A program made the translations under genes and the position numbers. Under the pieces are notes generated by a model that did no database searches, was not told the DNA's origin, and was given only the letters and a program-made list of their open reading frames with translations. A DNA stretch of 50,914 bases from a virus, in the IMG/VR virus record IMGVR_UViG_3300047560_001018, positions 1-50,914 of that record, one strand, 5' to 3'. Positions within the stretch are counted from its first letter, which is position 1, and the number at the start of each line of letters is the position of its first letter. This document shows, piece after piece, positions 1-50,914 of the stretch.

Positions 1-25
1 CTAATATGTTGAGACATAATATGTA

Positions 26-55
26 TTGACATATCACAATGGAATCAAATATGGT
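26..55 (+). promoter_or_regulatory. Putative left-arm promoter
   Basis: A TTGACA box (26-31) is followed after 18 bases by TATGGT (50-55), upstream of the first rightward gene. The sequence around it carries two copies of a GAATCA..ATATGGT motif (43-55 and 62-78), which may be a binding site or a second weak -10. The promoter call is from consensus only. Confidence 0.5.
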
Positions 56-102
56 TAAATAGAATCATATATGGTCACACACAAAAAAAAGGAGATCCAC
101 CC

Positions 103-402
103 ATGAACCGCGTTTCAACCTTTAACGAGATCAAAGCTTTAATCCTCGAAGCTTATCCAGACTTCGCGGACTACGACTACGCAGAGATCTGCCACGCCGT
201 AGCTGATAGCTTGAACCCGATCTACTACGCTAAGATCGTGGAGATCTGGGACACGCTTGCCATGGATGATCGCAACCGCTGGATGGACTTCGGCTACGAG
301 CGCGGGCAGACTATCTTCGACCTTATGGCTACCGACATCTACCACTACCACTTCGACCTTGCCCACGCCGTATTCAAGTCGCTTAAGAAGGAGCTAGACT
401 AG
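103..402 (+). CDS. Hypothetical acidic protein, 99 aa
   Basis: First gene of the left arm. The ATG at 103 follows an AAAAGGAGATC ribosome site with good spacing. The product is acidic and rich in Tyr, Asp and Trp, with no membrane segment or motif I recognise. It starts a long series of small overlapping genes; in phages such early blocks often encode host-takeover or anti-defence proteins, but nothing in this sequence shows that function. Confidence 0.75.
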   Translation: MNRVSTFNEIKALILEAYPDFADYDYAEICHAVADSLNPIYYAKIVEIWDTLAMDDRNRWMDFGYERGQTIFDLMATDIYHYHFDLAHAVFKSLKKELD

Positions 403-506
403 TGTGGACTTCTGCCCGTTGCGCGGAATGCGACCGCGTGTTTGACTTTAACAACCCGATAGACGCCGAAGAATTTATTTACGGACATGATTGCGAAGGA
501 GCTTAA
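402..506 (+). CDS. Tiny zinc-finger-like protein, 34 aa
   Basis: The GTG start at 402 overlaps the preceding TAG by one base (TAGTG). The product carries CAECDRVF near residues 7-14 and a C-terminal HDC, a C-x2-C...H-x-C arrangement that could bind one zinc ion. Phage genomes often carry such minimal zinc knuckles of unknown role. It is supported by the exact stop-start overlap and by the Cys pattern; no function can be assigned. Confidence 0.55.
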   Translation: MWTSARCAECDRVFDFNNPIDAEEFIYGHDCEGA

Positions 507-509
507 CCT

Positions 510-713
510 ATGCCACACAAGCGACTAAAGAAGCTAGAAGCCAAAGCTATGGACAACCTACTCGACCCTAGCACAACGATTTGGTTTGACGCACGAAACG
601 CTGAAGTGCCAATTTCAATTGCCATTGACTTTGTTAGGGATCTATTGGTAATATTTGATACCGAATACGGAGACCGCATTGAGACCAGCTACATTGAATT
701 GAAGGAGATCTAA
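510..713 (+). CDS. Hypothetical protein, 67 aa
   Basis: ATG at 510 follows GAAGGAGCTTAACCT, so the ribosome site lies in the end of the previous gene. The product has a basic N-terminus (residues 1-15) and then a compact stretch of alternating hydrophobic residues ending in IETSYIELKEI. It resembles small one-domain beta-rich phage proteins, but I do not recognise a family. Confidence 0.7.
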   Translation: MPHKRLKKLEAKAMDNLLDPSTTIWFDARNAEVPISIAIDFVRDLLVIFDTEYGDRIETSYIELKEI

Positions 714-715
714 GA

Positions 716-1003
716 ATGTTTAACAAGAGCGCACTAGAGACACGCAACGACCTAGCTAAGTATTTCAACGCGGTAGACCAGCTGATCACGATCTGGTGGA
801 GCGAAGAAGATATGCACCTACTGGTAGAGAATCAAGATCTACCGACCGACACCGAAGATTGGCTACACGAGAACGCGGCGCGTGTCTGGCTTGAATTTAC
901 CCAAAGCGGCACTTACGATTGGGTGCTAGACCGCGCCATGGATCTAATGCGCGAGACCTTGATTGAATATGTTCGAGACGCACACAAAGGAGAGACCAAC
1001 TAA
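716..1003 (+). CDS. Hypothetical acidic protein, 95 aa
   Basis: ATG at 716 follows AAGGAGATCTAAGA. The protein is acidic and Trp-rich (IWWSEE, VWLEF, YDWVL) and looks helical; there is no membrane segment. Its C-terminus HKGETN is dictated by the ribosome site of the next gene, which is embedded in the last codons before TAATG. Function unknown. Confidence 0.75.
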   Translation: MFNKSALETRNDLAKYFNAVDQLITIWWSEEDMHLLVENQDLPTDTEDWLHENAARVWLEFTQSGTYDWVLDRAMDLMRETLIEYVRDAHKGETN

Positions 1004-1173
1004 TGAAGAGCTACAACACACACTGGGTCGCTGATCTGGCGGTCATGACGATTACGATTGACGAATGCCAGAGCGAGGAAGAAGCCGAACAGCGATCGTT
1101 TGAGATCTTGGAAGCTTACCTAGGCGAGAGCCACGATCTGTTTCACCTTGACGAAGTAGAGGAGTATAACTAA
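1003..1173 (+). CDS. Hypothetical small protein, 56 aa
   Basis: Begins at the ATG of a TAATG overlap with the preceding gene, with AAAGGAGAGACC as ribosome site, and ends in another TAATG overlap. The acidic product has an N-terminal beta-like half (YNTHWVADLAVMTITID) and an acidic helical C-terminal half. Such a layout is typical of small one-strand/one-helix phage proteins, but the function is unknown. Confidence 0.7.
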   Translation: MKSYNTHWVADLAVMTITIDECQSEEEAEQRSFEILEAYLGESHDLFHLDEVEEYN

Positions 1174-1388
1174 TGCTGAAGCCAATTGGATCTTGGACTT
1201 GCGAATCCTGTGGAGCTGGAGCTGACGCTAAAGCAAAGGATTGTTGCGACTACTGTATTCTCACGATCTTTAGTGGCTACCACGCACTAGAGCTTAACGA
1301 AGCTTTTGAGAATTACAACAACACAAACGATTGGAACAACGACACTTGCGACTATTCGCCAGACGGAGACAAAGGAGACACTAACTAA
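1173..1388 (+). CDS. Zinc-ribbon-like protein, 71 aa
   Basis: ATG at 1173 overlaps the previous stop. Residues 9-28 hold CESC and CDYC pairs (C-x2-C...C-x2-C) that would form a zinc ribbon; the rest is an acidic, Asn-rich tail ending DKGDTN, again shaped by the embedded ribosome site of the next gene. A nucleic-acid or protein-binding role is plausible from the zinc site alone. Confidence 0.7.
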   Translation: MLKPIGSWTCESCGAGADAKAKDCCDYCILTIFSGYHALELNEAFENYNNTNDWNNDTCDYSPDGDKGDTN

Positions 1389-1672
1389 TGGGCTACACTA
1401 CCACCGAAGGAATCATTGACAGCCACGCGGCACTAGAGCAACAGCTGGCATGGCACTTAACCTATAACCACTTCCCACCTGTGCCAACGAGTATGATCCC
1501 CGTTTGCATTGAAGCGATTGAAGCTGGTCACGATGAAGACTGGGATCGCCTGATCTCACTACCCATGGGAATTGGGTATAAAGGTTTGACAGTAGCACCG
1601 GCTATTGCTATCATTGAATCACACCACCTAGACAGCTGGTTGAACAGCGATGAAGATTACGAGGAAGACTAA
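1388..1672 (+). CDS. Hypothetical protein, 94 aa
   Basis: TAATG overlap with the upstream gene; the ribosome site is AAAGGAGACAC. The product is acidic, with a central helical part and an acidic tail (LNSDEDYEED). No domain is recognised. Translationally coupled to both neighbours. Confidence 0.7.
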   Translation: MGYTTTEGIIDSHAALEQQLAWHLTYNHFPPVPTSMIPVCIEAIEAGHDEDWDRLISLPMGIGYKGLTVAPAIAIIESHHLDSWLNSDEDYEED

Positions 1673-1854
1673 TGGATATGCCAGAGAACGCACAGTATGT
1701 CATTGACGACTATTTGACCGCTTGCTGGTCGGATGATCCACGAGCGGAGAAGCTGGCCGAACAGCGCATGGAGAACCTACGCGGACAATTCGATGAAGCC
1801 ACGATCTTGGAGTGGACTAAGCAACGATCGGAAGCGATCTACGGGACACGATGA
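1672..1854 (+). CDS. Hypothetical protein, 60 aa
   Basis: The start overlaps the preceding TAA (TAATGGATATG), and a second ATG lies two codons in. It is a charged helical protein with many Glu, Arg and Gln. The end overlaps the next gene by ACGATGA. Function unknown. Confidence 0.65.
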   Translation: MDMPENAQYVIDDYLTACWSDDPRAEKLAEQRMENLRGQFDEATILEWTKQRSEAIYGTR

Positions 1855-2081
1855 AACACACGACCATGACCATTCGCGGCTTGATCAATTACCTTCAGAC
1901 CATTGAAGATAAAGAGCAAGCGGTGATCTGGCAGATGTATTTAGCCAGACACTTCCCAATCCCACCCAATAAGCGAGACCGCTTTCCACTAATAGCGGAA
2001 CGCGTTAATAGTGATGATTCAGTATGGGCAAGCGCCTATTGGTTAATTGATTCGATAGTAGAGGATGTAGTAAATGGTTAA
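1851..2081 (+). CDS. Hypothetical protein, 76 aa
   Basis: ATGA overlap with the upstream gene. The sequence TIRGLINYLQTIEDKEQAVI near the N-terminus looks like a strand-helix domain seen in several short phage proteins, and a second helix ends in YWLIDSIVEDVV. No catalytic motif. It overlaps the next start by eight bases. Confidence 0.65.
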   Translation: MKHTTMTIRGLINYLQTIEDKEQAVIWQMYLARHFPIPPNKRDRFPLIAERVNSDDSVWASAYWLIDSIVEDVVNG

Positions 2082-2232
2082 TGAAGTTTTGGTTAAGAAG
2101 GGATCTACGATTGTGATCCGCGCAAAGAATGTAGGACACGCAATTAAGATCTTTGAAGGTAAGTTTGGCCACGATCTACAGTGGGCAATTGAGAACGAAG
2201 GATACACACTAGAAATGGCAGGAGAAAACTAA
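2074..2232 (+). CDS. Hypothetical protein, 52 aa
   Basis: ATG at 2074 lies inside the end of the preceding gene. The product has an N-terminal beta pair (VLVKKGSTIVIRAKN) and a helix, and ends at a TAA just before the next ATG. It is supported by gapless fit between its neighbours and a coding-like composition; function unknown. Confidence 0.6.
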   Translation: MVNEVLVKKGSTIVIRAKNVGHAIKIFEGKFGHDLQWAIENEGYTLEMAGEN

Positions 2233-2739
2233 ATGGGTCTGGATCAGTTGTTGGAAGCGCGTCAATATGTATCGCGCAAGGTTTACAACAAGGAAGCACA
2301 GGACTACGAAGCTAACCCACACTACGAGACGCTGGTAGCTGACAACTTCCCGAAGGACTTGAACAAGTTTGCAGAATTCGCTGGCGGCACTATCGCTATG
2401 AATGTGGCACAGTGGCGCAAAGCTAACCAGATCCACCGCTGGTTTGTTGAGAACATTCAAGATGGCGAGGATGATTGCGACGAGTATATGGTCACGCAGG
2501 AAGAGCTGGGCGAGCTGGGTTTGATCATTGACCAGATCTTGGATGTTCCAGCTGGCACAGAGGAACGTATCACTGTAGCTGAAGAGCTACTGCCGGTCGA
2601 ACAGGGCTTCTTCTTTAGAAGCTACGAGTATGATGAATACTACTTTGAGCAATTGGAATACACGCTGAAGGTAATCAAGCACTTGGCACAGAGCGAAGAC
2701 TTTGATAAGCTATCGTTCTACTATTCATCGAGCTGGTAA
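2233..2739 (+). CDS. Hypothetical acidic protein, 168 aa
   Basis: ATG at 2233 is preceded by a GGCAGGAGAAAACTAA site. It is the largest product of the first block: acidic, mostly helical, rich in Tyr, Phe and Glu, without Cys pairs or membrane segments. I do not recognise a family. Confidence 0.75.
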   Translation: MGLDQLLEARQYVSRKVYNKEAQDYEANPHYETLVADNFPKDLNKFAEFAGGTIAMNVAQWRKANQIHRWFVENIQDGEDDCDEYMVTQEELGELGLIIDQILDVPAGTEERITVAEELLPVEQGFFFRSYEYDEYYFEQLEYTLKVIKHLAQSEDFDKLSFYYSSSW

Positions 2740-2748
2740 GGAGACACC

Positions 2749-3090
2749 ATGAACAAGAAGACACGCGACTACGACCTAAATATGTGGTATACTCACGAAG
2801 GGAACGAGCTAGTATTCTCGCTCTATCACCTTGAGATAAGTATCAACGGCACGATTCAGACCATGACTGACGAGCTATACGATAGCTTCACTGTGCCACA
2901 GGTAGAGCGCGAGATCGTAGACCAGTGGATCTTGGACACTTATGGCATTGCCATTGATGAGACCGAAGACGCATGGGTTGAGCTGAAGCCAACCCACGAG
3001 CGACCACTAGCGTTGCTAGCACCGAAGACCGCTGGCCGTCTAGCTGACCTACCAGAGTATGAGATTTACGATTGGAGAGAACGCGTATGA
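2749..3090 (+). CDS. Hypothetical protein, 113 aa
   Basis: ATG at 2749 follows AAGGAGACACC. The product is a mixed alpha/beta acidic protein without recognised motifs. Its end overlaps the next start by four bases (ATGA at 3087-3090), indicating translational coupling. Confidence 0.75.
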   Translation: MNKKTRDYDLNMWYTHEGNELVFSLYHLEISINGTIQTMTDELYDSFTVPQVEREIVDQWILDTYGIAIDETEDAWVELKPTHERPLALLAPKTAGRLADLPEYEIYDWRERV

Positions 3091-3293
3091 TCTACGCCGT
3101 ATACGAGAAGACCGGCTTTCGGCCAGTGTTCACGAGCAAGTCGAAGGCCAAGCTGGATGAATACCGACCAGCTAACGCCACCGAAGATGTGAGAACGTTT
3201 CAAGAACTGACCGAACGGCAGGTGCTGGCACTCACGCTAACGCAAGCTACCTTCATGGAGATGTTGATCTCTGAAGGGAGTAAGGCGGATTAA
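3087..3293 (+). CDS. Hypothetical protein, 68 aa (paralog of next gene)
   Basis: ATG at 3087 is chosen over an earlier in-frame ATG because it gives the ATGA overlap with the stop of the preceding gene. The N-terminus MIYAVYEKTG is closely matched by VYVNVVEKTG at the start of the next gene, pointing to a local duplication of a small beta-hairpin/helix domain. Function unknown. Confidence 0.65.
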   Translation: MIYAVYEKTGFRPVFTSKSKAKLDEYRPANATEDVRTFQELTERQVLALTLTQATFMEMLISEGSKAD

Positions 3294-3294
3294 C

Positions 3295-3507
3295 ATTGTA
3301 TATGTGAACGTAGTTGAGAAGACGGGGCAATTCATGGGAGTATATGAGAGCAAGGACTTGGCATTCTCTGCCATGGCACACGCCATGGACATTAGCAAAG
3401 ATCCAGAGTTTAGCGCATTGACCATTGAATATCCGCTGATCTCTGGTAAGATTGATAAGCACCAAATTACAGTAGAGGATATTTTAAATGGCAAGAACGA
3501 AGAATAG
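3295..3507 (+). CDS. Hypothetical protein, about 70 aa, possible ATT start
   Basis: Comparison with the paralogous gene just upstream extends the reading frame to an ATT codon at 3295 with AAGGCGG about five bases before it; the first conventional start is GTG at 3304, about fourteen bases from that site. From GTG the product is 67 aa. The shared motif VVEKTG and the following strand match the neighbour. The start is uncertain, and the function unknown. Confidence 0.5.
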   Translation: MVYVNVVEKTGQFMGVYESKDLAFSAMAHAMDISKDPEFSALTIEYPLISGKIDKHQITVEDILNGKNEE

Positions 3508-3985
3508 CGTAGACGTAGAACCGATCGCGAAGGCTAGGCTACGAGAGAAGGCGCGAATCGAGGAAGCAAAGATCAGGGCGAAGGCTTTCATTGCAGAGCA
3601 GACCGCAGACGCTAGGGCTTCTGTGCTAGCGGCCGTTCGCGACGCATACCTTAGCGGAGCGAGCAAGCGATCAATTGCTTCAGCGTATGGCACTAGTGAT
3701 CCGCACACGATCAACACGCTGATCCAGCAGTCGCTGGCAGACGTGAGTGTATCAGAGGATAGCACCGGCGGTTCAAGCTGGAAGATCGCCGCGCTAGAAG
3801 ACGGTAGCTACTATCTACAGGTATGGAACTTGGGTGACGATAAGCGCACTGGTGAGACTACCATTACGCTAGATGAAGACGGCGTGAACTTTACCGCCAT
3901 TGACGGAGACTTGTGGGTTGCCACTCTGGTATACCGACTTGGCCTTGTGCAGGAAATTATGAAGGAGATTCGTGGACGAGCTTGA
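3488..3985 (+). CDS. Putative DNA-binding protein with HTH-like segment, 165 aa
   Basis: The N-terminal 45 residues are strongly charged and helical, rich in Ala, Arg, Lys and Glu. Residues around 53-75 (DAYLSGASKRSIASAYGTSD) look like a resolvase- or sigma-type helix-turn-helix. The C-terminal half is beta-rich, with many Asp, Gly and Thr. It may be a regulator or an accessory DNA-binding protein. The ATG at 3488 overlaps the end of the previous gene. The HTH call is by eye only. Confidence 0.65.
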   Translation: MARTKNSVDVEPIAKARLREKARIEEAKIRAKAFIAEQTADARASVLAAVRDAYLSGASKRSIASAYGTSDPHTINTLIQQSLADVSVSEDSTGGSSWKIAALEDGSYYLQVWNLGDDKRTGETTITLDEDGVNFTAIDGDLWVATLVYRLGLVQEIMKEIRGRA

Positions 3986-4196
3986 GCTGATTGACCTAGC
4001 TGAATACTACAGCACTGAGCTGGGATCTAATATTCTAATGGGTGTCGAGGACGGGGATGCGTGGCTGGATTGCGGCCGAACGAATGGCCGTGAATACTTC
4101 GAGAGTATTAATGATCTTGAGGATCGCGTCAAGCGGTTGTATCAGGAAAAGCTGCCGGACTACGACTACACCGATCCACTAGAGGGTTGGATTTGA
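3972..4196 (+). CDS. Hypothetical acidic protein, 74 aa
   Basis: GTG at 3972 has a strong GAAGGAGATTC site in the tail of the previous gene. The product is acidic (LIDLAEYYSTELGSN... DYTDPLEGWI), without recognised motifs. Function unknown. Confidence 0.65.
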   Translation: MDELELIDLAEYYSTELGSNILMGVEDGDAWLDCGRTNGREYFESINDLEDRVKRLYQEKLPDYDYTDPLEGWI

Positions 4197-4426
4197 TCAT
4201 ACTAATGTTTGCATTAGTTGCGTTCTACACGCTACTGGTGAATAGGAACTTGAAGAAGGAGCAGACTAATGAGACCACAGCTACCAAAGCTTACACTGGA
4301 AGCCGAGCAGCTAGCGGTATGCGAGAGGATTATCTCAGAGGATACTATGTCAGCCCTCAACGCCAGCCTAATGGGCTCTGGCAAGACTCTAATGGCTACC
4401 GAAGTCGCATTGAGGACAGCTTCTGA
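4187..4426 (+). CDS. Possible small membrane protein overlapping the helicase
   Basis: The frame opens with TTG at 4187 or 4193, or ATG at 4205, and encodes one clear membrane span (LIILMFALVAFYTLLV) followed by a polar tail. It overlaps the helicase start by about 158 bases, more than any other pair in the left arm, and the polar tail could simply be the helicase gene read in another frame. The hydrophobic N-terminus fills an otherwise empty gap, so at least that part may be expressed. Confidence 0.3.
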   Translation: MDLIILMFALVAFYTLLVNRNLKKEQTNETTATKAYTGSRAASGMREDYLRGYYVSPQRQPNGLWQDSNGYRSRIEDSF

Positions 4427-5642
4427 AGTCGTGCTGATCATCGGTCCACTGAATACCTTCTGGGGTTGGTATGACACAATCATGCGCCAGACGGATTACT
4501 TTGCCAGAGTAGTGAAGATTGACTCGAGCAAGAATGGCAAGATCGCCATGGAAGAATTGCAGACCGGAAAGCATGGATGGTATTTCATTGGTCGCGAATA
4601 CTTCCGCACTAAGGAGTGGAGCAAGTTTACCAAGATTGACTATGCCATGGTTGATGAAGTGCAGTCATTCCAGAACCGAACCAGCAAGGGATTCAAAGCA
4701 CTTAAGTCGCTGAATGCCAAGCGCAAACTGGCCATGTCAGGAACGCCGTTTGGCAACCGTTTTGAAGGTGCATGGGCAGTTACCAAGTGGCTCTGGAAAG
4801 AGCAAGTTCCTAATTCATTTTGGAATTGGGCGCACGAGTGGTGTGACATGGGCTGGTCGCCGTTTACTAAGTATGAGATCCTAGGCGAAAAGAATCCCGG
4901 AATGTATGCAGCGAACCTGCCATGCTATGTTCGTATCGAACCAAACCACAACCTTGAGGTAATCGAGGAGACGATCTTCGTTGATCTAGCACCGGCACAG
5001 AAGAAGATCTATGACAAGTTCCAGAAGGATCTGGTAGTGTGGCTAAAGGACAATCCGCTGGTCGCTGAAGTTCCAGTAGCTGCGCGTATTAGACTTCGCC
5101 AGATGACCCTAGCTGTGCCAAGCATTGGCGATGAAGGCGAGATCTACTTCGAGGATGACGCAGTATCTACCAAGTGGAACGCGCTACATGATCTAGTTAG
5201 CGATAACCCAACTGACAAGATGTTGATCTTGACAGATAGCCAAAAGTATGCTAAGATTGTGACTAACAGATTGAATGCCAAGTCGGCAGTAGCGTTTGAG
5301 TGGTCTGGCCAAGCCAACCAGAAGCAACGCGAGACGGCTAAGCAAGCGTTTATCAACGGCGATCTGCAGTATATCGTCGCTGTTATTCCGGCGATTGCAG
5401 AAGGCGTGGACGGGCTGCAGGAGTCATGCTCTACTGTCGTGTGGCTATCGCACAGCGACAACAACCTGATGAACCAGCAGGTGTTGGATCGCATTCGACG
5501 CCGTGGCCAGAAGGAAGCTGTTAAGGTTTACGATATCGTAGCCCGTGATACTTACGATGAAGGCCAGCTAGACACACTACTTAAGCGTCAGCTTGAGATG
5601 AATGGAACACTACGAGGAGGACAAGTTGTCGAAGATGAATGA
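4269..5642 (+). CDS. SNF2-like superfamily 2 DNA helicase, 457 aa
   Basis: ATP-dependent DNA translocase or helicase expected to act in replication or recombination. Visible motifs: Walker A SLMGSGKT (33-40), Walker B/motif II DEVQ (129-132), motif III SGTP (157-160), and in the second RecA-like lobe AEGVDGLQ (motif V) and QQVLDRIRRRGQ (motif VI, from about 403). The DEVQ box in place of DEAH/DEAD is a variant. The length fits compact phage SNF2-type helicases. The ATG at 4269 has GAAGGAGCAGACTA before it. The last codons overlap the next small gene. Confidence 0.93.
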   Translation: MRPQLPKLTLEAEQLAVCERIISEDTMSALNASLMGSGKTLMATEVALRTASEVVLIIGPLNTFWGWYDTIMRQTDYFARVVKIDSSKNGKIAMEELQTGKHGWYFIGREYFRTKEWSKFTKIDYAMVDEVQSFQNRTSKGFKALKSLNAKRKLAMSGTPFGNRFEGAWAVTKWLWKEQVPNSFWNWAHEWCDMGWSPFTKYEILGEKNPGMYAANLPCYVRIEPNHNLEVIEETIFVDLAPAQKKIYDKFQKDLVVWLKDNPLVAEVPVAARIRLRQMTLAVPSIGDEGEIYFEDDAVSTKWNALHDLVSDNPTDKMLILTDSQKYAKIVTNRLNAKSAVAFEWSGQANQKQRETAKQAFINGDLQYIVAVIPAIAEGVDGLQESCSTVVWLSHSDNNLMNQQVLDRIRRRGQKEAVKVYDIVARDTYDEGQLDTLLKRQLEMNGTLRGGQVVEDE

Positions 5643-5739
5643 GCTATGGTTGCAGGAGATGTATGGAGACTTTGAAGAAGGCGTGGCTTGGCTGGTGCCT
5701 GACAGCCCAGTGCAACCTGTGTCCAACCCAGATAACTAA
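5635..5739 (+). CDS. Hypothetical peptide, 34 aa
   Basis: ATG at 5635 overlaps the helicase stop, with GGAGGACAAG upstream as ribosome site. The product is acidic and Trp/Pro-rich (MNELWLQEMYGDFEEG...). It may be a real coupled gene or a chance frame; the ribosome site and overlap favour it. Confidence 0.5.
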   Translation: MNELWLQEMYGDFEEGVAWLVPDSPVQPVSNPDN

Positions 5740-5778
5740 TTATAGCTGCAAGTGTAGCTGCCACGAGAAGGAGAAGAA

Positions 5779-5934
5779 ATGATTAAGATCACTAGCCGAG
5801 GCCTTGAGATTGACAACCCAAGTATGGAAGAGCTCAAGCAGCTCGACAAGATCATGGAGTCGATCCGCGCTGAAGAGCGCGACCAGATCATCGCACGAAT
5901 CGAAGAGAAAAGCGAGTGCGTATGCGGGTGCTAG
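5779..5934 (+). CDS. Small coiled-coil protein with Cys tail, 51 aa
   Basis: ATG at 5779 follows GAGAAGGAGAAGAA. The product is helical and charged, and ends in ECVCGC, a Cys-rich tail that might bind metal or form disulfides. It overlaps the methylase-like gene by 19 bases. Function unknown. Confidence 0.6.
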   Translation: MIKITSRGLEIDNPSMEELKQLDKIMESIRAEERDQIIARIEEKSECVCGC

Positions 5935-6509
5935 TAGCGTGTGAGTATAGCGGCAAGGTTCGAGACGCTTTCATCGCGGCCGGCCACGACGCAATGAGTT
6001 GCGATCTGTTGCCTACCGATTCGCCGGGGCCACATTACCAAGGTGATGTATTCGATATCATCGACGACGGTTGGGATCTGATGATCGCACATCCGCCATG
6101 CACCTACTTGACTAATGCCGGAGTTAGCTGGCTATACCGCAAGGAAGGTCGCTGGGAACAAATGCGCGAAGGTGCAGAGTTCTTTAAGCGATTGCTTGAA
6201 GCTGATATCCCAAAGATCGCAGTTGAGAATCCTGTCATGCACAAGTATGCAAAAGAGATCATTGGCCAGAGTCAGGCGCAGGTAGTCCAGCCATGGATGT
6301 TCGGACACTTGGAGCAGAAGGGCACCGGCTTGTGGCTAAAGGGATTACCACTACTCGTGCCAACCAATAATGTTAAGGAGGAAACCATGCAGCTGCCATA
6401 CAGCGAGCGACAGCGAATCTTGAGCCTATCGCCTAGTGCAGATCGCTGGAAGATCCGTAGTGAAACTTACAGTGGCATTGCACAAGCAATGGCAGAGCAA
6501 TGGGGATAG
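5916..6509 (+). CDS. Cytosine-methylase-like phage protein, 197 aa
   Basis: Opens with VLVACEYSGKVRDAFIAAGH, resembling the FxG/AdoMet-binding start of C5 cytosine methyltransferases. It continues with D30LLP, DLMIAHPPCTYL (PPC motif, about 58-69) and AVENPVMHKYA, which parallels the ENV motif. At under 200 aa it is much shorter than classical C5 methylases and has no recognisable target-recognition domain. Proteins of this type are common in phages and are annotated as methylases, but activity is not established by sequence. GTG 5916 is used; ATG 5922 is an alternative. Confidence 0.75.
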   Translation: MRMRVLVACEYSGKVRDAFIAAGHDAMSCDLLPTDSPGPHYQGDVFDIIDDGWDLMIAHPPCTYLTNAGVSWLYRKEGRWEQMREGAEFFKRLLEADIPKIAVENPVMHKYAKEIIGQSQAQVVQPWMFGHLEQKGTGLWLKGLPLLVPTNNVKEETMQLPYSERQRILSLSPSADRWKIRSETYSGIAQAMAEQWG

Positions 6510-6519
6510 GAGAGAACAA

Positions 6520-6798
6520 GTGACTAACCAAGAAAATAACCTAGAGGCTTTGCACATCCACATTGAGGGACTGCAAGCCACGCTCACTAAACGCAACGCC
6601 CGTATCACTCAACTAGAAGCACAGGTTTCAGAGTTGAAGATGAATCCTGAAGCAGGGGCTAAAGAAACTAAGGCTTACAAGGCTGGTTGGAAAGCCTGTG
6701 CCAATCATCTACAAGATGCGGCTCGTAAAATGGCCTATGAACTTCGTGAAATTGATAAGGAAGCGTTCAAAATCTGGTTAGAGGGAGAGAACAAGTGA
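6520..6798 (+). CDS. Coiled-coil hypothetical protein, 92 aa
   Basis: GTG at 6520 is chosen because GGAGAG precedes it and because the same GGAGAGAACAAGTGA cassette starts the next gene; the in-frame upstream ATG lies inside the methylase-like gene. Residues 8-40 form a heptad-like coiled coil (LEALHIHIEGLQATL... ITQLEAQVSELK), and the rest is a basic helix. Function unknown. Confidence 0.65.
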   Translation: MTNQENNLEALHIHIEGLQATLTKRNARITQLEAQVSELKMNPEAGAKETKAYKAGWKACANHLQDAARKMAYELREIDKEAFKIWLEGENK

Positions 6799-6983
6799 GC
6801 TGCAACCACTCACAAGAAACTGCTTACATCGCCTGCATTGATTGCGACATTGAACACGCAACATTGACGGAGCGTGAACGCATCAATGGCATCATTGAGC
6901 AATTTATTGAAAATAGCGACTATCCAGAGGTTGTAAGTAGTCTTCAATGGTTGCAGGATGTTATCAAGGGAGAGAGCAAGTGA
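6795..6983 (+). CDS. Small Cys/His protein, 62 aa
   Basis: GTG at 6795 overlaps the previous TGA (GTGA). The N-terminus holds C3NH5 and C15-x2-C18 with a nearby His, a potential zinc site, followed by a helical tail. The ribosome site is the same cassette as in the genes on both sides. Function unknown. Confidence 0.6.
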   Translation: MSCNHSQETAYIACIDCDIEHATLTERERINGIIEQFIENSDYPEVVSSLQWLQDVIKGESK

Positions 6984-7207
6984 AGAACGCAGTAGAGAAG
7001 CTAAGCTTTACTCAGCAGTATGTTGAATGGAAGCGAGCAAAGGAATGGGTATCACACCAGTGGACGCCGGAGGAGTTTTTGCGAGAGGCTATCCTGCTAG
7101 AGAAGGAAGAGGTATACAACCAGATCTATGACATTCTAATGGAGGAAGATGATTGCACACCAGAAGTTGCGCTAGCCAAGATTCGCGACCTAGTATTCGA
7201 TGAGTAA
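6980..7207 (+). CDS. Hypothetical protein, 75 aa
   Basis: GTG at 6980 sits in the third copy of the GGAGAG-N-CAAGTGA start cassette and overlaps the previous stop; the longer frame starting at 6947 has no ribosome site. The product is helical, acidic and Trp-containing. It ends inside the ATG of the WhiB-like gene. Confidence 0.65.
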   Translation: MKNAVEKLSFTQQYVEWKRAKEWVSHQWTPEEFLREAILLEKEEVYNQIYDILMEEDDCTPEVALAKIRDLVFDE

Positions 7208-7730
7208 ATACGAGTGGGAGGAAGCGGAGAACCATAATCCGTGGGGCAAGAAGCGCAAGCGAGGGACACACTGCTCTAAGGGCCATGAGTTTACGCCAGA
7301 GAATACATTCATTCGAGCGTATGACAAGGCCCGCGTATGCCGAGAATGCCGCAAGCAGTATGCTCGTGAGAAGTATCAGCGCAACAAGGAGCTAACCGGA
7401 GCGTCACGCCAGAAGAAGATCCGGCAGGTGATCATCGAGTATGAGAACACGCTATCAGCTAATGCTATTGACAAGTGGCGAGAGCTGCAGTATGCTATTA
7501 GTGAGAATGATCCAAAGTGCAAAGGTGCTGAATCTGTCTATGCAGATAGACAATATCCAGTACCAGAGGATAAAGCCGAGGAGATGTGCCATGGCTGCCC
7601 ACTGATCAAGCTGTGCTACGACTATGCAGTAGCGGCCGAAGTCAACCAAGGCATTTGGGGTGGCATTGATTTTACACAGGAGGAGGAATATGACCTTATT
7701 GAAACGCTCTATCAAGGATCTTACAGTTGA
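7200..7730 (+). CDS. WhiB-like protein with N-terminal zinc-finger extension, 176 aa
   Basis: The C-terminal half has the WhiB signature: C107, then C130-x2-C133-x5-C139, and the turn GIWGG (151-155). In WhiB proteins four Cys hold a [4Fe-4S] cluster and the protein binds the host sigma factor to alter transcription. An additional N-terminal segment carries C25-x3-H29 (SKGHEFTPENTF) and C47-x2-C50, a knuckle resembling those of HNH-type phage proteins, making this longer than usual WhiB proteins of about 80-130 aa. A role in redirecting host transcription is inference from family. It lies at the head of the recombination/replication genes. Confidence 0.85.
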   Translation: MSKYEWEEAENHNPWGKKRKRGTHCSKGHEFTPENTFIRAYDKARVCRECRKQYAREKYQRNKELTGASRQKKIRQVIIEYENTLSANAIDKWRELQYAISENDPKCKGAESVYADRQYPVPEDKAEEMCHGCPLIKLCYDYAVAAEVNQGIWGGIDFTQEEEYDLIETLYQGSYS

Positions 7731-8391
7731 TCTGTTTCTACAGGAATCGGAACGAGATAAGCAACGCAAAGTTGGAGCGAGTCAGATCTCCGATCCATGC
7801 ACTAGACACTTAGCAAAAGCGCTGGTTGGTGAGAAAGAACAGCCGGCAAAGTATTGGTTGGGAGGTAAGATTGGAACAGCTATCCATAGCTTTATTGAAA
7901 ACGCTATTGATACTAGCACAGAGCATATCTTTAGCGATGCTATTGTTGAGCGTAAGATTGAACTGGGTCATATCGATGGTTACGGTGGCATTAGCAGCAA
8001 GCCTGACCTCGTTCTTCCTAGCATTAATCATCTAATCGACTGGAAGACCAGCAGCCGCAAGAAGGTTAAGCTGATCAAAGATCTAGTCGACGGCATTAAG
8101 CAGAGCCCAGCTTCGGAGTATACGCTTCAGAAGTATATCGGCCAAACCCAGCTGTATGCTTGGGGATTGAATCAGGCAGGAACTAAGATCGATGATATCA
8201 CGATCGTGTTTATCAATCGCGACGGCACATACGCCGAAGATATCTGGACCTATTCTATTCCATATCAGGAAGATATCGCGGTTGCACTATGGGATCGACT
8301 AGTTGCCCTGTGGAACGAGCTACAAGATGGAGCTCACCCAGACAACTATCCACCCAATGAGCATTGCTTTAAATGTTCTATGGGAATTTAG
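7690..8391 (+). CDS. Cas4/RecB-like PD-(D/E)XK nuclease, 233 aa
   Basis: ATG at 7690 follows AGGAGGAAT and is preferred over the longer frame. Order of motifs: N-terminal Cys in DPCTRHL, GTAIHSFIE (active-site His helix), KPDLVL (motif D), LIDWKTSS (the D/E-x-K motif) and QTQLYAWGL (Q-x3-Y helix), with CFKC at the end. This matches RecB/Cas4-family exonucleases, which often keep an Fe-S cluster; here three Cys are visible (one N-terminal, two C-terminal), so a complete cluster is uncertain. It precedes the Sak4-type ATPase and SSB genes, suggesting recombination or end processing. Confidence 0.88.
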   Translation: MTLLKRSIKDLTVDLFLQESERDKQRKVGASQISDPCTRHLAKALVGEKEQPAKYWLGGKIGTAIHSFIENAIDTSTEHIFSDAIVERKIELGHIDGYGGISSKPDLVLPSINHLIDWKTSSRKKVKLIKDLVDGIKQSPASEYTLQKYIGQTQLYAWGLNQAGTKIDDITIVFINRDGTYAEDIWTYSIPYQEDIAVALWDRLVALWNELQDGAHPDNYPPNEHCFKCSMGI

Positions 8392-8409
8392 CGACACGCC
8401 GTAACATAT

Positions 8410-8439
8410 TTGACTACAATTGGTTAAATGTGGTATAAT
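8410..8439 (+). promoter_or_regulatory. Sigma-70-type promoter before the recombination/replication genes
   Basis: TTGACT (8410-8415) and a perfect TATAAT (8434-8439) with an 18-base spacer lie in a 77-base gap between the nuclease gene and the next ATG, which has GAGGAGGAATTA as ribosome site. The gap holds nothing else obvious. It resembles the left-end promoter in spacing and in its AT-rich flanks. Confidence 0.75.
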
Positions 8440-8468
8440 GTATTTACACACAAATAGAGGAGGAATTA

Positions 8469-9200
8469 ATGTCGGCAACCGACTTTCCGGGCTTCTCATT
8501 CCAGAAGCTCATCCACAAGGCAGAACAGCTTAATAAGCCAAACTCGATCTTACTATTCGCAGATCCGGGCAAGGGCAAGACTTGGCTGGCCGCTTCGATC
8601 TCAGAGGTCGAGGGCTATGACAAGGTTCTTTTGATCGACGTTGAGGGTGGCGCGTCAGCGATCGCTCGAGACTGGAAGAACGTAGACGTTATCAGCGTGA
8701 AGACTCACGAGGGTTTCGTCAAGGTTATCGAAGAGCTACTTGCTAACCCTGACTACTACAACGCAGTGATCATCGACACCATTGGTGTTGTCATGGACCG
8801 AGCTGAGAAGTTCTTTGGCGAGAAGCCAGAGAACAAGAACAATAAGTTCGGCCGCTGGGGTGACCTGAAGAACTGGGCTAACCAAGTCTTCCGTGATCTT
8901 CACACTGCTTCGTTCACATCGATCATTATTGCACACGCACTTGACGACAAGGACGAATCAACGGGAGCAGTGAAGACTACTGCAATGCTTCCGGGCTCAT
9001 TCAAGGGAACGCTTCCGGGCATCCCCGATATCGTTGGCTACATGACGTTCGAGATGGGCGATGAGGGACCACAGCGTGTTCTAGTCACCGGAAACTCGGA
9101 TCGACTAGTAACCAAGAACCGCTTCGGTTTGCCACCGAAGATTTACGCACCAACCATGAAGAAGATCTTTGATCTCATTAACGAAGGAGGAAACAACTAA
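8469..9200 (+). CDS. Sak4-type RecA-like AAA ATPase, 243 aa
   Basis: Single-domain recombination ATPase. Walker A is ADPGKGKT (31-38); LLIDVEGG follows as the next conserved strand; NAVIIDTIG (99-106) is the Walker B region. These are features of the phage NTP-binding Sak4/RecA-core group, which promotes strand annealing or exchange with its SSB partner. The adjacent DUF669-like gene (one-base overlap at 9200) is the usual partner. It has its own promoter and is probably expressed strongly. Confidence 0.87.
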   Translation: MSATDFPGFSFQKLIHKAEQLNKPNSILLFADPGKGKTWLAASISEVEGYDKVLLIDVEGGASAIARDWKNVDVISVKTHEGFVKVIEELLANPDYYNAVIIDTIGVVMDRAEKFFGEKPENKNNKFGRWGDLKNWANQVFRDLHTASFTSIIIAHALDDKDESTGAVKTTAMLPGSFKGTLPGIPDIVGYMTFEMGDEGPQRVLVTGNSDRLVTKNRFGLPPKIYAPTMKKIFDLINEGGNN

Positions 9201-9667
9201 TGACTAACATTTCATTCGACATCACCGAGGAAGCCCTAGCGGCTGCCAATTCATCGAGCTACGAGCCAGTTCCAGCAGGTTCGTATAATGCAACCATCTT
9301 CGACGTCAAGTCGGAGCAGGTAAAGTCGGGTCCAAACGAGGGCAAGCCGCGCTTCAACATCCAGTTCCGTCTCGGTGGTCAGGGCGTTGAGAACCGTCGC
9401 GTGTTCGGTTACGTCTCACTCTACGCTGCTGGTGACTTCTGGAAGACCAAGGCGTTCTTCTCGGCGCTTGGCTACGACATGAAGTCTGGCAAGTTCACCG
9501 TTCCAGAGACAACCGAGTTGCTCGGTAAGCCAATCGGTGTCACTGTCAAGATCGGCACTGATCAGAACGGCCAGCCTCGAAACGAGATCGGCGGCTTCGA
9601 CAAGCCAGACGGCGCAGCAACCCTCGCTGCTGCTTTGGGCGCAAAGCCAGTAGGCGACGTCTTCTAG
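9200..9667 (+). CDS. DUF669-like single-stranded DNA-binding protein, 155 aa
   Basis: Beta-rich OB-fold-like protein with a typical opening (YEPVPAGSYNATIFDVKSEQ), a GKPRFNIQFRL strand, then FWKTKAFFSALG and IGVTVKI strands. This pattern fits the DUF669/phage SSB group that accompanies Sak4 ATPases. It would coat ssDNA during replication and recombination. The start shares a base with the stop of the ATPase gene (TAATG), with AAGGAGGAAACAAC as ribosome site. Confidence 0.8.
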   Translation: MTNISFDITEEALAAANSSSYEPVPAGSYNATIFDVKSEQVKSGPNEGKPRFNIQFRLGGQGVENRRVFGYVSLYAAGDFWKTKAFFSALGYDMKSGKFTVPETTELLGKPIGVTVKIGTDQNGQPRNEIGGFDKPDGAATLAAALGAKPVGDVF

Positions 9668-9709
9668 TCGAAAACAAAATCCTAGGTCATGATTTAAAAC
9701 TGACCCCAC

Positions 9710-9793
9710 GCCCGGACTGGTGTTAAAGCTTTGGTGTCTTCCTTTCTTTCTCCTTTCTGTTAGCTGATGCAAGTTCGATTCTTGCTCCGGGCA
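9710..9793 (+). ncRNA. tRNA-like element lacking a normal anticodon arm
   Basis: A perfect 7-bp acceptor stem (GCCCGGA 9710-9716 with TCCGGGC 9786-9792, discriminator A9793) and a perfect T-arm (GCAAG / TTCGATT / CTTGC, 9769-9785) are intact. The 52 bases between them do not fold into a normal D- and anticodon arm; they contain 22 consecutive pyrimidines (9737-9758). The total of 84 bases is near class II tRNA length. It may be a decayed tRNA, or a tRNA-like RNA using the acceptor end for processing. Confidence 0.5.
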
Positions 9794-9865
9794 CAAACTG
9801 CATGCTCTCCGTAAGTGGCCGGCATGTGGGTCCTGTAGTGTAGCCAAGGCAGCTGCAGGATATTT
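9794..9865. other. Structured spacer between tRNA-like element and tRNA-Asn
   Basis: No reading frame of note. Two local hairpins are visible: CATGC (9803-9807) with GCATG (9823-9827), and TCCTGTAG (9833-9840) with CTGCAGGA (9853-9860). They may be tRNA remnants or processing signals; nothing more can be read from them. Confidence 0.35.
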
Positions 9866-9937
9866 TGCCCCTTAGCTCAATGGCAGAGCAGGAAGCTGTT
9901 AACTTCAAGGTTGTTGGTTCGAGTCCAGCAGGGGCAG
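9866..9937 (+). tRNA. tRNA-Asn (GTT)
   Basis: Cloverleaf by hand: acceptor TGCCCCT/AGGGGCA (9866-9872 with 9930-9936), D-stem GCTC/GAGC, anticodon stem GGAAG with loop CTGTTAA (anticodon GTT at 9898-9900), variable loop AGGTT, T-stem GTTGG/CCAGC around TTCGAGT, discriminator G9937. The outermost anticodon-stem pair is G-A, a mismatch. CCA is not encoded. It probably supplements Asn decoding for AAC/AAT-rich phage genes. Confidence 0.9.
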
Positions 9938-9965
9938 CGGGAGAAACATACATAAAGGAGGATAC

Positions 9966-12161
9966 ATGAAGACAGCGGATTTCTTTTCTGCAGTATTTGG
10001 CGATGGCCGTGGACTAGCAACTATCGTAACCAAAGGTGCTACTGGCGAACTAACTGAGCAGCGGTTCTACGAGTATCCAGAGCGCAAAGATGAGATGATC
10101 GCATACTGCAATCTGCACACTCGCGAAGATGTTTACTTCTCACCAATTCTTTTCAACTCGCCACGTCGCATTAAAGAAAATGCTAAGACTGTATCAGTTA
10201 TCTATTCCGATGCAGATACTTGCGAGCCAGACAACTTCTTGATCGAGCCTTCGATCGTCGTGCAGACCTCGCCAGATCGCTGGCACACATACTGGATGCT
10301 GACTGAAGAGACAGATCCACAGGTAGCTGCACTTCTATCCAAGAAGATCGCACACGCCCATGCCCACCAAGGCTGTGACAAATCAGGCTGGAATACCACT
10401 AAGCTTCTCCGTGTGCCAAACTCGATGAACCTGAAGCGTGAACCATTTAGCGTTACGGCCGTTAGCAACGGATCACTATACACGCTTGATGATATCGAGC
10501 TGCACTATGGTGATGTTGAAGTTGAACCAATTCGGGAACTGACAATCTCAGAATTCCCACCAGAATTCCCAGACCTCATGACTACACTGAATAAGGTCCA
10601 GAGTAATCCGGAAGTGCTTGGCTTGTATATCAACGAGCCTTCTCCGAATGCAGACTGGTCCAAACTTCTGTGGAAGCTAGAGATCGCCTTGTATCGCCAA
10701 GGCCTAAGTGAGCGAGAGGTATTTGTTGTATGTCGCGGTGCGAAGTGCAACAAGTATCACTCACCGCTACGACCAAAGCGTATGGATGCAGATGGCGATC
10801 TATGGCGTGAAGTGCAGCGAGCGCACCAGTCGTTTGTTGCAGAGGGCGGAATGCTTGAGCCAGTGCGTATCGAGCCACTCGACACCATTGTTATCTCGCA
10901 GGAGCCCGAACGAGCTGTATTCTTAAGCGACGACGAGCGTTCTTTGGTCATGGAGACGCCCACGTTCGTGGATGAATATCTAGGATGGGCCACATCGAAG
11001 ACGGACGGTGCGATCAGTTATCAGATCGCTAGTGCATTTACTGCGCTATCGTGCGTATTCTCCGACATTGGTTATGCTGTGCCGAAGTACGGACGTATGG
11101 GCCTGAATCTGTGGTTTATGGTGCTAGGTGAAACAACTCTTACTCGTAAGTCAACTAGCCGCAACCTTATGTTGCGACTGATTCGCGAGTATGAAAAGTT
11201 CTCTGGCTACCAGATCGACATTGGTTCGGATGCAACGCCGGAAGGTGTTACATCTATCCTTTCTGAGCGAGACGGAAAGACTTCCCTATTGCACAGAGAT
11301 GAAGTCCAAGGTATGTTTAAGGACTTCATGAACAAAACCTACATGGCCTCAGCAGCCGAGCGATTCACTGAATTGTATGACGGCCATGTTCCGGTTGTAA
11401 TCCGATCAGGCAAGGGCAAGTCCCAGACTGAGCGAGCAACCACAAACTTCGTGATGTATCTTATGGGTATCGGATCGAAGACAGCTGATGTTCTCACTAC
11501 TGAGTACTTTAAGTCTGGCTTCTTGGCACGTTTCATTTATGTTACAGCCAAGACGCCAGACCGTACTCGTGAGATGGAGGATATCCAACAGGCAGAAGAG
11601 CATGAAGCGATCATTAAAGATGGTAAGCTAGACTCTTTGGTTAAGTCCCTTTATGGCGCAGTTACCTACTGGCAGAAGAAGGGCTCGCCAATGCCGCGAC
11701 CGATCCGATTGGATCACTCGGCACTGGAGCGGTTCAACCGATTCAAGTGGGAGATGGGCAACTTTGCTGAGTCTCACCCAGAATACGAATCGATCGAACC
11801 TAGCCGACAGCGACTAGCACTATCTGTTTGGAAGTGTGCAATCCTGTTGGCCATGTATGATCAGTCAGATGAAGTAAGACTTAAGCATATGCTTATTGCT
11901 ATTTACTATTCTGAAGACTGGTTTGCCAACCTAACTGAGATGGCTAGCGCTATCTCAAACTCTGAATGGCAGCGCGACGTCGACAAGCTCGAAGCGTTGG
12001 TCATGGATAAGGGTGGGCGAATTCGTTATGAAGAAGCGTATCGCAAGTTTAACAACAAGCGCAAGCGCGAATTCGACGAAATGGTACAGGCCCTGCAATC
12101 GCAGGCGCGTGTGCAGCAAGTAATAGAAAACCAGAAAACGTATTTGGAGGTGATTGGATAA
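9966..12161 (+). CDS. Primase-helicase: AEP primase domain with DUF3987-like ATPase, 731 aa
   Basis: The N-terminal part has archaeo-eukaryotic-type primase motifs: SDAD (81-84, catalytic D-x-D), TSPDRWHTYW (101-110, S-x-H nucleotide site) and RVPNSMNLKRE (149-159, third acidic/basic motif region). The C-terminal part is an ATPase with the Walker-A-like GETTLTRKST (388-397), SDATPEGV (421-428), the Walker-B-like LLHRDEVQGMF (441-451) and a downstream helical domain, like DUF3987-type helicases. It probably primes and unwinds at the phage origin and may substitute for a separate replicase-loading system. ATG at 9966 follows AAGGAGGATAC, just after tRNA-Asn. Confidence 0.87.
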   Translation: MKTADFFSAVFGDGRGLATIVTKGATGELTEQRFYEYPERKDEMIAYCNLHTREDVYFSPILFNSPRRIKENAKTVSVIYSDADTCEPDNFLIEPSIVVQTSPDRWHTYWMLTEETDPQVAALLSKKIAHAHAHQGCDKSGWNTTKLLRVPNSMNLKREPFSVTAVSNGSLYTLDDIELHYGDVEVEPIRELTISEFPPEFPDLMTTLNKVQSNPEVLGLYINEPSPNADWSKLLWKLEIALYRQGLSEREVFVVCRGAKCNKYHSPLRPKRMDADGDLWREVQRAHQSFVAEGGMLEPVRIEPLDTIVISQEPERAVFLSDDERSLVMETPTFVDEYLGWATSKTDGAISYQIASAFTALSCVFSDIGYAVPKYGRMGLNLWFMVLGETTLTRKSTSRNLMLRLIREYEKFSGYQIDIGSDATPEGVTSILSERDGKTSLLHRDEVQGMFKDFMNKTYMASAAERFTELYDGHVPVVIRSGKGKSQTERATTNFVMYLMGIGSKTADVLTTEYFKSGFLARFIYVTAKTPDRTREMEDIQQAEEHEAIIKDGKLDSLVKSLYGAVTYWQKKGSPMPRPIRLDHSALERFNRFKWEMGNFAESHPEYESIEPSRQRLALSVWKCAILLAMYDQSDEVRLKHMLIAIYYSEDWFANLTEMASAISNSEWQRDVDKLEALVMDKGGRIRYEEAYRKFNNKRKREFDEMVQALQSQARVQQVIENQKTYLEVIG

Positions 12162-12565
12162 TGGATCGTAACGAAGCATTGAAGGTAGCATCAGCACTGA
12201 ATGAAGCTATCTGGCTGAGAGATAACATCCACCTGCTATCCCGCGTGGATGTCGAGGATGGTGTAAAGCGGCTAGCTGTGTTCGGTGTGTTCTCCAACCG
12301 CCAGATACAAGCTATTACAGCGGGCCGGGTAAGCCATCAGTCAGTTGCTCGCATAACAGGCAAGAGCAACAAGTCTGGTGGCAGCCTGAACCCGGGCTCA
12401 CTAGAGCTACTACGTTCTGTGCTATACCGCCGAGCAGAATCAGAGTCAGACTTTGACCTGATCTCACAGGCGGTAGAGCTCGGAACATCACAACACATGG
12501 TTGCAAAGCTAACCGGCGTAAGCCAAAGCACAATTAGCAAGAAACTTAAGGAGGACAATGGCTGA
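12161..12565 (+). CDS. Putative helix-turn-helix DNA-binding protein, 134 aa
   Basis: The C-terminal segment HMVAKLTGVSQSTISKKLKE is a convincing helix-turn-helix of the type used in small regulators; an earlier segment (FGVFSNRQIQAITAGRVSHQ) may be a second HTH-like unit, suggesting two tandem DNA-recognition modules. It begins in a TAATG overlap with the primase gene. It could be a transcription regulator or an origin-binding accessory factor; which one is not shown. Confidence 0.7.
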   Translation: MDRNEALKVASALNEAIWLRDNIHLLSRVDVEDGVKRLAVFGVFSNRQIQAITAGRVSHQSVARITGKSNKSGGSLNPGSLELLRSVLYRRAESESDFDLISQAVELGTSQHMVAKLTGVSQSTISKKLKEDNG

Positions 12566-12725
12566 TCTAATGTCACGCAAAGCCAAGTTTGAGGAAGTAA
12601 AGCAAGATACAAAGGCTCTGCGATTCCACTGCGATCGCTATGAGTCTGGAGCTACTGACAAGCTGGCAAAGCAGTGCTATCAGTATCTACGAATCCTGAA
12701 GGAGGCCTACGGTGTGGAAGTCTAG
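12558..12725 (+). CDS. Hypothetical protein, 55 aa
   Basis: ATG at 12558 has AAGGAGGACA directly upstream and overlaps the end of the HTH gene; the end overlaps the RuvC-like gene by 14 bases. The product is helical and basic with two Cys. It was recovered because it fills a gap exactly and has a strong ribosome site. Function unknown. Confidence 0.6.
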   Translation: MADLMSRKAKFEEVKQDTKALRFHCDRYESGATDKLAKQCYQYLRILKEAYGVEV

Positions 12726-13158
12726 ACTGCTATGCCTCGATCCGGGTGGCACAACTGGTGTTGCCCTGCTAGAGTATGATGAAGAAACTGCGCCAAGCAT
12801 TATTTGGCACAAGCAGATCGAAGGCGGCCTGCAGGGCTTCCTAAATTTTCACTGGGATCAGTTGCAAGACTGGCTCTATAGTGAGATCATCTGCGAGTCA
12901 TTCACTCTCCGTGAAGGAGTCTACGGTGTAGACCTATCGCCAACGTACATAATCGGGGCACTAGAGGCCTTACACGAGTTGGATGATATTATCTATCAGG
13001 AACCGTCAATGAAGCCTCTATGCGACGATGAGCGCCTTAAGAAGATGGGTCTATATACACCGGGCCGAGGACATGCAATGGATGCTGTTCGTCATGGTGT
13101 TATCTACCTCCGCAACAAAAAGCACAAGCCTACGCTGGAAGCTGGGTGGAAGGAGTAA
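12712..13158 (+). CDS. RuvC-like Holliday-junction resolvase, 148 aa
   Basis: RNase H-fold nuclease expected to cut branched DNA before packaging. Motifs: LDPGGTTG (9-16, first catalytic Asp), IICESF (Glu in the second strand, around residue 62) and a C-terminal GHAMDAVRHG helix supplying the last acidic residue and a His. The length fits phage RuvC-like enzymes. GTG at 12712 is preceded by AAGGAGGCC. It lies between the primase-helicase block and the exonuclease. Confidence 0.83.
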   Translation: MWKSRLLCLDPGGTTGVALLEYDEETAPSIIWHKQIEGGLQGFLNFHWDQLQDWLYSEIICESFTLREGVYGVDLSPTYIIGALEALHELDDIIYQEPSMKPLCDDERLKKMGLYTPGRGHAMDAVRHGVIYLRNKKHKPTLEAGWKE

Positions 13159-13159
13159 T

Positions 13160-13897
13160 ATGAAGATTCTATTCTTGGATCTGGAGACAAGCCCCAACAT
13201 GGCATATGTTTGGGGATTGTTCAACCAGAATGTGTCTATCAACCAAATGGTAAAGTCAACCGAAGTGATCTGCTTCGGAGCAAGGTGGAATGGTGAAAAG
13301 AAAGTTACCTTCAAGTCTGTACACCATGACGGTAAAGAAGCGATGCTTGATTCGCTTTGGGAACTTGTTAATGAGGCTGATGTACTTGTGGGCTGGAATA
13401 GCCAAAGCTTTGACTCTAAGCACATTAAGCGAGAGCTCCTTGAAAATGGCTACACCCCACCGTCACCGTACAAAGAGCTTGATCTCATGCGTGTTGTGCG
13501 TTCACAGTTTAAGTTCCCGTCAAACAAACTCGATTATGTGGCGCAAAAGCTTGGAGTTGGTGCTAAAGTTAAGCACTCGGGTTTTGATCTATGGGTCGCT
13601 TGCATGGCAGGAGACAACAAAGCATGGGCGGAAATGAAGAAGTATCAGATTCAGGACGTAGACCTGCTGATCGACCTTTACGATAAGCTGCTACCTTGGA
13701 TCAAGAACCACCCGAATCGAGCACTACACGACGATGTTCCAGATGGCTGCCCAAACTGTGCGTCAACCAACATGGAGCGACGCGGCTTTAGCTACACTAC
13801 CGTAGCTAAATACCAGCGCTACCAGTGCAAGAACTGTGGGAAGTGGACGCGTGGCGGTACTGCGGTATCTAACGTCGCTCTTCGCTCGGCTGTTTAA
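13160..13897 (+). CDS. DnaQ-like 3'-5' exonuclease with C-terminal zinc ribbon, 245 aa
   Basis: Start ATG 13160 follows AAGGAGTAAT. The N-terminus has the D-x-E motif FLDLETS (5-11); GWNSQSFDSKHI is the Exo II N-x3-F-D motif, and YQIQDVDLLIDLYDKL carries the Exo III Y-x3-D pattern. These match the proofreading domain of family B polymerases and predicted phage exonucleases. After about residue 190 comes a zinc ribbon (CPNC ... CKNCGKW). No polymerase domain follows, so it is a stand-alone exonuclease that may assist replication or recombination. Confidence 0.83.
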   Translation: MKILFLDLETSPNMAYVWGLFNQNVSINQMVKSTEVICFGARWNGEKKVTFKSVHHDGKEAMLDSLWELVNEADVLVGWNSQSFDSKHIKRELLENGYTPPSPYKELDLMRVVRSQFKFPSNKLDYVAQKLGVGAKVKHSGFDLWVACMAGDNKAWAEMKKYQIQDVDLLIDLYDKLLPWIKNHPNRALHDDVPDGCPNCASTNMERRGFSYTTVAKYQRYQCKNCGKWTRGGTAVSNVALRSAV

Positions 13898-13919
13898 GCG
13901 CAACTATGTGGAGGTGGGC

Positions 13920-14198
13920 TTGTTAAAAGAGCTCCCTCCACTTGTTGTTCCAGCGGGATATGAGGAGCATGTGTTGCATATGTACAGCGAAGAGATGGAC
14001 GCGAATGTTATTGTCCATCTAGTGTGCGCCTGTGACGCTCCATCATTCAAGAAGATTGATCGAGATGAATATACCTGTATCCATTGCGATAATCCATGCA
14101 ATGTGGTAGACTGCATCAGATGTAAAGCATTGGATGAATTCGATAACTACGAATTCCCAGCAGATGAGATCGGTGGTGAAGAAGATTCCGACGTATGA
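13920..14198 (+). CDS. Cys-rich hypothetical protein, 92 aa
   Basis: TTG at 13920 is chosen because GGAGG lies five bases upstream, and the longer frame overlaps the exonuclease. Around residues 38-67 there are CAC, CIHCDNPC and CIRC, enough Cys for one or two zinc sites; the tail is very acidic. Function unknown; probably a nucleic-acid or protein-binding zinc protein. Confidence 0.6.
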   Translation: MLKELPPLVVPAGYEEHVLHMYSEEMDANVIVHLVCACDAPSFKKIDRDEYTCIHCDNPCNVVDCIRCKALDEFDNYEFPADEIGGEEDSDV

Positions 14199-14376
14199 TT
14201 ATGAATGCAAAGATTGCAAAACCAAGCTGTCAATCGTCGCAAACATTAAGGATACAGTTACTGAACCGGCTTGTGAAGATTGTAAAAAAGCAATGACTCG
14301 CAAGTATAACTTTGGCGCAGTGACATTTAAGGGTTCAGGTTTCTACCGGACCGACAGAAATAAGAAGGAGGAGTAA
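14176..14376 (+). CDS. FmdB-family zinc-ribbon protein, about 66 aa
   Basis: PTYDYECKDCKT near the start, CEDCKK in the middle and FKGSGFYRTD at the end are the hallmarks of FmdB-type small zinc-ribbon proteins, described as putative regulators in bacteria. GTG 14173 and GTG 14176 are both possible starts; the second gives the usual family N-terminus. The frame overlaps the preceding gene by 23 bases. The biological role in phages is not established. Confidence 0.75.
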   Translation: MKKIPTYDYECKDCKTKLSIVANIKDTVTEPACEDCKKAMTRKYNFGAVTFKGSGFYRTDRNKKEE

Positions 14377-14561
14377 TGCCGTATTACATTAGCAAGACAC
14401 AAAAAGATTGCAAAGGCCGTTGGGCTGTGATCAGTTCGGATAAGAAGATTCATGGCTGTCACCCAAACAAGCAGGCAGCGATTGCACAGATGGTTGCCAT
14501 CTCGATTGCTCAGAAGATGGATCCGGGTGGCACTTGGCCGGGCGACAAGAAGGCTAAATAA
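14376..14561 (+). CDS. Conserved actinophage-type hypothetical protein, 61 aa
   Basis: ATG at 14376 overlaps the previous TAA (TAATG), with AAGGAGGAG before it. The product is small and basic; GCHPNKQAAIAQMVAISIAQKM followed by PGGTWPG resembles a short motif found in several actinophage proteins. Function unknown. Confidence 0.65.
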   Translation: MPYYISKTQKDCKGRWAVISSDKKIHGCHPNKQAAIAQMVAISIAQKMDPGGTWPGDKKAK

Positions 14562-14944
14562 TGCAGGCCTACGATCTAGTTGACACACTCGTAAAGATCG
14601 ACTACTCAGTCCACAATACTGCACAAATGGTAGCTAACATTAAAGAAGCAAAGGTCATTCATCGGCCGACTGGTAACTTTATTATTATCACTGCTCAGCC
14701 AGATATCCCAGCTGTGCATAGTGCCGTTAGCGCAATGGTTAATGACAATTTTCCAAACTGCCAGCGAGTAGTATTTGTTAGTGGATCAGAAGCTCAAGTT
14801 GCAGAGAAAAAGGCTGGAGTTATTAAGCGTAATAACATCACTGACTTCACCGATAACAATCGTGCGATTCTAGCGAAGATCAAAGAGCTGGTTCCAGATG
14901 TAACCCTATGGGTTATGACTGGTTCTGGCAAGAAGAAATATTAG
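14561..14944 (+). CDS. Putative HAD-like protein, 127 aa
   Basis: ATG at 14561 overlaps the preceding stop. Alternating strands and helices (DLVDTLVKID, NFIIITAQPD, RVVFVSGSEAQVAEKKAGVI, DVTLWVMTG) give a Rossmann-like or HAD-like impression, with S/T at the strand ends. The catalytic D-x-D is not clearly present, so an enzyme call is not justified. It sits just before nucleotide-metabolism genes, so a nucleotidase-like role is possible. Confidence 0.55.
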   Translation: MQAYDLVDTLVKIDYSVHNTAQMVANIKEAKVIHRPTGNFIIITAQPDIPAVHSAVSAMVNDNFPNCQRVVFVSGSEAQVAEKKAGVIKRNNITDFTDNNRAILAKIKELVPDVTLWVMTGSGKKKY

Positions 14945-14951
14945 GAGGAAC

Positions 14952-15368
14952 ATGGCAAAGATTAATGTGATTGGGAATGTTCCAGCGTATGCACAGATTG
15001 GTGACGCAGGGGCTGATCTAGTCTCAACCGAGGAGCTAACGCTTACTCCGGGACAGACAAAGCTTGTAAAGACTGGAACGTCAATTGCAATTCCAGAGAG
15101 TATGGTCGGTATGGTCTGCTCACGATCAGGGCTATCGCTGAAGAACAGTATCTTTGTGCTTAACGCACCGGGAATCATCGACTCTGGATACCGTGGAGAG
15201 ATCGGCGTTATCTTGCACAATGCAAGCGAAGACTGGTTCCCGATTAAACCGGGCGACCGTATTGCTCAGCTAGTATTTGTACGACACGTTGTTGCGGAAT
15301 TCAACGAGGTTAATTCGCTGGATGCAACTGAGCGTGGAGACAGCGGCTTTGGATCGACGGGAGTATAG
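14952..15368 (+). CDS. dut: dUTPase, 138 aa
   Basis: Trimeric dUTP pyrophosphatase, hydrolysing dUTP to dUMP and pyrophosphate, which limits uracil in DNA and feeds ThyX. All five motifs are present in order: DAGADL, CSRSGLSLK, PGIIDSGYRGEIG, GDRIAQL and the C-terminal P-loop-like RGDSGFGSTG. Length is standard. AGGAGGAAC precedes ATG 14952. The stop overlaps the GTG of thyX by one base, so the two are coupled. Confidence 0.95.
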   Translation: MAKINVIGNVPAYAQIGDAGADLVSTEELTLTPGQTKLVKTGTSIAIPESMVGMVCSRSGLSLKNSIFVLNAPGIIDSGYRGEIGVILHNASEDWFPIKPGDRIAQLVFVRHVVAEFNEVNSLDATERGDSGFGSTGV

Positions 15369-16054
15369 TGAAGTACAGGACCGATGTTACAGTTGATCTT
15401 ATTGATGCTATGGCTTCTGACGATATCATCGTCAAGGCGGCTCGAGTTTCTACTGGTGCTAGTGACAATAAAGATCGTGACGCTGGGCTCATTAACTATC
15501 TAATGCGTGACCGCCACGGCTCACCATTCGAACACGCCGTGTTCACGTTCCGCATCGAAGCACCAATCTTCGTGTTCCGTGAGTTTATGCGTCACCGCAT
15601 GGCCTCGTATAATGAGGAGAGCGGCCGATACAAGGAGCTCGAGCCCGTGTTCTACGTTCCGGGTGGTAAGCGTAATCTGATTCAGATTGGCAAGCCGGGA
15701 GCTTATGAGTTCATTCCGGGCACAGAAGAGCAGCATGACCTAGTTGTTGAGTCAATCATCAGTGCGTCAAAGGAAGCATACAATCGCTACGAGAGTATGC
15801 TGGCAGCTGGCATTGCGCGTGAGGTTGCTCGTGTTGTACTACCAGTCAATATTTATTCATCGATGTATGTAACAATGAACGCACGATCGCTGATGAATTT
15901 CTTGAGTCTTCGCACCAAGGATGATAATAGCGCATTCCCTTCGTTCCCGCAGCGTGAGATCGAGATGGTTGCCGAAAAGATGGAAGCAATCTTCTCTGGC
16001 TGGATGCCAGCTACTCATGCTTCATTTGTAAAGAATCGGAGGGTTGCACCATAA
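15368..16054 (+). CDS. thyX: Flavin-dependent thymidylate synthase ThyX, 228 aa
   Basis: Converts dUMP to dTMP using methylene-THF and reduced FAD. The ThyX signature RHRMASYNEESGR lies at residues 75-87, preceded by RHGSPFEHAVFTF, and the C-terminal SLRTKDDNSAF region matches the dUMP/FAD site. GTG start at 15368 overlaps the dut stop. ThyX rather than ThyA fits an actinobacterial host. It would replace host dTMP supply during replication. Confidence 0.95.
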   Translation: MKYRTDVTVDLIDAMASDDIIVKAARVSTGASDNKDRDAGLINYLMRDRHGSPFEHAVFTFRIEAPIFVFREFMRHRMASYNEESGRYKELEPVFYVPGGKRNLIQIGKPGAYEFIPGTEEQHDLVVESIISASKEAYNRYESMLAAGIAREVARVVLPVNIYSSMYVTMNARSLMNFLSLRTKDDNSAFPSFPQREIEMVAEKMEAIFSGWMPATHASFVKNRRVAP

Positions 16055-16263
16055 TGACAGATGCAGTAAATCATCCGCCGCATTACACTAGCGATCCAAG
16101 TGGAGTGGAGTGCATTACCATTGTGCGACATAGAAACTTTGCAATCGGCAATGCGATTAAGTATCTATGGCGAGCTGGACTAAAAGACGGCAACTCTGAT
16201 ATTCAAGATTTGCGTAAAGCAATCTGGTATATTGAAGACGAGATCAAACGACTCGAAAATTAA
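16054..16263 (+). CDS. DUF3310 (SaV-like) protein, 69 aa
   Basis: Starts in a TAATG overlap with thyX. VNHPPHYTS... GVECI ... GNAIKYLWRAGLKDG ... DLRKAIWYIEDEI is the standard DUF3310 pattern, widely found in phages near nucleotide-metabolism genes and described in some reports as a nucleotide-kinase-like or HD-related helper. The precise function is not settled. It is the last rightward gene before the convergent terminator. Confidence 0.9.
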   Translation: MTDAVNHPPHYTSDPSGVECITIVRHRNFAIGNAIKYLWRAGLKDGNSDIQDLRKAIWYIEDEIKRLEN

Positions 16264-16270
16264 ATAAAGC

Positions 16271-16303
16271 AAAAGGACCAGCTCACCTCGGGCTGGTCCT
16301 TTT
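16271..16303. terminator. Bidirectional rho-independent terminator between convergent operons
   Basis: A perfect 12-bp stem (AAAAGGACCAGC at 16271-16282 with GCTGGTCCTTTT at 16292-16303) and a 9-base loop lie between the DUF3310 gene and the oppositely oriented lysis genes. The stem ends in AAAA/TTTT, so it can work on both strands. It marks the meeting point of the replication operon and the late operon. Confidence 0.92.
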
Positions 16304-16325
16304 GTCTTGTCGGGTTACTTCCAAC

Positions 16326-16589
16326 CTACATTAGTAGGAGGCCTACAACCATTGCCGCAACTGAGATGATCGACAATGCTAGGGCAACACTGCCCTTAGC
16401 CGAGGTGCGCTGAGTCTTGAGCTCACGCACATCCATTTCAAGCTCACGAATGTCTTTCTTGACATCGTTAATTTCTTCTTTTTGAGCGTTCTGGTTTTGC
16501 TCCAGACGCTCCATTCCCTCACGCAAGAAGCGAACCCCTTCTTCAATGCGCCCAATAGCTACTAATACTTCAGTGTAGTCGTCCGGCAT
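16326..16589 (-). CDS. XhlA-like coiled-coil membrane protein, 87 aa
   Basis: N-terminal coiled coil (LVAIGRIEEGVRFLREGMERLEQ... RELEMDVRELKTQ) and one C-terminal membrane span (SVALALSIISVAAMVVGLLLM). This order matches XhlA-type holin-associated proteins. As the last gene of the late operon, next to a two-span membrane protein and an endolysin, it probably helps lysis. Its ATG overlaps the stop of the preceding gene. Confidence 0.75.
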   Translation of the reverse strand: MPDDYTEVLVAIGRIEEGVRFLREGMERLEQNQNAQKEEINDVKKDIRELEMDVRELKTQRTSAKGSVALALSIISVAAMVVGLLLM

Positions 16590-16939
16590 TAGCGCAGGTC
16601 GTCCCCGTCAAGCAACTCTTCAAGATCGCCAAATACATCCTCGATCTCCAGAGTCTTCTTAGCTGAAGTTTCAACTGCTCCAGCTACATCCTTATTATCA
16701 GCTGCCTGCTTGGCAACTGCAGCCCGGAAGCCCTTCTCAATGTCTTCTTGTGATACGTTAGCATCCCATGCCAGCTGAACGCCAAAGAAGATAATGATCG
16801 ACGAGAATACGGTAGCTACACCATTAAGCGCACCAAGCAGCGGGCCAATGCCAGTTGCTGCGCCAGTAGCCATTCCGGGAATAGCGGCAAACATGATCAC
16901 ACCAAGTGATCGAGTCAGTAGTTCCTTAAGCTTCTTCAT
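16589..16939 (-). CDS. Putative holin, 116 aa
   Basis: Two N-terminal hydrophobic segments (about 13-30 and 35-58, the second FSSIIIFFGVQLAW) are followed by a long charged helical tail ending DLEELLDGDDLR. The topology and position beside the endolysin fit a holin, which would permeabilise the membrane to release the lysin. No family motif can be named, so the call depends on context. Start overlaps the lysin stop. Confidence 0.65.
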   Translation of the reverse strand: MKKLKELLTRSLGVIMFAAIPGMATGAATGIGPLLGALNGVATVFSSIIIFFGVQLAWDANVSQEDIEKGFRAAVAKQAADNKDVAGAVETSAKKTLEIEDVFGDLEELLDGDDLR

Positions 16940-17385
16940 TACTTAGCTGCCTTTGCTCTTGCGAGCTGAGCGGCAATTACCTTCTTAAGGAAGCCGTCAG
17001 CGTCATATACTTTACCACCGAATACGCCATTCACATTGAGTGAAAGCGTAAGGTGAAGATGAACGCCCGATGATGCAGATCCAGTTGTTCCGGCAAAACC
17101 GATAACCTGACCCGACTTTACTTTAGTCCCCACTTTAAGCGCACAAGGCAGCTGCATGTGGCAGTAGCCAAAGAAGTGCTTGCCAATCTGAAGCACAACA
17201 ACATTGCCCAAGATAGCGCTTTCCTTAACGATGGCGATCACGCCATCGTTAACGGCCAGCAGCGGGGTACCAGCCTTGAAACCATTATAGTCACAACCAC
17301 GGTGGCCGTTTGGATGCCAGTCGTCGACAACACCGAATGCTGGACCGCGGTTAAACTTACCCTTAAGAGGCATTACCCAAGTCAT
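16939..17385 (-). CDS. M23-family endolysin (LytM-like peptidase), 148 aa
   Basis: Zinc metallopeptidase that should cleave peptidoglycan cross-bridges. The M23 pattern is complete: H28-x3-D32 (zinc ligands in HRGCD), H76 (YCH) and H109-L-H111 (catalytic and third zinc ligand). There is no signal peptide and no separate cell-wall-binding domain, so it is a minimal lysin whose exit depends on the neighbouring holin. ATG start with GGGAGCG site. Some phage M23 domains act as tail lysins instead, but position favours lysis. Confidence 0.87.
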   Translation of the reverse strand: MTWVMPLKGKFNRGPAFGVVDDWHPNGHRGCDYNGFKAGTPLLAVNDGVIAIVKESAILGNVVVLQIGKHFFGYCHMQLPCALKVGTKVKSGQVIGFAGTTGSASSGVHLHLTLSLNVNGVFGGKVYDADGFLKKVIAAQLARAKAAK

Positions 17386-17386
17386 A

Positions 17387-17746
17387 TTACGCTCCCACCG
17401 TGATCCAGTTTAGATACAGATTCTCGGCAGTGCTGCCAGCGACACGATATACAACTGCGCTAAAGCCAGTCGTAGTAACGCTGTGGATCGTAGTTACATA
17501 TGGACTTGACACTGAAGTTCCCTCAACTGATGCATTGATCAGCGGGATTGAAGTGTATGGAGTGTCAAAGGTGACCGCCACGGCCACAGTTCCAGCAGCT
17601 GCAGCTGGTCCAGTAAATGCCTTACGACCCGACATTGCTAGGCGATCGCTTACCGAAGATGCGAGTAGCGCAAAGTGTGTCTCGAGCGGTGCAATCGAGT
17701 CAGTAGAAGTGGGGTGATAGATCCCCCGGTTAGTGGTAGTTGCCAT
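17387..17746 (-). CDS. Small tail appendage protein, 119 aa
   Basis: Short N-terminal helix region (residues 5-40, HPTSTDSIAPLETHFALLASS) and a beta-rich domain rich in Thr, Val and Ser (VAVTFDTPYTSIPLINASVEG), like the C-terminal domains of tail fibre or H-type lectin proteins. It lies downstream of other tail proteins and next to the endolysin. The call as a minor tail component rests on composition and position. Confidence 0.6.
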   Translation of the reverse strand: MATTTNRGIYHPTSTDSIAPLETHFALLASSVSDRLAMSGRKAFTGPAAAAGTVAVAVTFDTPYTSIPLINASVEGTSVSSPYVTTIHSVTTTGFSAVVYRVAGSTAENLYLNWITVGA

Positions 17747-17773
17747 GTTAAACCTCTTTACTATTGTATCTGG

Positions 17774-18487
17774 TTATGACCAAGTTGCTGATAGATTGAT
17801 CGTCGCATCCAGCGTTGCATACTCACTAGGGAGAGCACTTGAATTAACATACAAATATAGTGTCTTTGAGCCGCCAGTAGTGTAGCTCTTAGTGTATGAC
17901 TGCGAGTAACTATTGGTCTTTGGATAGCTGCCAGATCCAGTAGGCATAGCCCATGACGTGCTGCTATTTGCGGTAACACCATCAGTCAAGTAGAATGCAC
18001 CAGATGCTGCCTGTGCGGTAACTTCGGCTGTAGCGTGGAAGATAACGCTAGCAGAGATATCTGCATTGGTATACGATCCCGGATTGCTAACAGTCACAGC
18101 AAGAACCTGAGTGCTTCCAAACGATCCAGAAGGGCCACCAATACTCCATGAGCCGCTATTGCTAGTAGTTGGTGGAGCTGGTTCCTGCAGAATTCCAAGG
18201 ATATACTGAATCTGCGTAATTGCCTCGTTCGCCAGGACTAGGCTAGCCTGTGCGTCAGCAGCCGCACTAGCAGCCGAGTTTGCGGTAATGACAGCTTGAC
18301 CAGCTAGTTCTGAGATAGAGGTTACTTGAGCCGCTAGGCGTTGCTGTGCAGCATTCAATTGCTCATCGCGAGCTTTATTATTTACCTCATTGCTAGTAAC
18401 CTTAGACTGCAAAGCCTCTAGATCACGCTGGATTGCCTTGCCCCATGGCTGTGATGCAGTTGGAAGATTGTTATTTGGGTATACCAT
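17774..18487 (-). CDS. Minor tail protein with coiled-coil stalk, 237 aa
   Basis: The N-terminal 25 residues (PNNNLPTASQPWGKAI) match the start of the collagen-like protein at 34678-35556, suggesting a common attachment tag. A coiled coil follows (residues about 20-95, with Ala/Gln-rich heptads), and then a beta-sandwich-like C-terminal domain rich in Ser, Tyr and Thr. This fits a short fibre anchored on the tail tip. Confidence 0.65.
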   Translation of the reverse strand: MVYPNNNLPTASQPWGKAIQRDLEALQSKVTSNEVNNKARDEQLNAAQQRLAAQVTSISELAGQAVITANSAASAAADAQASLVLANEAITQIQYILGILQEPAPPTTSNSGSWSIGGPSGSFGSTQVLAVTVSNPGSYTNADISASVIFHATAEVTAQAASGAFYLTDGVTANSSTSWAMPTGSGSYPKTNSYSQSYTKSYTTGGSKTLYLYVNSSALPSEYATLDATINLSATWS

Positions 18488-18488
18488 G

Positions 18489-20069
18489 TTAGCCCTTCAT
18501 CAATGGTACTACTGTGAATTCATTAAACTGCAATGCCTGTGGCACGTTCGGAGCATCTGGCTCTCCAGCTAGGCTAGTGAACAAAGCAAAGTCACCAGTA
18601 TTCACGGCGTTAAAGTTGCCAAATGTTGCACAAGGGGTGGCAGTCATGGATACTTCAGCTGGCCCGTAATTTGCCGATACGATTCGATAGCGGTTAAAGT
18701 CACGCTCAATTACCGAGCCGATCGCCTGACCAAATGGAATGTCGCCCGGAGCTGTGATATTCATCTCGATCAGCGGACCACATGCCTTCTGTGCAGATAG
18801 CGCAGCCTTGCTCCAAAAGCTATCCTCAGACATAATGAATGGAGAGGTTACTCCAGTACTTGAATCTTTTGAGTCAAAGCTACCGGAGCCAGTTGGGATA
18901 GTTCGCTGTTCGGTGTAATAGAATACGCCAGTACCAACGATCCAAAGCGCAGGATAGTCTGCATCACCTGAAGACTCGACACCAATTGAATATGGGGCAA
19001 GACCATTGCCACCAGACTCGCGCTCAAGTTCGCTAAGCGGTGGTGCAGTTACGGTAAGCTCAAGCTCGCCAGGGTTCTCAGTCAGAGTCACGCTAAGCGA
19101 TCCACCGAGGCCAATCCATTGTGCTGGCTTGATCGGCAGGTTATCGCTACCAACGATCACATACTCGCCAGTAGAGCCAGCATATGGTGCGGGCGGAGTA
19201 CGAGTGATAGTGCTAACACATACCGGTTGTTGCACACTAGTGAGTGTGGCATTTACTTGGAAACGCTTGGTTACAGTGGCCCCAGCTTCAACCTGCATCG
19301 AGTCAGTGATGCTGGCCAGGAAACGTTCCTTAACTGGAGTAGTTGGGTCATAGCTTGAGGCCTCATATACCGGCTGGTCAACACCATACCATGAGTGCGT
19401 AATTGGCACAGAGATAGTCTGAGCGGCATCAAATGAATCGATCGACAAAGTGTAATCAGACATGCGGTTGTCTAGCTTAGAGGTGGAGCCATCAATAGCT
19501 TTGCGGAAGTACATTCCCTCGAAGTTAGCAATCACTTCAATGCTGTATCCATTAACCGTGATGGATGAGCATAGCAGCTTCATCTGATCCCACAGGTTGC
19601 CAGTCCACGCTGGGATATTAACTACTAGACTCTCTACATCAGACAAGATGTAGCCATCTACCACGGCTGATACGTTAGCAAGATCGCAATACTGATTAAT
19701 AGCATCAATCAGGTGACCATGCACAGGTGGTGCGCTTACCACTTTGTTTAGACGGCCCATAGCGGTGTCAGCAGTGATCGATACATTGCCTCCGGCGATC
19801 GATACCTTGTTAACGGTTGCACTGAGTGAGCCGTTAAGCTGATCAGTTACAGTTACTTCATTATTAATCAGGAGGCGGCTATCCATAAATCGGTTAGTAG
19901 TAGAGTTCTTAAACTCGTCAACTAATCCAGCGGTCATGGTAAGCTGCGAGATTCCGCCAGAACTATCAGATGGCTCTAGCGGTGGAACGCTCTCTGAGTA
20001 GGAAAACTCACTAAGCGAATCAGGCTGGATTGATCCCGATCCGCTATTGAATGTGATCTTATAAGTCAT
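18489..20069 (-). CDS. Minor tail protein, 526 aa
   Basis: Large beta-rich protein in the tail-tip position, immediately after the distal-tail-like gene. Repeated short strands of Ser/Thr/Val and no coiled coil suggest a hub or baseplate protein. It corresponds in order to the minor tail proteins that follow the tape measure in actinophage siphoviruses. Exact fold not identified. Confidence 0.7.
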   Translation of the reverse strand: MTYKITFNSGSGSIQPDSLSEFSYSESVPPLEPSDSSGGISQLTMTAGLVDEFKNSTTNRFMDSRLLINNEVTVTDQLNGSLSATVNKVSIAGGNVSITADTAMGRLNKVVSAPPVHGHLIDAINQYCDLANVSAVVDGYILSDVESLVVNIPAWTGNLWDQMKLLCSSITVNGYSIEVIANFEGMYFRKAIDGSTSKLDNRMSDYTLSIDSFDAAQTISVPITHSWYGVDQPVYEASSYDPTTPVKERFLASITDSMQVEAGATVTKRFQVNATLTSVQQPVCVSTITRTPPAPYAGSTGEYVIVGSDNLPIKPAQWIGLGGSLSVTLTENPGELELTVTAPPLSELERESGGNGLAPYSIGVESSGDADYPALWIVGTGVFYYTEQRTIPTGSGSFDSKDSSTGVTSPFIMSEDSFWSKAALSAQKACGPLIEMNITAPGDIPFGQAIGSVIERDFNRYRIVSANYGPAEVSMTATPCATFGNFNAVNTGDFALFTSLAGEPDAPNVPQALQFNEFTVVPLMKG

Positions 20070-20939
20070 TTATACCTCTACCCAGACTGCTGCCATTCCA
20101 ATCTGACCGTCATTAATCTCCGAAGAGTAGTAGTCAATGTCGGGAGCGCTTAGGAATTCTAGTCCACTAGTTCCCTTACCAACGATAAAGCCGCCGGTTT
20201 CTGGAACCTGATCTTCAGGGAGAACCTGTGCGATCATTGCGGTAATATCAACATCTGCAAACTCATCAAGTGCAAGGAAGATCTCGACGTAGGAGTAGGT
20301 ATTTCCATTTACGGAAACATTGGTACGTCGAGTTCCTCCTGCATTTAGCCTAGTCGGGTTAATCGCAGTTGCAGCTTCTCCAGTTGAGCGGAGATGTGGC
20401 ACAATACGGATACCTAGGCTGCCACTAGTAGCTGGGCCATGCCAGCCGAAGTGAAGCTTGTATCCTTCAGGGATGATTACAATCTGTCGCTTCTGCGACT
20501 CGTAAAGATCAGTGGTGATTGAAAACTTGGCATAGCTTGAAGGATAGTCGTTAGCAACAGTTGCGCTGTGATAAGTCACAGTGACGTCATCATCCAGCTG
20601 CGGCCAGTCCTTATCGCCAAGCATCGGTGCAGACCAGTGCTCTGGTAGGACATTCTGGTTAAGCGAGAATGGGTCAAGGAAATAGAATGGGCCATCGCCA
20701 TAGATACCAGTAGCGAAGTTGCGGATCTTCTGCAGCGAAGCATCATCAGCACTATTCATTGAGCCACGCCAGCTGGGTTCAAACCTGCGGTGAGAAGCCC
20801 CTGAGCGGCGCACAGAGGCCCTTCCATTGAGGAGCTGGGTCTCTGCTGACCAACTGACGCTTGAGGCCTTCATGCCCGAAGCAGGGGCTTTAATCCATGC
20901 TTGCGTATCCTTATTGCCAAAGTAGATAGTGCCTGCCAT
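20070..20939 (-). CDS. Distal-tail-like minor tail protein, 289 aa
   Basis: Directly after the tape measure gene, where siphophages place the distal tail protein. The N-terminal half (GTIYFGNKDTQAWI... RRFEPSWRG) looks like the beta-rich domain of actinophage tail-tip proteins, and the C-terminal half looks like a beta-sandwich (TSGSLGIRIVPHL). It would connect the tail tube to the tip complex. The call is by position and fold impression. Confidence 0.7.
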   Translation of the reverse strand: MAGTIYFGNKDTQAWIKAPASGMKASSVSWSAETQLLNGRASVRRSGASHRRFEPSWRGSMNSADDASLQKIRNFATGIYGDGPFYFLDPFSLNQNVLPEHWSAPMLGDKDWPQLDDDVTVTYHSATVANDYPSSYAKFSITTDLYESQKRQIVIIPEGYKLHFGWHGPATSGSLGIRIVPHLRSTGEAATAINPTRLNAGGTRRTNVSVNGNTYSYVEIFLALDEFADVDITAMIAQVLPEDQVPETGGFIVGKGTSGLEFLSAPDIDYYSSEINDGQIGMAAVWVEV

Positions 20940-23900
20940 TACTTCATGCCCCTTCGTGCGAGCACAATGTTGCCTTCATTAGCCGATTGTGCAATCTTTG
21001 TGGTCTCAGTGTAAAGGTTCACTGGACGGTCAATGGCAGCTCGCAAAAGCGCCCGATCTTCTGGACTCAAGTATACCATGGTCGAGCCGGATCCGGCTGC
21101 TGTTGAGCCGCCTTGGTAGCTTGGTCGAGCCAATTGCATCTGGTTAAGGGCATTCATGAAGTCTGCGCCATAGGTTCGCACAGCTGCAGCCTTCATGACA
21201 AATTCACCATTGCTCAGTCGAGCGTTAATCGAGTCGCTAGTTCCAGTTCCCGGACCGCTTACATAGCCACCAGTCGCATAGCCATAGCCATAGGTTGCAT
21301 AGTAGCTCTTGATTGAGTCATACAGCATCTTAACGTTAGCATCATGCCCAGCCTTCTGCTGCTTTTTCTGCGCTGGAGTATATGACAGCCACTTGGCCAT
21401 CTCGTTGTTCAGTGCAGTTTCACGGGCAGTAAGAGTAGTCTGGGCTGCCGAACTTGGAATTGGTCGTCCACTGCGGCTGATCTTAATAGTGTTATCAGAG
21501 ATTGCTACCCAGTTAGGGTCTAGCTCAGGAGTGCTTGGATCATCACGGAGCATCGACTTGCGAGCATATAGAGACGGCGACAAGATCATTCCATTACCGA
21601 GATCAATTGATCCAGTATTATTCGGAGTTGCCGTCGATGGCATTCCTCCATTTGGAGTAATCGGAGCTCCACTAGTGCTAGTTCCTCCACTGAATACAGT
21701 AGTAGCCTTTGCTCCAGTTTGTGGCGCACCGCCAGCAACTGGTGTAACAGTAGGAGTAATGTTAGTCTTAATGGTTGCTAGTGTAGCATTTGCCTTTACA
21801 GCAAAGCTCTTCAGAGCCTGAATGATAGCTGAATCGCCGGTCAACTTCAAGGTAATGTTAGTTGGAATTTCCTTGATTGCAGTAACAAAGTCACTGCTGA
21901 TCGAATCTGCATATTCCTTGATATCACTTGGTAGGAAGCCAAGAGCCTTTGCCTGCGATTCAAACTCACCACGAAGCTTCTCAGCTTCATTCTTGAGTTT
22001 AGTCTGGTCAGTAGTAGTCTTAGCTAGGGTTACCAAGTAAGCCTGATACTTTCCAACCATATCAAGTAGCGCACCGCGATTGCGGATTGCGGCGTCAGAG
22101 TTGTCGGTCAGCGATGTACTTTGCTTGGCTTGTGCATCAGCCAGATCCTTGGTTGCTTTTGCAGCATCCGAGTTAGCCTTACTAATCTGCGCCTGCAGGG
22201 CATTTGCACGAAGGGTGTCGCCATACTTGATTGCAATCCCAAGCTGATAACTGAGCACATCTTTATTGGCATTGATCTCGTCAAGCGACTGCTTAGCTGA
22301 GTCAACTGCATCAGCTGCATCGCGAGCAGCGTCCGCCATACTACGCCAGCCACTAGTGATTGCATCCTGTGCGGTGCCACTGCGGAAGCGGATATCAAGT
22401 GCATCCTTAATCACACCGGCAACTTCATCAGCCCAGTCATTGATAGTACGAGCTTGATCTTGAGTTGATCCGGTAAGCCCAGCAGCTAGCTGCTTGAAGT
22501 AAGTAGTTACATCCTTAGCAGAAACTTTAGCCTTCTTGCCAGTCGCAGAGATTGCCTTATCAATCATGATGTATGCTGAGCGTGAAGTAACGCCAACCTG
22601 CCAGAGGGCCTTACGAAGAGCACCTAGCTGGTTTGCAGCATTTTGTGGATTCTCATTTGCATTAGTTACAATCTGCTCGATCGAAGAGTTAAGCGAGTCA
22701 AATGCAGCTGAACCTTCATTGGTCATGGTGCTGAAACTCTTGCCAATGCCTGTGATTGAGCTGCCAAGATCGCGAAGCGCTGCATACATAGACGACGCAT
22801 TGTTCATACTCTTGAGCGCCTGTTGCACAACCTCAAGGAGGGTCTTGACGTCAGCCGCTGCTCCGCGAGCCGCTGCTCCAGTATCTTTCATGCCAGCAGT
22901 GATCTGCTCGAATGGCACCTTTAGCGATGAAGCATTGACACCCTGAAGCGCACCATTGATAATGCCATTAAGCATGTCAATTGCACCCTGAGTAGCAATA
23001 CCAGTCTTCTGGATAAATGCCAAATACTGGATCAGGTACGCCTTGAGGTTAGAGGTATTGTCACCATACATGGCGACAGCTGCAGAGATAACTCCACTAA
23101 CAGTGTCTTCATAGTCGCGAACGGCTTGTGAGTTTACTCCAAACTGTCCGGCTACATCCTTAGCTGCACGACCAGTCGAGTAAAGTGCGTTATCCAGCTT
23201 GCGTGAGTTCGTTGCGCCAACAGTATAAGCATCAAACAGATCTTGCAGCTCTGATTTTAGGGTGGATGCTTCCTTGCTAGCATCCTTCATTGCCTGCTGG
23301 GCTCCATTAAGTCCACCATTGGCAGCACTAGTGGCAGCATCATCAACACTCATGAAGCCTTCAGCGATTGCAAGGATTGCATATAGCGCAATTCCAATAA
23401 GGCTGCTAGCGATTACCGTTTTGAATGCCTTGGTAGCTACAGTAGCTGCCTTAATTCCGGTAGATGCAACCTCGCCACCAACGCCAACGGCAGCAAGTGC
23501 TGCTGCCTCCTTTTCGGCAGCAATCTTAGCAGCTTGCGCTGACACAATTGTGTCGATCTGCGTTTTATTAAAGCCAAGCATAGTCGCAATGATACGCATC
23601 AAAGTGCCATTGAATGAAACACCAGCCTGTGCCGCATTGGCAAATGCAGTACGCATCGCTAGCATCGATCCAGCTCCAACAAGCAGCATCGATCCAAGCA
23701 CACCGATAGCACCAATAATTGCAGCCAACGATACAGCGATAGCCGTCATTGCGGACCCAAAGCCATTGGAGCTAAATTTCTGCAATCCAATTAGTAGCGC
23801 ATTAATGACATCAAGAAGTCCACCAAGAATATTTTTCATTGGCGAATTATCGGTGCCAACAGCCATGAGTGCTTCAAAGCTATTCTTAATCTTGGTCAAC

Positions 23901-25441
23901 TTTGAATTAATATCATCTGCGATAACGCCATACGCTTTATCAAGGAAGGTTCCCTCAAGACCGTTCTGGCGAGCAATATCAATTTGCTGCTGTAGTCCAG
24001 CAAAGCCACCGGCAAGCGCAGTAATGCCCTTGCTAGTGCGAACGCCATCAAGGCCAATCTTCTTAAGGATGTTCTGAACGTCATAGCCCTTGCCTAGACC
24101 AGCAATGAATTCCTCAAAAGCGTAGGTGGCACCATTCATGGCAATTTTGCTAGCATTAGCACCTTCGCCAATAGTACGGAAGTAATTCTGCGAAGACTTG
24201 TCTTTCCAAGCCGCAGCAAATTCTTTTTGCGACATACCAGCAACTTCAGCAAATACGCGAAGTCGCTCACTGCCAGAGTCAAGACCCTTGTATAGTGAAT
24301 TGGCTGCCTTGTTAATCTCGCTAAAGAGCTGCACAGTAACGCCACGAGCTTCTTCTGGGGCGATTGCAAGCGAAGCCAGTGCGCTAGAAAGGGCGATGGT
24401 ATCAGTAGCGCTAATACCAGCAGCGGTAGAGATTGCACCAATTTGCTTTGCGGTAGCAATGATCTGTGATTCAGTGGCTGCTGCGTTGTAACCAACTGCA
24501 ACAATTGCAGAACCAAGGTACTTCATAGCGTCACCGCTGATCTTGCCCTGTGCGTCTACAAGCCCAAGAACATTAGCTATCTTACCAAAGCCCATAGCTG
24601 ATTCCTCAGCCGACATCCCAGACAGCGTTGAGAATTTAGCTACCGTATCGGTAAAGCCAATCAGTTGATCCTGTGCAACGTTAAGCTGCGAACCAAGCAT
24701 AGCAATGTTTGATACATCAGCGAAGGCAACTGGGATAGTCTGCGATAGCTTAATTAGGCCATCTTTAAGTTTTTGCACACCATTGGCATCTACGCCCTCA
24801 AGAGTCTTTTCAACCTGAGTGAATGCGCTCTCCTGCTTTGCGCCAGCCATAACCATTGCGGTGGCAAACTGTAGGAAGTTAGTTCCAACATTGCGTGATA
24901 CAGCTGATAGATCGTAAAGCGCATAACGAAGGCTGATAGCGTGTTGCGAGAAGTCAACAACTTCACCATTGCCTCGGTGCATAATGTAGAATAGACGCTC
25001 AAGCTCTGTGCCAGTATTGCGAGCCTTCTCGCGAGCATCAGTAAGCTGCATATTGTAGAGCTTCTGCTCTTCAGCAGCCTTCTTAGCAATATCCTTGTCG
25101 ACACCAGCGGCGTTAAGATTGAGACCCTTGTTCAGGTTCTTACTAATAGCAGTCAGTCCACCATATATGCTTGCTCGGCGGAGTGGAGTAGCTTCTGATA
25201 GGTTCTTGACGCCGGCCTTCTTAAGGCGGTCGACCTCCTTTATTTGGCGAGTGATATCTGCGCGTACTGCCTGGACGTTCTTGTTACTATTTGCGGTAGC
25301 ACTATTTCCGATGCTCTTATAGGTGTCAGTAAGAGCCTTACGCAAATCAGTGAGGTCACCTTTAGCTTTAGTGACCCCTTTCTTTAGATCGCCTGCAGAA
25401 AATTGAAGTCGAGCTTCAAGGTTCAGGATGTTAGTAGCCAA
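20939..25441 (-). CDS. Tape measure protein, 1500 aa
   Basis: The longest gene; sets tail length and is ejected during infection. The N-terminal 140 residues are a coiled coil, then a conserved globular region (SVFTQ-type motifs replaced here by SAFTQVEKTLEGV), a hydrophobic part about 540-700 with several membrane-like spans (AIAVSLAAIIGAIGVLGSM), more coiled coil, and a Pro/Thr/Gly linker before a C-terminal YATGGYVSGPGTGTSDSIN repeat-like motif common in tape measures. The start is TTG at 25441, with GGCGG upstream. At about 1.5 angstrom per residue a tail near 220 nm would be predicted. Confidence 0.93.
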   Translation of the reverse strand: MATNILNLEARLQFSAGDLKKGVTKAKGDLTDLRKALTDTYKSIGNSATANSNKNVQAVRADITRQIKEVDRLKKAGVKNLSEATPLRRASIYGGLTAISKNLNKGLNLNAAGVDKDIAKKAAEEQKLYNMQLTDAREKARNTGTELERLFYIMHRGNGEVVDFSQHAISLRYALYDLSAVSRNVGTNFLQFATAMVMAGAKQESAFTQVEKTLEGVDANGVQKLKDGLIKLSQTIPVAFADVSNIAMLGSQLNVAQDQLIGFTDTVAKFSTLSGMSAEESAMGFGKIANVLGLVDAQGKISGDAMKYLGSAIVAVGYNAAATESQIIATAKQIGAISTAAGISATDTIALSSALASLAIAPEEARGVTVQLFSEINKAANSLYKGLDSGSERLRVFAEVAGMSQKEFAAAWKDKSSQNYFRTIGEGANASKIAMNGATYAFEEFIAGLGKGYDVQNILKKIGLDGVRTSKGITALAGGFAGLQQQIDIARQNGLEGTFLDKAYGVIADDINSKLTKIKNSFEALMAVGTDNSPMKNILGGLLDVINALLIGLQKFSSNGFGSAMTAIAVSLAAIIGAIGVLGSMLLVGAGSMLAMRTAFANAAQAGVSFNGTLMRIIATMLGFNKTQIDTIVSAQAAKIAAEKEAAALAAVGVGGEVASTGIKAATVATKAFKTVIASSLIGIALYAILAIAEGFMSVDDAATSAANGGLNGAQQAMKDASKEASTLKSELQDLFDAYTVGATNSRKLDNALYSTGRAAKDVAGQFGVNSQAVRDYEDTVSGVISAAVAMYGDNTSNLKAYLIQYLAFIQKTGIATQGAIDMLNGIINGALQGVNASSLKVPFEQITAGMKDTGAAARGAAADVKTLLEVVQQALKSMNNASSMYAALRDLGSSITGIGKSFSTMTNEGSAAFDSLNSSIEQIVTNANENPQNAANQLGALRKALWQVGVTSRSAYIMIDKAISATGKKAKVSAKDVTTYFKQLAAGLTGSTQDQARTINDWADEVAGVIKDALDIRFRSGTAQDAITSGWRSMADAARDAADAVDSAKQSLDEINANKDVLSYQLGIAIKYGDTLRANALQAQISKANSDAAKATKDLADAQAKQSTSLTDNSDAAIRNRGALLDMVGKYQAYLVTLAKTTTDQTKLKNEAEKLRGEFESQAKALGFLPSDIKEYADSISSDFVTAIKEIPTNITLKLTGDSAIIQALKSFAVKANATLATIKTNITPTVTPVAGGAPQTGAKATTVFSGGTSTSGAPITPNGGMPSTATPNNTGSIDLGNGMILSPSLYARKSMLRDDPSTPELDPNWVAISDNTIKISRSGRPIPSSAAQTTLTARETALNNEMAKWLSYTPAQKKQQKAGHDANVKMLYDSIKSYYATYGYGYATGGYVSGPGTGTSDSINARLSNGEFVMKAAAVRTYGADFMNALNQMQLARPSYQGGSTAAGSGSTMVYLSPEDRALLRAAIDRPVNLYTETTKIAQSANEGNIVLARRGMK

Positions 25442-25471
25442 AGCAAACCGCCGTATCGTAGAAACTTTATA

Positions 25472-26445
25472 CTATTCTATCTTATCGGATAGGCCCTCGT
25501 AGAATGACATGCGTGTTGGCATATCGCTTCCGTCGTATGTGTATGCAACGATATAAGGAGCTTCGCCAGGGCCAAGTTCCTTCTTGCGCTTCTTGTTTGA
25601 TTCACTCCAGCGATCTAGTTCAGCCTTAGCAAAGCAAGTTGAAACCTTAATTTTAAACCCAACATTGGATGCGTCTTCATTGCGACAGATCCAGATCGGG
25701 TTACCGCAGTCTGAACAGGTTTCATCTTCCAAGATCTGCATTGCCTCTACCAGTAGGAAGTCAAATTCATTCCATGGATCAGTCGGCTGCTCGTGAAACA
25801 GCATTGAGACCGGACGAATGCCGGCCTTCAATGCTGCACGAATTTTAGTTATGTAGGCGCGGTTATATTCCCAAGTTAGGACTTCGGTAAAAAACCTGCG
25901 TCAGTCAGCCCCTTGAAGTAACCGGTAGCTAGAGTTAGTCCCTGCATGGTCTGGACAATCTTGTTCCATGACTCAACTGGCATTACGTTACGAACGTTGG
26001 CGATCTCTCTGCCAGTGTACACATGCTCGTCTAGGTTACCGTCTGCATCCTCAACGCTAACGATGTTGGCTGCTACAAGTTCGCACAAGTAGCTGACCAT
26101 GATCTCTTCTTCATCGTCAATGTCTTCAAACTTTGCACGAACACGCTTCTCAATGAGCTCAGTCTCGCGCTGATCAATTCCACGCATGTGGAAGATAACC
26201 TTTGACTGCTGGATCTTCTCTACCAGCTTGTCGGCTTCTGCCTTAAGTTTGTCGGCTAGCTCTGGATCTGGCTGACCAATAAGTTCTTCATTAAGCTTGA
26301 TCAGCTCATAAGCTGTCTCTGCGTCGAGGTATACCTCAACATCATCCTTTGGGTTTGCCTTGCCCTGAATCGCATCTGCGAGGCTAAAGGTTCCCTTTTT
26401 TTGTGCGGCCTCAACGAGGCTAATTACGTTATCGATTTCATCCAT
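25472..26445 (-). CDS. Tail assembly chaperone, -1 frameshift product (gpGT-like), about 324 aa
   Basis: Joins the 189-aa upstream frame to the downstream frame through a TTTTTTA slip site at 25894-25888. After slippage behind Leu186 the frame reads TEVLTWEYNRAYITKI and continues to the stop at 25472, adding about 138 residues. The upstream/downstream gene pair between major tail protein and tape measure, and the W-x-Y-x-R motif, match the lambda G/GT system, in which the fusion brings the tube protein to the tape measure. The downstream frame lacks a convincing start of its own (only an isolated TTG). Confidence 0.85.
25876..26445 (-). CDS. Tail assembly chaperone, short form (gpG-like), 189 aa
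   Basis: Acidic, helical cytoplasmic protein encoded immediately before the slip site, ending FKGLTDAGFLPKS when no frameshift occurs. It coats the tape measure during tail assembly in homologous systems. ATG at 26445. The sequence has many Glu/Asp in the first 80 residues, typical of this chaperone. It is the more abundant product because most ribosomes do not slip. Confidence 0.85.
   Translation of the reverse strand: MDEIDNVISLVEAAQKKGTFSLADAIQGKANPKDDVEVYLDAETAYELIKLNEELIGQPDPELADKLKAEADKLVEKIQQSKVIFHMRGIDQRETELIEKRVRAKFEDIDDEEEIMVSYLCELVAANIVSVEDADGNLDEHVYTGREIANVRNVMPVESWNKIVQTMQGLTLATGYFKGLTDAGFLPKS
25888..25894 (-). promoter_or_regulatory. Programmed -1 ribosomal frameshift site
   Basis: On the minus strand the heptamer T TTT TTA sits in frame as GGT TTT TTA in the gpG-like gene and is followed 10 bases later by its stop codon. 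X-XXY-YYZ heptamers of this kind are strong slip sites. A following stem is not obvious by eye. Confidence 0.85.
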
Positions 26446-26488
26446 TTGATTGCGCCTTCCGATGGAAAATCGCCCATTGAGAGTTTAA

Positions 26489-26527
26489 GGTCGGGAGAGG
26501 GCAACGGGCGCAAACCCTCTCCCGACC
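26489..26527 (-). terminator. Large intercistronic hairpin after the major tail gene
   Basis: A perfect 13-bp stem (GGTCGGGAGAGGG at 26489-26501 with CCCTCTCCCGACC at 26515-26527) lies between the major tail gene and the chaperone gene, in a gap of 91 bases. In the direction of transcription the stem is followed by TTAAACTC rather than a T run, so it is likely an attenuator or mRNA-stability element rather than a full terminator. Confidence 0.6.
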
Positions 26528-26536
26528 AGTCTTTTG

Positions 26537-27607
26537 TTAGGCTACAGTCTTGTTGATTGCCATCTGTCCCTGTGGCTGGAACTTGACGGTAAACTTGACC
26601 GAGTCTTCGCCTTCGGTGTTGTCGCTAGCTGCGTCAGCTACGAACTTGAAGATCGAAACTACGTCGTCAGCAGCGACTGCACCTGCACCTGCGCCAATAC
26701 GCGATACAAGGAAGCCCTCTGGGCGAACGTCAGTTGCAGCCTTGAAAGTATCGAATGCGTTTGCATAAGCAGTACCCGACTCCGAGGTGATGCCACGGAA
26801 GAAGGTAAGCGAGCCAGTGAACTGAGCAAAGCCACGGTTCTGTGCGTTCGATGCGTCAGCAATACCCTTGTCGTCAACCTTGTTCGACTCAGCTGCACCG
26901 AGCTCGTAGCCATCCCATGCAATTGCATCGGTAAGGTTAACGCCACCAGTAATGTCAGCCTCAGCTGGGCCGGCAAGGAATGCAGCCTCATCAGTGATAT
27001 CAGCCTTTGGAACCCAGTAAACAGCGAGATTGCCATTTGACTGAATCTTAGTACCAACAGTTGCCTTGGTGAGTGGGCCTGCACCAGCAGTACCAGCTGC
27101 TACTGCAACGTTAACTGCAACCTGACCAGTAGTGAGGAAGCGAGCACCAGTCATGATCATTGCGCCATCGGCAACAATGTCAATTGGGTAGTCGGTGGTT
27201 ACGCCGTAAACGCTAACAAGGTCACCAGCAGCGAAGGCCGCATCGTGCGACTTGCCGATACGCTTGATCAGGAAGTACTTGGTACCAACAGTAGCTGCTG
27301 CAAACTTGCTGTAGAACAGGTTGTAAGCTGAGTCAGCTGCTGGGTTAGCGTCACGGAAGCCGTCAAGCGAGGCCTCGTAGTTGTACATGGTTGGGGTCGA
27401 AACCGAAGCGTTGTCAACAATCGCAAGCGAGTTGTCAACGTCCGAGTCGGTCATGTTCAGGGTGTAAGCATCGGTTACAGCCTGTGAAATGTTAAAGACC
27501 TTGGTGGCATTGGTAATCTCAGTGAGAGTCGGAGCTGCCCAGTTTGCAAAAGCGTCTGCAGCAGCAACGTAGATACCAACATTAGGTCGAAGCAGCTTAG
27601 TTGCCAT
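26537..27607 (-). CDS. Major tail (tube) protein, 356 aa
   Basis: Upstream of the chaperone pair and the tape measure, where the tube protein is expected. N-terminus KLLRPNVGIYVAAADAF, followed by a beta-rich body with several immunoglobulin-like stretches (LTDAIAWDGYEL; GSLTFFRGI). Longer than the simplest tube proteins, probably because of an added C-terminal domain. A strong hairpin after the gene fits high expression relative to the next genes. Confidence 0.82.
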   Translation of the reverse strand: MATKLLRPNVGIYVAAADAFANWAAPTLTEITNATKVFNISQAVTDAYTLNMTDSDVDNSLAIVDNASVSTPTMYNYEASLDGFRDANPAADSAYNLFYSKFAAATVGTKYFLIKRIGKSHDAAFAAGDLVSVYGVTTDYPIDIVADGAMIMTGARFLTTGQVAVNVAVAAGTAGAGPLTKATVGTKIQSNGNLAVYWVPKADITDEAAFLAGPAEADITGGVNLTDAIAWDGYELGAAESNKVDDKGIADASNAQNRGFAQFTGSLTFFRGITSESGTAYANAFDTFKAATDVRPEGFLVSRIGAGAGAVAADDVVSIFKFVADAASDNTEGEDSVKFTVKFQPQGQMAINKTVA

Positions 27608-27821
27608 CTTCTAGTTCCTCATTTTCGTTGATGATTGGTTCTGGTTCAGCTACTACTAGCTCAACCTCCGGAGCTGGCTGCTCCTTTTTCTTTTCTTTCT
27701 TTGGTGCAGCCGGAGCCTCAGTGCCAACAGCAACGAGGTTCTTGCCCAAAACTGGGTGTCCCAGATAGTGCGCTGGAACGGTGACCGTTTCACCGGTCTT
27801 GGTATTCTTAGCGAGAGCCAT
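27597..27821 (-). CDS. Hypothetical protein with Lys/Pro/Glu-rich tail, 74 aa
   Basis: Basic N-terminal half (MALAKNTKTGETVTVPAHYL) and a disordered C-terminal half of Pro, Lys and Glu. Overlaps the major tail start by 11 bases. Possibly a connector or regulatory protein of tail assembly; no family recognised. Confidence 0.6.
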   Translation of the reverse strand: MALAKNTKTGETVTVPAHYLGHPVLGKNLVAVGTEAPAAPKKEKKKEQPAPEVELVVAEPEPIINENEELEDGN

Positions 27822-27847
27822 CAGAATCCTTCCATTTACCTTCTATT

Positions 27848-28270
27848 TTACCATACAGTGTTAACTGGGAACGCGAATGAGATCTCAGCAGAATAACGGT
27901 TTGGCTTATTGTCTTTTGCAGCATATGCTGTGCCGCCTTCTAGCCTAAGTTCACCAGCATCGCTAGGAACAAAGCCAAGAAGTTTATCTCGGACTACATT
28001 GGACACCTGTCGAGCTGATCGCTCAGTTGGACCAACGCAGATAACATCTGCATACGAAACCTTAGTGTCATAGCGAGTGCTAAGAATACCATTCGAGTCA
28101 GTGTTCTCGTACATGTCAGTGTAGGTGATAACGATGTATGGTAGCACGTTACCCAATCCATCAAAACGCAGTTTGCTATCATCCGGTGCAGTGGTCTCGT
28201 ATACGTCCTGTGGTAGCTCACGGAGCTTTGCCGTTATCTGATCATGCACAGCTAGTAGGTCTAGGCTCAC
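27848..28270 (-). CDS. Putative tail terminator protein, 140 aa
   Basis: Small alpha/beta protein (LLAVHDQITAKLRELPQDVYET... ISFAFPVNTVW) in the usual place between head-tail connectors and the major tail protein. This order is typical of the tail terminator that caps the tube and joins the head. The assignment is from synteny and size. Confidence 0.6.
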   Translation of the reverse strand: MSLDLLAVHDQITAKLRELPQDVYETTAPDDSKLRFDGLGNVLPYIVITYTDMYENTDSNGILSTRYDTKVSYADVICVGPTERSARQVSNVVRDKLLGFVPSDAGELRLEGGTAYAAKDNKPNRYSAEISFAFPVNTVW

Positions 28271-29010
28271 TTGTCATACCTTCCTGAGAAGCCAGTCTTC
28301 TTCGAGTAGTTTGCAAAATAACGTGACATAAGGTTGTATGCCTTTGGCAGCGTTCTACGGTATCCGCCTTGAATGGCGTTCATAGGACCAACAAGGAACG
28401 TTCCTCGCTCTTGGTAGTCAAAGTATTTGCGGAATGTTCTGTTCCAGCCAATTTGCACAGTAGTGCTATTTTGATTATATCGGATGCGTTGGTCAACGCT
28501 GTTATACATGAGGCCAGTATCGTATCGAGCACTTCGTGGGCGGCCTTCAGGATTACGGATTCCATGCTGGATCTCACTGATGCCGATTGCACCAATATCA
28601 TTTAGCAGCTCACGAGCAGCATTGATCGGAAAATGCTGGAGAGCTAGGAATGGATCGATAGTAGCTTTATCAATGTTCTTCTTTTCTTTGCTCTTAAAAG
28701 ACATTGTAATAGATTCACCAAAATTACCGCGAGGAACCTGAAGTCTTTCAGATTCCAGACTGCTGAAGAACTTCTGAACATTACCTAGGTTCTGATCAAT
28801 GATACGCTTTGCCGCCGCAACTGTATTACCCCAGTCACCATGCTCGATTGAGATCTCAAAGTGAGTGCGTGAATCGCCGCGATTAGTCGAGTAACCCTCA
28901 CCAGACTGCTGGCGACTAGTGCTAGCGCGTCTAGTTCCAGCCCTATGAGCCTTGCTAGGGTTGCTCTCTCCGCGTCTAATGCGGCGAACACCCGGTACAC
29001 TTCTAGTCAT
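28267..29010 (-). CDS. Structural/connector-region protein, 247 aa
   Basis: Long basic N-terminal arm (RRIRRGESNPSKAHRAGTRRA) followed by a mixed helical/beta domain. It sits among head-tail connector genes, where HK97 gp10-like or tail completion proteins occur. The basic arm might contact DNA or acidic partners. Its stop overlaps the next gene by four bases. Confidence 0.55.
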   Translation of the reverse strand: MTRSVPGVRRIRRGESNPSKAHRAGTRRASTSRQQSGEGYSTNRGDSRTHFEISIEHGDWGNTVAAAKRIIDQNLGNVQKFFSSLESERLQVPRGNFGESITMSFKSKEKKNIDKATIDPFLALQHFPINAARELLNDIGAIGISEIQHGIRNPEGRPRSARYDTGLMYNSVDQRIRYNQNSTTVQIGWNRTFRKYFDYQERGTFLVGPMNAIQGGYRRTLPKAYNLMSRYFANYSKKTGFSGRYDK

Positions 29011-29477
29011 TAGCTATTCGTTGGGTCCAGTTCAGTATCGACTCTGCACAGAAGTGTGCGCTCCCAAGCATTGCTTGAGTTGATTACGCCAACAACGCTG
29101 AATACAAATTTAGTAAGAACGTCATTATACGGTGACGAAGTGACGATAAGTCGATCGTTCGGGCGAATGTCCGGAACGACTCCGTTACTACCGGCAAGCG
29201 TGTTCTTGCCAAATGGTAGCTCAACGCGAACGTTCTGGAATAACGTTGGGTTATAGGTATCACCAGCATCGCCGGCATTCCCAATCTGCTGCACACGAGC
29301 AGGGCCAGTGTAGCTGATCAGCTTGTCTCCAGTCCATGTGTTCGTGGTTGGATCATACGTCTGGCCAGTGCTATCTGGGTTGTAGACTTCAACCTGAGCA
29401 AGCTGAAGCCCATAACCGACTGATCGGTTATGGGTTAGCCAGCGAGGATCAATTGATCCGCGAGAGTTTAGAGCCAA
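29010..29477 (-). CDS. Putative head-closure protein, 155 aa
   Basis: Beta-barrel-like sequence (VEVYNPDSTGQTYDPTTN... DIRPNDRLIVTSSP) resembling the head-closure or stopper proteins of actinophages. It lies between the adaptor-like gene and the connector region. The role, closing the portal channel, is inferred from order. Confidence 0.6.
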   Translation of the reverse strand: MALNSRGSIDPRWLTHNRSVGYGLQLAQVEVYNPDSTGQTYDPTTNTWTGDKLISYTGPARVQQIGNAGDAGDTYNPTLFQNVRVELPFGKNTLAGSNGVVPDIRPNDRLIVTSSPYNDVLTKFVFSVVGVINSSNAWERTLLCRVDTELDPTNS

Positions 29478-29872
29478 GAGTTATCCCACTTAGTAGTATA
29501 TCCAACAACTAGGAAGCTGTCAGCTGAATCAAGAGCGTCGTCCTGAGCGGCTTCATCCTGCAGCATCTTTGCCTGTGCGCGAAGCTCAGCACCCAGCTTA
29601 GCACCATCAGTAGTGTAGTCCGTAGTGCGGATCACCTTATTGATCAGGGCTTCGCTAGTTGCCAAAACGAGCTTTGCCTGAGCGGCTGCTCGCTTGATGT
29701 TATCCGAGTACATCGAAACGAATGCTTGAATCTGTGCATCGTTGAATAGGTACTCGCCAGTGCCGAGCGGATTGGCCGGATCGACCAACTGCTCAACATC
29801 TGGAATCAGTAGGCGGACCTGACCAATAGCTGTGCTGTAATCGGGTGGATAAATGTCTGGTACGGTAGGCAT
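29468..29872 (-). CDS. Putative head-tail adaptor protein, 134 aa
   Basis: Mainly helical protein with QVRLLIPDVEQLVD, EYLFNDAQIQAFVSMY and ATSEALINKVIRTTDYTTDG, a pattern common in HK97 gp6-like adaptor proteins that bind the portal. Overlaps the next gene by ten bases. Good fit by size, helical character and synteny. Confidence 0.7.
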   Translation of the reverse strand: MPTVPDIYPPDYSTAIGQVRLLIPDVEQLVDPANPLGTGEYLFNDAQIQAFVSMYSDNIKRAAAQAKLVLATSEALINKVIRTTDYTTDGAKLGAELRAQAKMLQDEAAQDDALDSADSFLVVGYTTKWDNSWL

Positions 29873-29890
29873 GATTCTATTTTACCTGAT

Positions 29891-30148
29891 CTAATTATTT
29901 TCTTTATCTTCTATGGCATCCCACTTGCCAATTGGGCAACTTGAGTGAGGCAAACTTGCTTTCCAAGGCATATGGCAACCACACTTACGGCACTGCTTTG
30001 AAATTTTGAAAAGGAATGGACAGCCCTGACAGACCGCCAAACGCTCCTCTAGTTGCTCCTCAGTAACTCGACCGATGTTCGGGTTGAGCATGTCCCACGG
30101 CTTCGCCAGTTTCGGCACTTTCGGCAGTGAAGAATTGTCCGTCGACAT
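29891..30148 (-). CDS. Zinc-binding hypothetical protein, 85 aa
   Basis: ATG 30148 is chosen because the protein body begins there; a longer frame reaching 30376 only duplicates the antiparallel coding of its neighbour. Cys pattern C40-x2-C43, C53-x2-C56-x-C58 and C71 (CQGCPF, QCRKCGCHM, SSCPIG) indicates a zinc ribbon with a conserved W. Similar small proteins occur in phage structural regions. It overlaps the preceding gene by 89 bases. Confidence 0.65.
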   Translation of the reverse strand: MSTDNSSLPKVPKLAKPWDMLNPNIGRVTEEQLEERLAVCQGCPFLFKISKQCRKCGCHMPWKASLPHSSCPIGKWDAIEDKENN

Positions 30149-30458
30149 AATCGGTCCTTCCTGGGTGAACATGATCTTCATCAGTGAATTCAACAAATTT
30201 TGGTTGCGATAGCAGGATGTCAGCAAGGCGCTCATTAACACGCAATACATCGTGAACATGGTCATCCAGAACAATTGCCAGCTTGTAAACCTTTGGGTCT
30301 TCAAACTGGACAACTTTGCCTTGCTCAATCTTATACTTCTTCTGCTGCTTGAAAATAATTCGCTCGACCAGCGCAATCTTGAAGAACTGACGCAAGGTCA
30401 TCTCAATTAGGTCTGGGTTACGGTCGAGAACAATCTTCTCGCGCTTGAGAGTTTTCAA
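30060..30458 (-). CDS. Structural-region protein with paralogous YxxxV...QPxFV domain, 132 aa
   Basis: Residues 57-110 (KLAIVLDDHVHDVL ... LLSQPKFVEFTD ... HPGRTDYVDGQFF) align with nearly all of the 74-aa protein at 31171-31395. The extra N-terminus (MKTLKREKIVLDRNPDLIEM) is basic and helical. The domain is a small strand-rich unit of unknown job. The stop region overlaps the zinc protein. Confidence 0.6.
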   Translation of the reverse strand: MKTLKREKIVLDRNPDLIEMTLRQFFKIALVERIIFKQQKKYKIEQGKVVQFEDPKVYKLAIVLDDHVHDVLRVNERLADILLSQPKFVEFTDEDHVHPGRTDYVDGQFFTAESAETGEAVGHAQPEHRSSY

Positions 30459-31150
30459 TTGTATTCCTTACGGTGCCACATAGTGCGCTTGTACGAACGC
30501 TTCTCATCACGGACAATCTGAGCATGCGCCTCTAGGGTTCCGGCGAGGCCCTGATCGTTCTCCACCATCATCCATGACTCACGCTTCAATGGGATTACCT
30601 GAGCAAAAGGAGTGCCTTCCTTTATTGTGCCCTCCCAGCCTTCACGGATGAAGAACGGAATGTTGCCCGCGCCCCAGAACTCGTCCGAGTCCATGATTGC
30701 AGTGACCGTATAAAATGGCAACTCAACCTGATTCAGTGGGTGAGTCACGATAGTTGACCAACCCTTTGGAGTGCGCCATCCCCACATGCCGGCAAAGACT
30801 AGATGGTTTGGAGCAAAACCAAACGGACGAGGCATAGTGTGCCCCATCTCTTTTGGTCGCTCATTGATAATCTGACCAACCTTATCTGACTCCCAAGTAA
30901 TATCCAGTGAACCGTCTTCAGTAATCTTGACGTGGACGTCACAAGGCCACACTAGGTAATATCCAGTGATCATGGCATCCATGTATGGCTTGCATTCCTT
31001 TAGGCCAGGTCGCAATTCCTCACCAGTCTCGGCAGTTTTGTAAAATGACTCAGCCATCTTGAACCACTCTGGGAAAATGCGCTTTGCTGGCACAGGCTGC
31101 CCTGCGCCGCCATGCGCCGCAAGGTTTGTTACAAATCTAATTAGTTTCAT
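30455..31150 (-). CDS. Conserved hypothetical protein, 231 aa
   Basis: Compact aromatic-rich protein with LIRFVTNLAAHGG, GYYLVWPCDVHV, WGWRTPKGWS and WMMVENDQG. The overall sequence resembles conserved uncharacterised proteins of cyanophages and other environmental phages, not a classical virion protein. Its place between tail appendage and connector genes might mark a cargo or modification enzyme. No catalytic motif identified. Confidence 0.65.
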   Translation of the reverse strand: MKLIRFVTNLAAHGGAGQPVPAKRIFPEWFKMAESFYKTAETGEELRPGLKECKPYMDAMITGYYLVWPCDVHVKITEDGSLDITWESDKVGQIINERPKEMGHTMPRPFGFAPNHLVFAGMWGWRTPKGWSTIVTHPLNQVELPFYTVTAIMDSDEFWGAGNIPFFIREGWEGTIKEGTPFAQVIPLKRESWMMVENDQGLAGTLEAHAQIVRDEKRSYKRTMWHRKEYN

Positions 31151-31170
31151 TTCGCCCTTTATTTATTTTG

Positions 31171-31395
31171 TTACTGGTTTGAGAATGTTCCAGATTCTGG
31201 ATCATACTTCATTCCAGGCTGGACCTCGTTGCGGTCTACCTGCACAAAGGTTGGCTGAGCCAAGAACTGCGCAGCTGACTGTCCATCGGTCGAGATGACC
31301 TGATAAACAGTGTCATTGATTACGACAGCAATGCTGTAGATCGCTTCCGATGCGCCATCAAGGACTGATAGTCCAGGTACTTCTGGGAGTGACAT
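31171..31395 (-). CDS. Paralogous small protein, 74 aa
   Basis: IAVVINDTVYQVI ... FLAQPTFVQVDRNEVQPGMKYDPESG aligns with the C-terminal half of the 132-aa protein at 30060-30458. It stands directly after the Cys-rich tail protein. Likely the result of local duplication; function unknown. Confidence 0.65.
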   Translation of the reverse strand: MSLPEVPGLSVLDGASEAIYSIAVVINDTVYQVISTDGQSAAQFLAQPTFVQVDRNEVQPGMKYDPESGTFSNQ

Positions 31396-31403
31396 TTTAT
31401 TCC

Positions 31404-32303
31404 TTAATTTGGATTGATTGTGATTCCGTTAATTGTGGTACTTTGATTATAAGTTGCTGGTGCCACGTTGAGTCCGTACTTTTTAGTCTTCGTTGGTGAG
31501 CTGGCGTCATAGGTTATCTCTGAATCAATGATCGAAGTTCCAGCTGAATCCGAATAGGTACTAAGCTTGATCTGATCGCCCTTGGTCTTTACCCTAAGCG
31601 CACTAGCGGCGGTACTAAGAGTCCATTGACCGATCGATGAAATGGTTCCAGCAACCGACTGAAGGATGCGGATTGAGCGAGGATAGCAGGTCTGACAAGT
31701 CTGCCCCTGCGAATAGCCAGTGCAACCATAAGTAGTGCATCCATAGCCAGTACAACCGTAGCCCGAGCAAGAATAGCCATTGCAGGCATAGGCAATGCAA
31801 CCATAGCCAGCATAAAGAGCACAGCCATAGGCAATACAGTTACCACGCGAGTACTGCGAGCAGCCGTAGCCAAGGCAGCCATAGGCGACACAGATGTAGC
31901 TGGAGCAGGTGTAGGACGTGCAACCGGTTGCAGTACAACCGTAGCCAGTGCAGCCAGTTGACGAGCAGTAGTAGTAGTAACTGCAGTTGCAGCTCACGGT
32001 TGTCTGCTCTAAGCCAGCAGCCCACCAGTTGTTGCTATCCGTTACCCAGAATGAGCCGCCAGTGCCGTTGCCCCCGGTTGCAATCAGCATGTCAGCATCC
32101 TGATAAGGCATTTCCTGAACAGCAATCGGATAGTTCGTATCGGTAGACGTAGCAGTCGTAGGTGTGACATTGAATGAACCGCGCACAGTAGTCCATTGCG
32201 AGCCATCAGTTGCGGTGCCAATGCCAGTGCTAGTGCGGTTGAAAGTATCCACAAAGCGCTTTCGCACCGATGCCATCTGTGCGGATATAGATAAACGGGA
32301 CAT
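31404..32303 (-). CDS. Lectin-like tail protein with Cys-every-five repeat insertion, 299 aa
   Basis: ATG 32303 is used because it forms a TAATG overlap with the previous gene; an upstream ATG adds ten residues. The N-terminal domain (VDTFNRTSTGIGTATDGSQW) and C-terminal part (LSTAASALRVKTKGDQI) look like halves of a concanavalin/LamG-like jelly roll. Between them lie about fourteen units of the form C-x-x-Y-G, with Cys every five residues and Tyr three residues after each. The insertion begins just after the domain's WWAAGLEQ strand. It probably forms a stacked or disulfide-rich spike on an adhesion protein; that part is inference. Confidence 0.75.
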   Translation of the reverse strand: MSRLSISAQMASVRKRFVDTFNRTSTGIGTATDGSQWTTVRGSFNVTPTTATSTDTNYPIAVQEMPYQDADMLIATGGNGTGGSFWVTDSNNWWAAGLEQTTVSCNCSYYYYCSSTGCTGYGCTATGCTSYTCSSYICVAYGCLGYGCSQYSRGNCIAYGCALYAGYGCIAYACNGYSCSGYGCTGYGCTTYGCTGYSQGQTCQTCYPRSIRILQSVAGTISSIGQWTLSTAASALRVKTKGDQIKLSTYSDSAGTSIIDSEITYDASSPTKTKKYGLNVAPATYNQSTTINGITINPN

Positions 32304-33484
32304 TAGATTGCCAAGTCTCCAATCAGAACCCATGAGTCAGTTGCGCGCTTAATTAGCGTTGCTGATGACCACTGCGTACGCAGTTTATTTCCCGGAGTCT
32401 TATCAAGGGTAACGCCGCCAGCACCTGAAACAGTTACCTGACCTGCGCCAGTCTGAAGTAGGGTTATGGTTGCGCCAACAGGAAATGCAGTTGTTGCATT
32501 GGTTGGTACAGTTACCGAAATTGCAGCGGCGTTATTTAGTTCAACCATCCTGTTGTGGTCAGTCAATGCGACAGTGTAAGTAGTTCCAGTCTGCGCATTA
32601 ATTGATGTGATAGTTGGGTCAACTGGTGTTTTGTTTTTCCAGAGGCCACTTGAAGCCTCATAAGTAATTACTTGACCATCAACTTTGGTGCCGATAAGCA
32701 CGTCATGTAGCTCATCAACCTCGTAACCATTTTGTACGGTTACAAATATAGAACCCTGAGTTGCATGTGAACGAGTACAGTAACCAATCTGCACAGTGTG
32801 TGCTGGAGCAACTGGCTTAGTCGTAGTCATACCACCAGCAACAGTGCTAGATAGCCATACAGTTGCGCCTTCAGTAAGCGTAGATGTATCGATGTTGCGA
32901 ACTAGACCGAAGGTTGTACACGGTGCTTTTGAACCGCCAGAAGCGTCATCGGTCATAACGCCAAGTGTTTTAGCTGAAGTGGTATCGCTAGTAGCAATGG
33001 AGTAATCGACGAGCATATTTGCGCCGTCAGAGCCGACTACATAGACAACCTTGCCGTTAGTCAAGCCAGACGAGTCAAAACGCTTTACGTTCTGTGCAAG
33101 TTCTTGACCAAGCTGATAAGTAATACCCGGAGCCTGCAGGTCAAGCGTGTTATCAACAGTATTCCAAGACAGTGTTCCAGTAGCAGTAGGTACACCAGTT
33201 GGGGTTGTATCAAAGCCGATCGAATTTACAGCAGATAGATCATTAGTCCACTGCGTTGCAAAATCAGTACTGCTACTCTTTGCAAGTAGTTGTCCTGCAG
33301 TGCCACCGGTTGGAACACCAGTATTCTGGTATGCAAGTGAAACCCATGCAGTAGCGCCATCACCATGCTTTACAAGCTTAGTATCGGTTTCTACACCAGC
33401 CTCACCAACTGCTAGGACTGGATTTGTTGAGGTCCAGTTTGCTGCAGTATCGTGACGCAGCTGAATTCGAGTTTGGACTGGCAT
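32303..33484 (-). CDS. Tail fibre / receptor-binding-like protein, 393 aa
   Basis: N-terminus TRIQLRHDTAANWTSTNPVLAVGE...VETDTKLVKHGDG is the widely used phage-fibre attachment and hyaluronidase-like motif. It is followed by a long beta-rich shaft and a C-terminal domain (INAQTGTTYTVALTDHNRMVELNNAAA) that resembles a receptor-binding tip. It likely recognises the host surface. Genes on both sides encode collagen-like and lectin-like appendage proteins. Confidence 0.78.
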   Translation of the reverse strand: MPVQTRIQLRHDTAANWTSTNPVLAVGEAGVETDTKLVKHGDGATAWVSLAYQNTGVPTGGTAGQLLAKSSSTDFATQWTNDLSAVNSIGFDTTPTGVPTATGTLSWNTVDNTLDLQAPGITYQLGQELAQNVKRFDSSGLTNGKVVYVVGSDGANMLVDYSIATSDTTSAKTLGVMTDDASGGSKAPCTTFGLVRNIDTSTLTEGATVWLSSTVAGGMTTTKPVAPAHTVQIGYCTRSHATQGSIFVTVQNGYEVDELHDVLIGTKVDGQVITYEASSGLWKNKTPVDPTITSINAQTGTTYTVALTDHNRMVELNNAAAISVTVPTNATTAFPVGATITLLQTGAGQVTVSGAGGVTLDKTPGNKLRTQWSSATLIKRATDSWVLIGDLAI

Positions 33485-34254
33485 TACGCCGTTCCTCCAT
33501 TAATAAATGTGACATAAGTAGGGTCAAATGTCAAAGTCGATGTACTACTATTATACACGATAGGGTCTGTTGCGTTCAGATTATCAAGGGATCCCGGTGG
33601 GCCTTGAATACCCTGTTCACCCTGTATACCTTGGATGCCTTGAGGTCCAGTATCTCCAGTGTCTCCCTTGTCGCCCTTAATGCCCTGGATACCCTGAATA
33701 CCCTGATCGCCAGTGTCACCCTTCTCGCCTTGGATACCTTGAATACCTTGGATGCCCTGAATACCTTGGATTCCCTGTTCACCCTGTGGACCGGTTGCGC
33801 CTACGGTGTAGAACGTTCCGTCAGCTCCTGGCACAGGAGAGAGCGCGGTGAGGTCAACGGTTGTGCCGGATGGCAGGCTGAAACTGTATGGCTCAATGTT
33901 GACTGGAGTATCAGTCTGGTCGGTAAGACGGAAGCTCACCTCCCAAGTCCAGTTGACTGGGTTGGCCTGCGGATCGTCAGTAGCAAGCAGGCGAATGCCG
34001 CGAGTTGTTCCATAACCGCACAGGTAGCCATCTGCATCTAGAGTTGCCTCAACTGTAGCTGGAACAACAGTGACTGGATCTGGGCTAGCAGTAGCATCTA
34101 GCAAGTAAGCTGGCGATGGCGTAAAGAAGATCGAGCCCTTGGCTGCTTGGCCATCTGGGTATACATCGCCATCAACGCTATCAGCGTATGCTAGCAGGAA
34201 GCGGCCAGTTACGGTTCCGTAGCTTAGGTTTGAAGGTAGATCAATGATCGGCAT
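33484..34254 (-). CDS. Collagen-like tail fibre protein, 256 aa
   Basis: Residues 1-130 form a globular N-terminal domain (DLPSNLSYGTVTGRFLLAYADS), nearly the same as the start of the next upstream protein. It is followed by about 22 Gly-x-y triplets (GPQGEQGIQ... GEQGIQGPPG) that should form a trimeric collagen helix, and a short C-terminal tip (NLNATDPIVYNSSTSTL). Such fibres are flexible adhesins. The repeat DNA explains the antiparallel open frames here. Confidence 0.85.
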   Translation of the reverse strand: MPIIDLPSNLSYGTVTGRFLLAYADSVDGDVYPDGQAAKGSIFFTPSPAYLLDATASPDPVTVVPATVEATLDADGYLCGYGTTRGIRLLATDDPQANPVNWTWEVSFRLTDQTDTPVNIEPYSFSLPSGTTVDLTALSPVPGADGTFYTVGATGPQGEQGIQGIQGIQGIQGIQGEKGDTGDQGIQGIQGIKGDKGDTGDTGPQGIQGIQGEQGIQGPPGSLDNLNATDPIVYNSSTSTLTFDPTYVTFINGGTA

Positions 34255-34261
34255 TATTATC

Positions 34262-34678
34262 CTATACCAGAGTCAAGTCTAGGGTCTCGCCGCCAGACAG
34301 GGTTAGCATCTTATTGTCGAGCCCATTGAGTGGAGTTCCACCCTGATCGGTAAGCTTGAACTTTACGGTCCAGTACCAATTGTTTGGGATGGTATCAGGA
34401 TCATCAGTGGCAATCAGTCTCACACCTCGACCGCCCTGCGGGCCATAGAGGTAGCCTTCTGCGTCGAGAGTGCATTCCACAGTGGCTGGCATGATCGTTA
34501 CCGGAGCTGGACTGGCGGTAGGGTTTTTGACTGCGTTTACAGATGGCACAAAGAAGACGCTGCCTACGGCTGCAATACCGTCTGGCTCATTACCAGCATC
34601 TGCGCTGTCTGCGTAAGCCAAAAGGAAGCGGCCAATCACTGTGCCATAGCCTAGGTTAGTTGGAAGATCAGTAGTCAT
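34262..34678 (-). CDS. Tail protein paralog without collagen, 138 aa
   Basis: DLPTNLGYGTVIGRFLLAYADS and most of the remaining sequence parallel the N-terminal domain of the 256-aa collagen-like protein next to it, but no collagen or tip domain follows. It is probably an adaptor or a duplicated base domain that pairs with the collagen fibre. Confidence 0.75.
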   Translation of the reverse strand: MTTDLPTNLGYGTVIGRFLLAYADSADAGNEPDGIAAVGSVFFVPSVNAVKNPTASPAPVTIMPATVECTLDAEGYLYGPQGGRGVRLIATDDPDTIPNNWYWTVKFKLTDQGGTPLNGLDNKMLTLSGGETLDLTLV

Positions 34679-35556
34679 TATGCCGTACCGCCATTGATGA
34701 TAAGTAGATTATAGTTAAGCGAGATAGTCTGAGTGCCGGAGTTATACTCAACTGGCGATGTTGCATAGGCTACGCCAGATGGTCCCTGTGGACCAGTGGC
34801 TCCAGTGAGGCCCTGTATGCCCTGTATGCCCTGTGAGCCAGTTAAACCGGTGTCACCTTTAGGGCCGGCGGGTCCTTGGATTCCAGCGTCACCTTGAGGT
34901 CCCTGTGGGCCAGTAGCACCATCTGCGCCAACTAGCGATGCTAGCCAGTCTTGCTCAGTTCCATTGAAGCCATTTAGCTGTGCAATCTGATAGGCCGAGA
35001 GACCAGTTAGTCCCTGATATCCTTGAAGGCCTTGATCTCCCTTTGCCCCAGAAGGACCCATAGGCCCCATAGAACCCGTGAGACCAGTGTCACCTTGTGG
35101 ACCAGTAGGACCAGTTTCGCCTTGTATGCCTTGTGGTCCTTGAGGACCAGCAATACCTTGGATTCCTTGCGGTCCAGTATTGCCGTCTGCGCCTGGGAGG
35201 CCCTGCACTCCTTGAGGACCCTGCGGTCCCATAGGTCCAGTTTCGCCCTGTGGACCTTGGATACCTTGCGGACCTTCAGGCCCCTCAAGTCCTTGAGCTC
35301 CTTGAGGTCCGACCTCACCTTGGATACCCTGTATTCCTTGTTCGCCTTGGATACCTTGCGGTCCAACGAGGCCCTCTGGCCCTTGCTCTCCTTGTACACC
35401 CTGCTCGCCCTGTTCGCCCTTTGGTCCCGGAACTCCATCGCTTCCGGGTGCGCCAGATCCACCAGACTTCTTGTCTAGTTTCTTTATTTCATTCTCAACC
35501 TTATCAGCCCAATCTTGCGACTGCTGAGGGAGATTGTTATCTGGGAAAATGATCAT
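34678..35556 (-). CDS. Collagen-like tail fibre protein, 292 aa
   Basis: N-terminal tag ([23 protein letters not shown]) shared with the 237-aa tail protein at 17774-18487, then about 50 Gly-x-y triplets, a break with [21 protein letters not shown] (a motif common in collagen-like proteins), further triplets, and a short C-terminal tip ([10 protein letters not shown]). Tag plus triple helix indicates a fibre anchored at the tail. The upstream gap holds a terminator and a possible -10. Confidence 0.85.
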
Positions 35557-35565
35557 TGTACGTCT

Positions 35566-35571
35566 ATTCTA
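35566..35571 (-). promoter_or_regulatory. Possible -10 box before the collagen-like gene
   Basis: TAGAAT on the minus strand lies just before the ATG at 35556, downstream of a terminator. No good -35 is seen. The short distance (nine bases from box to ATG) would give a nearly leaderless message, which actinobacteria can translate. Evidence is thin. Confidence 0.3.
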
Positions 35572-35586
35572 TCGTGAACAAAAGAA

Positions 35587-35626
35587 AAGACCCCCTCGGA
35601 GCAAGAAGGCTCAACAAGGGGGTCTT
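35587..35626 (-). terminator. Rho-independent terminator after nrdF
   Basis: A 9-10 bp stem (AAGACCCCC at 35587-35595 with GGGGGTCTT at 35618-35626), with a 22-base loop, is followed on the minus strand by CTTTTCTTTTG. It separates the RNR cassette from the collagen-like tail genes. Confidence 0.8.
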
Positions 35627-35637
35627 GTAACACACAC

Positions 35638-35660
35638 ACGCGGAAAGGAGGTATCCGCGT
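35638..35660 (-). other. Hairpin with anti-Shine-Dalgarno-like loop
   Basis: ACGCGGA (35638-35644) pairs with TCCGCGT (35654-35660). In the transcribed strand the loop reads TACCTCCTT, containing the core of the 16S 3' end (ACCTCCTTT). It lies 3' of nrdF just before the terminator. Confidence 0.5.
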
Positions 35661-35690
35661 ATATATTATATCATGTTATTCAGTTGTGGA

Positions 35691-36653
<963 letters not shown>

Positions 36654-38771
36654 TTACAACATGCAGCTGACGCATTGTTCAACGTCAGTACCATCCAAAG
36701 CCATTTGGCGAATGCGGATATAGTAAATAGTTTTGATGCCCTTCTTCCAAGCGTAGATCTGTGCTCGGTTAACATCTCGGGTCGTTGCAGTGTCCTTGAA
36801 GAACAGGGTCAACGAGAGGCCCTGGTCGACGTGCTGAGTTGCCGCAGCATAGGTGTCGATGATAGCCTCTGGGTCAACCTCGTAGGCATCCTGGAAGTAC
36901 TCCATCGTGTCATCGCTGAGGTACGGAGCCGGGTAGTAAACGCGGCCCAGCTTGCCCTCCTTGCGAGTCTCGATCTTTGAAGCAATCGGGTGAATCGATG
37001 AGGTCGAGTTGTTGATGTAGCTGATCGAACCGGTTGGTGGTACGGCCTGCAGGTTCTGGTTATAGATACCGTGTGCCTTGACTGACTTCTTCAGAAGCTC
37101 CCAGTCATGCACAGTAGGTAGCTCGATACCAAACTTGGCAAACAGATCTTCAACCTTCTTGGTAGCCGGCTTCCATTCCTGCTGAGTGTACTTGTCAAAG
37201 AACTCACCAGTGGCGTACTTCGAGTTATTAAATCCAGCAAAGGTTTCGCCGCGTTCCTTAGCAATCTTATTGCTTGCCTTGATTGCGTGATAAGCCACTG
37301 CATAGAAGTACATGTTCGTAAAATCTACGCCTTCTTCCGATCCGTAGTGGATATGCTCACGAGCTAGGAATCCATGTAGGTTCATCTGCCCTAGACCGAT
37401 CGCGTGAGCCCTCTTATTACCGTCCCTGATAGATGGGACCGACTCGATGCTGCTGAGGTCTGAGACGGCCGTCAGAGCCCGAATTGAGGTATCTACGGTC
37501 TGAGCTAGGTTGCCACCATCCATTACCTTGGCAATGTTGAGCGATCCGAGGTTACAGCTAATGTCAGTTCCAATTTCAGCGTATGACAGATCTTCGTTGT
37601 AAACAGATGGGCTGTTCACCTGCAGGATCTCTGAGCACAGGTTCGACATGTTGATGCGACCGGCGATCGGGTTAGCGTTGTTGACGGTGTCCTCATACAT
37701 GATGTACGGGTAGCCCGACTCAAACTGCAGCTCGGCGATACGCTCGAATAGCACACGAGCCTTGATCTTGGTCTTCTTGATTCGCGAGTCGTCGACCATC
37801 TCCTGGTACTTCTCGGTGACCGAGATGTCGCCGAATGGCACACCGTAAACCTTCTCGACGTCGTATGGCGAGAACAGGTACATGTCTTCGTTGGTGCGAG
37901 CCAGCTCGAGGGTCACGTCTGGCACAACCACACCGATCGAGAGCGACTTGATGCGGATCTTCTCGTCGGCATTCTCGCGCTTGGTGTCGAGGAACTTCAT
38001 GATGTCTGGGTGGTGTGCGTTCAAGTAGACGGCACCGGCACCCTGGCGTGCACCAAGCTGGTTGGCGTAGCTGAAGCTGTCTTCGAGAAGCTTCATAACC
38101 GGGATGATGCCCGAGCTTTGGCCCTCGATCTTCTTGATCGGTGCACCCGACTCGCGGATGTTTGATAGGTTAAGTGCAACACCGCCACCGCGCTTCGACA
38201 GCTGCAGCGACGAGTTGATTGCACGAGAGATCGACTCCATGTTATCCTCGGTACGGAGCAGGAAGCACGAGACAAACTCACCACGCTGCTTCTTGCCTGC
38301 GTTCAGGAACGTCGGAGTTGCTGGCTGGAAGCGACCCGAGATTATCTCGTCGATCAGCTTCTTGGCAACCTTAATGTCACCCTGTGCTAGCACCAAAGCG
38401 TTCATGACAACGCGATCCTCGAAACGCTCTAGGTAGCGAGTGCCATCGAAGGTCTTCAGGGCATACGAGGTATAGAACTTGTATGCGCCCATGAATGCCT
38501 CAAAGCGGTGCTTGTGAGCGTAAGCCTGCTGGAATGCCGCCTTGATATCCTCAAAGCCATACTGGTCCAGCACAGACTGGTCGTAGTAGTCGTGTTCAAC
38601 TAGGTAGTTGAGCTTCTCCTCCAGACTGTGGAAGAAGACGGTGTTCTGGTTAACGTGGTCAAGGAAGTATGATCGTGCTGCTTCCTTATCCTTGTGCAAC
38701 TGCAACTTGCCCTCTGAGTCCCAGAGGTTGATCATTGCGTTTAATTCATGATAGTTATAGTTGTTTTCCAT
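36654..38771 (-). CDS. nrdE: Class Ib ribonucleotide reductase alpha subunit (NrdE), 705 aa
   Basis: Catalytic subunit converting ribonucleoside diphosphates to deoxy forms. C169 ([13 protein letters not shown]) and the second redox Cys in [10 protein letters not shown], the N-x-C-x-E catalytic motif [22 protein letters not shown] and the C-terminal CVSC pair are present. There is no long N-terminal ATP-cone, as expected for NrdE. Gene order nrdH-nrdE-nrdF with very short spacing indicates an operon. Confidence 0.95.
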
Positions 38772-38790
38772 TTGGCTCCTTTGTGTGTGG

Positions 38791-39015
38791 TTACTTTACA
38801 AGCTGCATGATCTGATCCATGCGGAATCCGCTCCAGTGCTTGTCGCCAGCAATGACTACTGGTGCAGCCTGGTAGCCAAGCGATCGAACGAGCTCCATTG
38901 CTGCTGCATCCTCCGAAAGATCCACCTCGTTAAAGGCAATGTTCTCTCGCTTGAGCAGACGCTTGGTGCTGTCGCACTGAACGCACGATGGTAGTGAATA
39001 TACGGTTACATCCAT
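38791..39015 (-). CDS. nrdH: NrdH-like glutaredoxin, 74 aa
   Basis: Electron donor to NrdE. The active site CVQC lies in [15 protein letters not shown] near the N-terminus, and [15 protein letters not shown] matches the NrdH C-terminal region. ATG 39015 is chosen since AAAGGAGAAAATC precedes it; an upstream start would add twelve residues before it. First gene of the nrdHEF unit, behind a possible promoter. Confidence 0.9.
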
Positions 39016-39049
39016 GATTTTCTCCTTTGCTAAATTTTGACGGAAGAAC

Positions 39050-39055
39050 ATTATA
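39050..39055 (-). promoter_or_regulatory. Extended -10 promoter for nrdHEF
   Basis: On the minus strand a TATAAT with a TGC immediately before it (TGCTATAAT, an extended -10) stands downstream of the capsid terminator and about 34 bases before the nrdH start. No clear -35, which is acceptable for extended -10 promoters. It would let the RNR genes be transcribed independently of the capsid operon. Confidence 0.55.
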
Positions 39056-39079
39056 GCACAACATCAGCACAAAAGAAAA

Positions 39080-39103
39080 CCCCCCGACCGGAAGGTCGAG
39101 GGG
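39080..39103 (-). terminator. Rho-independent terminator after the major capsid gene
   Basis: Minus-strand stem of CCCC and CGGCC-like pairs: CGACC (39085-39089) with GGTCG (39094-39098), loop GGAA, one mismatch, then CCCC (39080-39083) with GGGG (39100-39103), followed on the minus strand by TTTTCTTTT. It isolates capsid transcripts from nrdHEF. Confidence 0.85.
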
Positions 39104-39123
39104 TAATTCTTTGGGCTTAGTTA

Positions 39124-40224
39124 TTAAGCGCCAGCACCAGTCGAAGCGATGGTACCGGTTGGCATGATCATGCCACCAGTTGCGATGTGACGGATTCGCA
39201 TCTCGAAGTCGTCGTTGTCGAACGAACCTTCGCGGGCAGGAACCTGACCGCCACCGATGTAGAGACCGCCGTTAGCCTTAACGCGGAGCTCTGGCGACTC
39301 GTAACCACGGAGGAAACCAAGAACAACACCTGGGTTGAGGGTGTCCGAAGGAACCGGAATCAGGAACCAGTAGTTGTCCGAGCTAGCGTTGATCTTCTTC
39401 AGCCATGGGTTGACAACAACCTGGATGTTTGCGGCAATTGGGTTGCCCGAAACAGTCGAGGTTACGGTGTCGCCCGAGGTGACCTCAGTGCGAACCTGCT
39501 GGATAGCAAGGATCTTCTTAGCGGTCATTTCAAGACCAGCGTTAACAACCAGTACGAAACGGCTGAACGGAGTGATGGTCTTGCCATTGTAGGTCTGGAC
39601 GTTAGCTGCAACGATAGCTGCCTCAAGCGACTCTAGGGTCAGAGCTGGGTTGCCAGCCAGAAGGTTCTGGTTACCCGACTTGAAGTTGCCAGTGTTAAGG
39701 CCAGTTGCCGAAACGAGCTGCTTGGTAGCCTCTTCGTCTTCCTTGCCAGCAGCCTTGCGAGCAAGCTCAAGAGGCAGACGCTCAAGAATCGAGATGTTGT
39801 TGTCGTTAACGATCGACTCCCACGAGAAGCGGATGCGCGAACCCGACTTCTTAACTGCGAACTCGGCCTCTGAGAACGAGAACCAACCAGCAGTTGGGTA
39901 CTCGTCGTACTCGCCAACGGTAGGCAGCGAGCCCTCGCGGAACTTGTCACCCATGTTGTCAACACCGTCGTCCTCGTAAGCGAGGTTCATGTAGTTGACT
40001 GGGCGGAAGTCGTCAACAACAAGCTTCTGAGCGAACGAACCCCAGACCTTTGGCTGGTCTGCGTAGTTCTGAAGCATGATCTTGTTGATGGTTGGGGCCA
40101 GCTGCACAGGGAGGTCGCTGGTTGCAATGCCTTCGCGGAGCTTGAGCTGGTCGCTCTTGTCACCACGGATTGCGCCTTCGAGGAGCTTAGCTGCCTCGAC
40201 CTGACGTGAAGTAATGTTTTCCAT
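39124..40224 (-). CDS. Major capsid protein, 366 aa
   Basis: Located after decoration and protease/scaffold genes, before a terminator, as in actinophage head modules. An N-terminal helix (SRQVEAAKLLEGAIRGD), RFSWESIVNDN, a spine-helix-like LERLPLELARKAAGKEDEEATKQLVS and a C-terminal beta-rich part suit the HK97 fold. It would form the icosahedral shell. The missing scaffold arm is supplied by the neighbouring protease/scaffold gene. Confidence 0.85.
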   Translation of the reverse strand: MENITSRQVEAAKLLEGAIRGDKSDQLKLREGIATSDLPVQLAPTINKIMLQNYADQPKVWGSFAQKLVVDDFRPVNYMNLAYEDDGVDNMGDKFREGSLPTVGEYDEYPTAGWFSFSEAEFAVKKSGSRIRFSWESIVNDNNISILERLPLELARKAAGKEDEEATKQLVSATGLNTGNFKSGNQNLLAGNPALTLESLEAAIVAANVQTYNGKTITPFSRFVLVVNAGLEMTAKKILAIQQVRTEVTSGDTVTSTVSGNPIAANIQVVVNPWLKKINASSDNYWFLIPVPSDTLNPGVVLGFLRGYESPELRVKANGGLYIGGGQVPAREGSFDNDDFEMRIRHIATGGMIMPTGTIASTGAGA

Positions 40225-40233
40225 AATTTATCC

Positions 40234-40578
40234 TTACGCTGCTGCCGATACCAGGCGGACGAGAACATCGCCAGCAGTGGTCGTCGACTTCGCCTTGATA
40301 GCGTGACCGATGAACTTGTTACCCGAAGCGGTAGCGTTAACAACGCCGGCCGAGGTCAGGTAAACGTTTGCGCCAACGGTGAATGCAGCCGACGAGGTCA
40401 GCTTGAAAACGCCATCGAGCTTGAGGGTTGCGTAGGTGTTGCCATCCTCGCCAGTCACAGCGTCCTGCTGTGCTACGCCAACAACCTGACCGACCTGTAC
40501 CAAGTCGCCCGAAACAACGGTGCTCGCTACAGGGAAGACCAGCTCACTGGCTACTTTGTAAATCTCGTTAAGAGCCAT
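40234..40578 (-). CDS. DUF2190-like capsid decoration protein, 114 aa
   Basis: All-beta protein with Gly/Val-rich strands (GDLVQVGQVVGVAQQDAVTGEDGNTY-type pattern; GANVYLTSAGVVN; GHAIKAKSTTTAGDVLVRL) like the DUF2190 proteins encoded just before capsid genes, which are taken as capsid decoration or stabilisation proteins. It sits nine bases before the capsid start. Confidence 0.8.
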   Translation of the reverse strand: MALNEIYKVASELVFPVASTVVSGDLVQVGQVVGVAQQDAVTGEDGNTYATLKLDGVFKLTSSAAFTVGANVYLTSAGVVNATASGNKFIGHAIKAKSTTTAGDVLVRLVSAAA

Positions 40579-40594
40579 TTACTTTTTCCTTTTC

Positions 40595-41590
40595 TTACTT
40601 ACCAGCGATACGGCCGACGATAGCGTCAAGCTCGTTTGCAGGGGTGTTGGTGGTCGAAGCTTCCTCGATCTTGCCGAAAGTGGCACCGGTCGAAGTAGCA
40701 ACAGCAGCCGACTCGCTAACCGAGGTGACATATGCCTTCTCGTCTGCGATGATCTCGTCTGCGGTCTTGGTGTTTGCCTCTGCCTTGAGAGCCTCTACTA
40801 CGCGAGCGAGGGCAACCTTTGGCAGGCCCGACTCGTTAAGCTTAGCAGCGAGGTCGACTGGGTCGATCTCTGGCTCAGCCTCAACGGCCTCGCCCTCTAT
40901 ACCCTCTTCAGCCTCAGCAGGCTTGGCAGCTTCTGCCAGAACCGACACAGACTCAATTACAGGCGAGAGTGCCTCAACGAAGGCGGTCTTGAGGTCAGCG
41001 ATTGCAGCCTCAAACTCTTCCTTGGTAATGGACATTCCATTTCCTTCCGATAGGGATTCTGCAACCTGTTCGGTTTCAGTATCGTTCCTGGTGTAACTCT
41101 CAAGCAGTGACAAGAACTTGCCACCAGCTCCGGCTACGGTAACAACATCTACGCTGGTCAATGGATCTGTGACTAGCGACTCGATGATTGGGCCTTGGCG
41201 ACCCTCTGCCTCACCCATTACGGCAGAGCCCATGGCGTGAATAGACAGACCTACATCGCCAGCCATCTCCTTGATAATCGGAGCGTAGTGGGAGTAGAAT
41301 TCGATATCGGCAACAAGGCCGTTTTCAGTAAAATAAGCGTCCGAAACAAGCTTTCCAGCAAGCTTCTCAACGTTGCGCTCTGGGCGATCGCTGGCTTCCG
41401 AAACTGAAGGGTGGTTCATAAAAACCTTAGTACCCTTGGTAAATACGTTTGGACCGTAGTGTGCGAGCATATCAGCACCGTAGTAGCCCGAGCTACCCCA
41501 GCCAGCTTCAATAACCTTCACCTTCCACTTGTTGCCCTTAGTGGGTGCAGCAAGCGAGAAGTCCAGACTCTCAGTGAGTTGAGTGGTCAT
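40595..41590 (-). CDS. Capsid maturation protease fused to scaffold, 331 aa
   Basis: The longer frame has 16 extra residues without ribosome site; ATG 41590 follows GGAGAATTT. The N-terminal domain (VIEAGWGSSGYYGADML, FMNHPS, GLSIHAMG) resembles U35-type prohead proteases that use His and Ser. After about residue 190 the sequence becomes acidic and Ala/Glu-rich, typical of a scaffold domain. It would shape the procapsid and then cleave scaffold from itself and the shell protein. Confidence 0.8.
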   Translation of the reverse strand: MTTQLTESLDFSLAAPTKGNKWKVKVIEAGWGSSGYYGADMLAHYGPNVFTKGTKVFMNHPSVSEASDRPERNVEKLAGKLVSDAYFTENGLVADIEFYSHYAPIIKEMAGDVGLSIHAMGSAVMGEAEGRQGPIIESLVTDPLTSVDVVTVAGAGGKFLSLLESYTRNDTETEQVAESLSEGNGMSITKEEFEAAIADLKTAFVEALSPVIESVSVLAEAAKPAEAEEGIEGEAVEAEPEIDPVDLAAKLNESGLPKVALARVVEALKAEANTKTADEIIADEKAYVTSVSESAAVATSTGATFGKIEEASTTNTPANELDAIVGRIAGK

Positions 41591-41641
41591 AAATTCTCCA
41601 TAGCGTTGTAATGCTAGGTTTAAGTATACCACACACAAGAA

Positions 41642-43066
41642 TTAAGCGATCGGCTTAGCGTCAGCCTTGCGAGTTGCATTCGTGTTGCTCTGGGTAGAGC
41701 CAACTGCTCCGCTATTGCCCTGTGATGGCACAACGCTGCTGCCAGTAGCTGCTGCACCGTTCTTGGTACCGTTAGCAGTAGGCAGGTCAGCTCGCATCTT
41801 CTTGATATCGAGAGCCTCAACGATTGCATCGCGGAGCTCGTCTTCCCAGATCGAACCAGCCTCGTAAGCAAGGATCAGTGACTGTGCGACTCGCTGCGAA
41901 GGCTCAGTCTCGATCTTTGGCCAGTTAATGTCAACATCCTTGACACCCATGAAGTTAAGAATACGCTGGTAGAACAGCGTCCAAACGTGCTGGCGAGCTT
42001 CCATTGCCTTGAGTGTCGGGACATCAAGGGTCTGTGCAGTGCCGTAAGCACCCGATGAACCCGGATCAGATAGCAGTGCAACTACCGAGACCTCAAGTGC
42101 TGAGGCAACCATTGAGCCAAGTGGGCGACCATCACCAAGATCTACTGATCCTGCACGAGGTAGCGATGAAAGCTCCATGTTGTCGCCCATGACAGCAGTT
42201 GATCCGGCAGTTCCACCATTTGCAATTGCTGCTGCAGCTGCCTGACCGGCAGTCTTAGTCTTTGACTTGAGCTGCCATGCAAACATACTGAGAGCCTTGA
42301 GCATACGCGAGCCATCCTTGAGGAACTCGTTGTATGCGTGAGCCCATGGTAGGGCTGGGAATGCGTCAGGGATGCCCCATACGTTGCCAGCTCGGCGGTT
42401 AACGCGGCTAGCAAATAGGCGGAAGTTAATGTCTACAGGCTGGTCCTGGATGCGGCCAACATAACGGCCATTCTCCGGAGCGTAGGTGTCAGCAGGATAC
42501 CAGACGTTCATCTGCTGTTCTTTTGCACTAGTGCCGCCAAGGTCCTGTGCCTTGCGAGTCCAAGTGCGACGGAAGTACCATACGTCTTCGTTGTCGTCTG
42601 GATTGGTTACGATTGCGGTGATCTGATCAAATGGCACACGCTGGAAAGCCTTGGTTGATACATTGCCAAGCACAAAGAACTGGCCATCAGTGAAGTGGCT
42701 ACGCTCGTTAATGACCTGCGCCTCTGGGCTGAACAGAACGTCTTGGTTCTGTGGCAGGTCGAAGACCTTCTGAAAGCGAGGCTGCAGATTACCAAACTCA
42801 ACTCCGCGCCCGAAGATGTAGCTGGTTCGTAGGCCGCAGCCTCGCTTGAGAAGTGGATTGCCCTCGCTAGTCTCGCGAATGCGAGCTGCAGCTTTCTGCA
42901 ATTCGTCGAGGGTGAAGCTTCCATTTGAGGTAGCACTGCTAACCGTGTTCCATCCAGCATCATCAAATGCCAGAATAGCAGTTGCCATGCTTGAGTAAGA
43001 CTCCTTGAGCAATTCATTCTCTTGGCTCATAGCAGCGAACTCTTCTGACAGCTTCTTAAAATCCAT
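41642..43066 (-). CDS. Portal protein, 474 aa
   Basis: In position between terminase and protease/scaffold. N-terminal helix and wing region, PRFQKVFDLPQNQDVLFSPEAQ, VWYFRRTWTRKAQDLG and a C-terminal Ala/Asn/Ser-rich tail fit actinophage portal proteins. It forms the dodecameric DNA channel at the capsid vertex. Start GTT.ATG context: ATG 43066 with AAAGGTATAAC. Confidence 0.85.
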   Translation of the reverse strand: MDFKKLSEEFAAMSQENELLKESYSSMATAILAFDDAGWNTVSSATSNGSFTLDELQKAAARIRETSEGNPLLKRGCGLRTSYIFGRGVEFGNLQPRFQKVFDLPQNQDVLFSPEAQVINERSHFTDGQFFVLGNVSTKAFQRVPFDQITAIVTNPDDNEDVWYFRRTWTRKAQDLGGTSAKEQQMNVWYPADTYAPENGRYVGRIQDQPVDINFRLFASRVNRRAGNVWGIPDAFPALPWAHAYNEFLKDGSRMLKALSMFAWQLKSKTKTAGQAAAAAIANGGTAGSTAVMGDNMELSSLPRAGSVDLGDGRPLGSMVASALEVSVVALLSDPGSSGAYGTAQTLDVPTLKAMEARQHVWTLFYQRILNFMGVKDVDINWPKIETEPSQRVAQSLILAYEAGSIWEDELRDAIVEALDIKKMRADLPTANGTKNGAAATGSSVVPSQGNSGAVGSTQSNTNATRKADAKPIA

Positions 43067-43083
43067 GTTATACCTTTCGATTA

Positions 43084-43227
43084 TTAAAGTATACCATGAT
43101 CGTGCATATATTTAATTAATTTATGCATATTTTGTGGATCATTTTTAAACAAACCCTCTGCAATGTTGCATCTTTTGCATAATACGCCACGAGCACATTT
43201 TCCACACGTTATGGCTACCAGCTCCAC
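43084..43227 (-). pseudogene. Truncated endonuclease VII-like protein, 47 aa
   Basis: Read from GTG 43227, overlapping the end of the terminase gene, the frame encodes TCGKCARGVLCKRCN followed by IAEGLFKNDPQNMHKLI. This is the C-terminal zinc-finger and helix of recombination endonuclease VII (R-G-L-L-C-x2-C-N and L-x-x-x-x-D-P). The usual D-H-x-H catalytic loop between the two Cys pairs is missing, so the gene looks like a remnant or a catalytically dead mini-protein. There is no clear ribosome site. Confidence 0.55.
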
Positions 43228-44726
43228 CCCGAGAGGAAGGGGTCTCTTGAGTCGAGCTCAAGATGGTCGAATGTCACCAGATCACCGGGCTTTTTATCTG
43301 CGTATGGTGATTCAATGATTCGGCTTAGATCTGCAGTGGCGTAAACCAGCGCATCCAAGTGGTCCGGAGACTTAACTCCGCGTGATCTCATATCGTCCTT
43401 TGACTCAATCTGAATCGCACCCTTCTGAGTGAACTTATATTGAATCATCAGCAGTTCTTCTAGAAGAACCTTGTCATCCGGATCAAGATCAACCTTGCCT
43501 GAAGATAGACCTTCTTTGAGGTTGTCATAATTCGCTGCACGAGCGTTAAGCCAGCGCATTTTGTCAGGAGACGCAGCAGAGCCGAGCATAGAGATAACCA
43601 GATAACGGTCCCCAGCAAGGCTAGCAACCAGATCCACAACAGGACCACCAAGGCCAGCAGCGTCAATACGAACTTCACTGGCCCCGTTGTCGATCGCAAG
43701 GTGGTGAATACGGTTCGCAGTTTCAATAGCTGTTGCTTTATTCCAGTGATCAACTTTTCGGCACCTTCCGCCTCGATTAATGTAAACTACAGAGTCGTCC
43801 TCACCAAAGCGAGCGACGTCCACGCCGAGCACACACTGGTATTCCATGTCCTCTGGGATGTCAGTGTCAATACCAGAGTCGATGTTGCTCTGTGTGAAGA
43901 ATGTATTGTCAGCTTCGTCCGGGAACTCAGCTAACACCTTGGAGCGGAATCGCGCAGAATCCTCACCCCATGAGATCTTCTGCTTCTCAACCCATGCAGG
44001 CTGAATCAGTAGTGGTAGCAGATCTTCCGGAACTTCATCCTTTTCATCGGTGAAGTTTGGAGTATCATATGCCGAGATCTTCAGCTTGTTCCACGTTGGG
44101 TCATCGCGGAAGATCTTGTGGAATGGAGTGCCTCGGTTATCCGGGTTTCCAATCGCAAGTACTCGCGCACCTTCAGTGTTGGTGACTGCTTCAGTAGCGG
44201 TATACAGGTCTTCTGGAATACCACCAGCCTCGTCAAGGATAACCATGACGTATCGGCGGTGGATACCCTGAAACGCACTAACAATGTCCTTATCGGCCGG
44301 TCTACGACCGAACGCGATCACTGTACCATCGTCAAGCTTCCATTCCTGACCCTGCGTGATATAGCCGGGCATCGGGTGGCCGTTCTGCTTCGCAAGCTTA
44401 AAGTTATCTCCCAGCTCGCGGAACAGCACTCGGGCGATCTGTACATACGTTGGAGCTGAACAGATCAGCGCAACGTCATACGGATCATGGGTAGCAATCC
44501 ACCATACGCCAAGCATTCCAGCAAGACCAGACTTGCCAGCACCGTTGCAAGAGACCACAGCAGTGTGGGAATGGTGTACCACACTCTGTGCAATCTCACG
44601 CTGCTTAGACCACATGTGCTTGCCTAGCACCTCTTTAGCCCATAGTGCTGGGTCAGTGAGGTACTCAGCCTTCTTGGAGCGCTTTCGCAAGTCCGCGATC
44701 ACATTGTCAAATACGTTATCTATCAA
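43215..44726 (-). CDS. terL: Terminase large subunit, 503 aa
   Basis: ATPase and nuclease that packages DNA into the procapsid. The Walker A-like segment CNGAGKS (60-66), Walker B VMVILDEAGG (about 160-169) and ATPase motif III AIGNPDN (191-197) are present. Nuclease acidic residues occur in GVDVARFGED (301-310), IDAAGLGG (354-361) and SPDHLDALVYA (453-463). Its start overlaps the small-subunit stop by four bases. Confidence 0.94.
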   Translation of the reverse strand: MIDNVFDNVIADLRKRSKKAEYLTDPALWAKEVLGKHMWSKQREIAQSVVHHSHTAVVSCNGAGKSGLAGMLGVWWIATHDPYDVALICSAPTYVQIARVLFRELGDNFKLAKQNGHPMPGYITQGQEWKLDDGTVIAFGRRPADKDIVSAFQGIHRRYVMVILDEAGGIPEDLYTATEAVTNTEGARVLAIGNPDNRGTPFHKIFRDDPTWNKLKISAYDTPNFTDEKDEVPEDLLPLLIQPAWVEKQKISWGEDSARFRSKVLAEFPDEADNTFFTQSNIDSGIDTDIPEDMEYQCVLGVDVARFGEDDSVVYINRGGRCRKVDHWNKATAIETANRIHHLAIDNGASEVRIDAAGLGGPVVDLVASLAGDRYLVISMLGSAASPDKMRWLNARAANYDNLKEGLSSGKVDLDPDDKVLLEELLMIQYKFTQKGAIQIESKDDMRSRGVKSPDHLDALVYATADLSRIIESPYADKKPGDLVTFDHLELDSRDPFLSGWSW

Positions 44727-45226
44727 GCTGACTCTTCCTCAAGAATCTCATACTTTGCTCGCACAAGGCCGTCAGCCACCAGTTCATCCAGCTCATAGCT
44801 TGGGATATCAGGGTACTTAGCTGCCAGTTCCTTTTTAGCAAAGTTCAGCGCAGAGTCCATGGCTCGCAGCAAGATGCGCTCCTGAAAGCGAGTTAGCTTT
44901 AGCAGGTTCTCGTCGATCTCAACCTTCTGGGAATCAAGTCGCTTGCCAATGAGCTCAAGCGTCTTTAGCAGCAGTCGTGCAGACTCCGGGTCACCATTCT
45001 TAATGGCGGCTCCCTGCAGCGACTCCTTAAGCTCCTGTAGCTCCTGCAAAAGCAGCAATCGCTGTTCGTGCTCGGTCCAAATGTCCCGGCTTGCTAGTAG
45101 CTGCTTAACGTGCTGTACGGCCTGATCTGCAGGAATGCCGGTCAGTCGCTCAATCTCTACACCAGACTTACCACCTGCTGCTGATCGCAGCAGTAGATCG
45201 TCTAGTACTGATATCTCTTTGCCCAT
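44723..45226 (-). CDS. Putative terminase small subunit, 167 aa
   Basis: Mostly helical protein immediately before terL with ATGA-type coupling. An N-terminal HTH-like part (LLLRSAAGGKSGVEIERLTGIP) may bind packaging-site DNA, and helical segments later in the chain could mediate oligomerisation. Assigned by position, size and the N-terminal HTH. Confidence 0.75.
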   Translation of the reverse strand: MGKEISVLDDLLLRSAAGGKSGVEIERLTGIPADQAVQHVKQLLASRDIWTEHEQRLLLLQELQELKESLQGAAIKNGDPESARLLLKTLELIGKRLDSQKVEIDENLLKLTRFQERILLRAMDSALNFAKKELAAKYPDIPSYELDELVADGLVRAKYEILEEESA

Positions 45227-45423
45227 TACAAGCCCTTCAAATGGTTATCTCGTTTGGCGGTTCCGATCGATGCGCCGATAATGTCCTTCAGCGTAGTAAT
45301 CTGCGACTGCAGGTCGTTCACAACCTCGAATAGCTGTGCGATTGCTTGGTCCATCTCTTGCACAGTGGGGAGGTAGTCATTGCCTTGCTGCTGTGGGATC
45401 GGATCAGTTAGACCCCGGCTCAC
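45226..45423 (-). CDS. Small coiled-coil protein, 65 aa
   Basis: MDQAIAQLFEVVNDLQSQITTLKDIIG is a clear heptad coiled coil. ATG 45423 overlaps the preceding gene by four bases and the stop overlaps the terS start by one. Function unknown. Confidence 0.65.
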   Translation of the reverse strand: MSRGLTDPIPQQQGNDYLPTVQEMDQAIAQLFEVVNDLQSQITTLKDIIGASIGTAKRDNHLKGL

Positions 45424-45656
45424 GCGATCAGTCCTTCATTGGTTGCTCGCCACTGTGATGGGGTGTGGTTGTCCTCGATCTGAGTCTTCATCTCAACGTC
45501 CTCGTATAGGCGAATGACGTGCATACATGGGTCATTGCCGTCTTCGAACTCCTGGAACTCAAGATCGGACATTGGCAGTCCGTCGTGAGTGTAGCAGACC
45601 GATGGTCCGCACCAGCCATTGTCGTATCCTTGTTGTAGCCATTCTTTAAATGTCAT
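45420..45656 (-). CDS. Hypothetical protein, 78 aa
   Basis: Acidic protein with KEWLQQGYDNGWCGPSVCYTHDG near the N-terminus and MHVIRLYEDVEMK later. The first half looks like a conserved phage motif found at the beginning of packaging modules. ATGA overlaps with both neighbours; function unknown. Confidence 0.6.
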   Translation of the reverse strand: MTFKEWLQQGYDNGWCGPSVCYTHDGLPMSDLEFQEFEDGNDPCMHVIRLYEDVEMKTQIEDNHTPSQWRATNEGLIA

Positions 45657-45895
45657 TGTATTGCCTCCGCTTCAGTTTTGTATGTGTAAATTGCTTCATT
45701 AATAATATCCCAGATCTCAAATTCTGTTGATGGATCCATCTCAAAATAGACCTCCCAGAGTGTCTCTGGTGCATCATTGTCTTCTTTGAATACGCCACGC
45801 CAAACCTCGATCTCGTTTTCGCCAGCTGCGTCAATTAGATCAAGGGATAGGGTTGCTTTGCCGTATCCTTCTAGGGTGATAAGTATTTCGCTCAT
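45653..45895 (-). CDS. Hypothetical protein, first gene of the late operon, 80 aa
   Basis: ATG 45895 is preferred over 45904 because GTAGGATG lies at proper spacing. Beta-rich acidic protein (EILITLEGYGKATLSLDLID... EVYFEMDPSTEFEIWDII). It starts the leftward late operon, whose promoter should lie in the gap upstream of it, but I could not identify a convincing one. Confidence 0.65.
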   Translation of the reverse strand: MSEILITLEGYGKATLSLDLIDAAGENEIEVWRGVFKEDNDAPETLWEVYFEMDPSTEFEIWDIINEAIYTYKTEAEAIQ

Positions 45896-46297
45896 GAGAT
45901 ACATCCTACCACAAGATTGCTACAAAGTCCAAAAGATTTAAAAATACCGGCGAAAAATTTTTTATAGGTCATTTTGATCGTTAAAGAAATGGATGGAATT
46001 TTTTACAGATCAGCTTGGAATTTTTGCGCGGTTGTGCGCCGCCCAGGATCCGCCTAGCTGCTGGAATAAAAAGATTTGTTTCCCCTGGTTTTTTGATTGC
46101 GCGGATCTAAATTGCCATGCTAACTTTGTTCTTGTCGCCGAGGATGACGGGTTAGCCCGAAGGATTCCGAGAGCCGACTTGAAACTTGAAAACTCAACAG
46201 AGATACACGAAGCGCCTAATCGGATTCTAGGCCTAGGGATTAAATGCCCTAGGTTTAGTGGCTGGATTAGCCGAACAACCTAGAGAAAGAAAGACCT
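45896..46297. other. Divergent intergenic region without a recognised gene
   Basis: Lies between the leftward late operon and the rightward right arm. It must contain the late promoter and a start point for the right arm, but no TTGACA/TATAAT pair with good spacing stands out. It contains AT-rich tracts (45938-45967), GC-rich inverted repeats near 46026-46044 and the first right-arm leader hairpin. A 96-codon frame at 45993-46283 has no ribosome site and was not accepted. Confidence 0.5.
46228..46297 (+). repeat. Right-arm leader element 1
   Basis: Hairpin CCTAGGG (46232-46238) / CCCTAGG (46247-46253), then ACCTAGAGAAAGAAAGACC and ATG. First of six related leaders described in the findings. 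Confidence 0.65.
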
Positions 46298-46459
46298 ATG
46301 TTCACGAAGCCCGACTTGCGAGACGGCCTTTTTTACTGCGAGACCTGCGGTGAAGTCGAATTTACCGACAACTGCGGCGCATGGAATCGAATCCTTGACC
46401 CAATTTGTCCAACTTGCTTCGATGAATTGACCGAAGCCGAACAGGAAGACCGCTACTAA
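46298..46459 (+). CDS. Zinc-ribbon protein, 53 aa
   Basis: ATG 46298 follows the leader tract AGAGAAAGAAAGACCT. The product contains CETC and CPTC pairs plus an intervening C (NCGAWN), a plausible zinc ribbon, and has an acidic tail. Recovered by the leader sequence and by the TAATG overlap with the next gene. Function unknown. Confidence 0.65.
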   Translation: MFTKPDLRDGLFYCETCGEVEFTDNCGAWNRILDPICPTCFDELTEAEQEDRY

Positions 46460-46734
46460 TGAGCAAGCGCAACGCAACAACCGACTTTGTGCCAGTGCTT
46501 GGCATGACCTACGCAAACGAATACTTTGTTGGCGTAATCACCGAAGTTAGCGAGCGTCACACTGCCGCTAACGGCAAAGAACTTATCCGCTTCCAGATTG
46601 AGATTCAGGCAATCACAGACACCGCTCAGGCTATGGCTTTGAGCCTCGAGCCAGGGCAACGTGTCTGGCGTCAAGCAACCCCAACACACGCCGCAAACGG
46701 CCGCTGGAATGTAATGCGCAACGCTGGCCAGTAG
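46459..46734 (+). CDS. Hypothetical beta-rich protein, 91 aa
   Basis: TAATG-coupled to the zinc protein. EYFVGVITEVSERHTAANGKELIRFQIEIQ-type strands suggest an OB-like or SH3-like barrel that could bind nucleic acid, followed by a Trp-containing basic end (RVWRQATPTHAANGRW). No family recognised. Confidence 0.65.
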   Translation: MSKRNATTDFVPVLGMTYANEYFVGVITEVSERHTAANGKELIRFQIEIQAITDTAQAMALSLEPGQRVWRQATPTHAANGRWNVMRNAGQ

Positions 46735-46801
46735 GCTAGACTTAGACCTAGGCAAGTCTCTAAAAGGCCTATCCACAACCCAACAGAAAGAAAGAAAGAA
46801 C
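46735..46801 (+). repeat. Right-arm leader element 2
   Basis: TAGGC (46749-46753) can pair with GCCTA (46767-46771); the element ends in ACCCAACAGAAAGAAAGAAAGAAC just before ATG 46802. It is longer-looped than the later copies. Confidence 0.65.
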
Positions 46802-47044
46802 ATGACGCAAGCAACCGTGAATCATGCAATTGCCCGCTCGATTGCCGACCTAGTGACGGCCGCGATGACCGAGGCCCGAGACGGCTGGGAATACGAAGAC
46901 ACGCTGGCCCGTGTTGAGATGGCCGGATACCTCGATGGCATGACCCAGATGGCAATCCTTCTAGGCTTCGAAGTAGTAACGAAGGGCTCGGAAGAATTGA
47001 CCCTACTCGGCCGCGGCTACATCGAGAAGCTCGCCAACGCATAA
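46802..47044 (+). CDS. Hypothetical helical protein, 80 aa
   Basis: ATG follows the leader AGAAAGAAAGAAAGAAC with no GGAGG. Helical protein with ARSIADLVTAAMTEARDG and LDGMTQMAILLGFEVV; coding in a GC-richer style than the left arm. Function unknown. Confidence 0.65.
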   Translation: MTQATVNHAIARSIADLVTAAMTEARDGWEYEDTLARVEMAGYLDGMTQMAILLGFEVVTKGSEELTLLGRGYIEKLANA

Positions 47045-47116
47045 TAGCGACAACCAGCACCTACCGCCCTAGGCATGGCCTCTAAACTGCCTACACCTTC
47101 AAACAGAAAGACAATC
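47045..47116 (+). repeat. Right-arm leader element 3
   Basis: TAGGCA (47070-47075) and TGCCTA (47088-47093) form a 6-bp stem, followed by CAAACAGAAAGACAATC and ATG 47117. The AGAAAG tract is shortened. Confidence 0.6.
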
Positions 47117-47422
47117 ATGCACCCCGCAATCATCCACGCAATCAAGCGCCGCCAGGATTTTTCACTTGATCTATCGGCCGCCCGTATCGAAGGCCGAAGC
47201 CGTGACCTAATCACGCAAGACGGCCACGCCTACACGACCTACACCGTGTTTTATGACGGCGAAAAGGTTCTCTACTCGGCCGGCTACAGCACCCGCTTTA
47301 ACGATTTCGTGGCTATGCACTACACCGTTACCGACGAAGTGTTCGCCAGCGACTTCATGCTGAACCGATACCAGCGCGTTAACGCCGTGTCGGACGCGCT
47401 GGCCGAAGCTCTCGGCCTGTAG
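47117..47422 (+). CDS. Hypothetical protein, 101 aa
   Basis: ATG 47117 is chosen by the leader; an in-frame ATG at 47075 lies inside the leader hairpin region. Beta-rich: YTTYTVFYDGEKVLYSAGYSTRFNDF. Basic and hydrophilic; function unknown. Confidence 0.65.
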   Translation: MHPAIIHAIKRRQDFSLDLSAARIEGRSRDLITQDGHAYTTYTVFYDGEKVLYSAGYSTRFNDFVAMHYTVTDEVFASDFMLNRYQRVNAVSDALAEALGL

Positions 47423-47505
47423 CAAGTCGTGTAGGTTCAACTCTGGTTTTTTGCTAGAGTTGTTCCTAGGCAACTTGCCTAACCCAACTAGAGAAAGAAA
47501 GAAAC
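47423..47505 (+). repeat. Right-arm leader element 4
   Basis: TCGTGTAG (47427-47434), hairpin CAACTCT/AGAGTTG (47438-47462), second hairpin TAGGC-AACTT-GCCTA (47467-47481), then CCCAACTAGAGAAAGAAAGAAAC and ATG. It is the complete form of the element together with copies 5 and 6. Confidence 0.75.
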
Positions 47506-47655
47506 ATGGCAACCTTCACCGTAGTCGAGACCTACGTTTACAAGATTGAAGCCGAGTCGGCCAGCCAGGCCGAGGAATTGTTCGCGACCTACATGGCTGA
47601 GGATGACGACCGCCTACAGCTGATTGACAACCAGCTAGAAGTCGAGACCAACTAG
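47506..47655 (+). CDS. Hypothetical protein, 49 aa
   Basis: ATG follows the fourth leader. TFTVVETYVYKIEAESASQAEELF resembles one strand-helix unit of a small alpha/beta domain; the tail is acidic. The domain repeats the feel of the left-arm small proteins. Function unknown. Confidence 0.65.
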   Translation: MATFTVVETYVYKIEAESASQAEELFATYMAEDDDRLQLIDNQLEVETN

Positions 47656-47737
47656 CTCGAATCGTGTAGTTCAGCCCTAGACTTGTGCTAGGGTTGTTCT
47701 AGGCAATTCGCCTAACCCAACAACAGAAAGAAAGAAT
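47656..47737 (+). repeat. Right-arm leader element 5
   Basis: TCGTGTAG (47662-47669), hairpin CCCTAG/CTAGGG (47675-47693), second hairpin TAGGC-AATTC-GCCTA (47700-47714), then ACCCAACAACAGAAAGAAAGAAT and ATG. Closest to copy 4 in layout. Confidence 0.75.
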
Positions 47738-47962
47738 ATGAAGCACACACTTCGCCGCGCGATTGCTTCGGCTATCGCCATCCCATTCATCGCCGGGGCT
47801 AACGTCTTCGCCTACATGACGGCCGCGAGCCTGTTCCCTAGCGTGGACTCAATTGCCCGCCTAGTCGATTCCTACAACAGCGGCCTAGCGATTGCCGTTT
47901 CGGTCGCCGTCACCTTCACCTTCGGCCCGCAACTCAGCCGCGTCTTCGGATTCAACAAGTAG
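47738..47962 (+). CDS. Small membrane protein, 74 aa
   Basis: Two hydrophobic segments are visible: SAIAIPFIAGANVFAYMTAASLF (about residues 11-33) and GLAIAVSVAVTFTFG (about 49-63), with a basic N-terminus. Probably two membrane helices. It may act on the host envelope; position far from the lysis genes argues against holin. Confidence 0.65.
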   Translation: MKHTLRRAIASAIAIPFIAGANVFAYMTAASLFPSVDSIARLVDSYNSGLAIAVSVAVTFTFGPQLSRVFGFNK

Positions 47963-47974
47963 AGAGGATTCAAA

Positions 47975-48334
47975 GTGCCTGCACTAATTCAGATGGATGT
48001 AACAACCGAATACGCTTACAACAAGCGTCAAGCATGGGACAAAATCAAGCGCGAAAATCCTGAATGGTTCTCGCCTGAGAGTGTCGAGTTCTGGGGCACT
48101 CAGTGCCTATTTGACGCAATCCACCCAGTGGGTGCCGAGAATTACCTGTTCATTACCAGCGAGGATAACTTCGACCGCACGAAGAAGCTTTACTCGGTTC
48201 GCGAAGCATTCAATGGCGGCGGAATTCACACGCATGCATTTCAGGAATTCTCGGGCATCGAAACAGCATGGATCTATCTAGCGGCACTGGTTTACGAAGA
48301 ACAGACCGCTAGCGGAATCGAACAACGCTGGTAA
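47975..48334 (+). CDS. Hypothetical protein, 119 aa
   Basis: GTG 47975 follows AGAGAGGATTCAAA, a conventional ribosome site rather than the leader repeat, and the gene is only 12 bases from the membrane protein. Mixed alpha/beta, with many aromatic residues, including WFSPESVEFWGTQCLFDA. No family recognised. Confidence 0.65.
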   Translation: MPALIQMDVTTEYAYNKRQAWDKIKRENPEWFSPESVEFWGTQCLFDAIHPVGAENYLFITSEDNFDRTKKLYSVREAFNGGGIHTHAFQEFSGIETAWIYLAALVYEEQTASGIEQRW

Positions 48335-48424
48335 ACGTGTCGTATAGTTGGGGCATAGCGTACGAAAGTGTGCTATGCTTCTTCTAGGCAACACGCCTAC
48401 ACAAAACACACAGAAGGAAAAAAC
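48335..48424 (+). repeat. Right-arm leader element 6
   Basis: TCGTATAG (48340-48347), hairpin GCATAGC/GCTATGC (48353-48378), second hairpin TAGGC-AACAC-GCCTA (48385-48399), then CACACAGAAGGAAAAAAC and ATG. Here the purine tract includes AGAAGGA, closer to a normal ribosome site. Confidence 0.75.
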
Positions 48425-48622
48425 ATGGCATACACCGACATGAACACGGCATTCGTTAGCGCGGAGGGGGACTACTCGGCTTACCAGCGCGTGATTGTAT
48501 TCAACCCTCACGACCTATCAGACGACCAGTGGGAGACCCTCTCGGGCGTCTCAGACCGCGAGCGCATTCACTTCATCGAAGCTTGCCTGAACGGCCGCGA
48601 CACCAGCGAATGGGAGGGCTAG
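48425..48622 (+). CDS. Hypothetical protein, 65 aa
   Basis: ATG 48425 follows the sixth leader; the longer frame is inside the leader. Contains YQRVIVFNPHDLSDDQWETLSGVSDRERI, a Trp-containing helical stretch typical of several actinophage small proteins. Function unknown. Confidence 0.65.
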   Translation: MAYTDMNTAFVSAEGDYSAYQRVIVFNPHDLSDDQWETLSGVSDRERIHFIEACLNGRDTSEWEG

Positions 48623-48625
48623 AAC

Positions 48626-48727
48626 ATGGCCCGCCCAGACTCGAAGCGCACCATTCACGCGAAGGCTCGAGCAATCGACCTGCGCAAAGCCCGCACCCGC
48701 AAAGCTGTCTTCGGCACAAGCAAGTAG
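48626..48727 (+). CDS. Very basic peptide, 33 aa
   Basis: ATG 48626, four bases after the previous stop, with GGGAGGGCT as ribosome site. The sequence (ARPDSKRTIHAKARAIDLRK...) has about twelve Lys/Arg residues, like a nucleic-acid-binding or ribosome-associated peptide. The strong site and adjacency favour a gene. Confidence 0.55.
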   Translation: MARPDSKRTIHAKARAIDLRKARTRKAVFGTSK

Positions 48728-48805
48728 GTGCAACCGGCCGACCCGTGGGAATCCGCCTTCGGGTTCGGCCAGGCCACCGATCTACGGCCGGCTAGCTTGA
48801 GATAA
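48728..48805 (+). CDS. Possible 25-aa peptide
   Basis: Opens with GTG directly after the preceding TAG and ends at TAA within the first promoter's upstream motif. It reads QPADPWESAFGFGQATDL. No ribosome site; the same stretch holds a GC-rich hairpin, so it may be non-coding. Confidence 0.25.
   Translation: MQPADPWESAFGFGQATDLRPASLR
48736..48770 (+). terminator. GC-rich hairpin without T-tract
   Basis: GGCCGACCCG (48736-48745) pairs with CGGGTTCGGCC (48760-48770) except for one bulge. No T run follows. It ends the small-gene operon and precedes the promoter array, so it may be a rho-type pause or processing site. Confidence 0.4.
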
Positions 48806-48851
48806 CAATTCGATAACGGCACTTGACAAGCTGCACAAGCTCGGCTAAGCT
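48802..48851 (+). promoter_or_regulatory. Right-arm promoter P1 with tandem TAAC boxes
   Basis: ATAAC at 48802-48806 and 48813-48817 (11-base period), then TTGACA (48823-48828), 17-base spacer and TAAGCT (48846-48851). The second box ends five bases before the -35. The transcript would begin before a short structured region and other promoters. Confidence 0.75.
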
Positions 48852-48876
48852 AGAGCTACAAATAAAAAACGATCTA

Positions 48877-48930
48877 TGGGTTTGGTCCGAAATGCCCGGT
48901 AATGCAACGGTTCAAAATCCACCCTACCCA
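48877..48930 (+). ncRNA. Possible small structured RNA
   Basis: TGGGT (48877-48881) pairs with ACCCA (48926-48930), with an inner short pairing and a GGTTCAAAATCC segment resembling a T-arm. No reading frame. It would be transcribed from P1. Much weaker than tRNA-Asn; it may be a decayed tRNA or chance. Confidence 0.25.
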
Positions 48931-48941
48931 AAATTGGAATA

Positions 48942-48990
48942 TAACAATTTGGTAACATCGCTTGACACGGCGAGCGCTTTTCGCTAGGCT
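48942..48990 (+). promoter_or_regulatory. Right-arm promoter P2 with tandem TAAC boxes
   Basis: ATAACAATTTGGTAAC then TTGACA (48962-48967), 17-base spacer, TAGGCT (48985-48990). Same architecture as P1, ten bases shorter downstream region. Confidence 0.75.
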
Positions 48991-49013
48991 AGTTTTGATA
49001 CCCGTTTTGGAAT

Positions 49014-49063
49014 ATAACAATCCGGTAACAAAGCTTGACAACCGGCCGAGCTTATGCTATGCA
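49014..49063 (+). promoter_or_regulatory. Right-arm promoter P3 with tandem TAAC boxes
   Basis: ATAACAATCCGGTAAC then TTGACA (49035-49040), 17-base spacer and TATGCA (49058-49063). Confidence 0.7.
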
Positions 49064-49082
49064 TCCGGCCGGCCAGGGCAAT

Positions 49083-49132
49083 GTAACAATTTGGTAACGA
49101 AGCTTGACACAAAGCTAGATCCATGCTTAACT
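49083..49132 (+). promoter_or_regulatory. Right-arm promoter P4 with tandem TAAC boxes
   Basis: GTAACAATTTGGTAAC then TTGACA (49104-49109), 17-base spacer and TTAACT (49127-49132). Nearest promoter to the 46-aa gene and the Gp88-family gene. Confidence 0.7.
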
Positions 49133-49158
49133 ATTACTAACCAAACGAAAGGTATCTC

Positions 49159-49299
49159 ATGCACGTTTTCTATCGCGCTACTTTTAGCGATGGCGTTACT
49201 CGCAAAATCGAGCTAAACCAATTCCACCGCGTTGTATTTGCCCTTGAAAAGCAAGGCATTACTTGCACCCATTCGTGGGTTGACATCGAGCTAAACTAG
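49159..49299 (+). CDS. Hypothetical protein, 46 aa
   Basis: ATG 49159 follows CGAAAGGTATCTC. One strand-helix-strand unit: HVFYRATFSDGVTRKIELNQFHRVVFALEKQ. Served by four stacked promoters, so strongly expressed; it stands just before the Gp88-family gene. Function unknown. Confidence 0.7.
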   Translation: MHVFYRATFSDGVTRKIELNQFHRVVFALEKQGITCTHSWVDIELN

Positions 49300-49314
49300 A
49301 GATAGGCTAGAGAC

Positions 49315-50049
49315 ATGACTACTACACAACTAACCCTTAAGCGTTCTAAGGATCGCAAAGTCGCTAACGCCATCACGCCTAATGGCAAAGCGCCAGCGAT
49401 CGCCAACACCTTTGGATTGCCTAGCGGCAAAGCTTTCTCATGCCCGGGCGCGACAACCGTTTGCGAGAAGATCTGCTACGCGGGCAACCTTGAGAGGATC
49501 TACAAAGGTGTGAAGGATGTACTTTTGCACAATTGGCAAGCTCTCGAGAATGCCACCGAATCAGAAGCCACCGAGCTACTAGCCGCGATGATCGATGAAT
49601 TCCGCAAGGATTGCGACAAGCGCAACGCCGAGAAGCTATTCCGAATCCATTGGGATGGCGACTTTTTTAATGAGACTTACACGATCGCGTGGCGTAATGT
49701 AATCGAAGCTAACGCCGATATCCAATTTTGGGCATACACCCGAAGCGACTTCGCCGTTCCGCTATTGATCAATATTGACAACTTGAGCTTGTATTTCTCG
49801 ACCGACATGGCTAACCGCGTGTTGGGTATCAAGCTAAAGAAGCAATACGGCGTGAAGCTAGCTTACCTAGCCAACACTTTCGCCGAAGGTAAGTCCGACT
49901 TTGAGACCATTCAGGATAAGTCGCCGATTCCATGCCCTGAAAACAACCGCAAGCTAGCTTTGATCACCGACAAGGGATCGGCTTGCGTCACTTGCTCGCA
50001 GTGCGTGTTCAACCGCAACGACATTCTGTTTAGCGCAACCAAGAAATAA
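49315..50049 (+). CDS. Gp88-family Cys-rich phage protein, 244 aa
   Basis: Features match the actinophage Gp88 family: AFSCPGATTVCEKICYAGNLERIYKG (Cys at about 43, 49 and 53, followed by YAG), RIHWDGDFFNETYTIAWRNVIEANADIQFWAYTRS in the middle, and a C-terminal CVTCSQC. The Cys arrangement suggests an iron-sulfur or zinc site, reminiscent of radical-SAM proteins, but the biochemical role of the family is not known to me. The promoter array before it and the compact length imply an early, highly expressed product. Confidence 0.8.
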   Translation: MTTTQLTLKRSKDRKVANAITPNGKAPAIANTFGLPSGKAFSCPGATTVCEKICYAGNLERIYKGVKDVLLHNWQALENATESEATELLAAMIDEFRKDCDKRNAEKLFRIHWDGDFFNETYTIAWRNVIEANADIQFWAYTRSDFAVPLLINIDNLSLYFSTDMANRVLGIKLKKQYGVKLAYLANTFAEGKSDFETIQDKSPIPCPENNRKLALITDKGSACVTCSQCVFNRNDILFSATKK

Positions 50050-50095
50050 CAAGTTGATAACGGGGGTTGACAAGCTGGTTGATCCCCGTTAAACT
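50046..50095 (+). promoter_or_regulatory. Right-arm promoter P5 / possible terminator
   Basis: TAACAAGTTGATAAC then TTGACA (50067-50072), 17-base spacer, TAAACT (50090-50095). The same region can form AACGGGG (50059-50065) / CCCCGTT (50084-50090), so the -35 would sit in a loop; this could be a Gp88 terminator instead. Confidence 0.5.
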
Positions 50096-50186
50096 TGTTT
50101 CATAATTTAAAAAGCGATAACAAAGTTTGGCCCGATAAGCTTAGTAAACACACGGGAGATAACCGGCCCTACCCTGTGCAACAACA

Positions 50187-50235
50187 TAACGATTCGATAA
50201 CAACACTTGACAACCGACAACCTATCCACTAAGCT
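50187..50235 (+). promoter_or_regulatory. Right-arm promoter P6 with tandem TAAC boxes
   Basis: ATAACGATTCGATAAC then TTGACA (50207-50212), 17-base spacer, TAAGCT (50230-50235). Downstream the DNA holds no gene for more than 300 bases, only another degenerate box pair. Confidence 0.7.
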
Positions 50236-50277
50236 AGATCTGATACCCAATTCCAACATAACGAAACGATAACGGGC

Positions 50278-50306
50278 ATTCTACAGGCTCGCATCCACTT
50301 TGTCAA
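50278..50306 (-). promoter_or_regulatory. Leftward promoter with near-consensus boxes
   Basis: On the minus strand TTGACA (50306-50301), exactly 17 bases, and TAGAAT (50283-50278), the best sigma-70 match in the right arm. GATAAC boxes flank it in opposite orientation (50259-50274 and 50313-50321). The transcript would run leftward, antisense to the Gp88 gene. Confidence 0.65.
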
Positions 50307-50333
50307 GCCCGAAACGATAACAATCAGATCACA

Positions 50334-50480
50334 ATCAACGAAGCCACCAGCGGCCGCTAGCGGGCTTTTCAGCTATTGGTTGGTATGATTCCCCATTCTA
50401 ATGGCTTCGTGGCTTCTACGGGCGTTTTACGGCGTTTTTGGATCTTTTGCCCTAGCTCTATAGATCATGGCACAGGCTTG
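50334..50480. other. Non-coding spacer with inverted repeats
   Basis: No gene. GAAGCCAC (50339-50346) is repeated inverted as GTGGCTTC (50409-50416), GCGGCCGC is a palindrome, and CGGGCTTTTC looks like a weak terminator end. The region may separate the leftward promoter from P8 and could hold an origin or processing site; nothing firm can be said. Confidence 0.35.
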
Positions 50481-50481
50481 C

Positions 50482-50546
50482 CGTTATCAATCCGTTATAA
50501 AAAAGTTTGGAAAAACACTTGACAAGCGTTTCGGCTGTGCTAGATT
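50482..50546 (+). promoter_or_regulatory. Right-arm promoter P8 with reversed TAAC boxes
   Basis: GTTATCAATCCGTTAT (50483-50498) is the tandem box in reverse orientation. It is followed 20 bases later by TTGACA (50519-50524), a 16-base spacer and TAGATT (50541-50546). This promoter would drive the final 86-aa gene. Confidence 0.7.
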
Positions 50547-50587
50547 AGAGATATCAGGAAGCAAACAACACGAAAGGAATTCCCGAT

Positions 50588-50848
50588 ATGTATACGATCA
50601 ACGATCAAGCAACCGCCGAAAAGCTAGCCGCGTCTCAAGGTATCTGGAGCGTCTACTACTTGCTCGACAGCTACCGCGACCAGAGCGCACCGCTTGTTCT
50701 CATGAACGCTATGGGTCGTTGCTACCCACTGGGCGCAGATCTGGGCAACATGGACTTGAAGACGATTCAGATTCTGGGTCTCGCGCTTCAGACCTACGCG
50801 CTCTCACCCGATGAAGTCCACGACTTCGTGGATCGGTTTGTTGAGTAG
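50588..50848 (+). CDS. Hypothetical protein, 86 aa
   Basis: ATG 50588 follows GAAAGGAATTCCCGAT. Mixed alpha/beta: DQATAEKLAASQGIWSVYYLLD, LVLMNAMGRCYPLGADLGNM and a helical end (LSPDEVHDFVDRFV). It has its own promoter in the same array family as the Gp88 gene. Function unknown. Confidence 0.7.
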   Translation: MYTINDQATAEKLAASQGIWSVYYLLDSYRDQSAPLVLMNAMGRCYPLGADLGNMDLKTIQILGLALQTYALSPDEVHDFVDRFVE

Positions 50849-50856
50849 CCCCTACT

Positions 50857-50914
50857 CTCTTCTAATTACTATATTATATTATAATAATATATATATTAAT
50901 ATATAAGATAATAA
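50857..50914. other. AT-rich right end
   Basis: Almost purely A/T sequence of alternating TAT and TAA runs, after the last gene. It may be an AT-rich origin/unwinding element, the physical end of the genome, or an assembly artefact. Left end of the window is also AT-rich (1-85), so the two could join in a circular or permuted genome. Confidence 0.5.

Follow-up and report, generated by a model that had tools for sequence, protein, structure and literature searches.

Tandem RTAAC boxes in a phage promoter array as candidate binding sites of the host regulator MtrA

The right-hand end of the window, the whole stretch of viral DNA analyzed here (50,914 bases), carries an array that probably consists of early phage promoters activated by the host response regulator MtrA. 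The motif RTAAC-N6-RTAAC, a direct repeat with an 11-bp period, has eight copies in the window, which all lie between 48802 and 50498, and each box carries RTAAC as its second half-site. None of 100 dinucleotide shuffles reached eight copies (mean 0.20, sd 0.47, maximum 3), and 19 other spacings of RTAAC between N0 and N19 gave 0 or 1 match apiece. Six of the eight boxes, all on the plus strand (48802, 48941, 49014, 49083, 50046 and 50186), are followed by exactly five bases and TTGACA. The features of the region are:

48802-48851, plus strand: P1; boxes ATAACAATTCGATAAC at 48802-48817, -35 TTGACA at 48823-48828, weak -10 TAAGCT at 48846-48851
48941-48990, plus strand: P2; boxes ATAACAATTTGGTAAC at 48941-48956, -35 at 48962-48967, weak -10 TAGGCT at 48985-48990; missing from relative L141
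49014-49063, plus strand: P3; boxes ATAACAATCCGGTAAC at 49014-49029, -35 at 49035-49040, weak -10 TATGCA at 49058-49063
49083-49132, plus strand: P4; boxes GTAACAATTTGGTAAC at 49083-49098, -35 at 49104-49109, weak -10 TTAACT at 49127-49132; precedes the ORF at 49159-49299
49159-49299, plus strand: 46-aa ORF, the first gene 3' of P1-P4, without Pfam match
49315-50049, plus strand: Gp88-family protein (PF17338, E 5.7e-50)
50046-50095, plus strand: P5; boxes ATAACAAGTTGATAAC at 50046-50061, -35 at 50067-50072, -10 TAAACT at 50090-50095; overlaps the end of the Gp88 gene
50186-50235, plus strand: P6; boxes ATAACGATTCGATAAC at 50186-50201, -35 at 50207-50212, weak -10 TAAGCT at 50230-50235
50258-50273, plus strand: box 7, without -35, overlapping the expected start of the divergent minus-strand promoter; a possible repression site
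50278-50306, minus strand: divergent promoter; TTGACA at 50301-50306, N17, TAGAAT at 50278-50283, 11 of 12 consensus matches
50483-50546, both strands: P8; reversed box at 50483-50498 (minus), TTGACA at 50519-50524 and TAGATT at 50541-50546 (plus), 16-bp spacer
50588-50848, plus strand: 86-aa ORF 3' of P8, without Pfam match
1-16054, plus strand: genes faced by the array once the ends are joined as in relatives; WhiB and weak HTH matches were found by searching, while helicase-like, dUTPase-like and ThyX-like ORFs are named by eye only

An earlier sequence-only reading had described six promoters with TTGACA, a 17-bp spacer and paired boxes about 5 bp upstream. This description is confirmed, the -10 hexamers read 17 bp past each -35 being weak: in order from P1 to P6, they match TATAAT at 3, 3, 3, 3, 4 and 3 of 6 positions. 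P5 alone among the six passes a general promoter scan, whose total for the array region is 4 versus a shuffled mean of 3.2 (sd 1.8). The weak -10 hexamers count against the MtrA reading. Given their consensus -35 hexamers, P1-P6 may also function without an activator. The reversed box of P8 is likewise as described; the spacer of P8 is 16 bp, unlike the 17 bp of P1-P6. Box 7 had been taken for a copy that lost its -35; the -35 is indeed absent, but the box is not a mere lost promoter, as it overlaps the start of the divergent promoter, whose -35 and 17-bp spacing are conserved in both relatives compared (alignment reading). Folding z-scores (-0.98 and -0.34) gave no sign of a structured RNA at 50330-50450, and one tRNA was the only Rfam match in the window at the gathering threshold.

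A search of related genomes, suggested along with the first description of the array, found the motif present: of 80 viral loci with Gp88, collected irrespective of the motif, 50 together hold 181 N6 sites. Twenty other spacings gave a mean of 8.8 sites and a maximum of 29 in the same loci, and freeing the first base of the half-site to T or C added just 10. Around seven boxes compared with two relatives, 2 of 130 box cells and 0 of 66 -35 cells were changed; the figures are 46 of 194 for spacer cells and 150 of 1164 for other cells (gaps excluded, the two relatives not being independent of each other). The strict box-plus-promoter pattern was found in 33 stretches of viral contigs versus 1 in the genome collection; for some of the scans behind these viral and genome samples, whose randomness is not established, the totals are at least the values given.

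The distance between box and promoter is also constrained. Gaps between box and TTGACA group into three classes, 5, 15-16 and 24-26 bp, that differ by one helical turn each. The count in 112 loci gave 20 non-redundant gaps at 5 bp, and 34 of the 51 gaps at 7-31 bp fall within 14-17 or 25-27 (expected 14.3); in a stricter set, 19 of 34 are in phase (expected 9.5, p 0.0006), the in-phase classes having been picked after inspection of the data with a null range of 7-31. For two control hexamers the matches numbered 4 and 2, a weak control since the loci were preselected for TTGACA. In the Gp88 loci, 16 of 26 TTGAC words within 50 bp of a box sit at 15-16, 25-26 or 35-36. With two near relatives left out (78 loci), none of 135 distinct boxes has TTGAC at 5 bp and just 26 such words lie within 50 bp of them; hence, many of the relatives' boxes stand without a recognized promoter. 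The helically phased gaps suit an activator, not steric blocking, and the earlier view of activator-like, direct-repeat regulator sites with a period of one helical turn is supported.

MtrA is a conserved actinobacterial response regulator of the OmpR family that is reported to activate from upstream of the -35 (PMC3353115). Its Corynebacterium glutamicum consensus is (A/G)TAACAATttn(A/G)TAACAAT, the conservation of which its authors call loose, and the sites lie upstream of the -35 in activated promoters and near the -10 in repressed ones (PMC3353115). The motifs of Mycobacterium tuberculosis and Streptomyces coelicolor are also direct repeats with an 11-bp period (PMC6265350, PMC5650626). 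All eight boxes of the window match the core RTAAC-N6-RTAAC, taking the C. glutamicum consensus for a phage whose host may differ, and those at 48941 and 49083 fit its first 16 positions exactly. The ending of six of eight boxes 5 bp upstream of TTGACA corresponds to the placement in activated promoters. In Streptomyces venezuelae, the half-site is fixed at T1 and C4 only (PMC13189361), with which the TAAC of the phage boxes agrees. The array shares with the C. glutamicum regulon its core box and period and would share its activation from upstream and repression near the -10, but that regulon consists of chromosomal genes and its second AAT is not kept in the phage: AAT follows the first half-site in 4/8 boxes and the second in 0/8, which counts against MtrA. 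By the fit of their core sequence, we infer that the array boxes are candidate MtrA sites.

If MtrA is the regulator, such boxes would be expected on bacterial chromosomes as well. The motif occurs at 22 sites versus 0 for the control in 148 genomes of one actinobacterial order, where an MtrA model scored above cut-off in 16 of 20 genomes scanned, and at 16 sites versus 1 control match in 296 genomes of the phylum. A loose pattern in a single chromosome (G034) showed no enrichment (9 sites, control 31). Within the 350 bp preceding ftsE, 5 of 26 genomes have a perfect box (30 loci, 4 with short flanks dropped), and within those preceding ectA 2 of 11 do (all loci scanned), leaving 21 and 9 upstream regions without one; ten other spacings between N2 and N12 gave none at either gene. 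Four of the loci (L371, L374, L392 and L393) were first found through the pattern itself, and the pattern-independent yield is 3/24 for ftsE and 0/9 for ectA; that both ectA sites came to light through the pattern counts against MtrA. Both genes have been linked to this regulator: ectABCD is directly activated by MtrA in S. venezuelae (PMC13189361), and ftsEX expression is altered in a Dietzia mtrAB mutant (PMC9602371). No box with at least 9 of 10 letters, as autoregulation might use, was found in 10 mtrA loci. Further chromosomal matches precede rpiB, pfkB-like and DeoR-type genes, for which we know of no MtrA link.

The sequence-only reading had favored a CII-type or dedicated phage regulator. 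This is not supported, given the fit to the MtrA core and the result for the OmpR-type DNA-binding domain (Trans_reg_C), present in 0 of 34 motif-bearing phage records, many of them fragments; the regulator would consequently be the host's. Binding of the boxes by a factor that the phage encodes is unlikely, whether by the HTH protein (12161-12562), by the WhiB protein (7200-7727) or by one that went unrecognized. Homologues were searched in 27 of the 34 records, the seven shortest being left out. WhiB is found in 19 of these and in all nine of at least 40 kb, and its presence alone is compatible with such a role; neither an 11-bp direct repeat nor gaps of 15-26 bp, however, are known to be typical of WhiB proteins. 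As an actinobacterial marker, WhiB in these records also fits the MtrA reading. The HTH protein has a homologue in 8 of the 27 and in five of the nine long records, the window included, and is absent from G001, G003, G012 and G024 (at least 40 kb, possibly incomplete). On this distribution, the HTH protein was rejected as a dedicated regulator; the motif also precedes chromosomal genes. The preponderance of the strict pattern in viral contigs would suit a phage factor, but a phage-only factor leaves unexplained the chromosomal excess over the control and the boxes upstream of ftsE.

There is a small chance that another OmpR-family regulator of the host, GlnR or PhoP, uses the boxes. GlnR has the same 11-bp direct-repeat design, and, according to the title of a reference cited in PMC10704036, the GlnR boxes of S. 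coelicolor are targets of MtrA. The table of that paper lists ectABCD among GlnR-linked genes; ectA, therefore, does not tell MtrA from GlnR. The Mycobacterium smegmatis GlnR box, t/gTAAC-n6-Gc/aAAC (PMC10704036), misfits in its second half-site, which is RTAAC in 8/8 window boxes. After RTAAC-N6 in 78 Gp88 loci, ATAAC was counted 106 times (background 3.8) and GTAAC 62 times (2.8), and GAAAC and GCAAC are outside the 12 most enriched words. To our knowledge, ftsE is not a GlnR target.

That the boxes serve a repressor, as stoperators and operators do in cluster A mycobacteriophages, is very improbable: the boxes adjoin the -35, many near-identical copies lie in one region and 270 of 371 records matching Gp88 by tblastn are Mycobacterium phages, many of which we take to be cluster A, but the in-phase gaps of 5, 15-16 and 24-26 bp, the bases 3' of TTGACA, which vary among P1-P6, unlike the 13-bp asymmetric cluster A operator, and the absence of RTAAC-N6-RTAAC from 50,000 of 53,526 bases of Trixie all argue otherwise. 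The Gp88-family gene of Mycobacterium phages also lies near the record end. Among other named actinophages, the motif was found 0 times in Amigo (50,000 of 59,173 bases scanned) and once each in BFK20 (42,968 of 42,972) and P1201 (50,000 of 70,579); the lack of enrichment in the latter two, which infect C. glutamicum and related bacteria, counts against MtrA. A blastn search for similar arrays in named phages gave short weak matches only, to one Klebsiella and four Streptococcus records (E 0.1-0.6).

The array had seemed to drive only a few small genes and Gp88, an artefact of the record's end. In relatives L055 and L074, the sequence continues from window position 50914 to position 1, joining right end to left so that the array faces the early operon, and transcription past the 86-aa ORF may run into position 1. 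MtrA regulates division, the cell wall and the osmotic response of the host. On the MtrA reading, the phosphorylated protein would sit as a dimer on the 11-bp direct repeat, upstream of a consensus -35 and weak -10, and contact sigma or RNA polymerase on the same helical face; the Gp88 segment and early operon would thereby be transcribed in step with the division and osmotic state of the host. At box 7, the same MtrA would repress the divergent promoter over whose start it lies. The set of boxes suggests a virus whose early genes are coupled to the state of the infected cell. More tentatively, and with somewhat more doubt than confidence, a large set of actinobacterial phages may have wired early transcription to host MtrA by helically phased boxes, timing or pausing infection according to host growth or osmotic state, as proposed for CtrA phages, with box 7 silencing the opposing promoter.

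CtrA is an OmpR-family master regulator of the cell cycle. Unrelated alphaproteobacterial phages carry binding sites for the host CtrA, whose binding and regulation of phage genes were experimentally shown (Mascolo et al. 2022, PMC9437464). Those phages likewise hold sites for a host response regulator, in another phylum and for another regulator; there, binding comes from experiment, whereas the present array is known from its sequence and, unlike theirs, couples its boxes to TTGACA with helical phasing. The CtrA box itself, TTAA-N7-TTAA, was tried and rejected: the half-sites are ATAA or GTAA in 8/8 boxes, and allowing T or C as the first base raises the count of 181 by only 10. Cyanophage genes are similarly wired to a host two-component system through PhoB boxes (PMC10976474, which cites Zeng and Chisholm 2012 as its reference 13), although these answer phosphate stress, as opposed to a promoter array with MtrA-type boxes. 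Host PhoB bound cyanophage promoter DNA in vitro, and predicted PhoB boxes proved an unreliable guide to binding (PMC10976474), a caution that holds for MtrA-type boxes too.

Among the literature matches listed, no title or abstract opening reports MtrA sites in phage genomes. If the MtrA reading is true, actinophages, like alphaproteobacterial phages and cyanophages, would use a host response regulator as their switch, which would suggest a general strategy arrived at separately across bacterial phyla. It would also provide a testable link between infection and division or osmotic state in environmental actinobacteria, where host MtrA activity and osmolarity could alter phage success, and the phage boxes would be clean probes of MtrA specificity. 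MtrA is named among host proteins for which an interaction with phage proteins is predicted (PMC12363180).

The tandem RTAAC-N6-RTAAC box is confined to a single stretch of the window. Eight copies are found there against 0.20 expected from dinucleotide shuffling (in 100 shuffles the count never got as high), and the 19 other spacings between N0 and N19 give zero or one match apiece in the window. As the sequence-only reading had described, six TTGACA promoters (P1 to P6) are each preceded by a box; the distance to the hexamer is exactly N5. The seventh and eighth copies of that reading are both present.

48802-50498, array of eight tandem boxes
49315-50049, plus strand, gene of the Gp88 phage protein family (PF17338)
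50258, seventh copy (box 7)
50483, eighth copy, reversed (P8)

The hexamer located 17 bases beyond TTGACA in the six promoters, as read from the sequence, agrees with TATAAT at just 3 or 4 of 6 positions. A general promoter scan returned four promoter-like sites in the region versus a shuffled mean of 3.2; P5 alone passes among P1 to P6. This strong -35 and weak -10 are at least compatible with the need for an activator. A divergent promoter on the minus strand, TTGACA-N17-TAGAAT (11/12 matches), has its expected start at box 7; the -35 and spacing of this promoter are retained in the alignment with two relatives. Relative to it, box 7 is placed as a repression site would be. Downstream of box 7, several phages share a conserved non-coding block containing TGATTCCCCATT (window 50340-50440; L055, L058 and L141); single-sequence folding was not significant.

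The sequence-only reading saw heavy investment in an array serving few small genes, an impression that stems from where the record was cut. In L055 and L074, the closest pair of relatives found, the alignment reaches the last base of the window and resumes at its first bases, with ~110 extra bases in between. It follows that the record is circularly permuted or else was cut here (50914 to 1, within a continuous region), and the array faces the plus-strand genes starting at position 1.

Compared with two relatives, and with gaps omitted, 2 of 130 aligned cells are changed in seven boxes and 0 of 66 in the -35 hexamers, versus 46 of 194 in the 17-bp spacers and 150 of 1164 at other positions. 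The eighth box shows 1 change in 20 cells and the Gp88 gene 140 in 1462. With gaps included, 8.6% of box cells are changed versus 15.9% elsewhere, the higher box value being due to the relative L141, which lacks P2 entirely.

A search of related genomes, as proposed in the sequence-only reading, recovers the motif. Among the matches listed, 80 viral loci were sampled by Gp88 protein similarity, ignoring the motif: the N6 box is present in 50 (181 sites, not independent, since many of the loci are mutually related) and missing from 30, and the other 20 spacings from N0 to N20 average 8.8 sites, none exceeding the 29 of N7. The inverted arrangement RTAAC-N6-GTTAC is enriched too in Gp88 loci L142-L219 (28 vs. 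a background of 3.1, both strands counted). The N5 arrangement in its exact form is not widespread: across the 78 Gp88 loci that remain once the two near relatives are set aside, none of 135 distinct boxes has TTGAC 5 bp away, and TTGAC is seen 26 times within 50 bp of a box. The strict box-N5-TTGACA pattern occurs in 33 viral stretches versus one in the genome collection, in a Nanopelagicales MAG. In the scanned portions of the actinophages Amigo, Trixie, BFK20 and P1201, 0, 0, 1 and 1 sites were counted, which is no enrichment.

Leaving the gap between box and TTGACA free (1-31 bp) yielded, among the matches listed, at least 132 events in at least 112 loci, or 72 once similar ones were removed. 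Twenty of these non-redundant events have the 5-bp gap; among the 51 listed at 7-31 bp, the commonest gaps are 15 (12 events), 16 (10), 26 (8) and 24 (4). In gap classes picked after inspection of the data (14-17 or 25-27 bp), 34 of these 51 are found versus 14.3 expected, and the Rayleigh R is 0.57 at 10.5 bp, a value equalled in none of 20,000 uniform draws. Some of these events have a second repeated element in common; in a stricter set of listed matches without these and without third-TAAC sites, 19 of 34 remain in phase versus 9.5 (p 0.0006). In the Gp88 loci, 16 of 26 listed gaps are 15-16, 25-26 or 35-36 bp. Such whole-turn helical phasing is the mark of an activator contacting RNA polymerase.

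The phage boxes match the core of the Corynebacterium glutamicum consensus for MtrA, a conserved actinobacterial OmpR-family response regulator, with AAT after the first half in 4/8 copies and after the second in 0/8. According to PMC3353115, this loosely conserved consensus, (A/G)TAACAATttn(A/G)TAACAAT, is a direct repeat of 8 bp whose copies are separated by a 3-bp linker, and MtrA activates from upstream of the -35 and represses near the -10. The Mycobacterium tuberculosis and Streptomyces coelicolor motifs have the same period (PMC6265350, PMC5650626, both in part), and in S. venezuelae T1 and C4 are the sole invariant positions of the half-site (PMC13189361, in part). GlnR is an unlikely alternative: the box described for it in M. 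smegmatis has another second half (PMC10704036, in part), which none of the eight window boxes has and which is not among the 12 most enriched words listed for the Gp88 loci.

No OmpR-type DNA-binding domain was recognised in 34 motif-bearing phage records, many of them fragments. WhiB is found in 19 of 27 motif records searched and, among 14 control genomes, solely in C. glutamicum, a distribution that supports actinobacterial hosts; the best terminase matches listed are Arthrobacter phages (44-46% identity). What has been observed directly is the boxes, with their spacing, conservation and phase relative to the -35, the match to the core consensus, and the absence of a recognised OmpR-type domain from the phage records. 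It is fairly probable that host MtrA acts as the activator at the phage array. MtrA would bind the boxes, phosphorylation may play a role, and the phage could benefit from tracking the state of its host.

Host response regulators are known to be used by alphaproteobacterial phages (CtrA; PMC9437464, in part) and cyanophages (PhoB; PMC10976474, in part). The arrangement proposed here would be of the same kind, in another phylum and with another regulator; membership of the CtrA case is ruled out by a different half-site. The PhoB work warns that box predictions do not reliably indicate binding. Among the literature matches listed, which leave out most subscription papers, none describes MtrA sites in phage genomes.

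Bacterial chromosomes carry RTAACRATTNGRTAAC as well: 148 genomes from the order that includes the Nanopelagicales MAG contain 22 sites versus none for the backward control, and 296 genomes of the phylum contain 16 versus 1, the MAG being counted in both sets. Two of the adjoining genes were identified as ftsE and two as ectA, with TIGR02673 and TIGR02406 as confirmation; others are rpiB, pfkB-like genes and one for a DeoR-type regulator, which are not known to be linked to MtrA. Some boxes fall within long reading frames. A perfect box lies upstream of ftsE in 5/26 genomes and of ectA in 2/11, with none at ten other spacings (N2-N12); as L371, L374, L392 and L393 were first found via the pattern, the independent yield is 3/24 and 0/9. 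In S. venezuelae, ectABCD is directly activated by MtrA (PMC13189361, in part), and a Dietzia mtrAB mutant has altered ftsEX expression (PMC9602371, in part). Sixteen of 20 genomes of the order match the MtrA model over its cut-off. Two results count against the MtrA reading: ten mtrA loci carry no box, and a loose pattern has fewer sites than the control on the MAG chromosome.

In a number of these promoters, a leader element with the sequence TTTGRTRCCC is found just after the -10 (window 48995-49003 and 50240-50248; L013, L033, L034, L044, L067, L077, L088, L093, L098, L103, L116). In the loci scanned, 13 of 28 matches lie 9-10 bp before the next box, and promoter units there repeat every 72-73 bp. 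Related phages (L044, L049, L093, L103, L290, L294, L309 and L312) have another repeated element, GG(C/T)GTGTCG-N-(C/T)TTGACA, placed between their MtrA-like boxes and the -35-like hexamers. Elsewhere, the window carries one tRNA-Asn gene (9866-9938) and a ribonucleotide reductase small-subunit gene (35752-36596) with 73-75% DNA identity to Mycobacterium phage genes, within which every megablast match of 26000-50914 to named phages falls.
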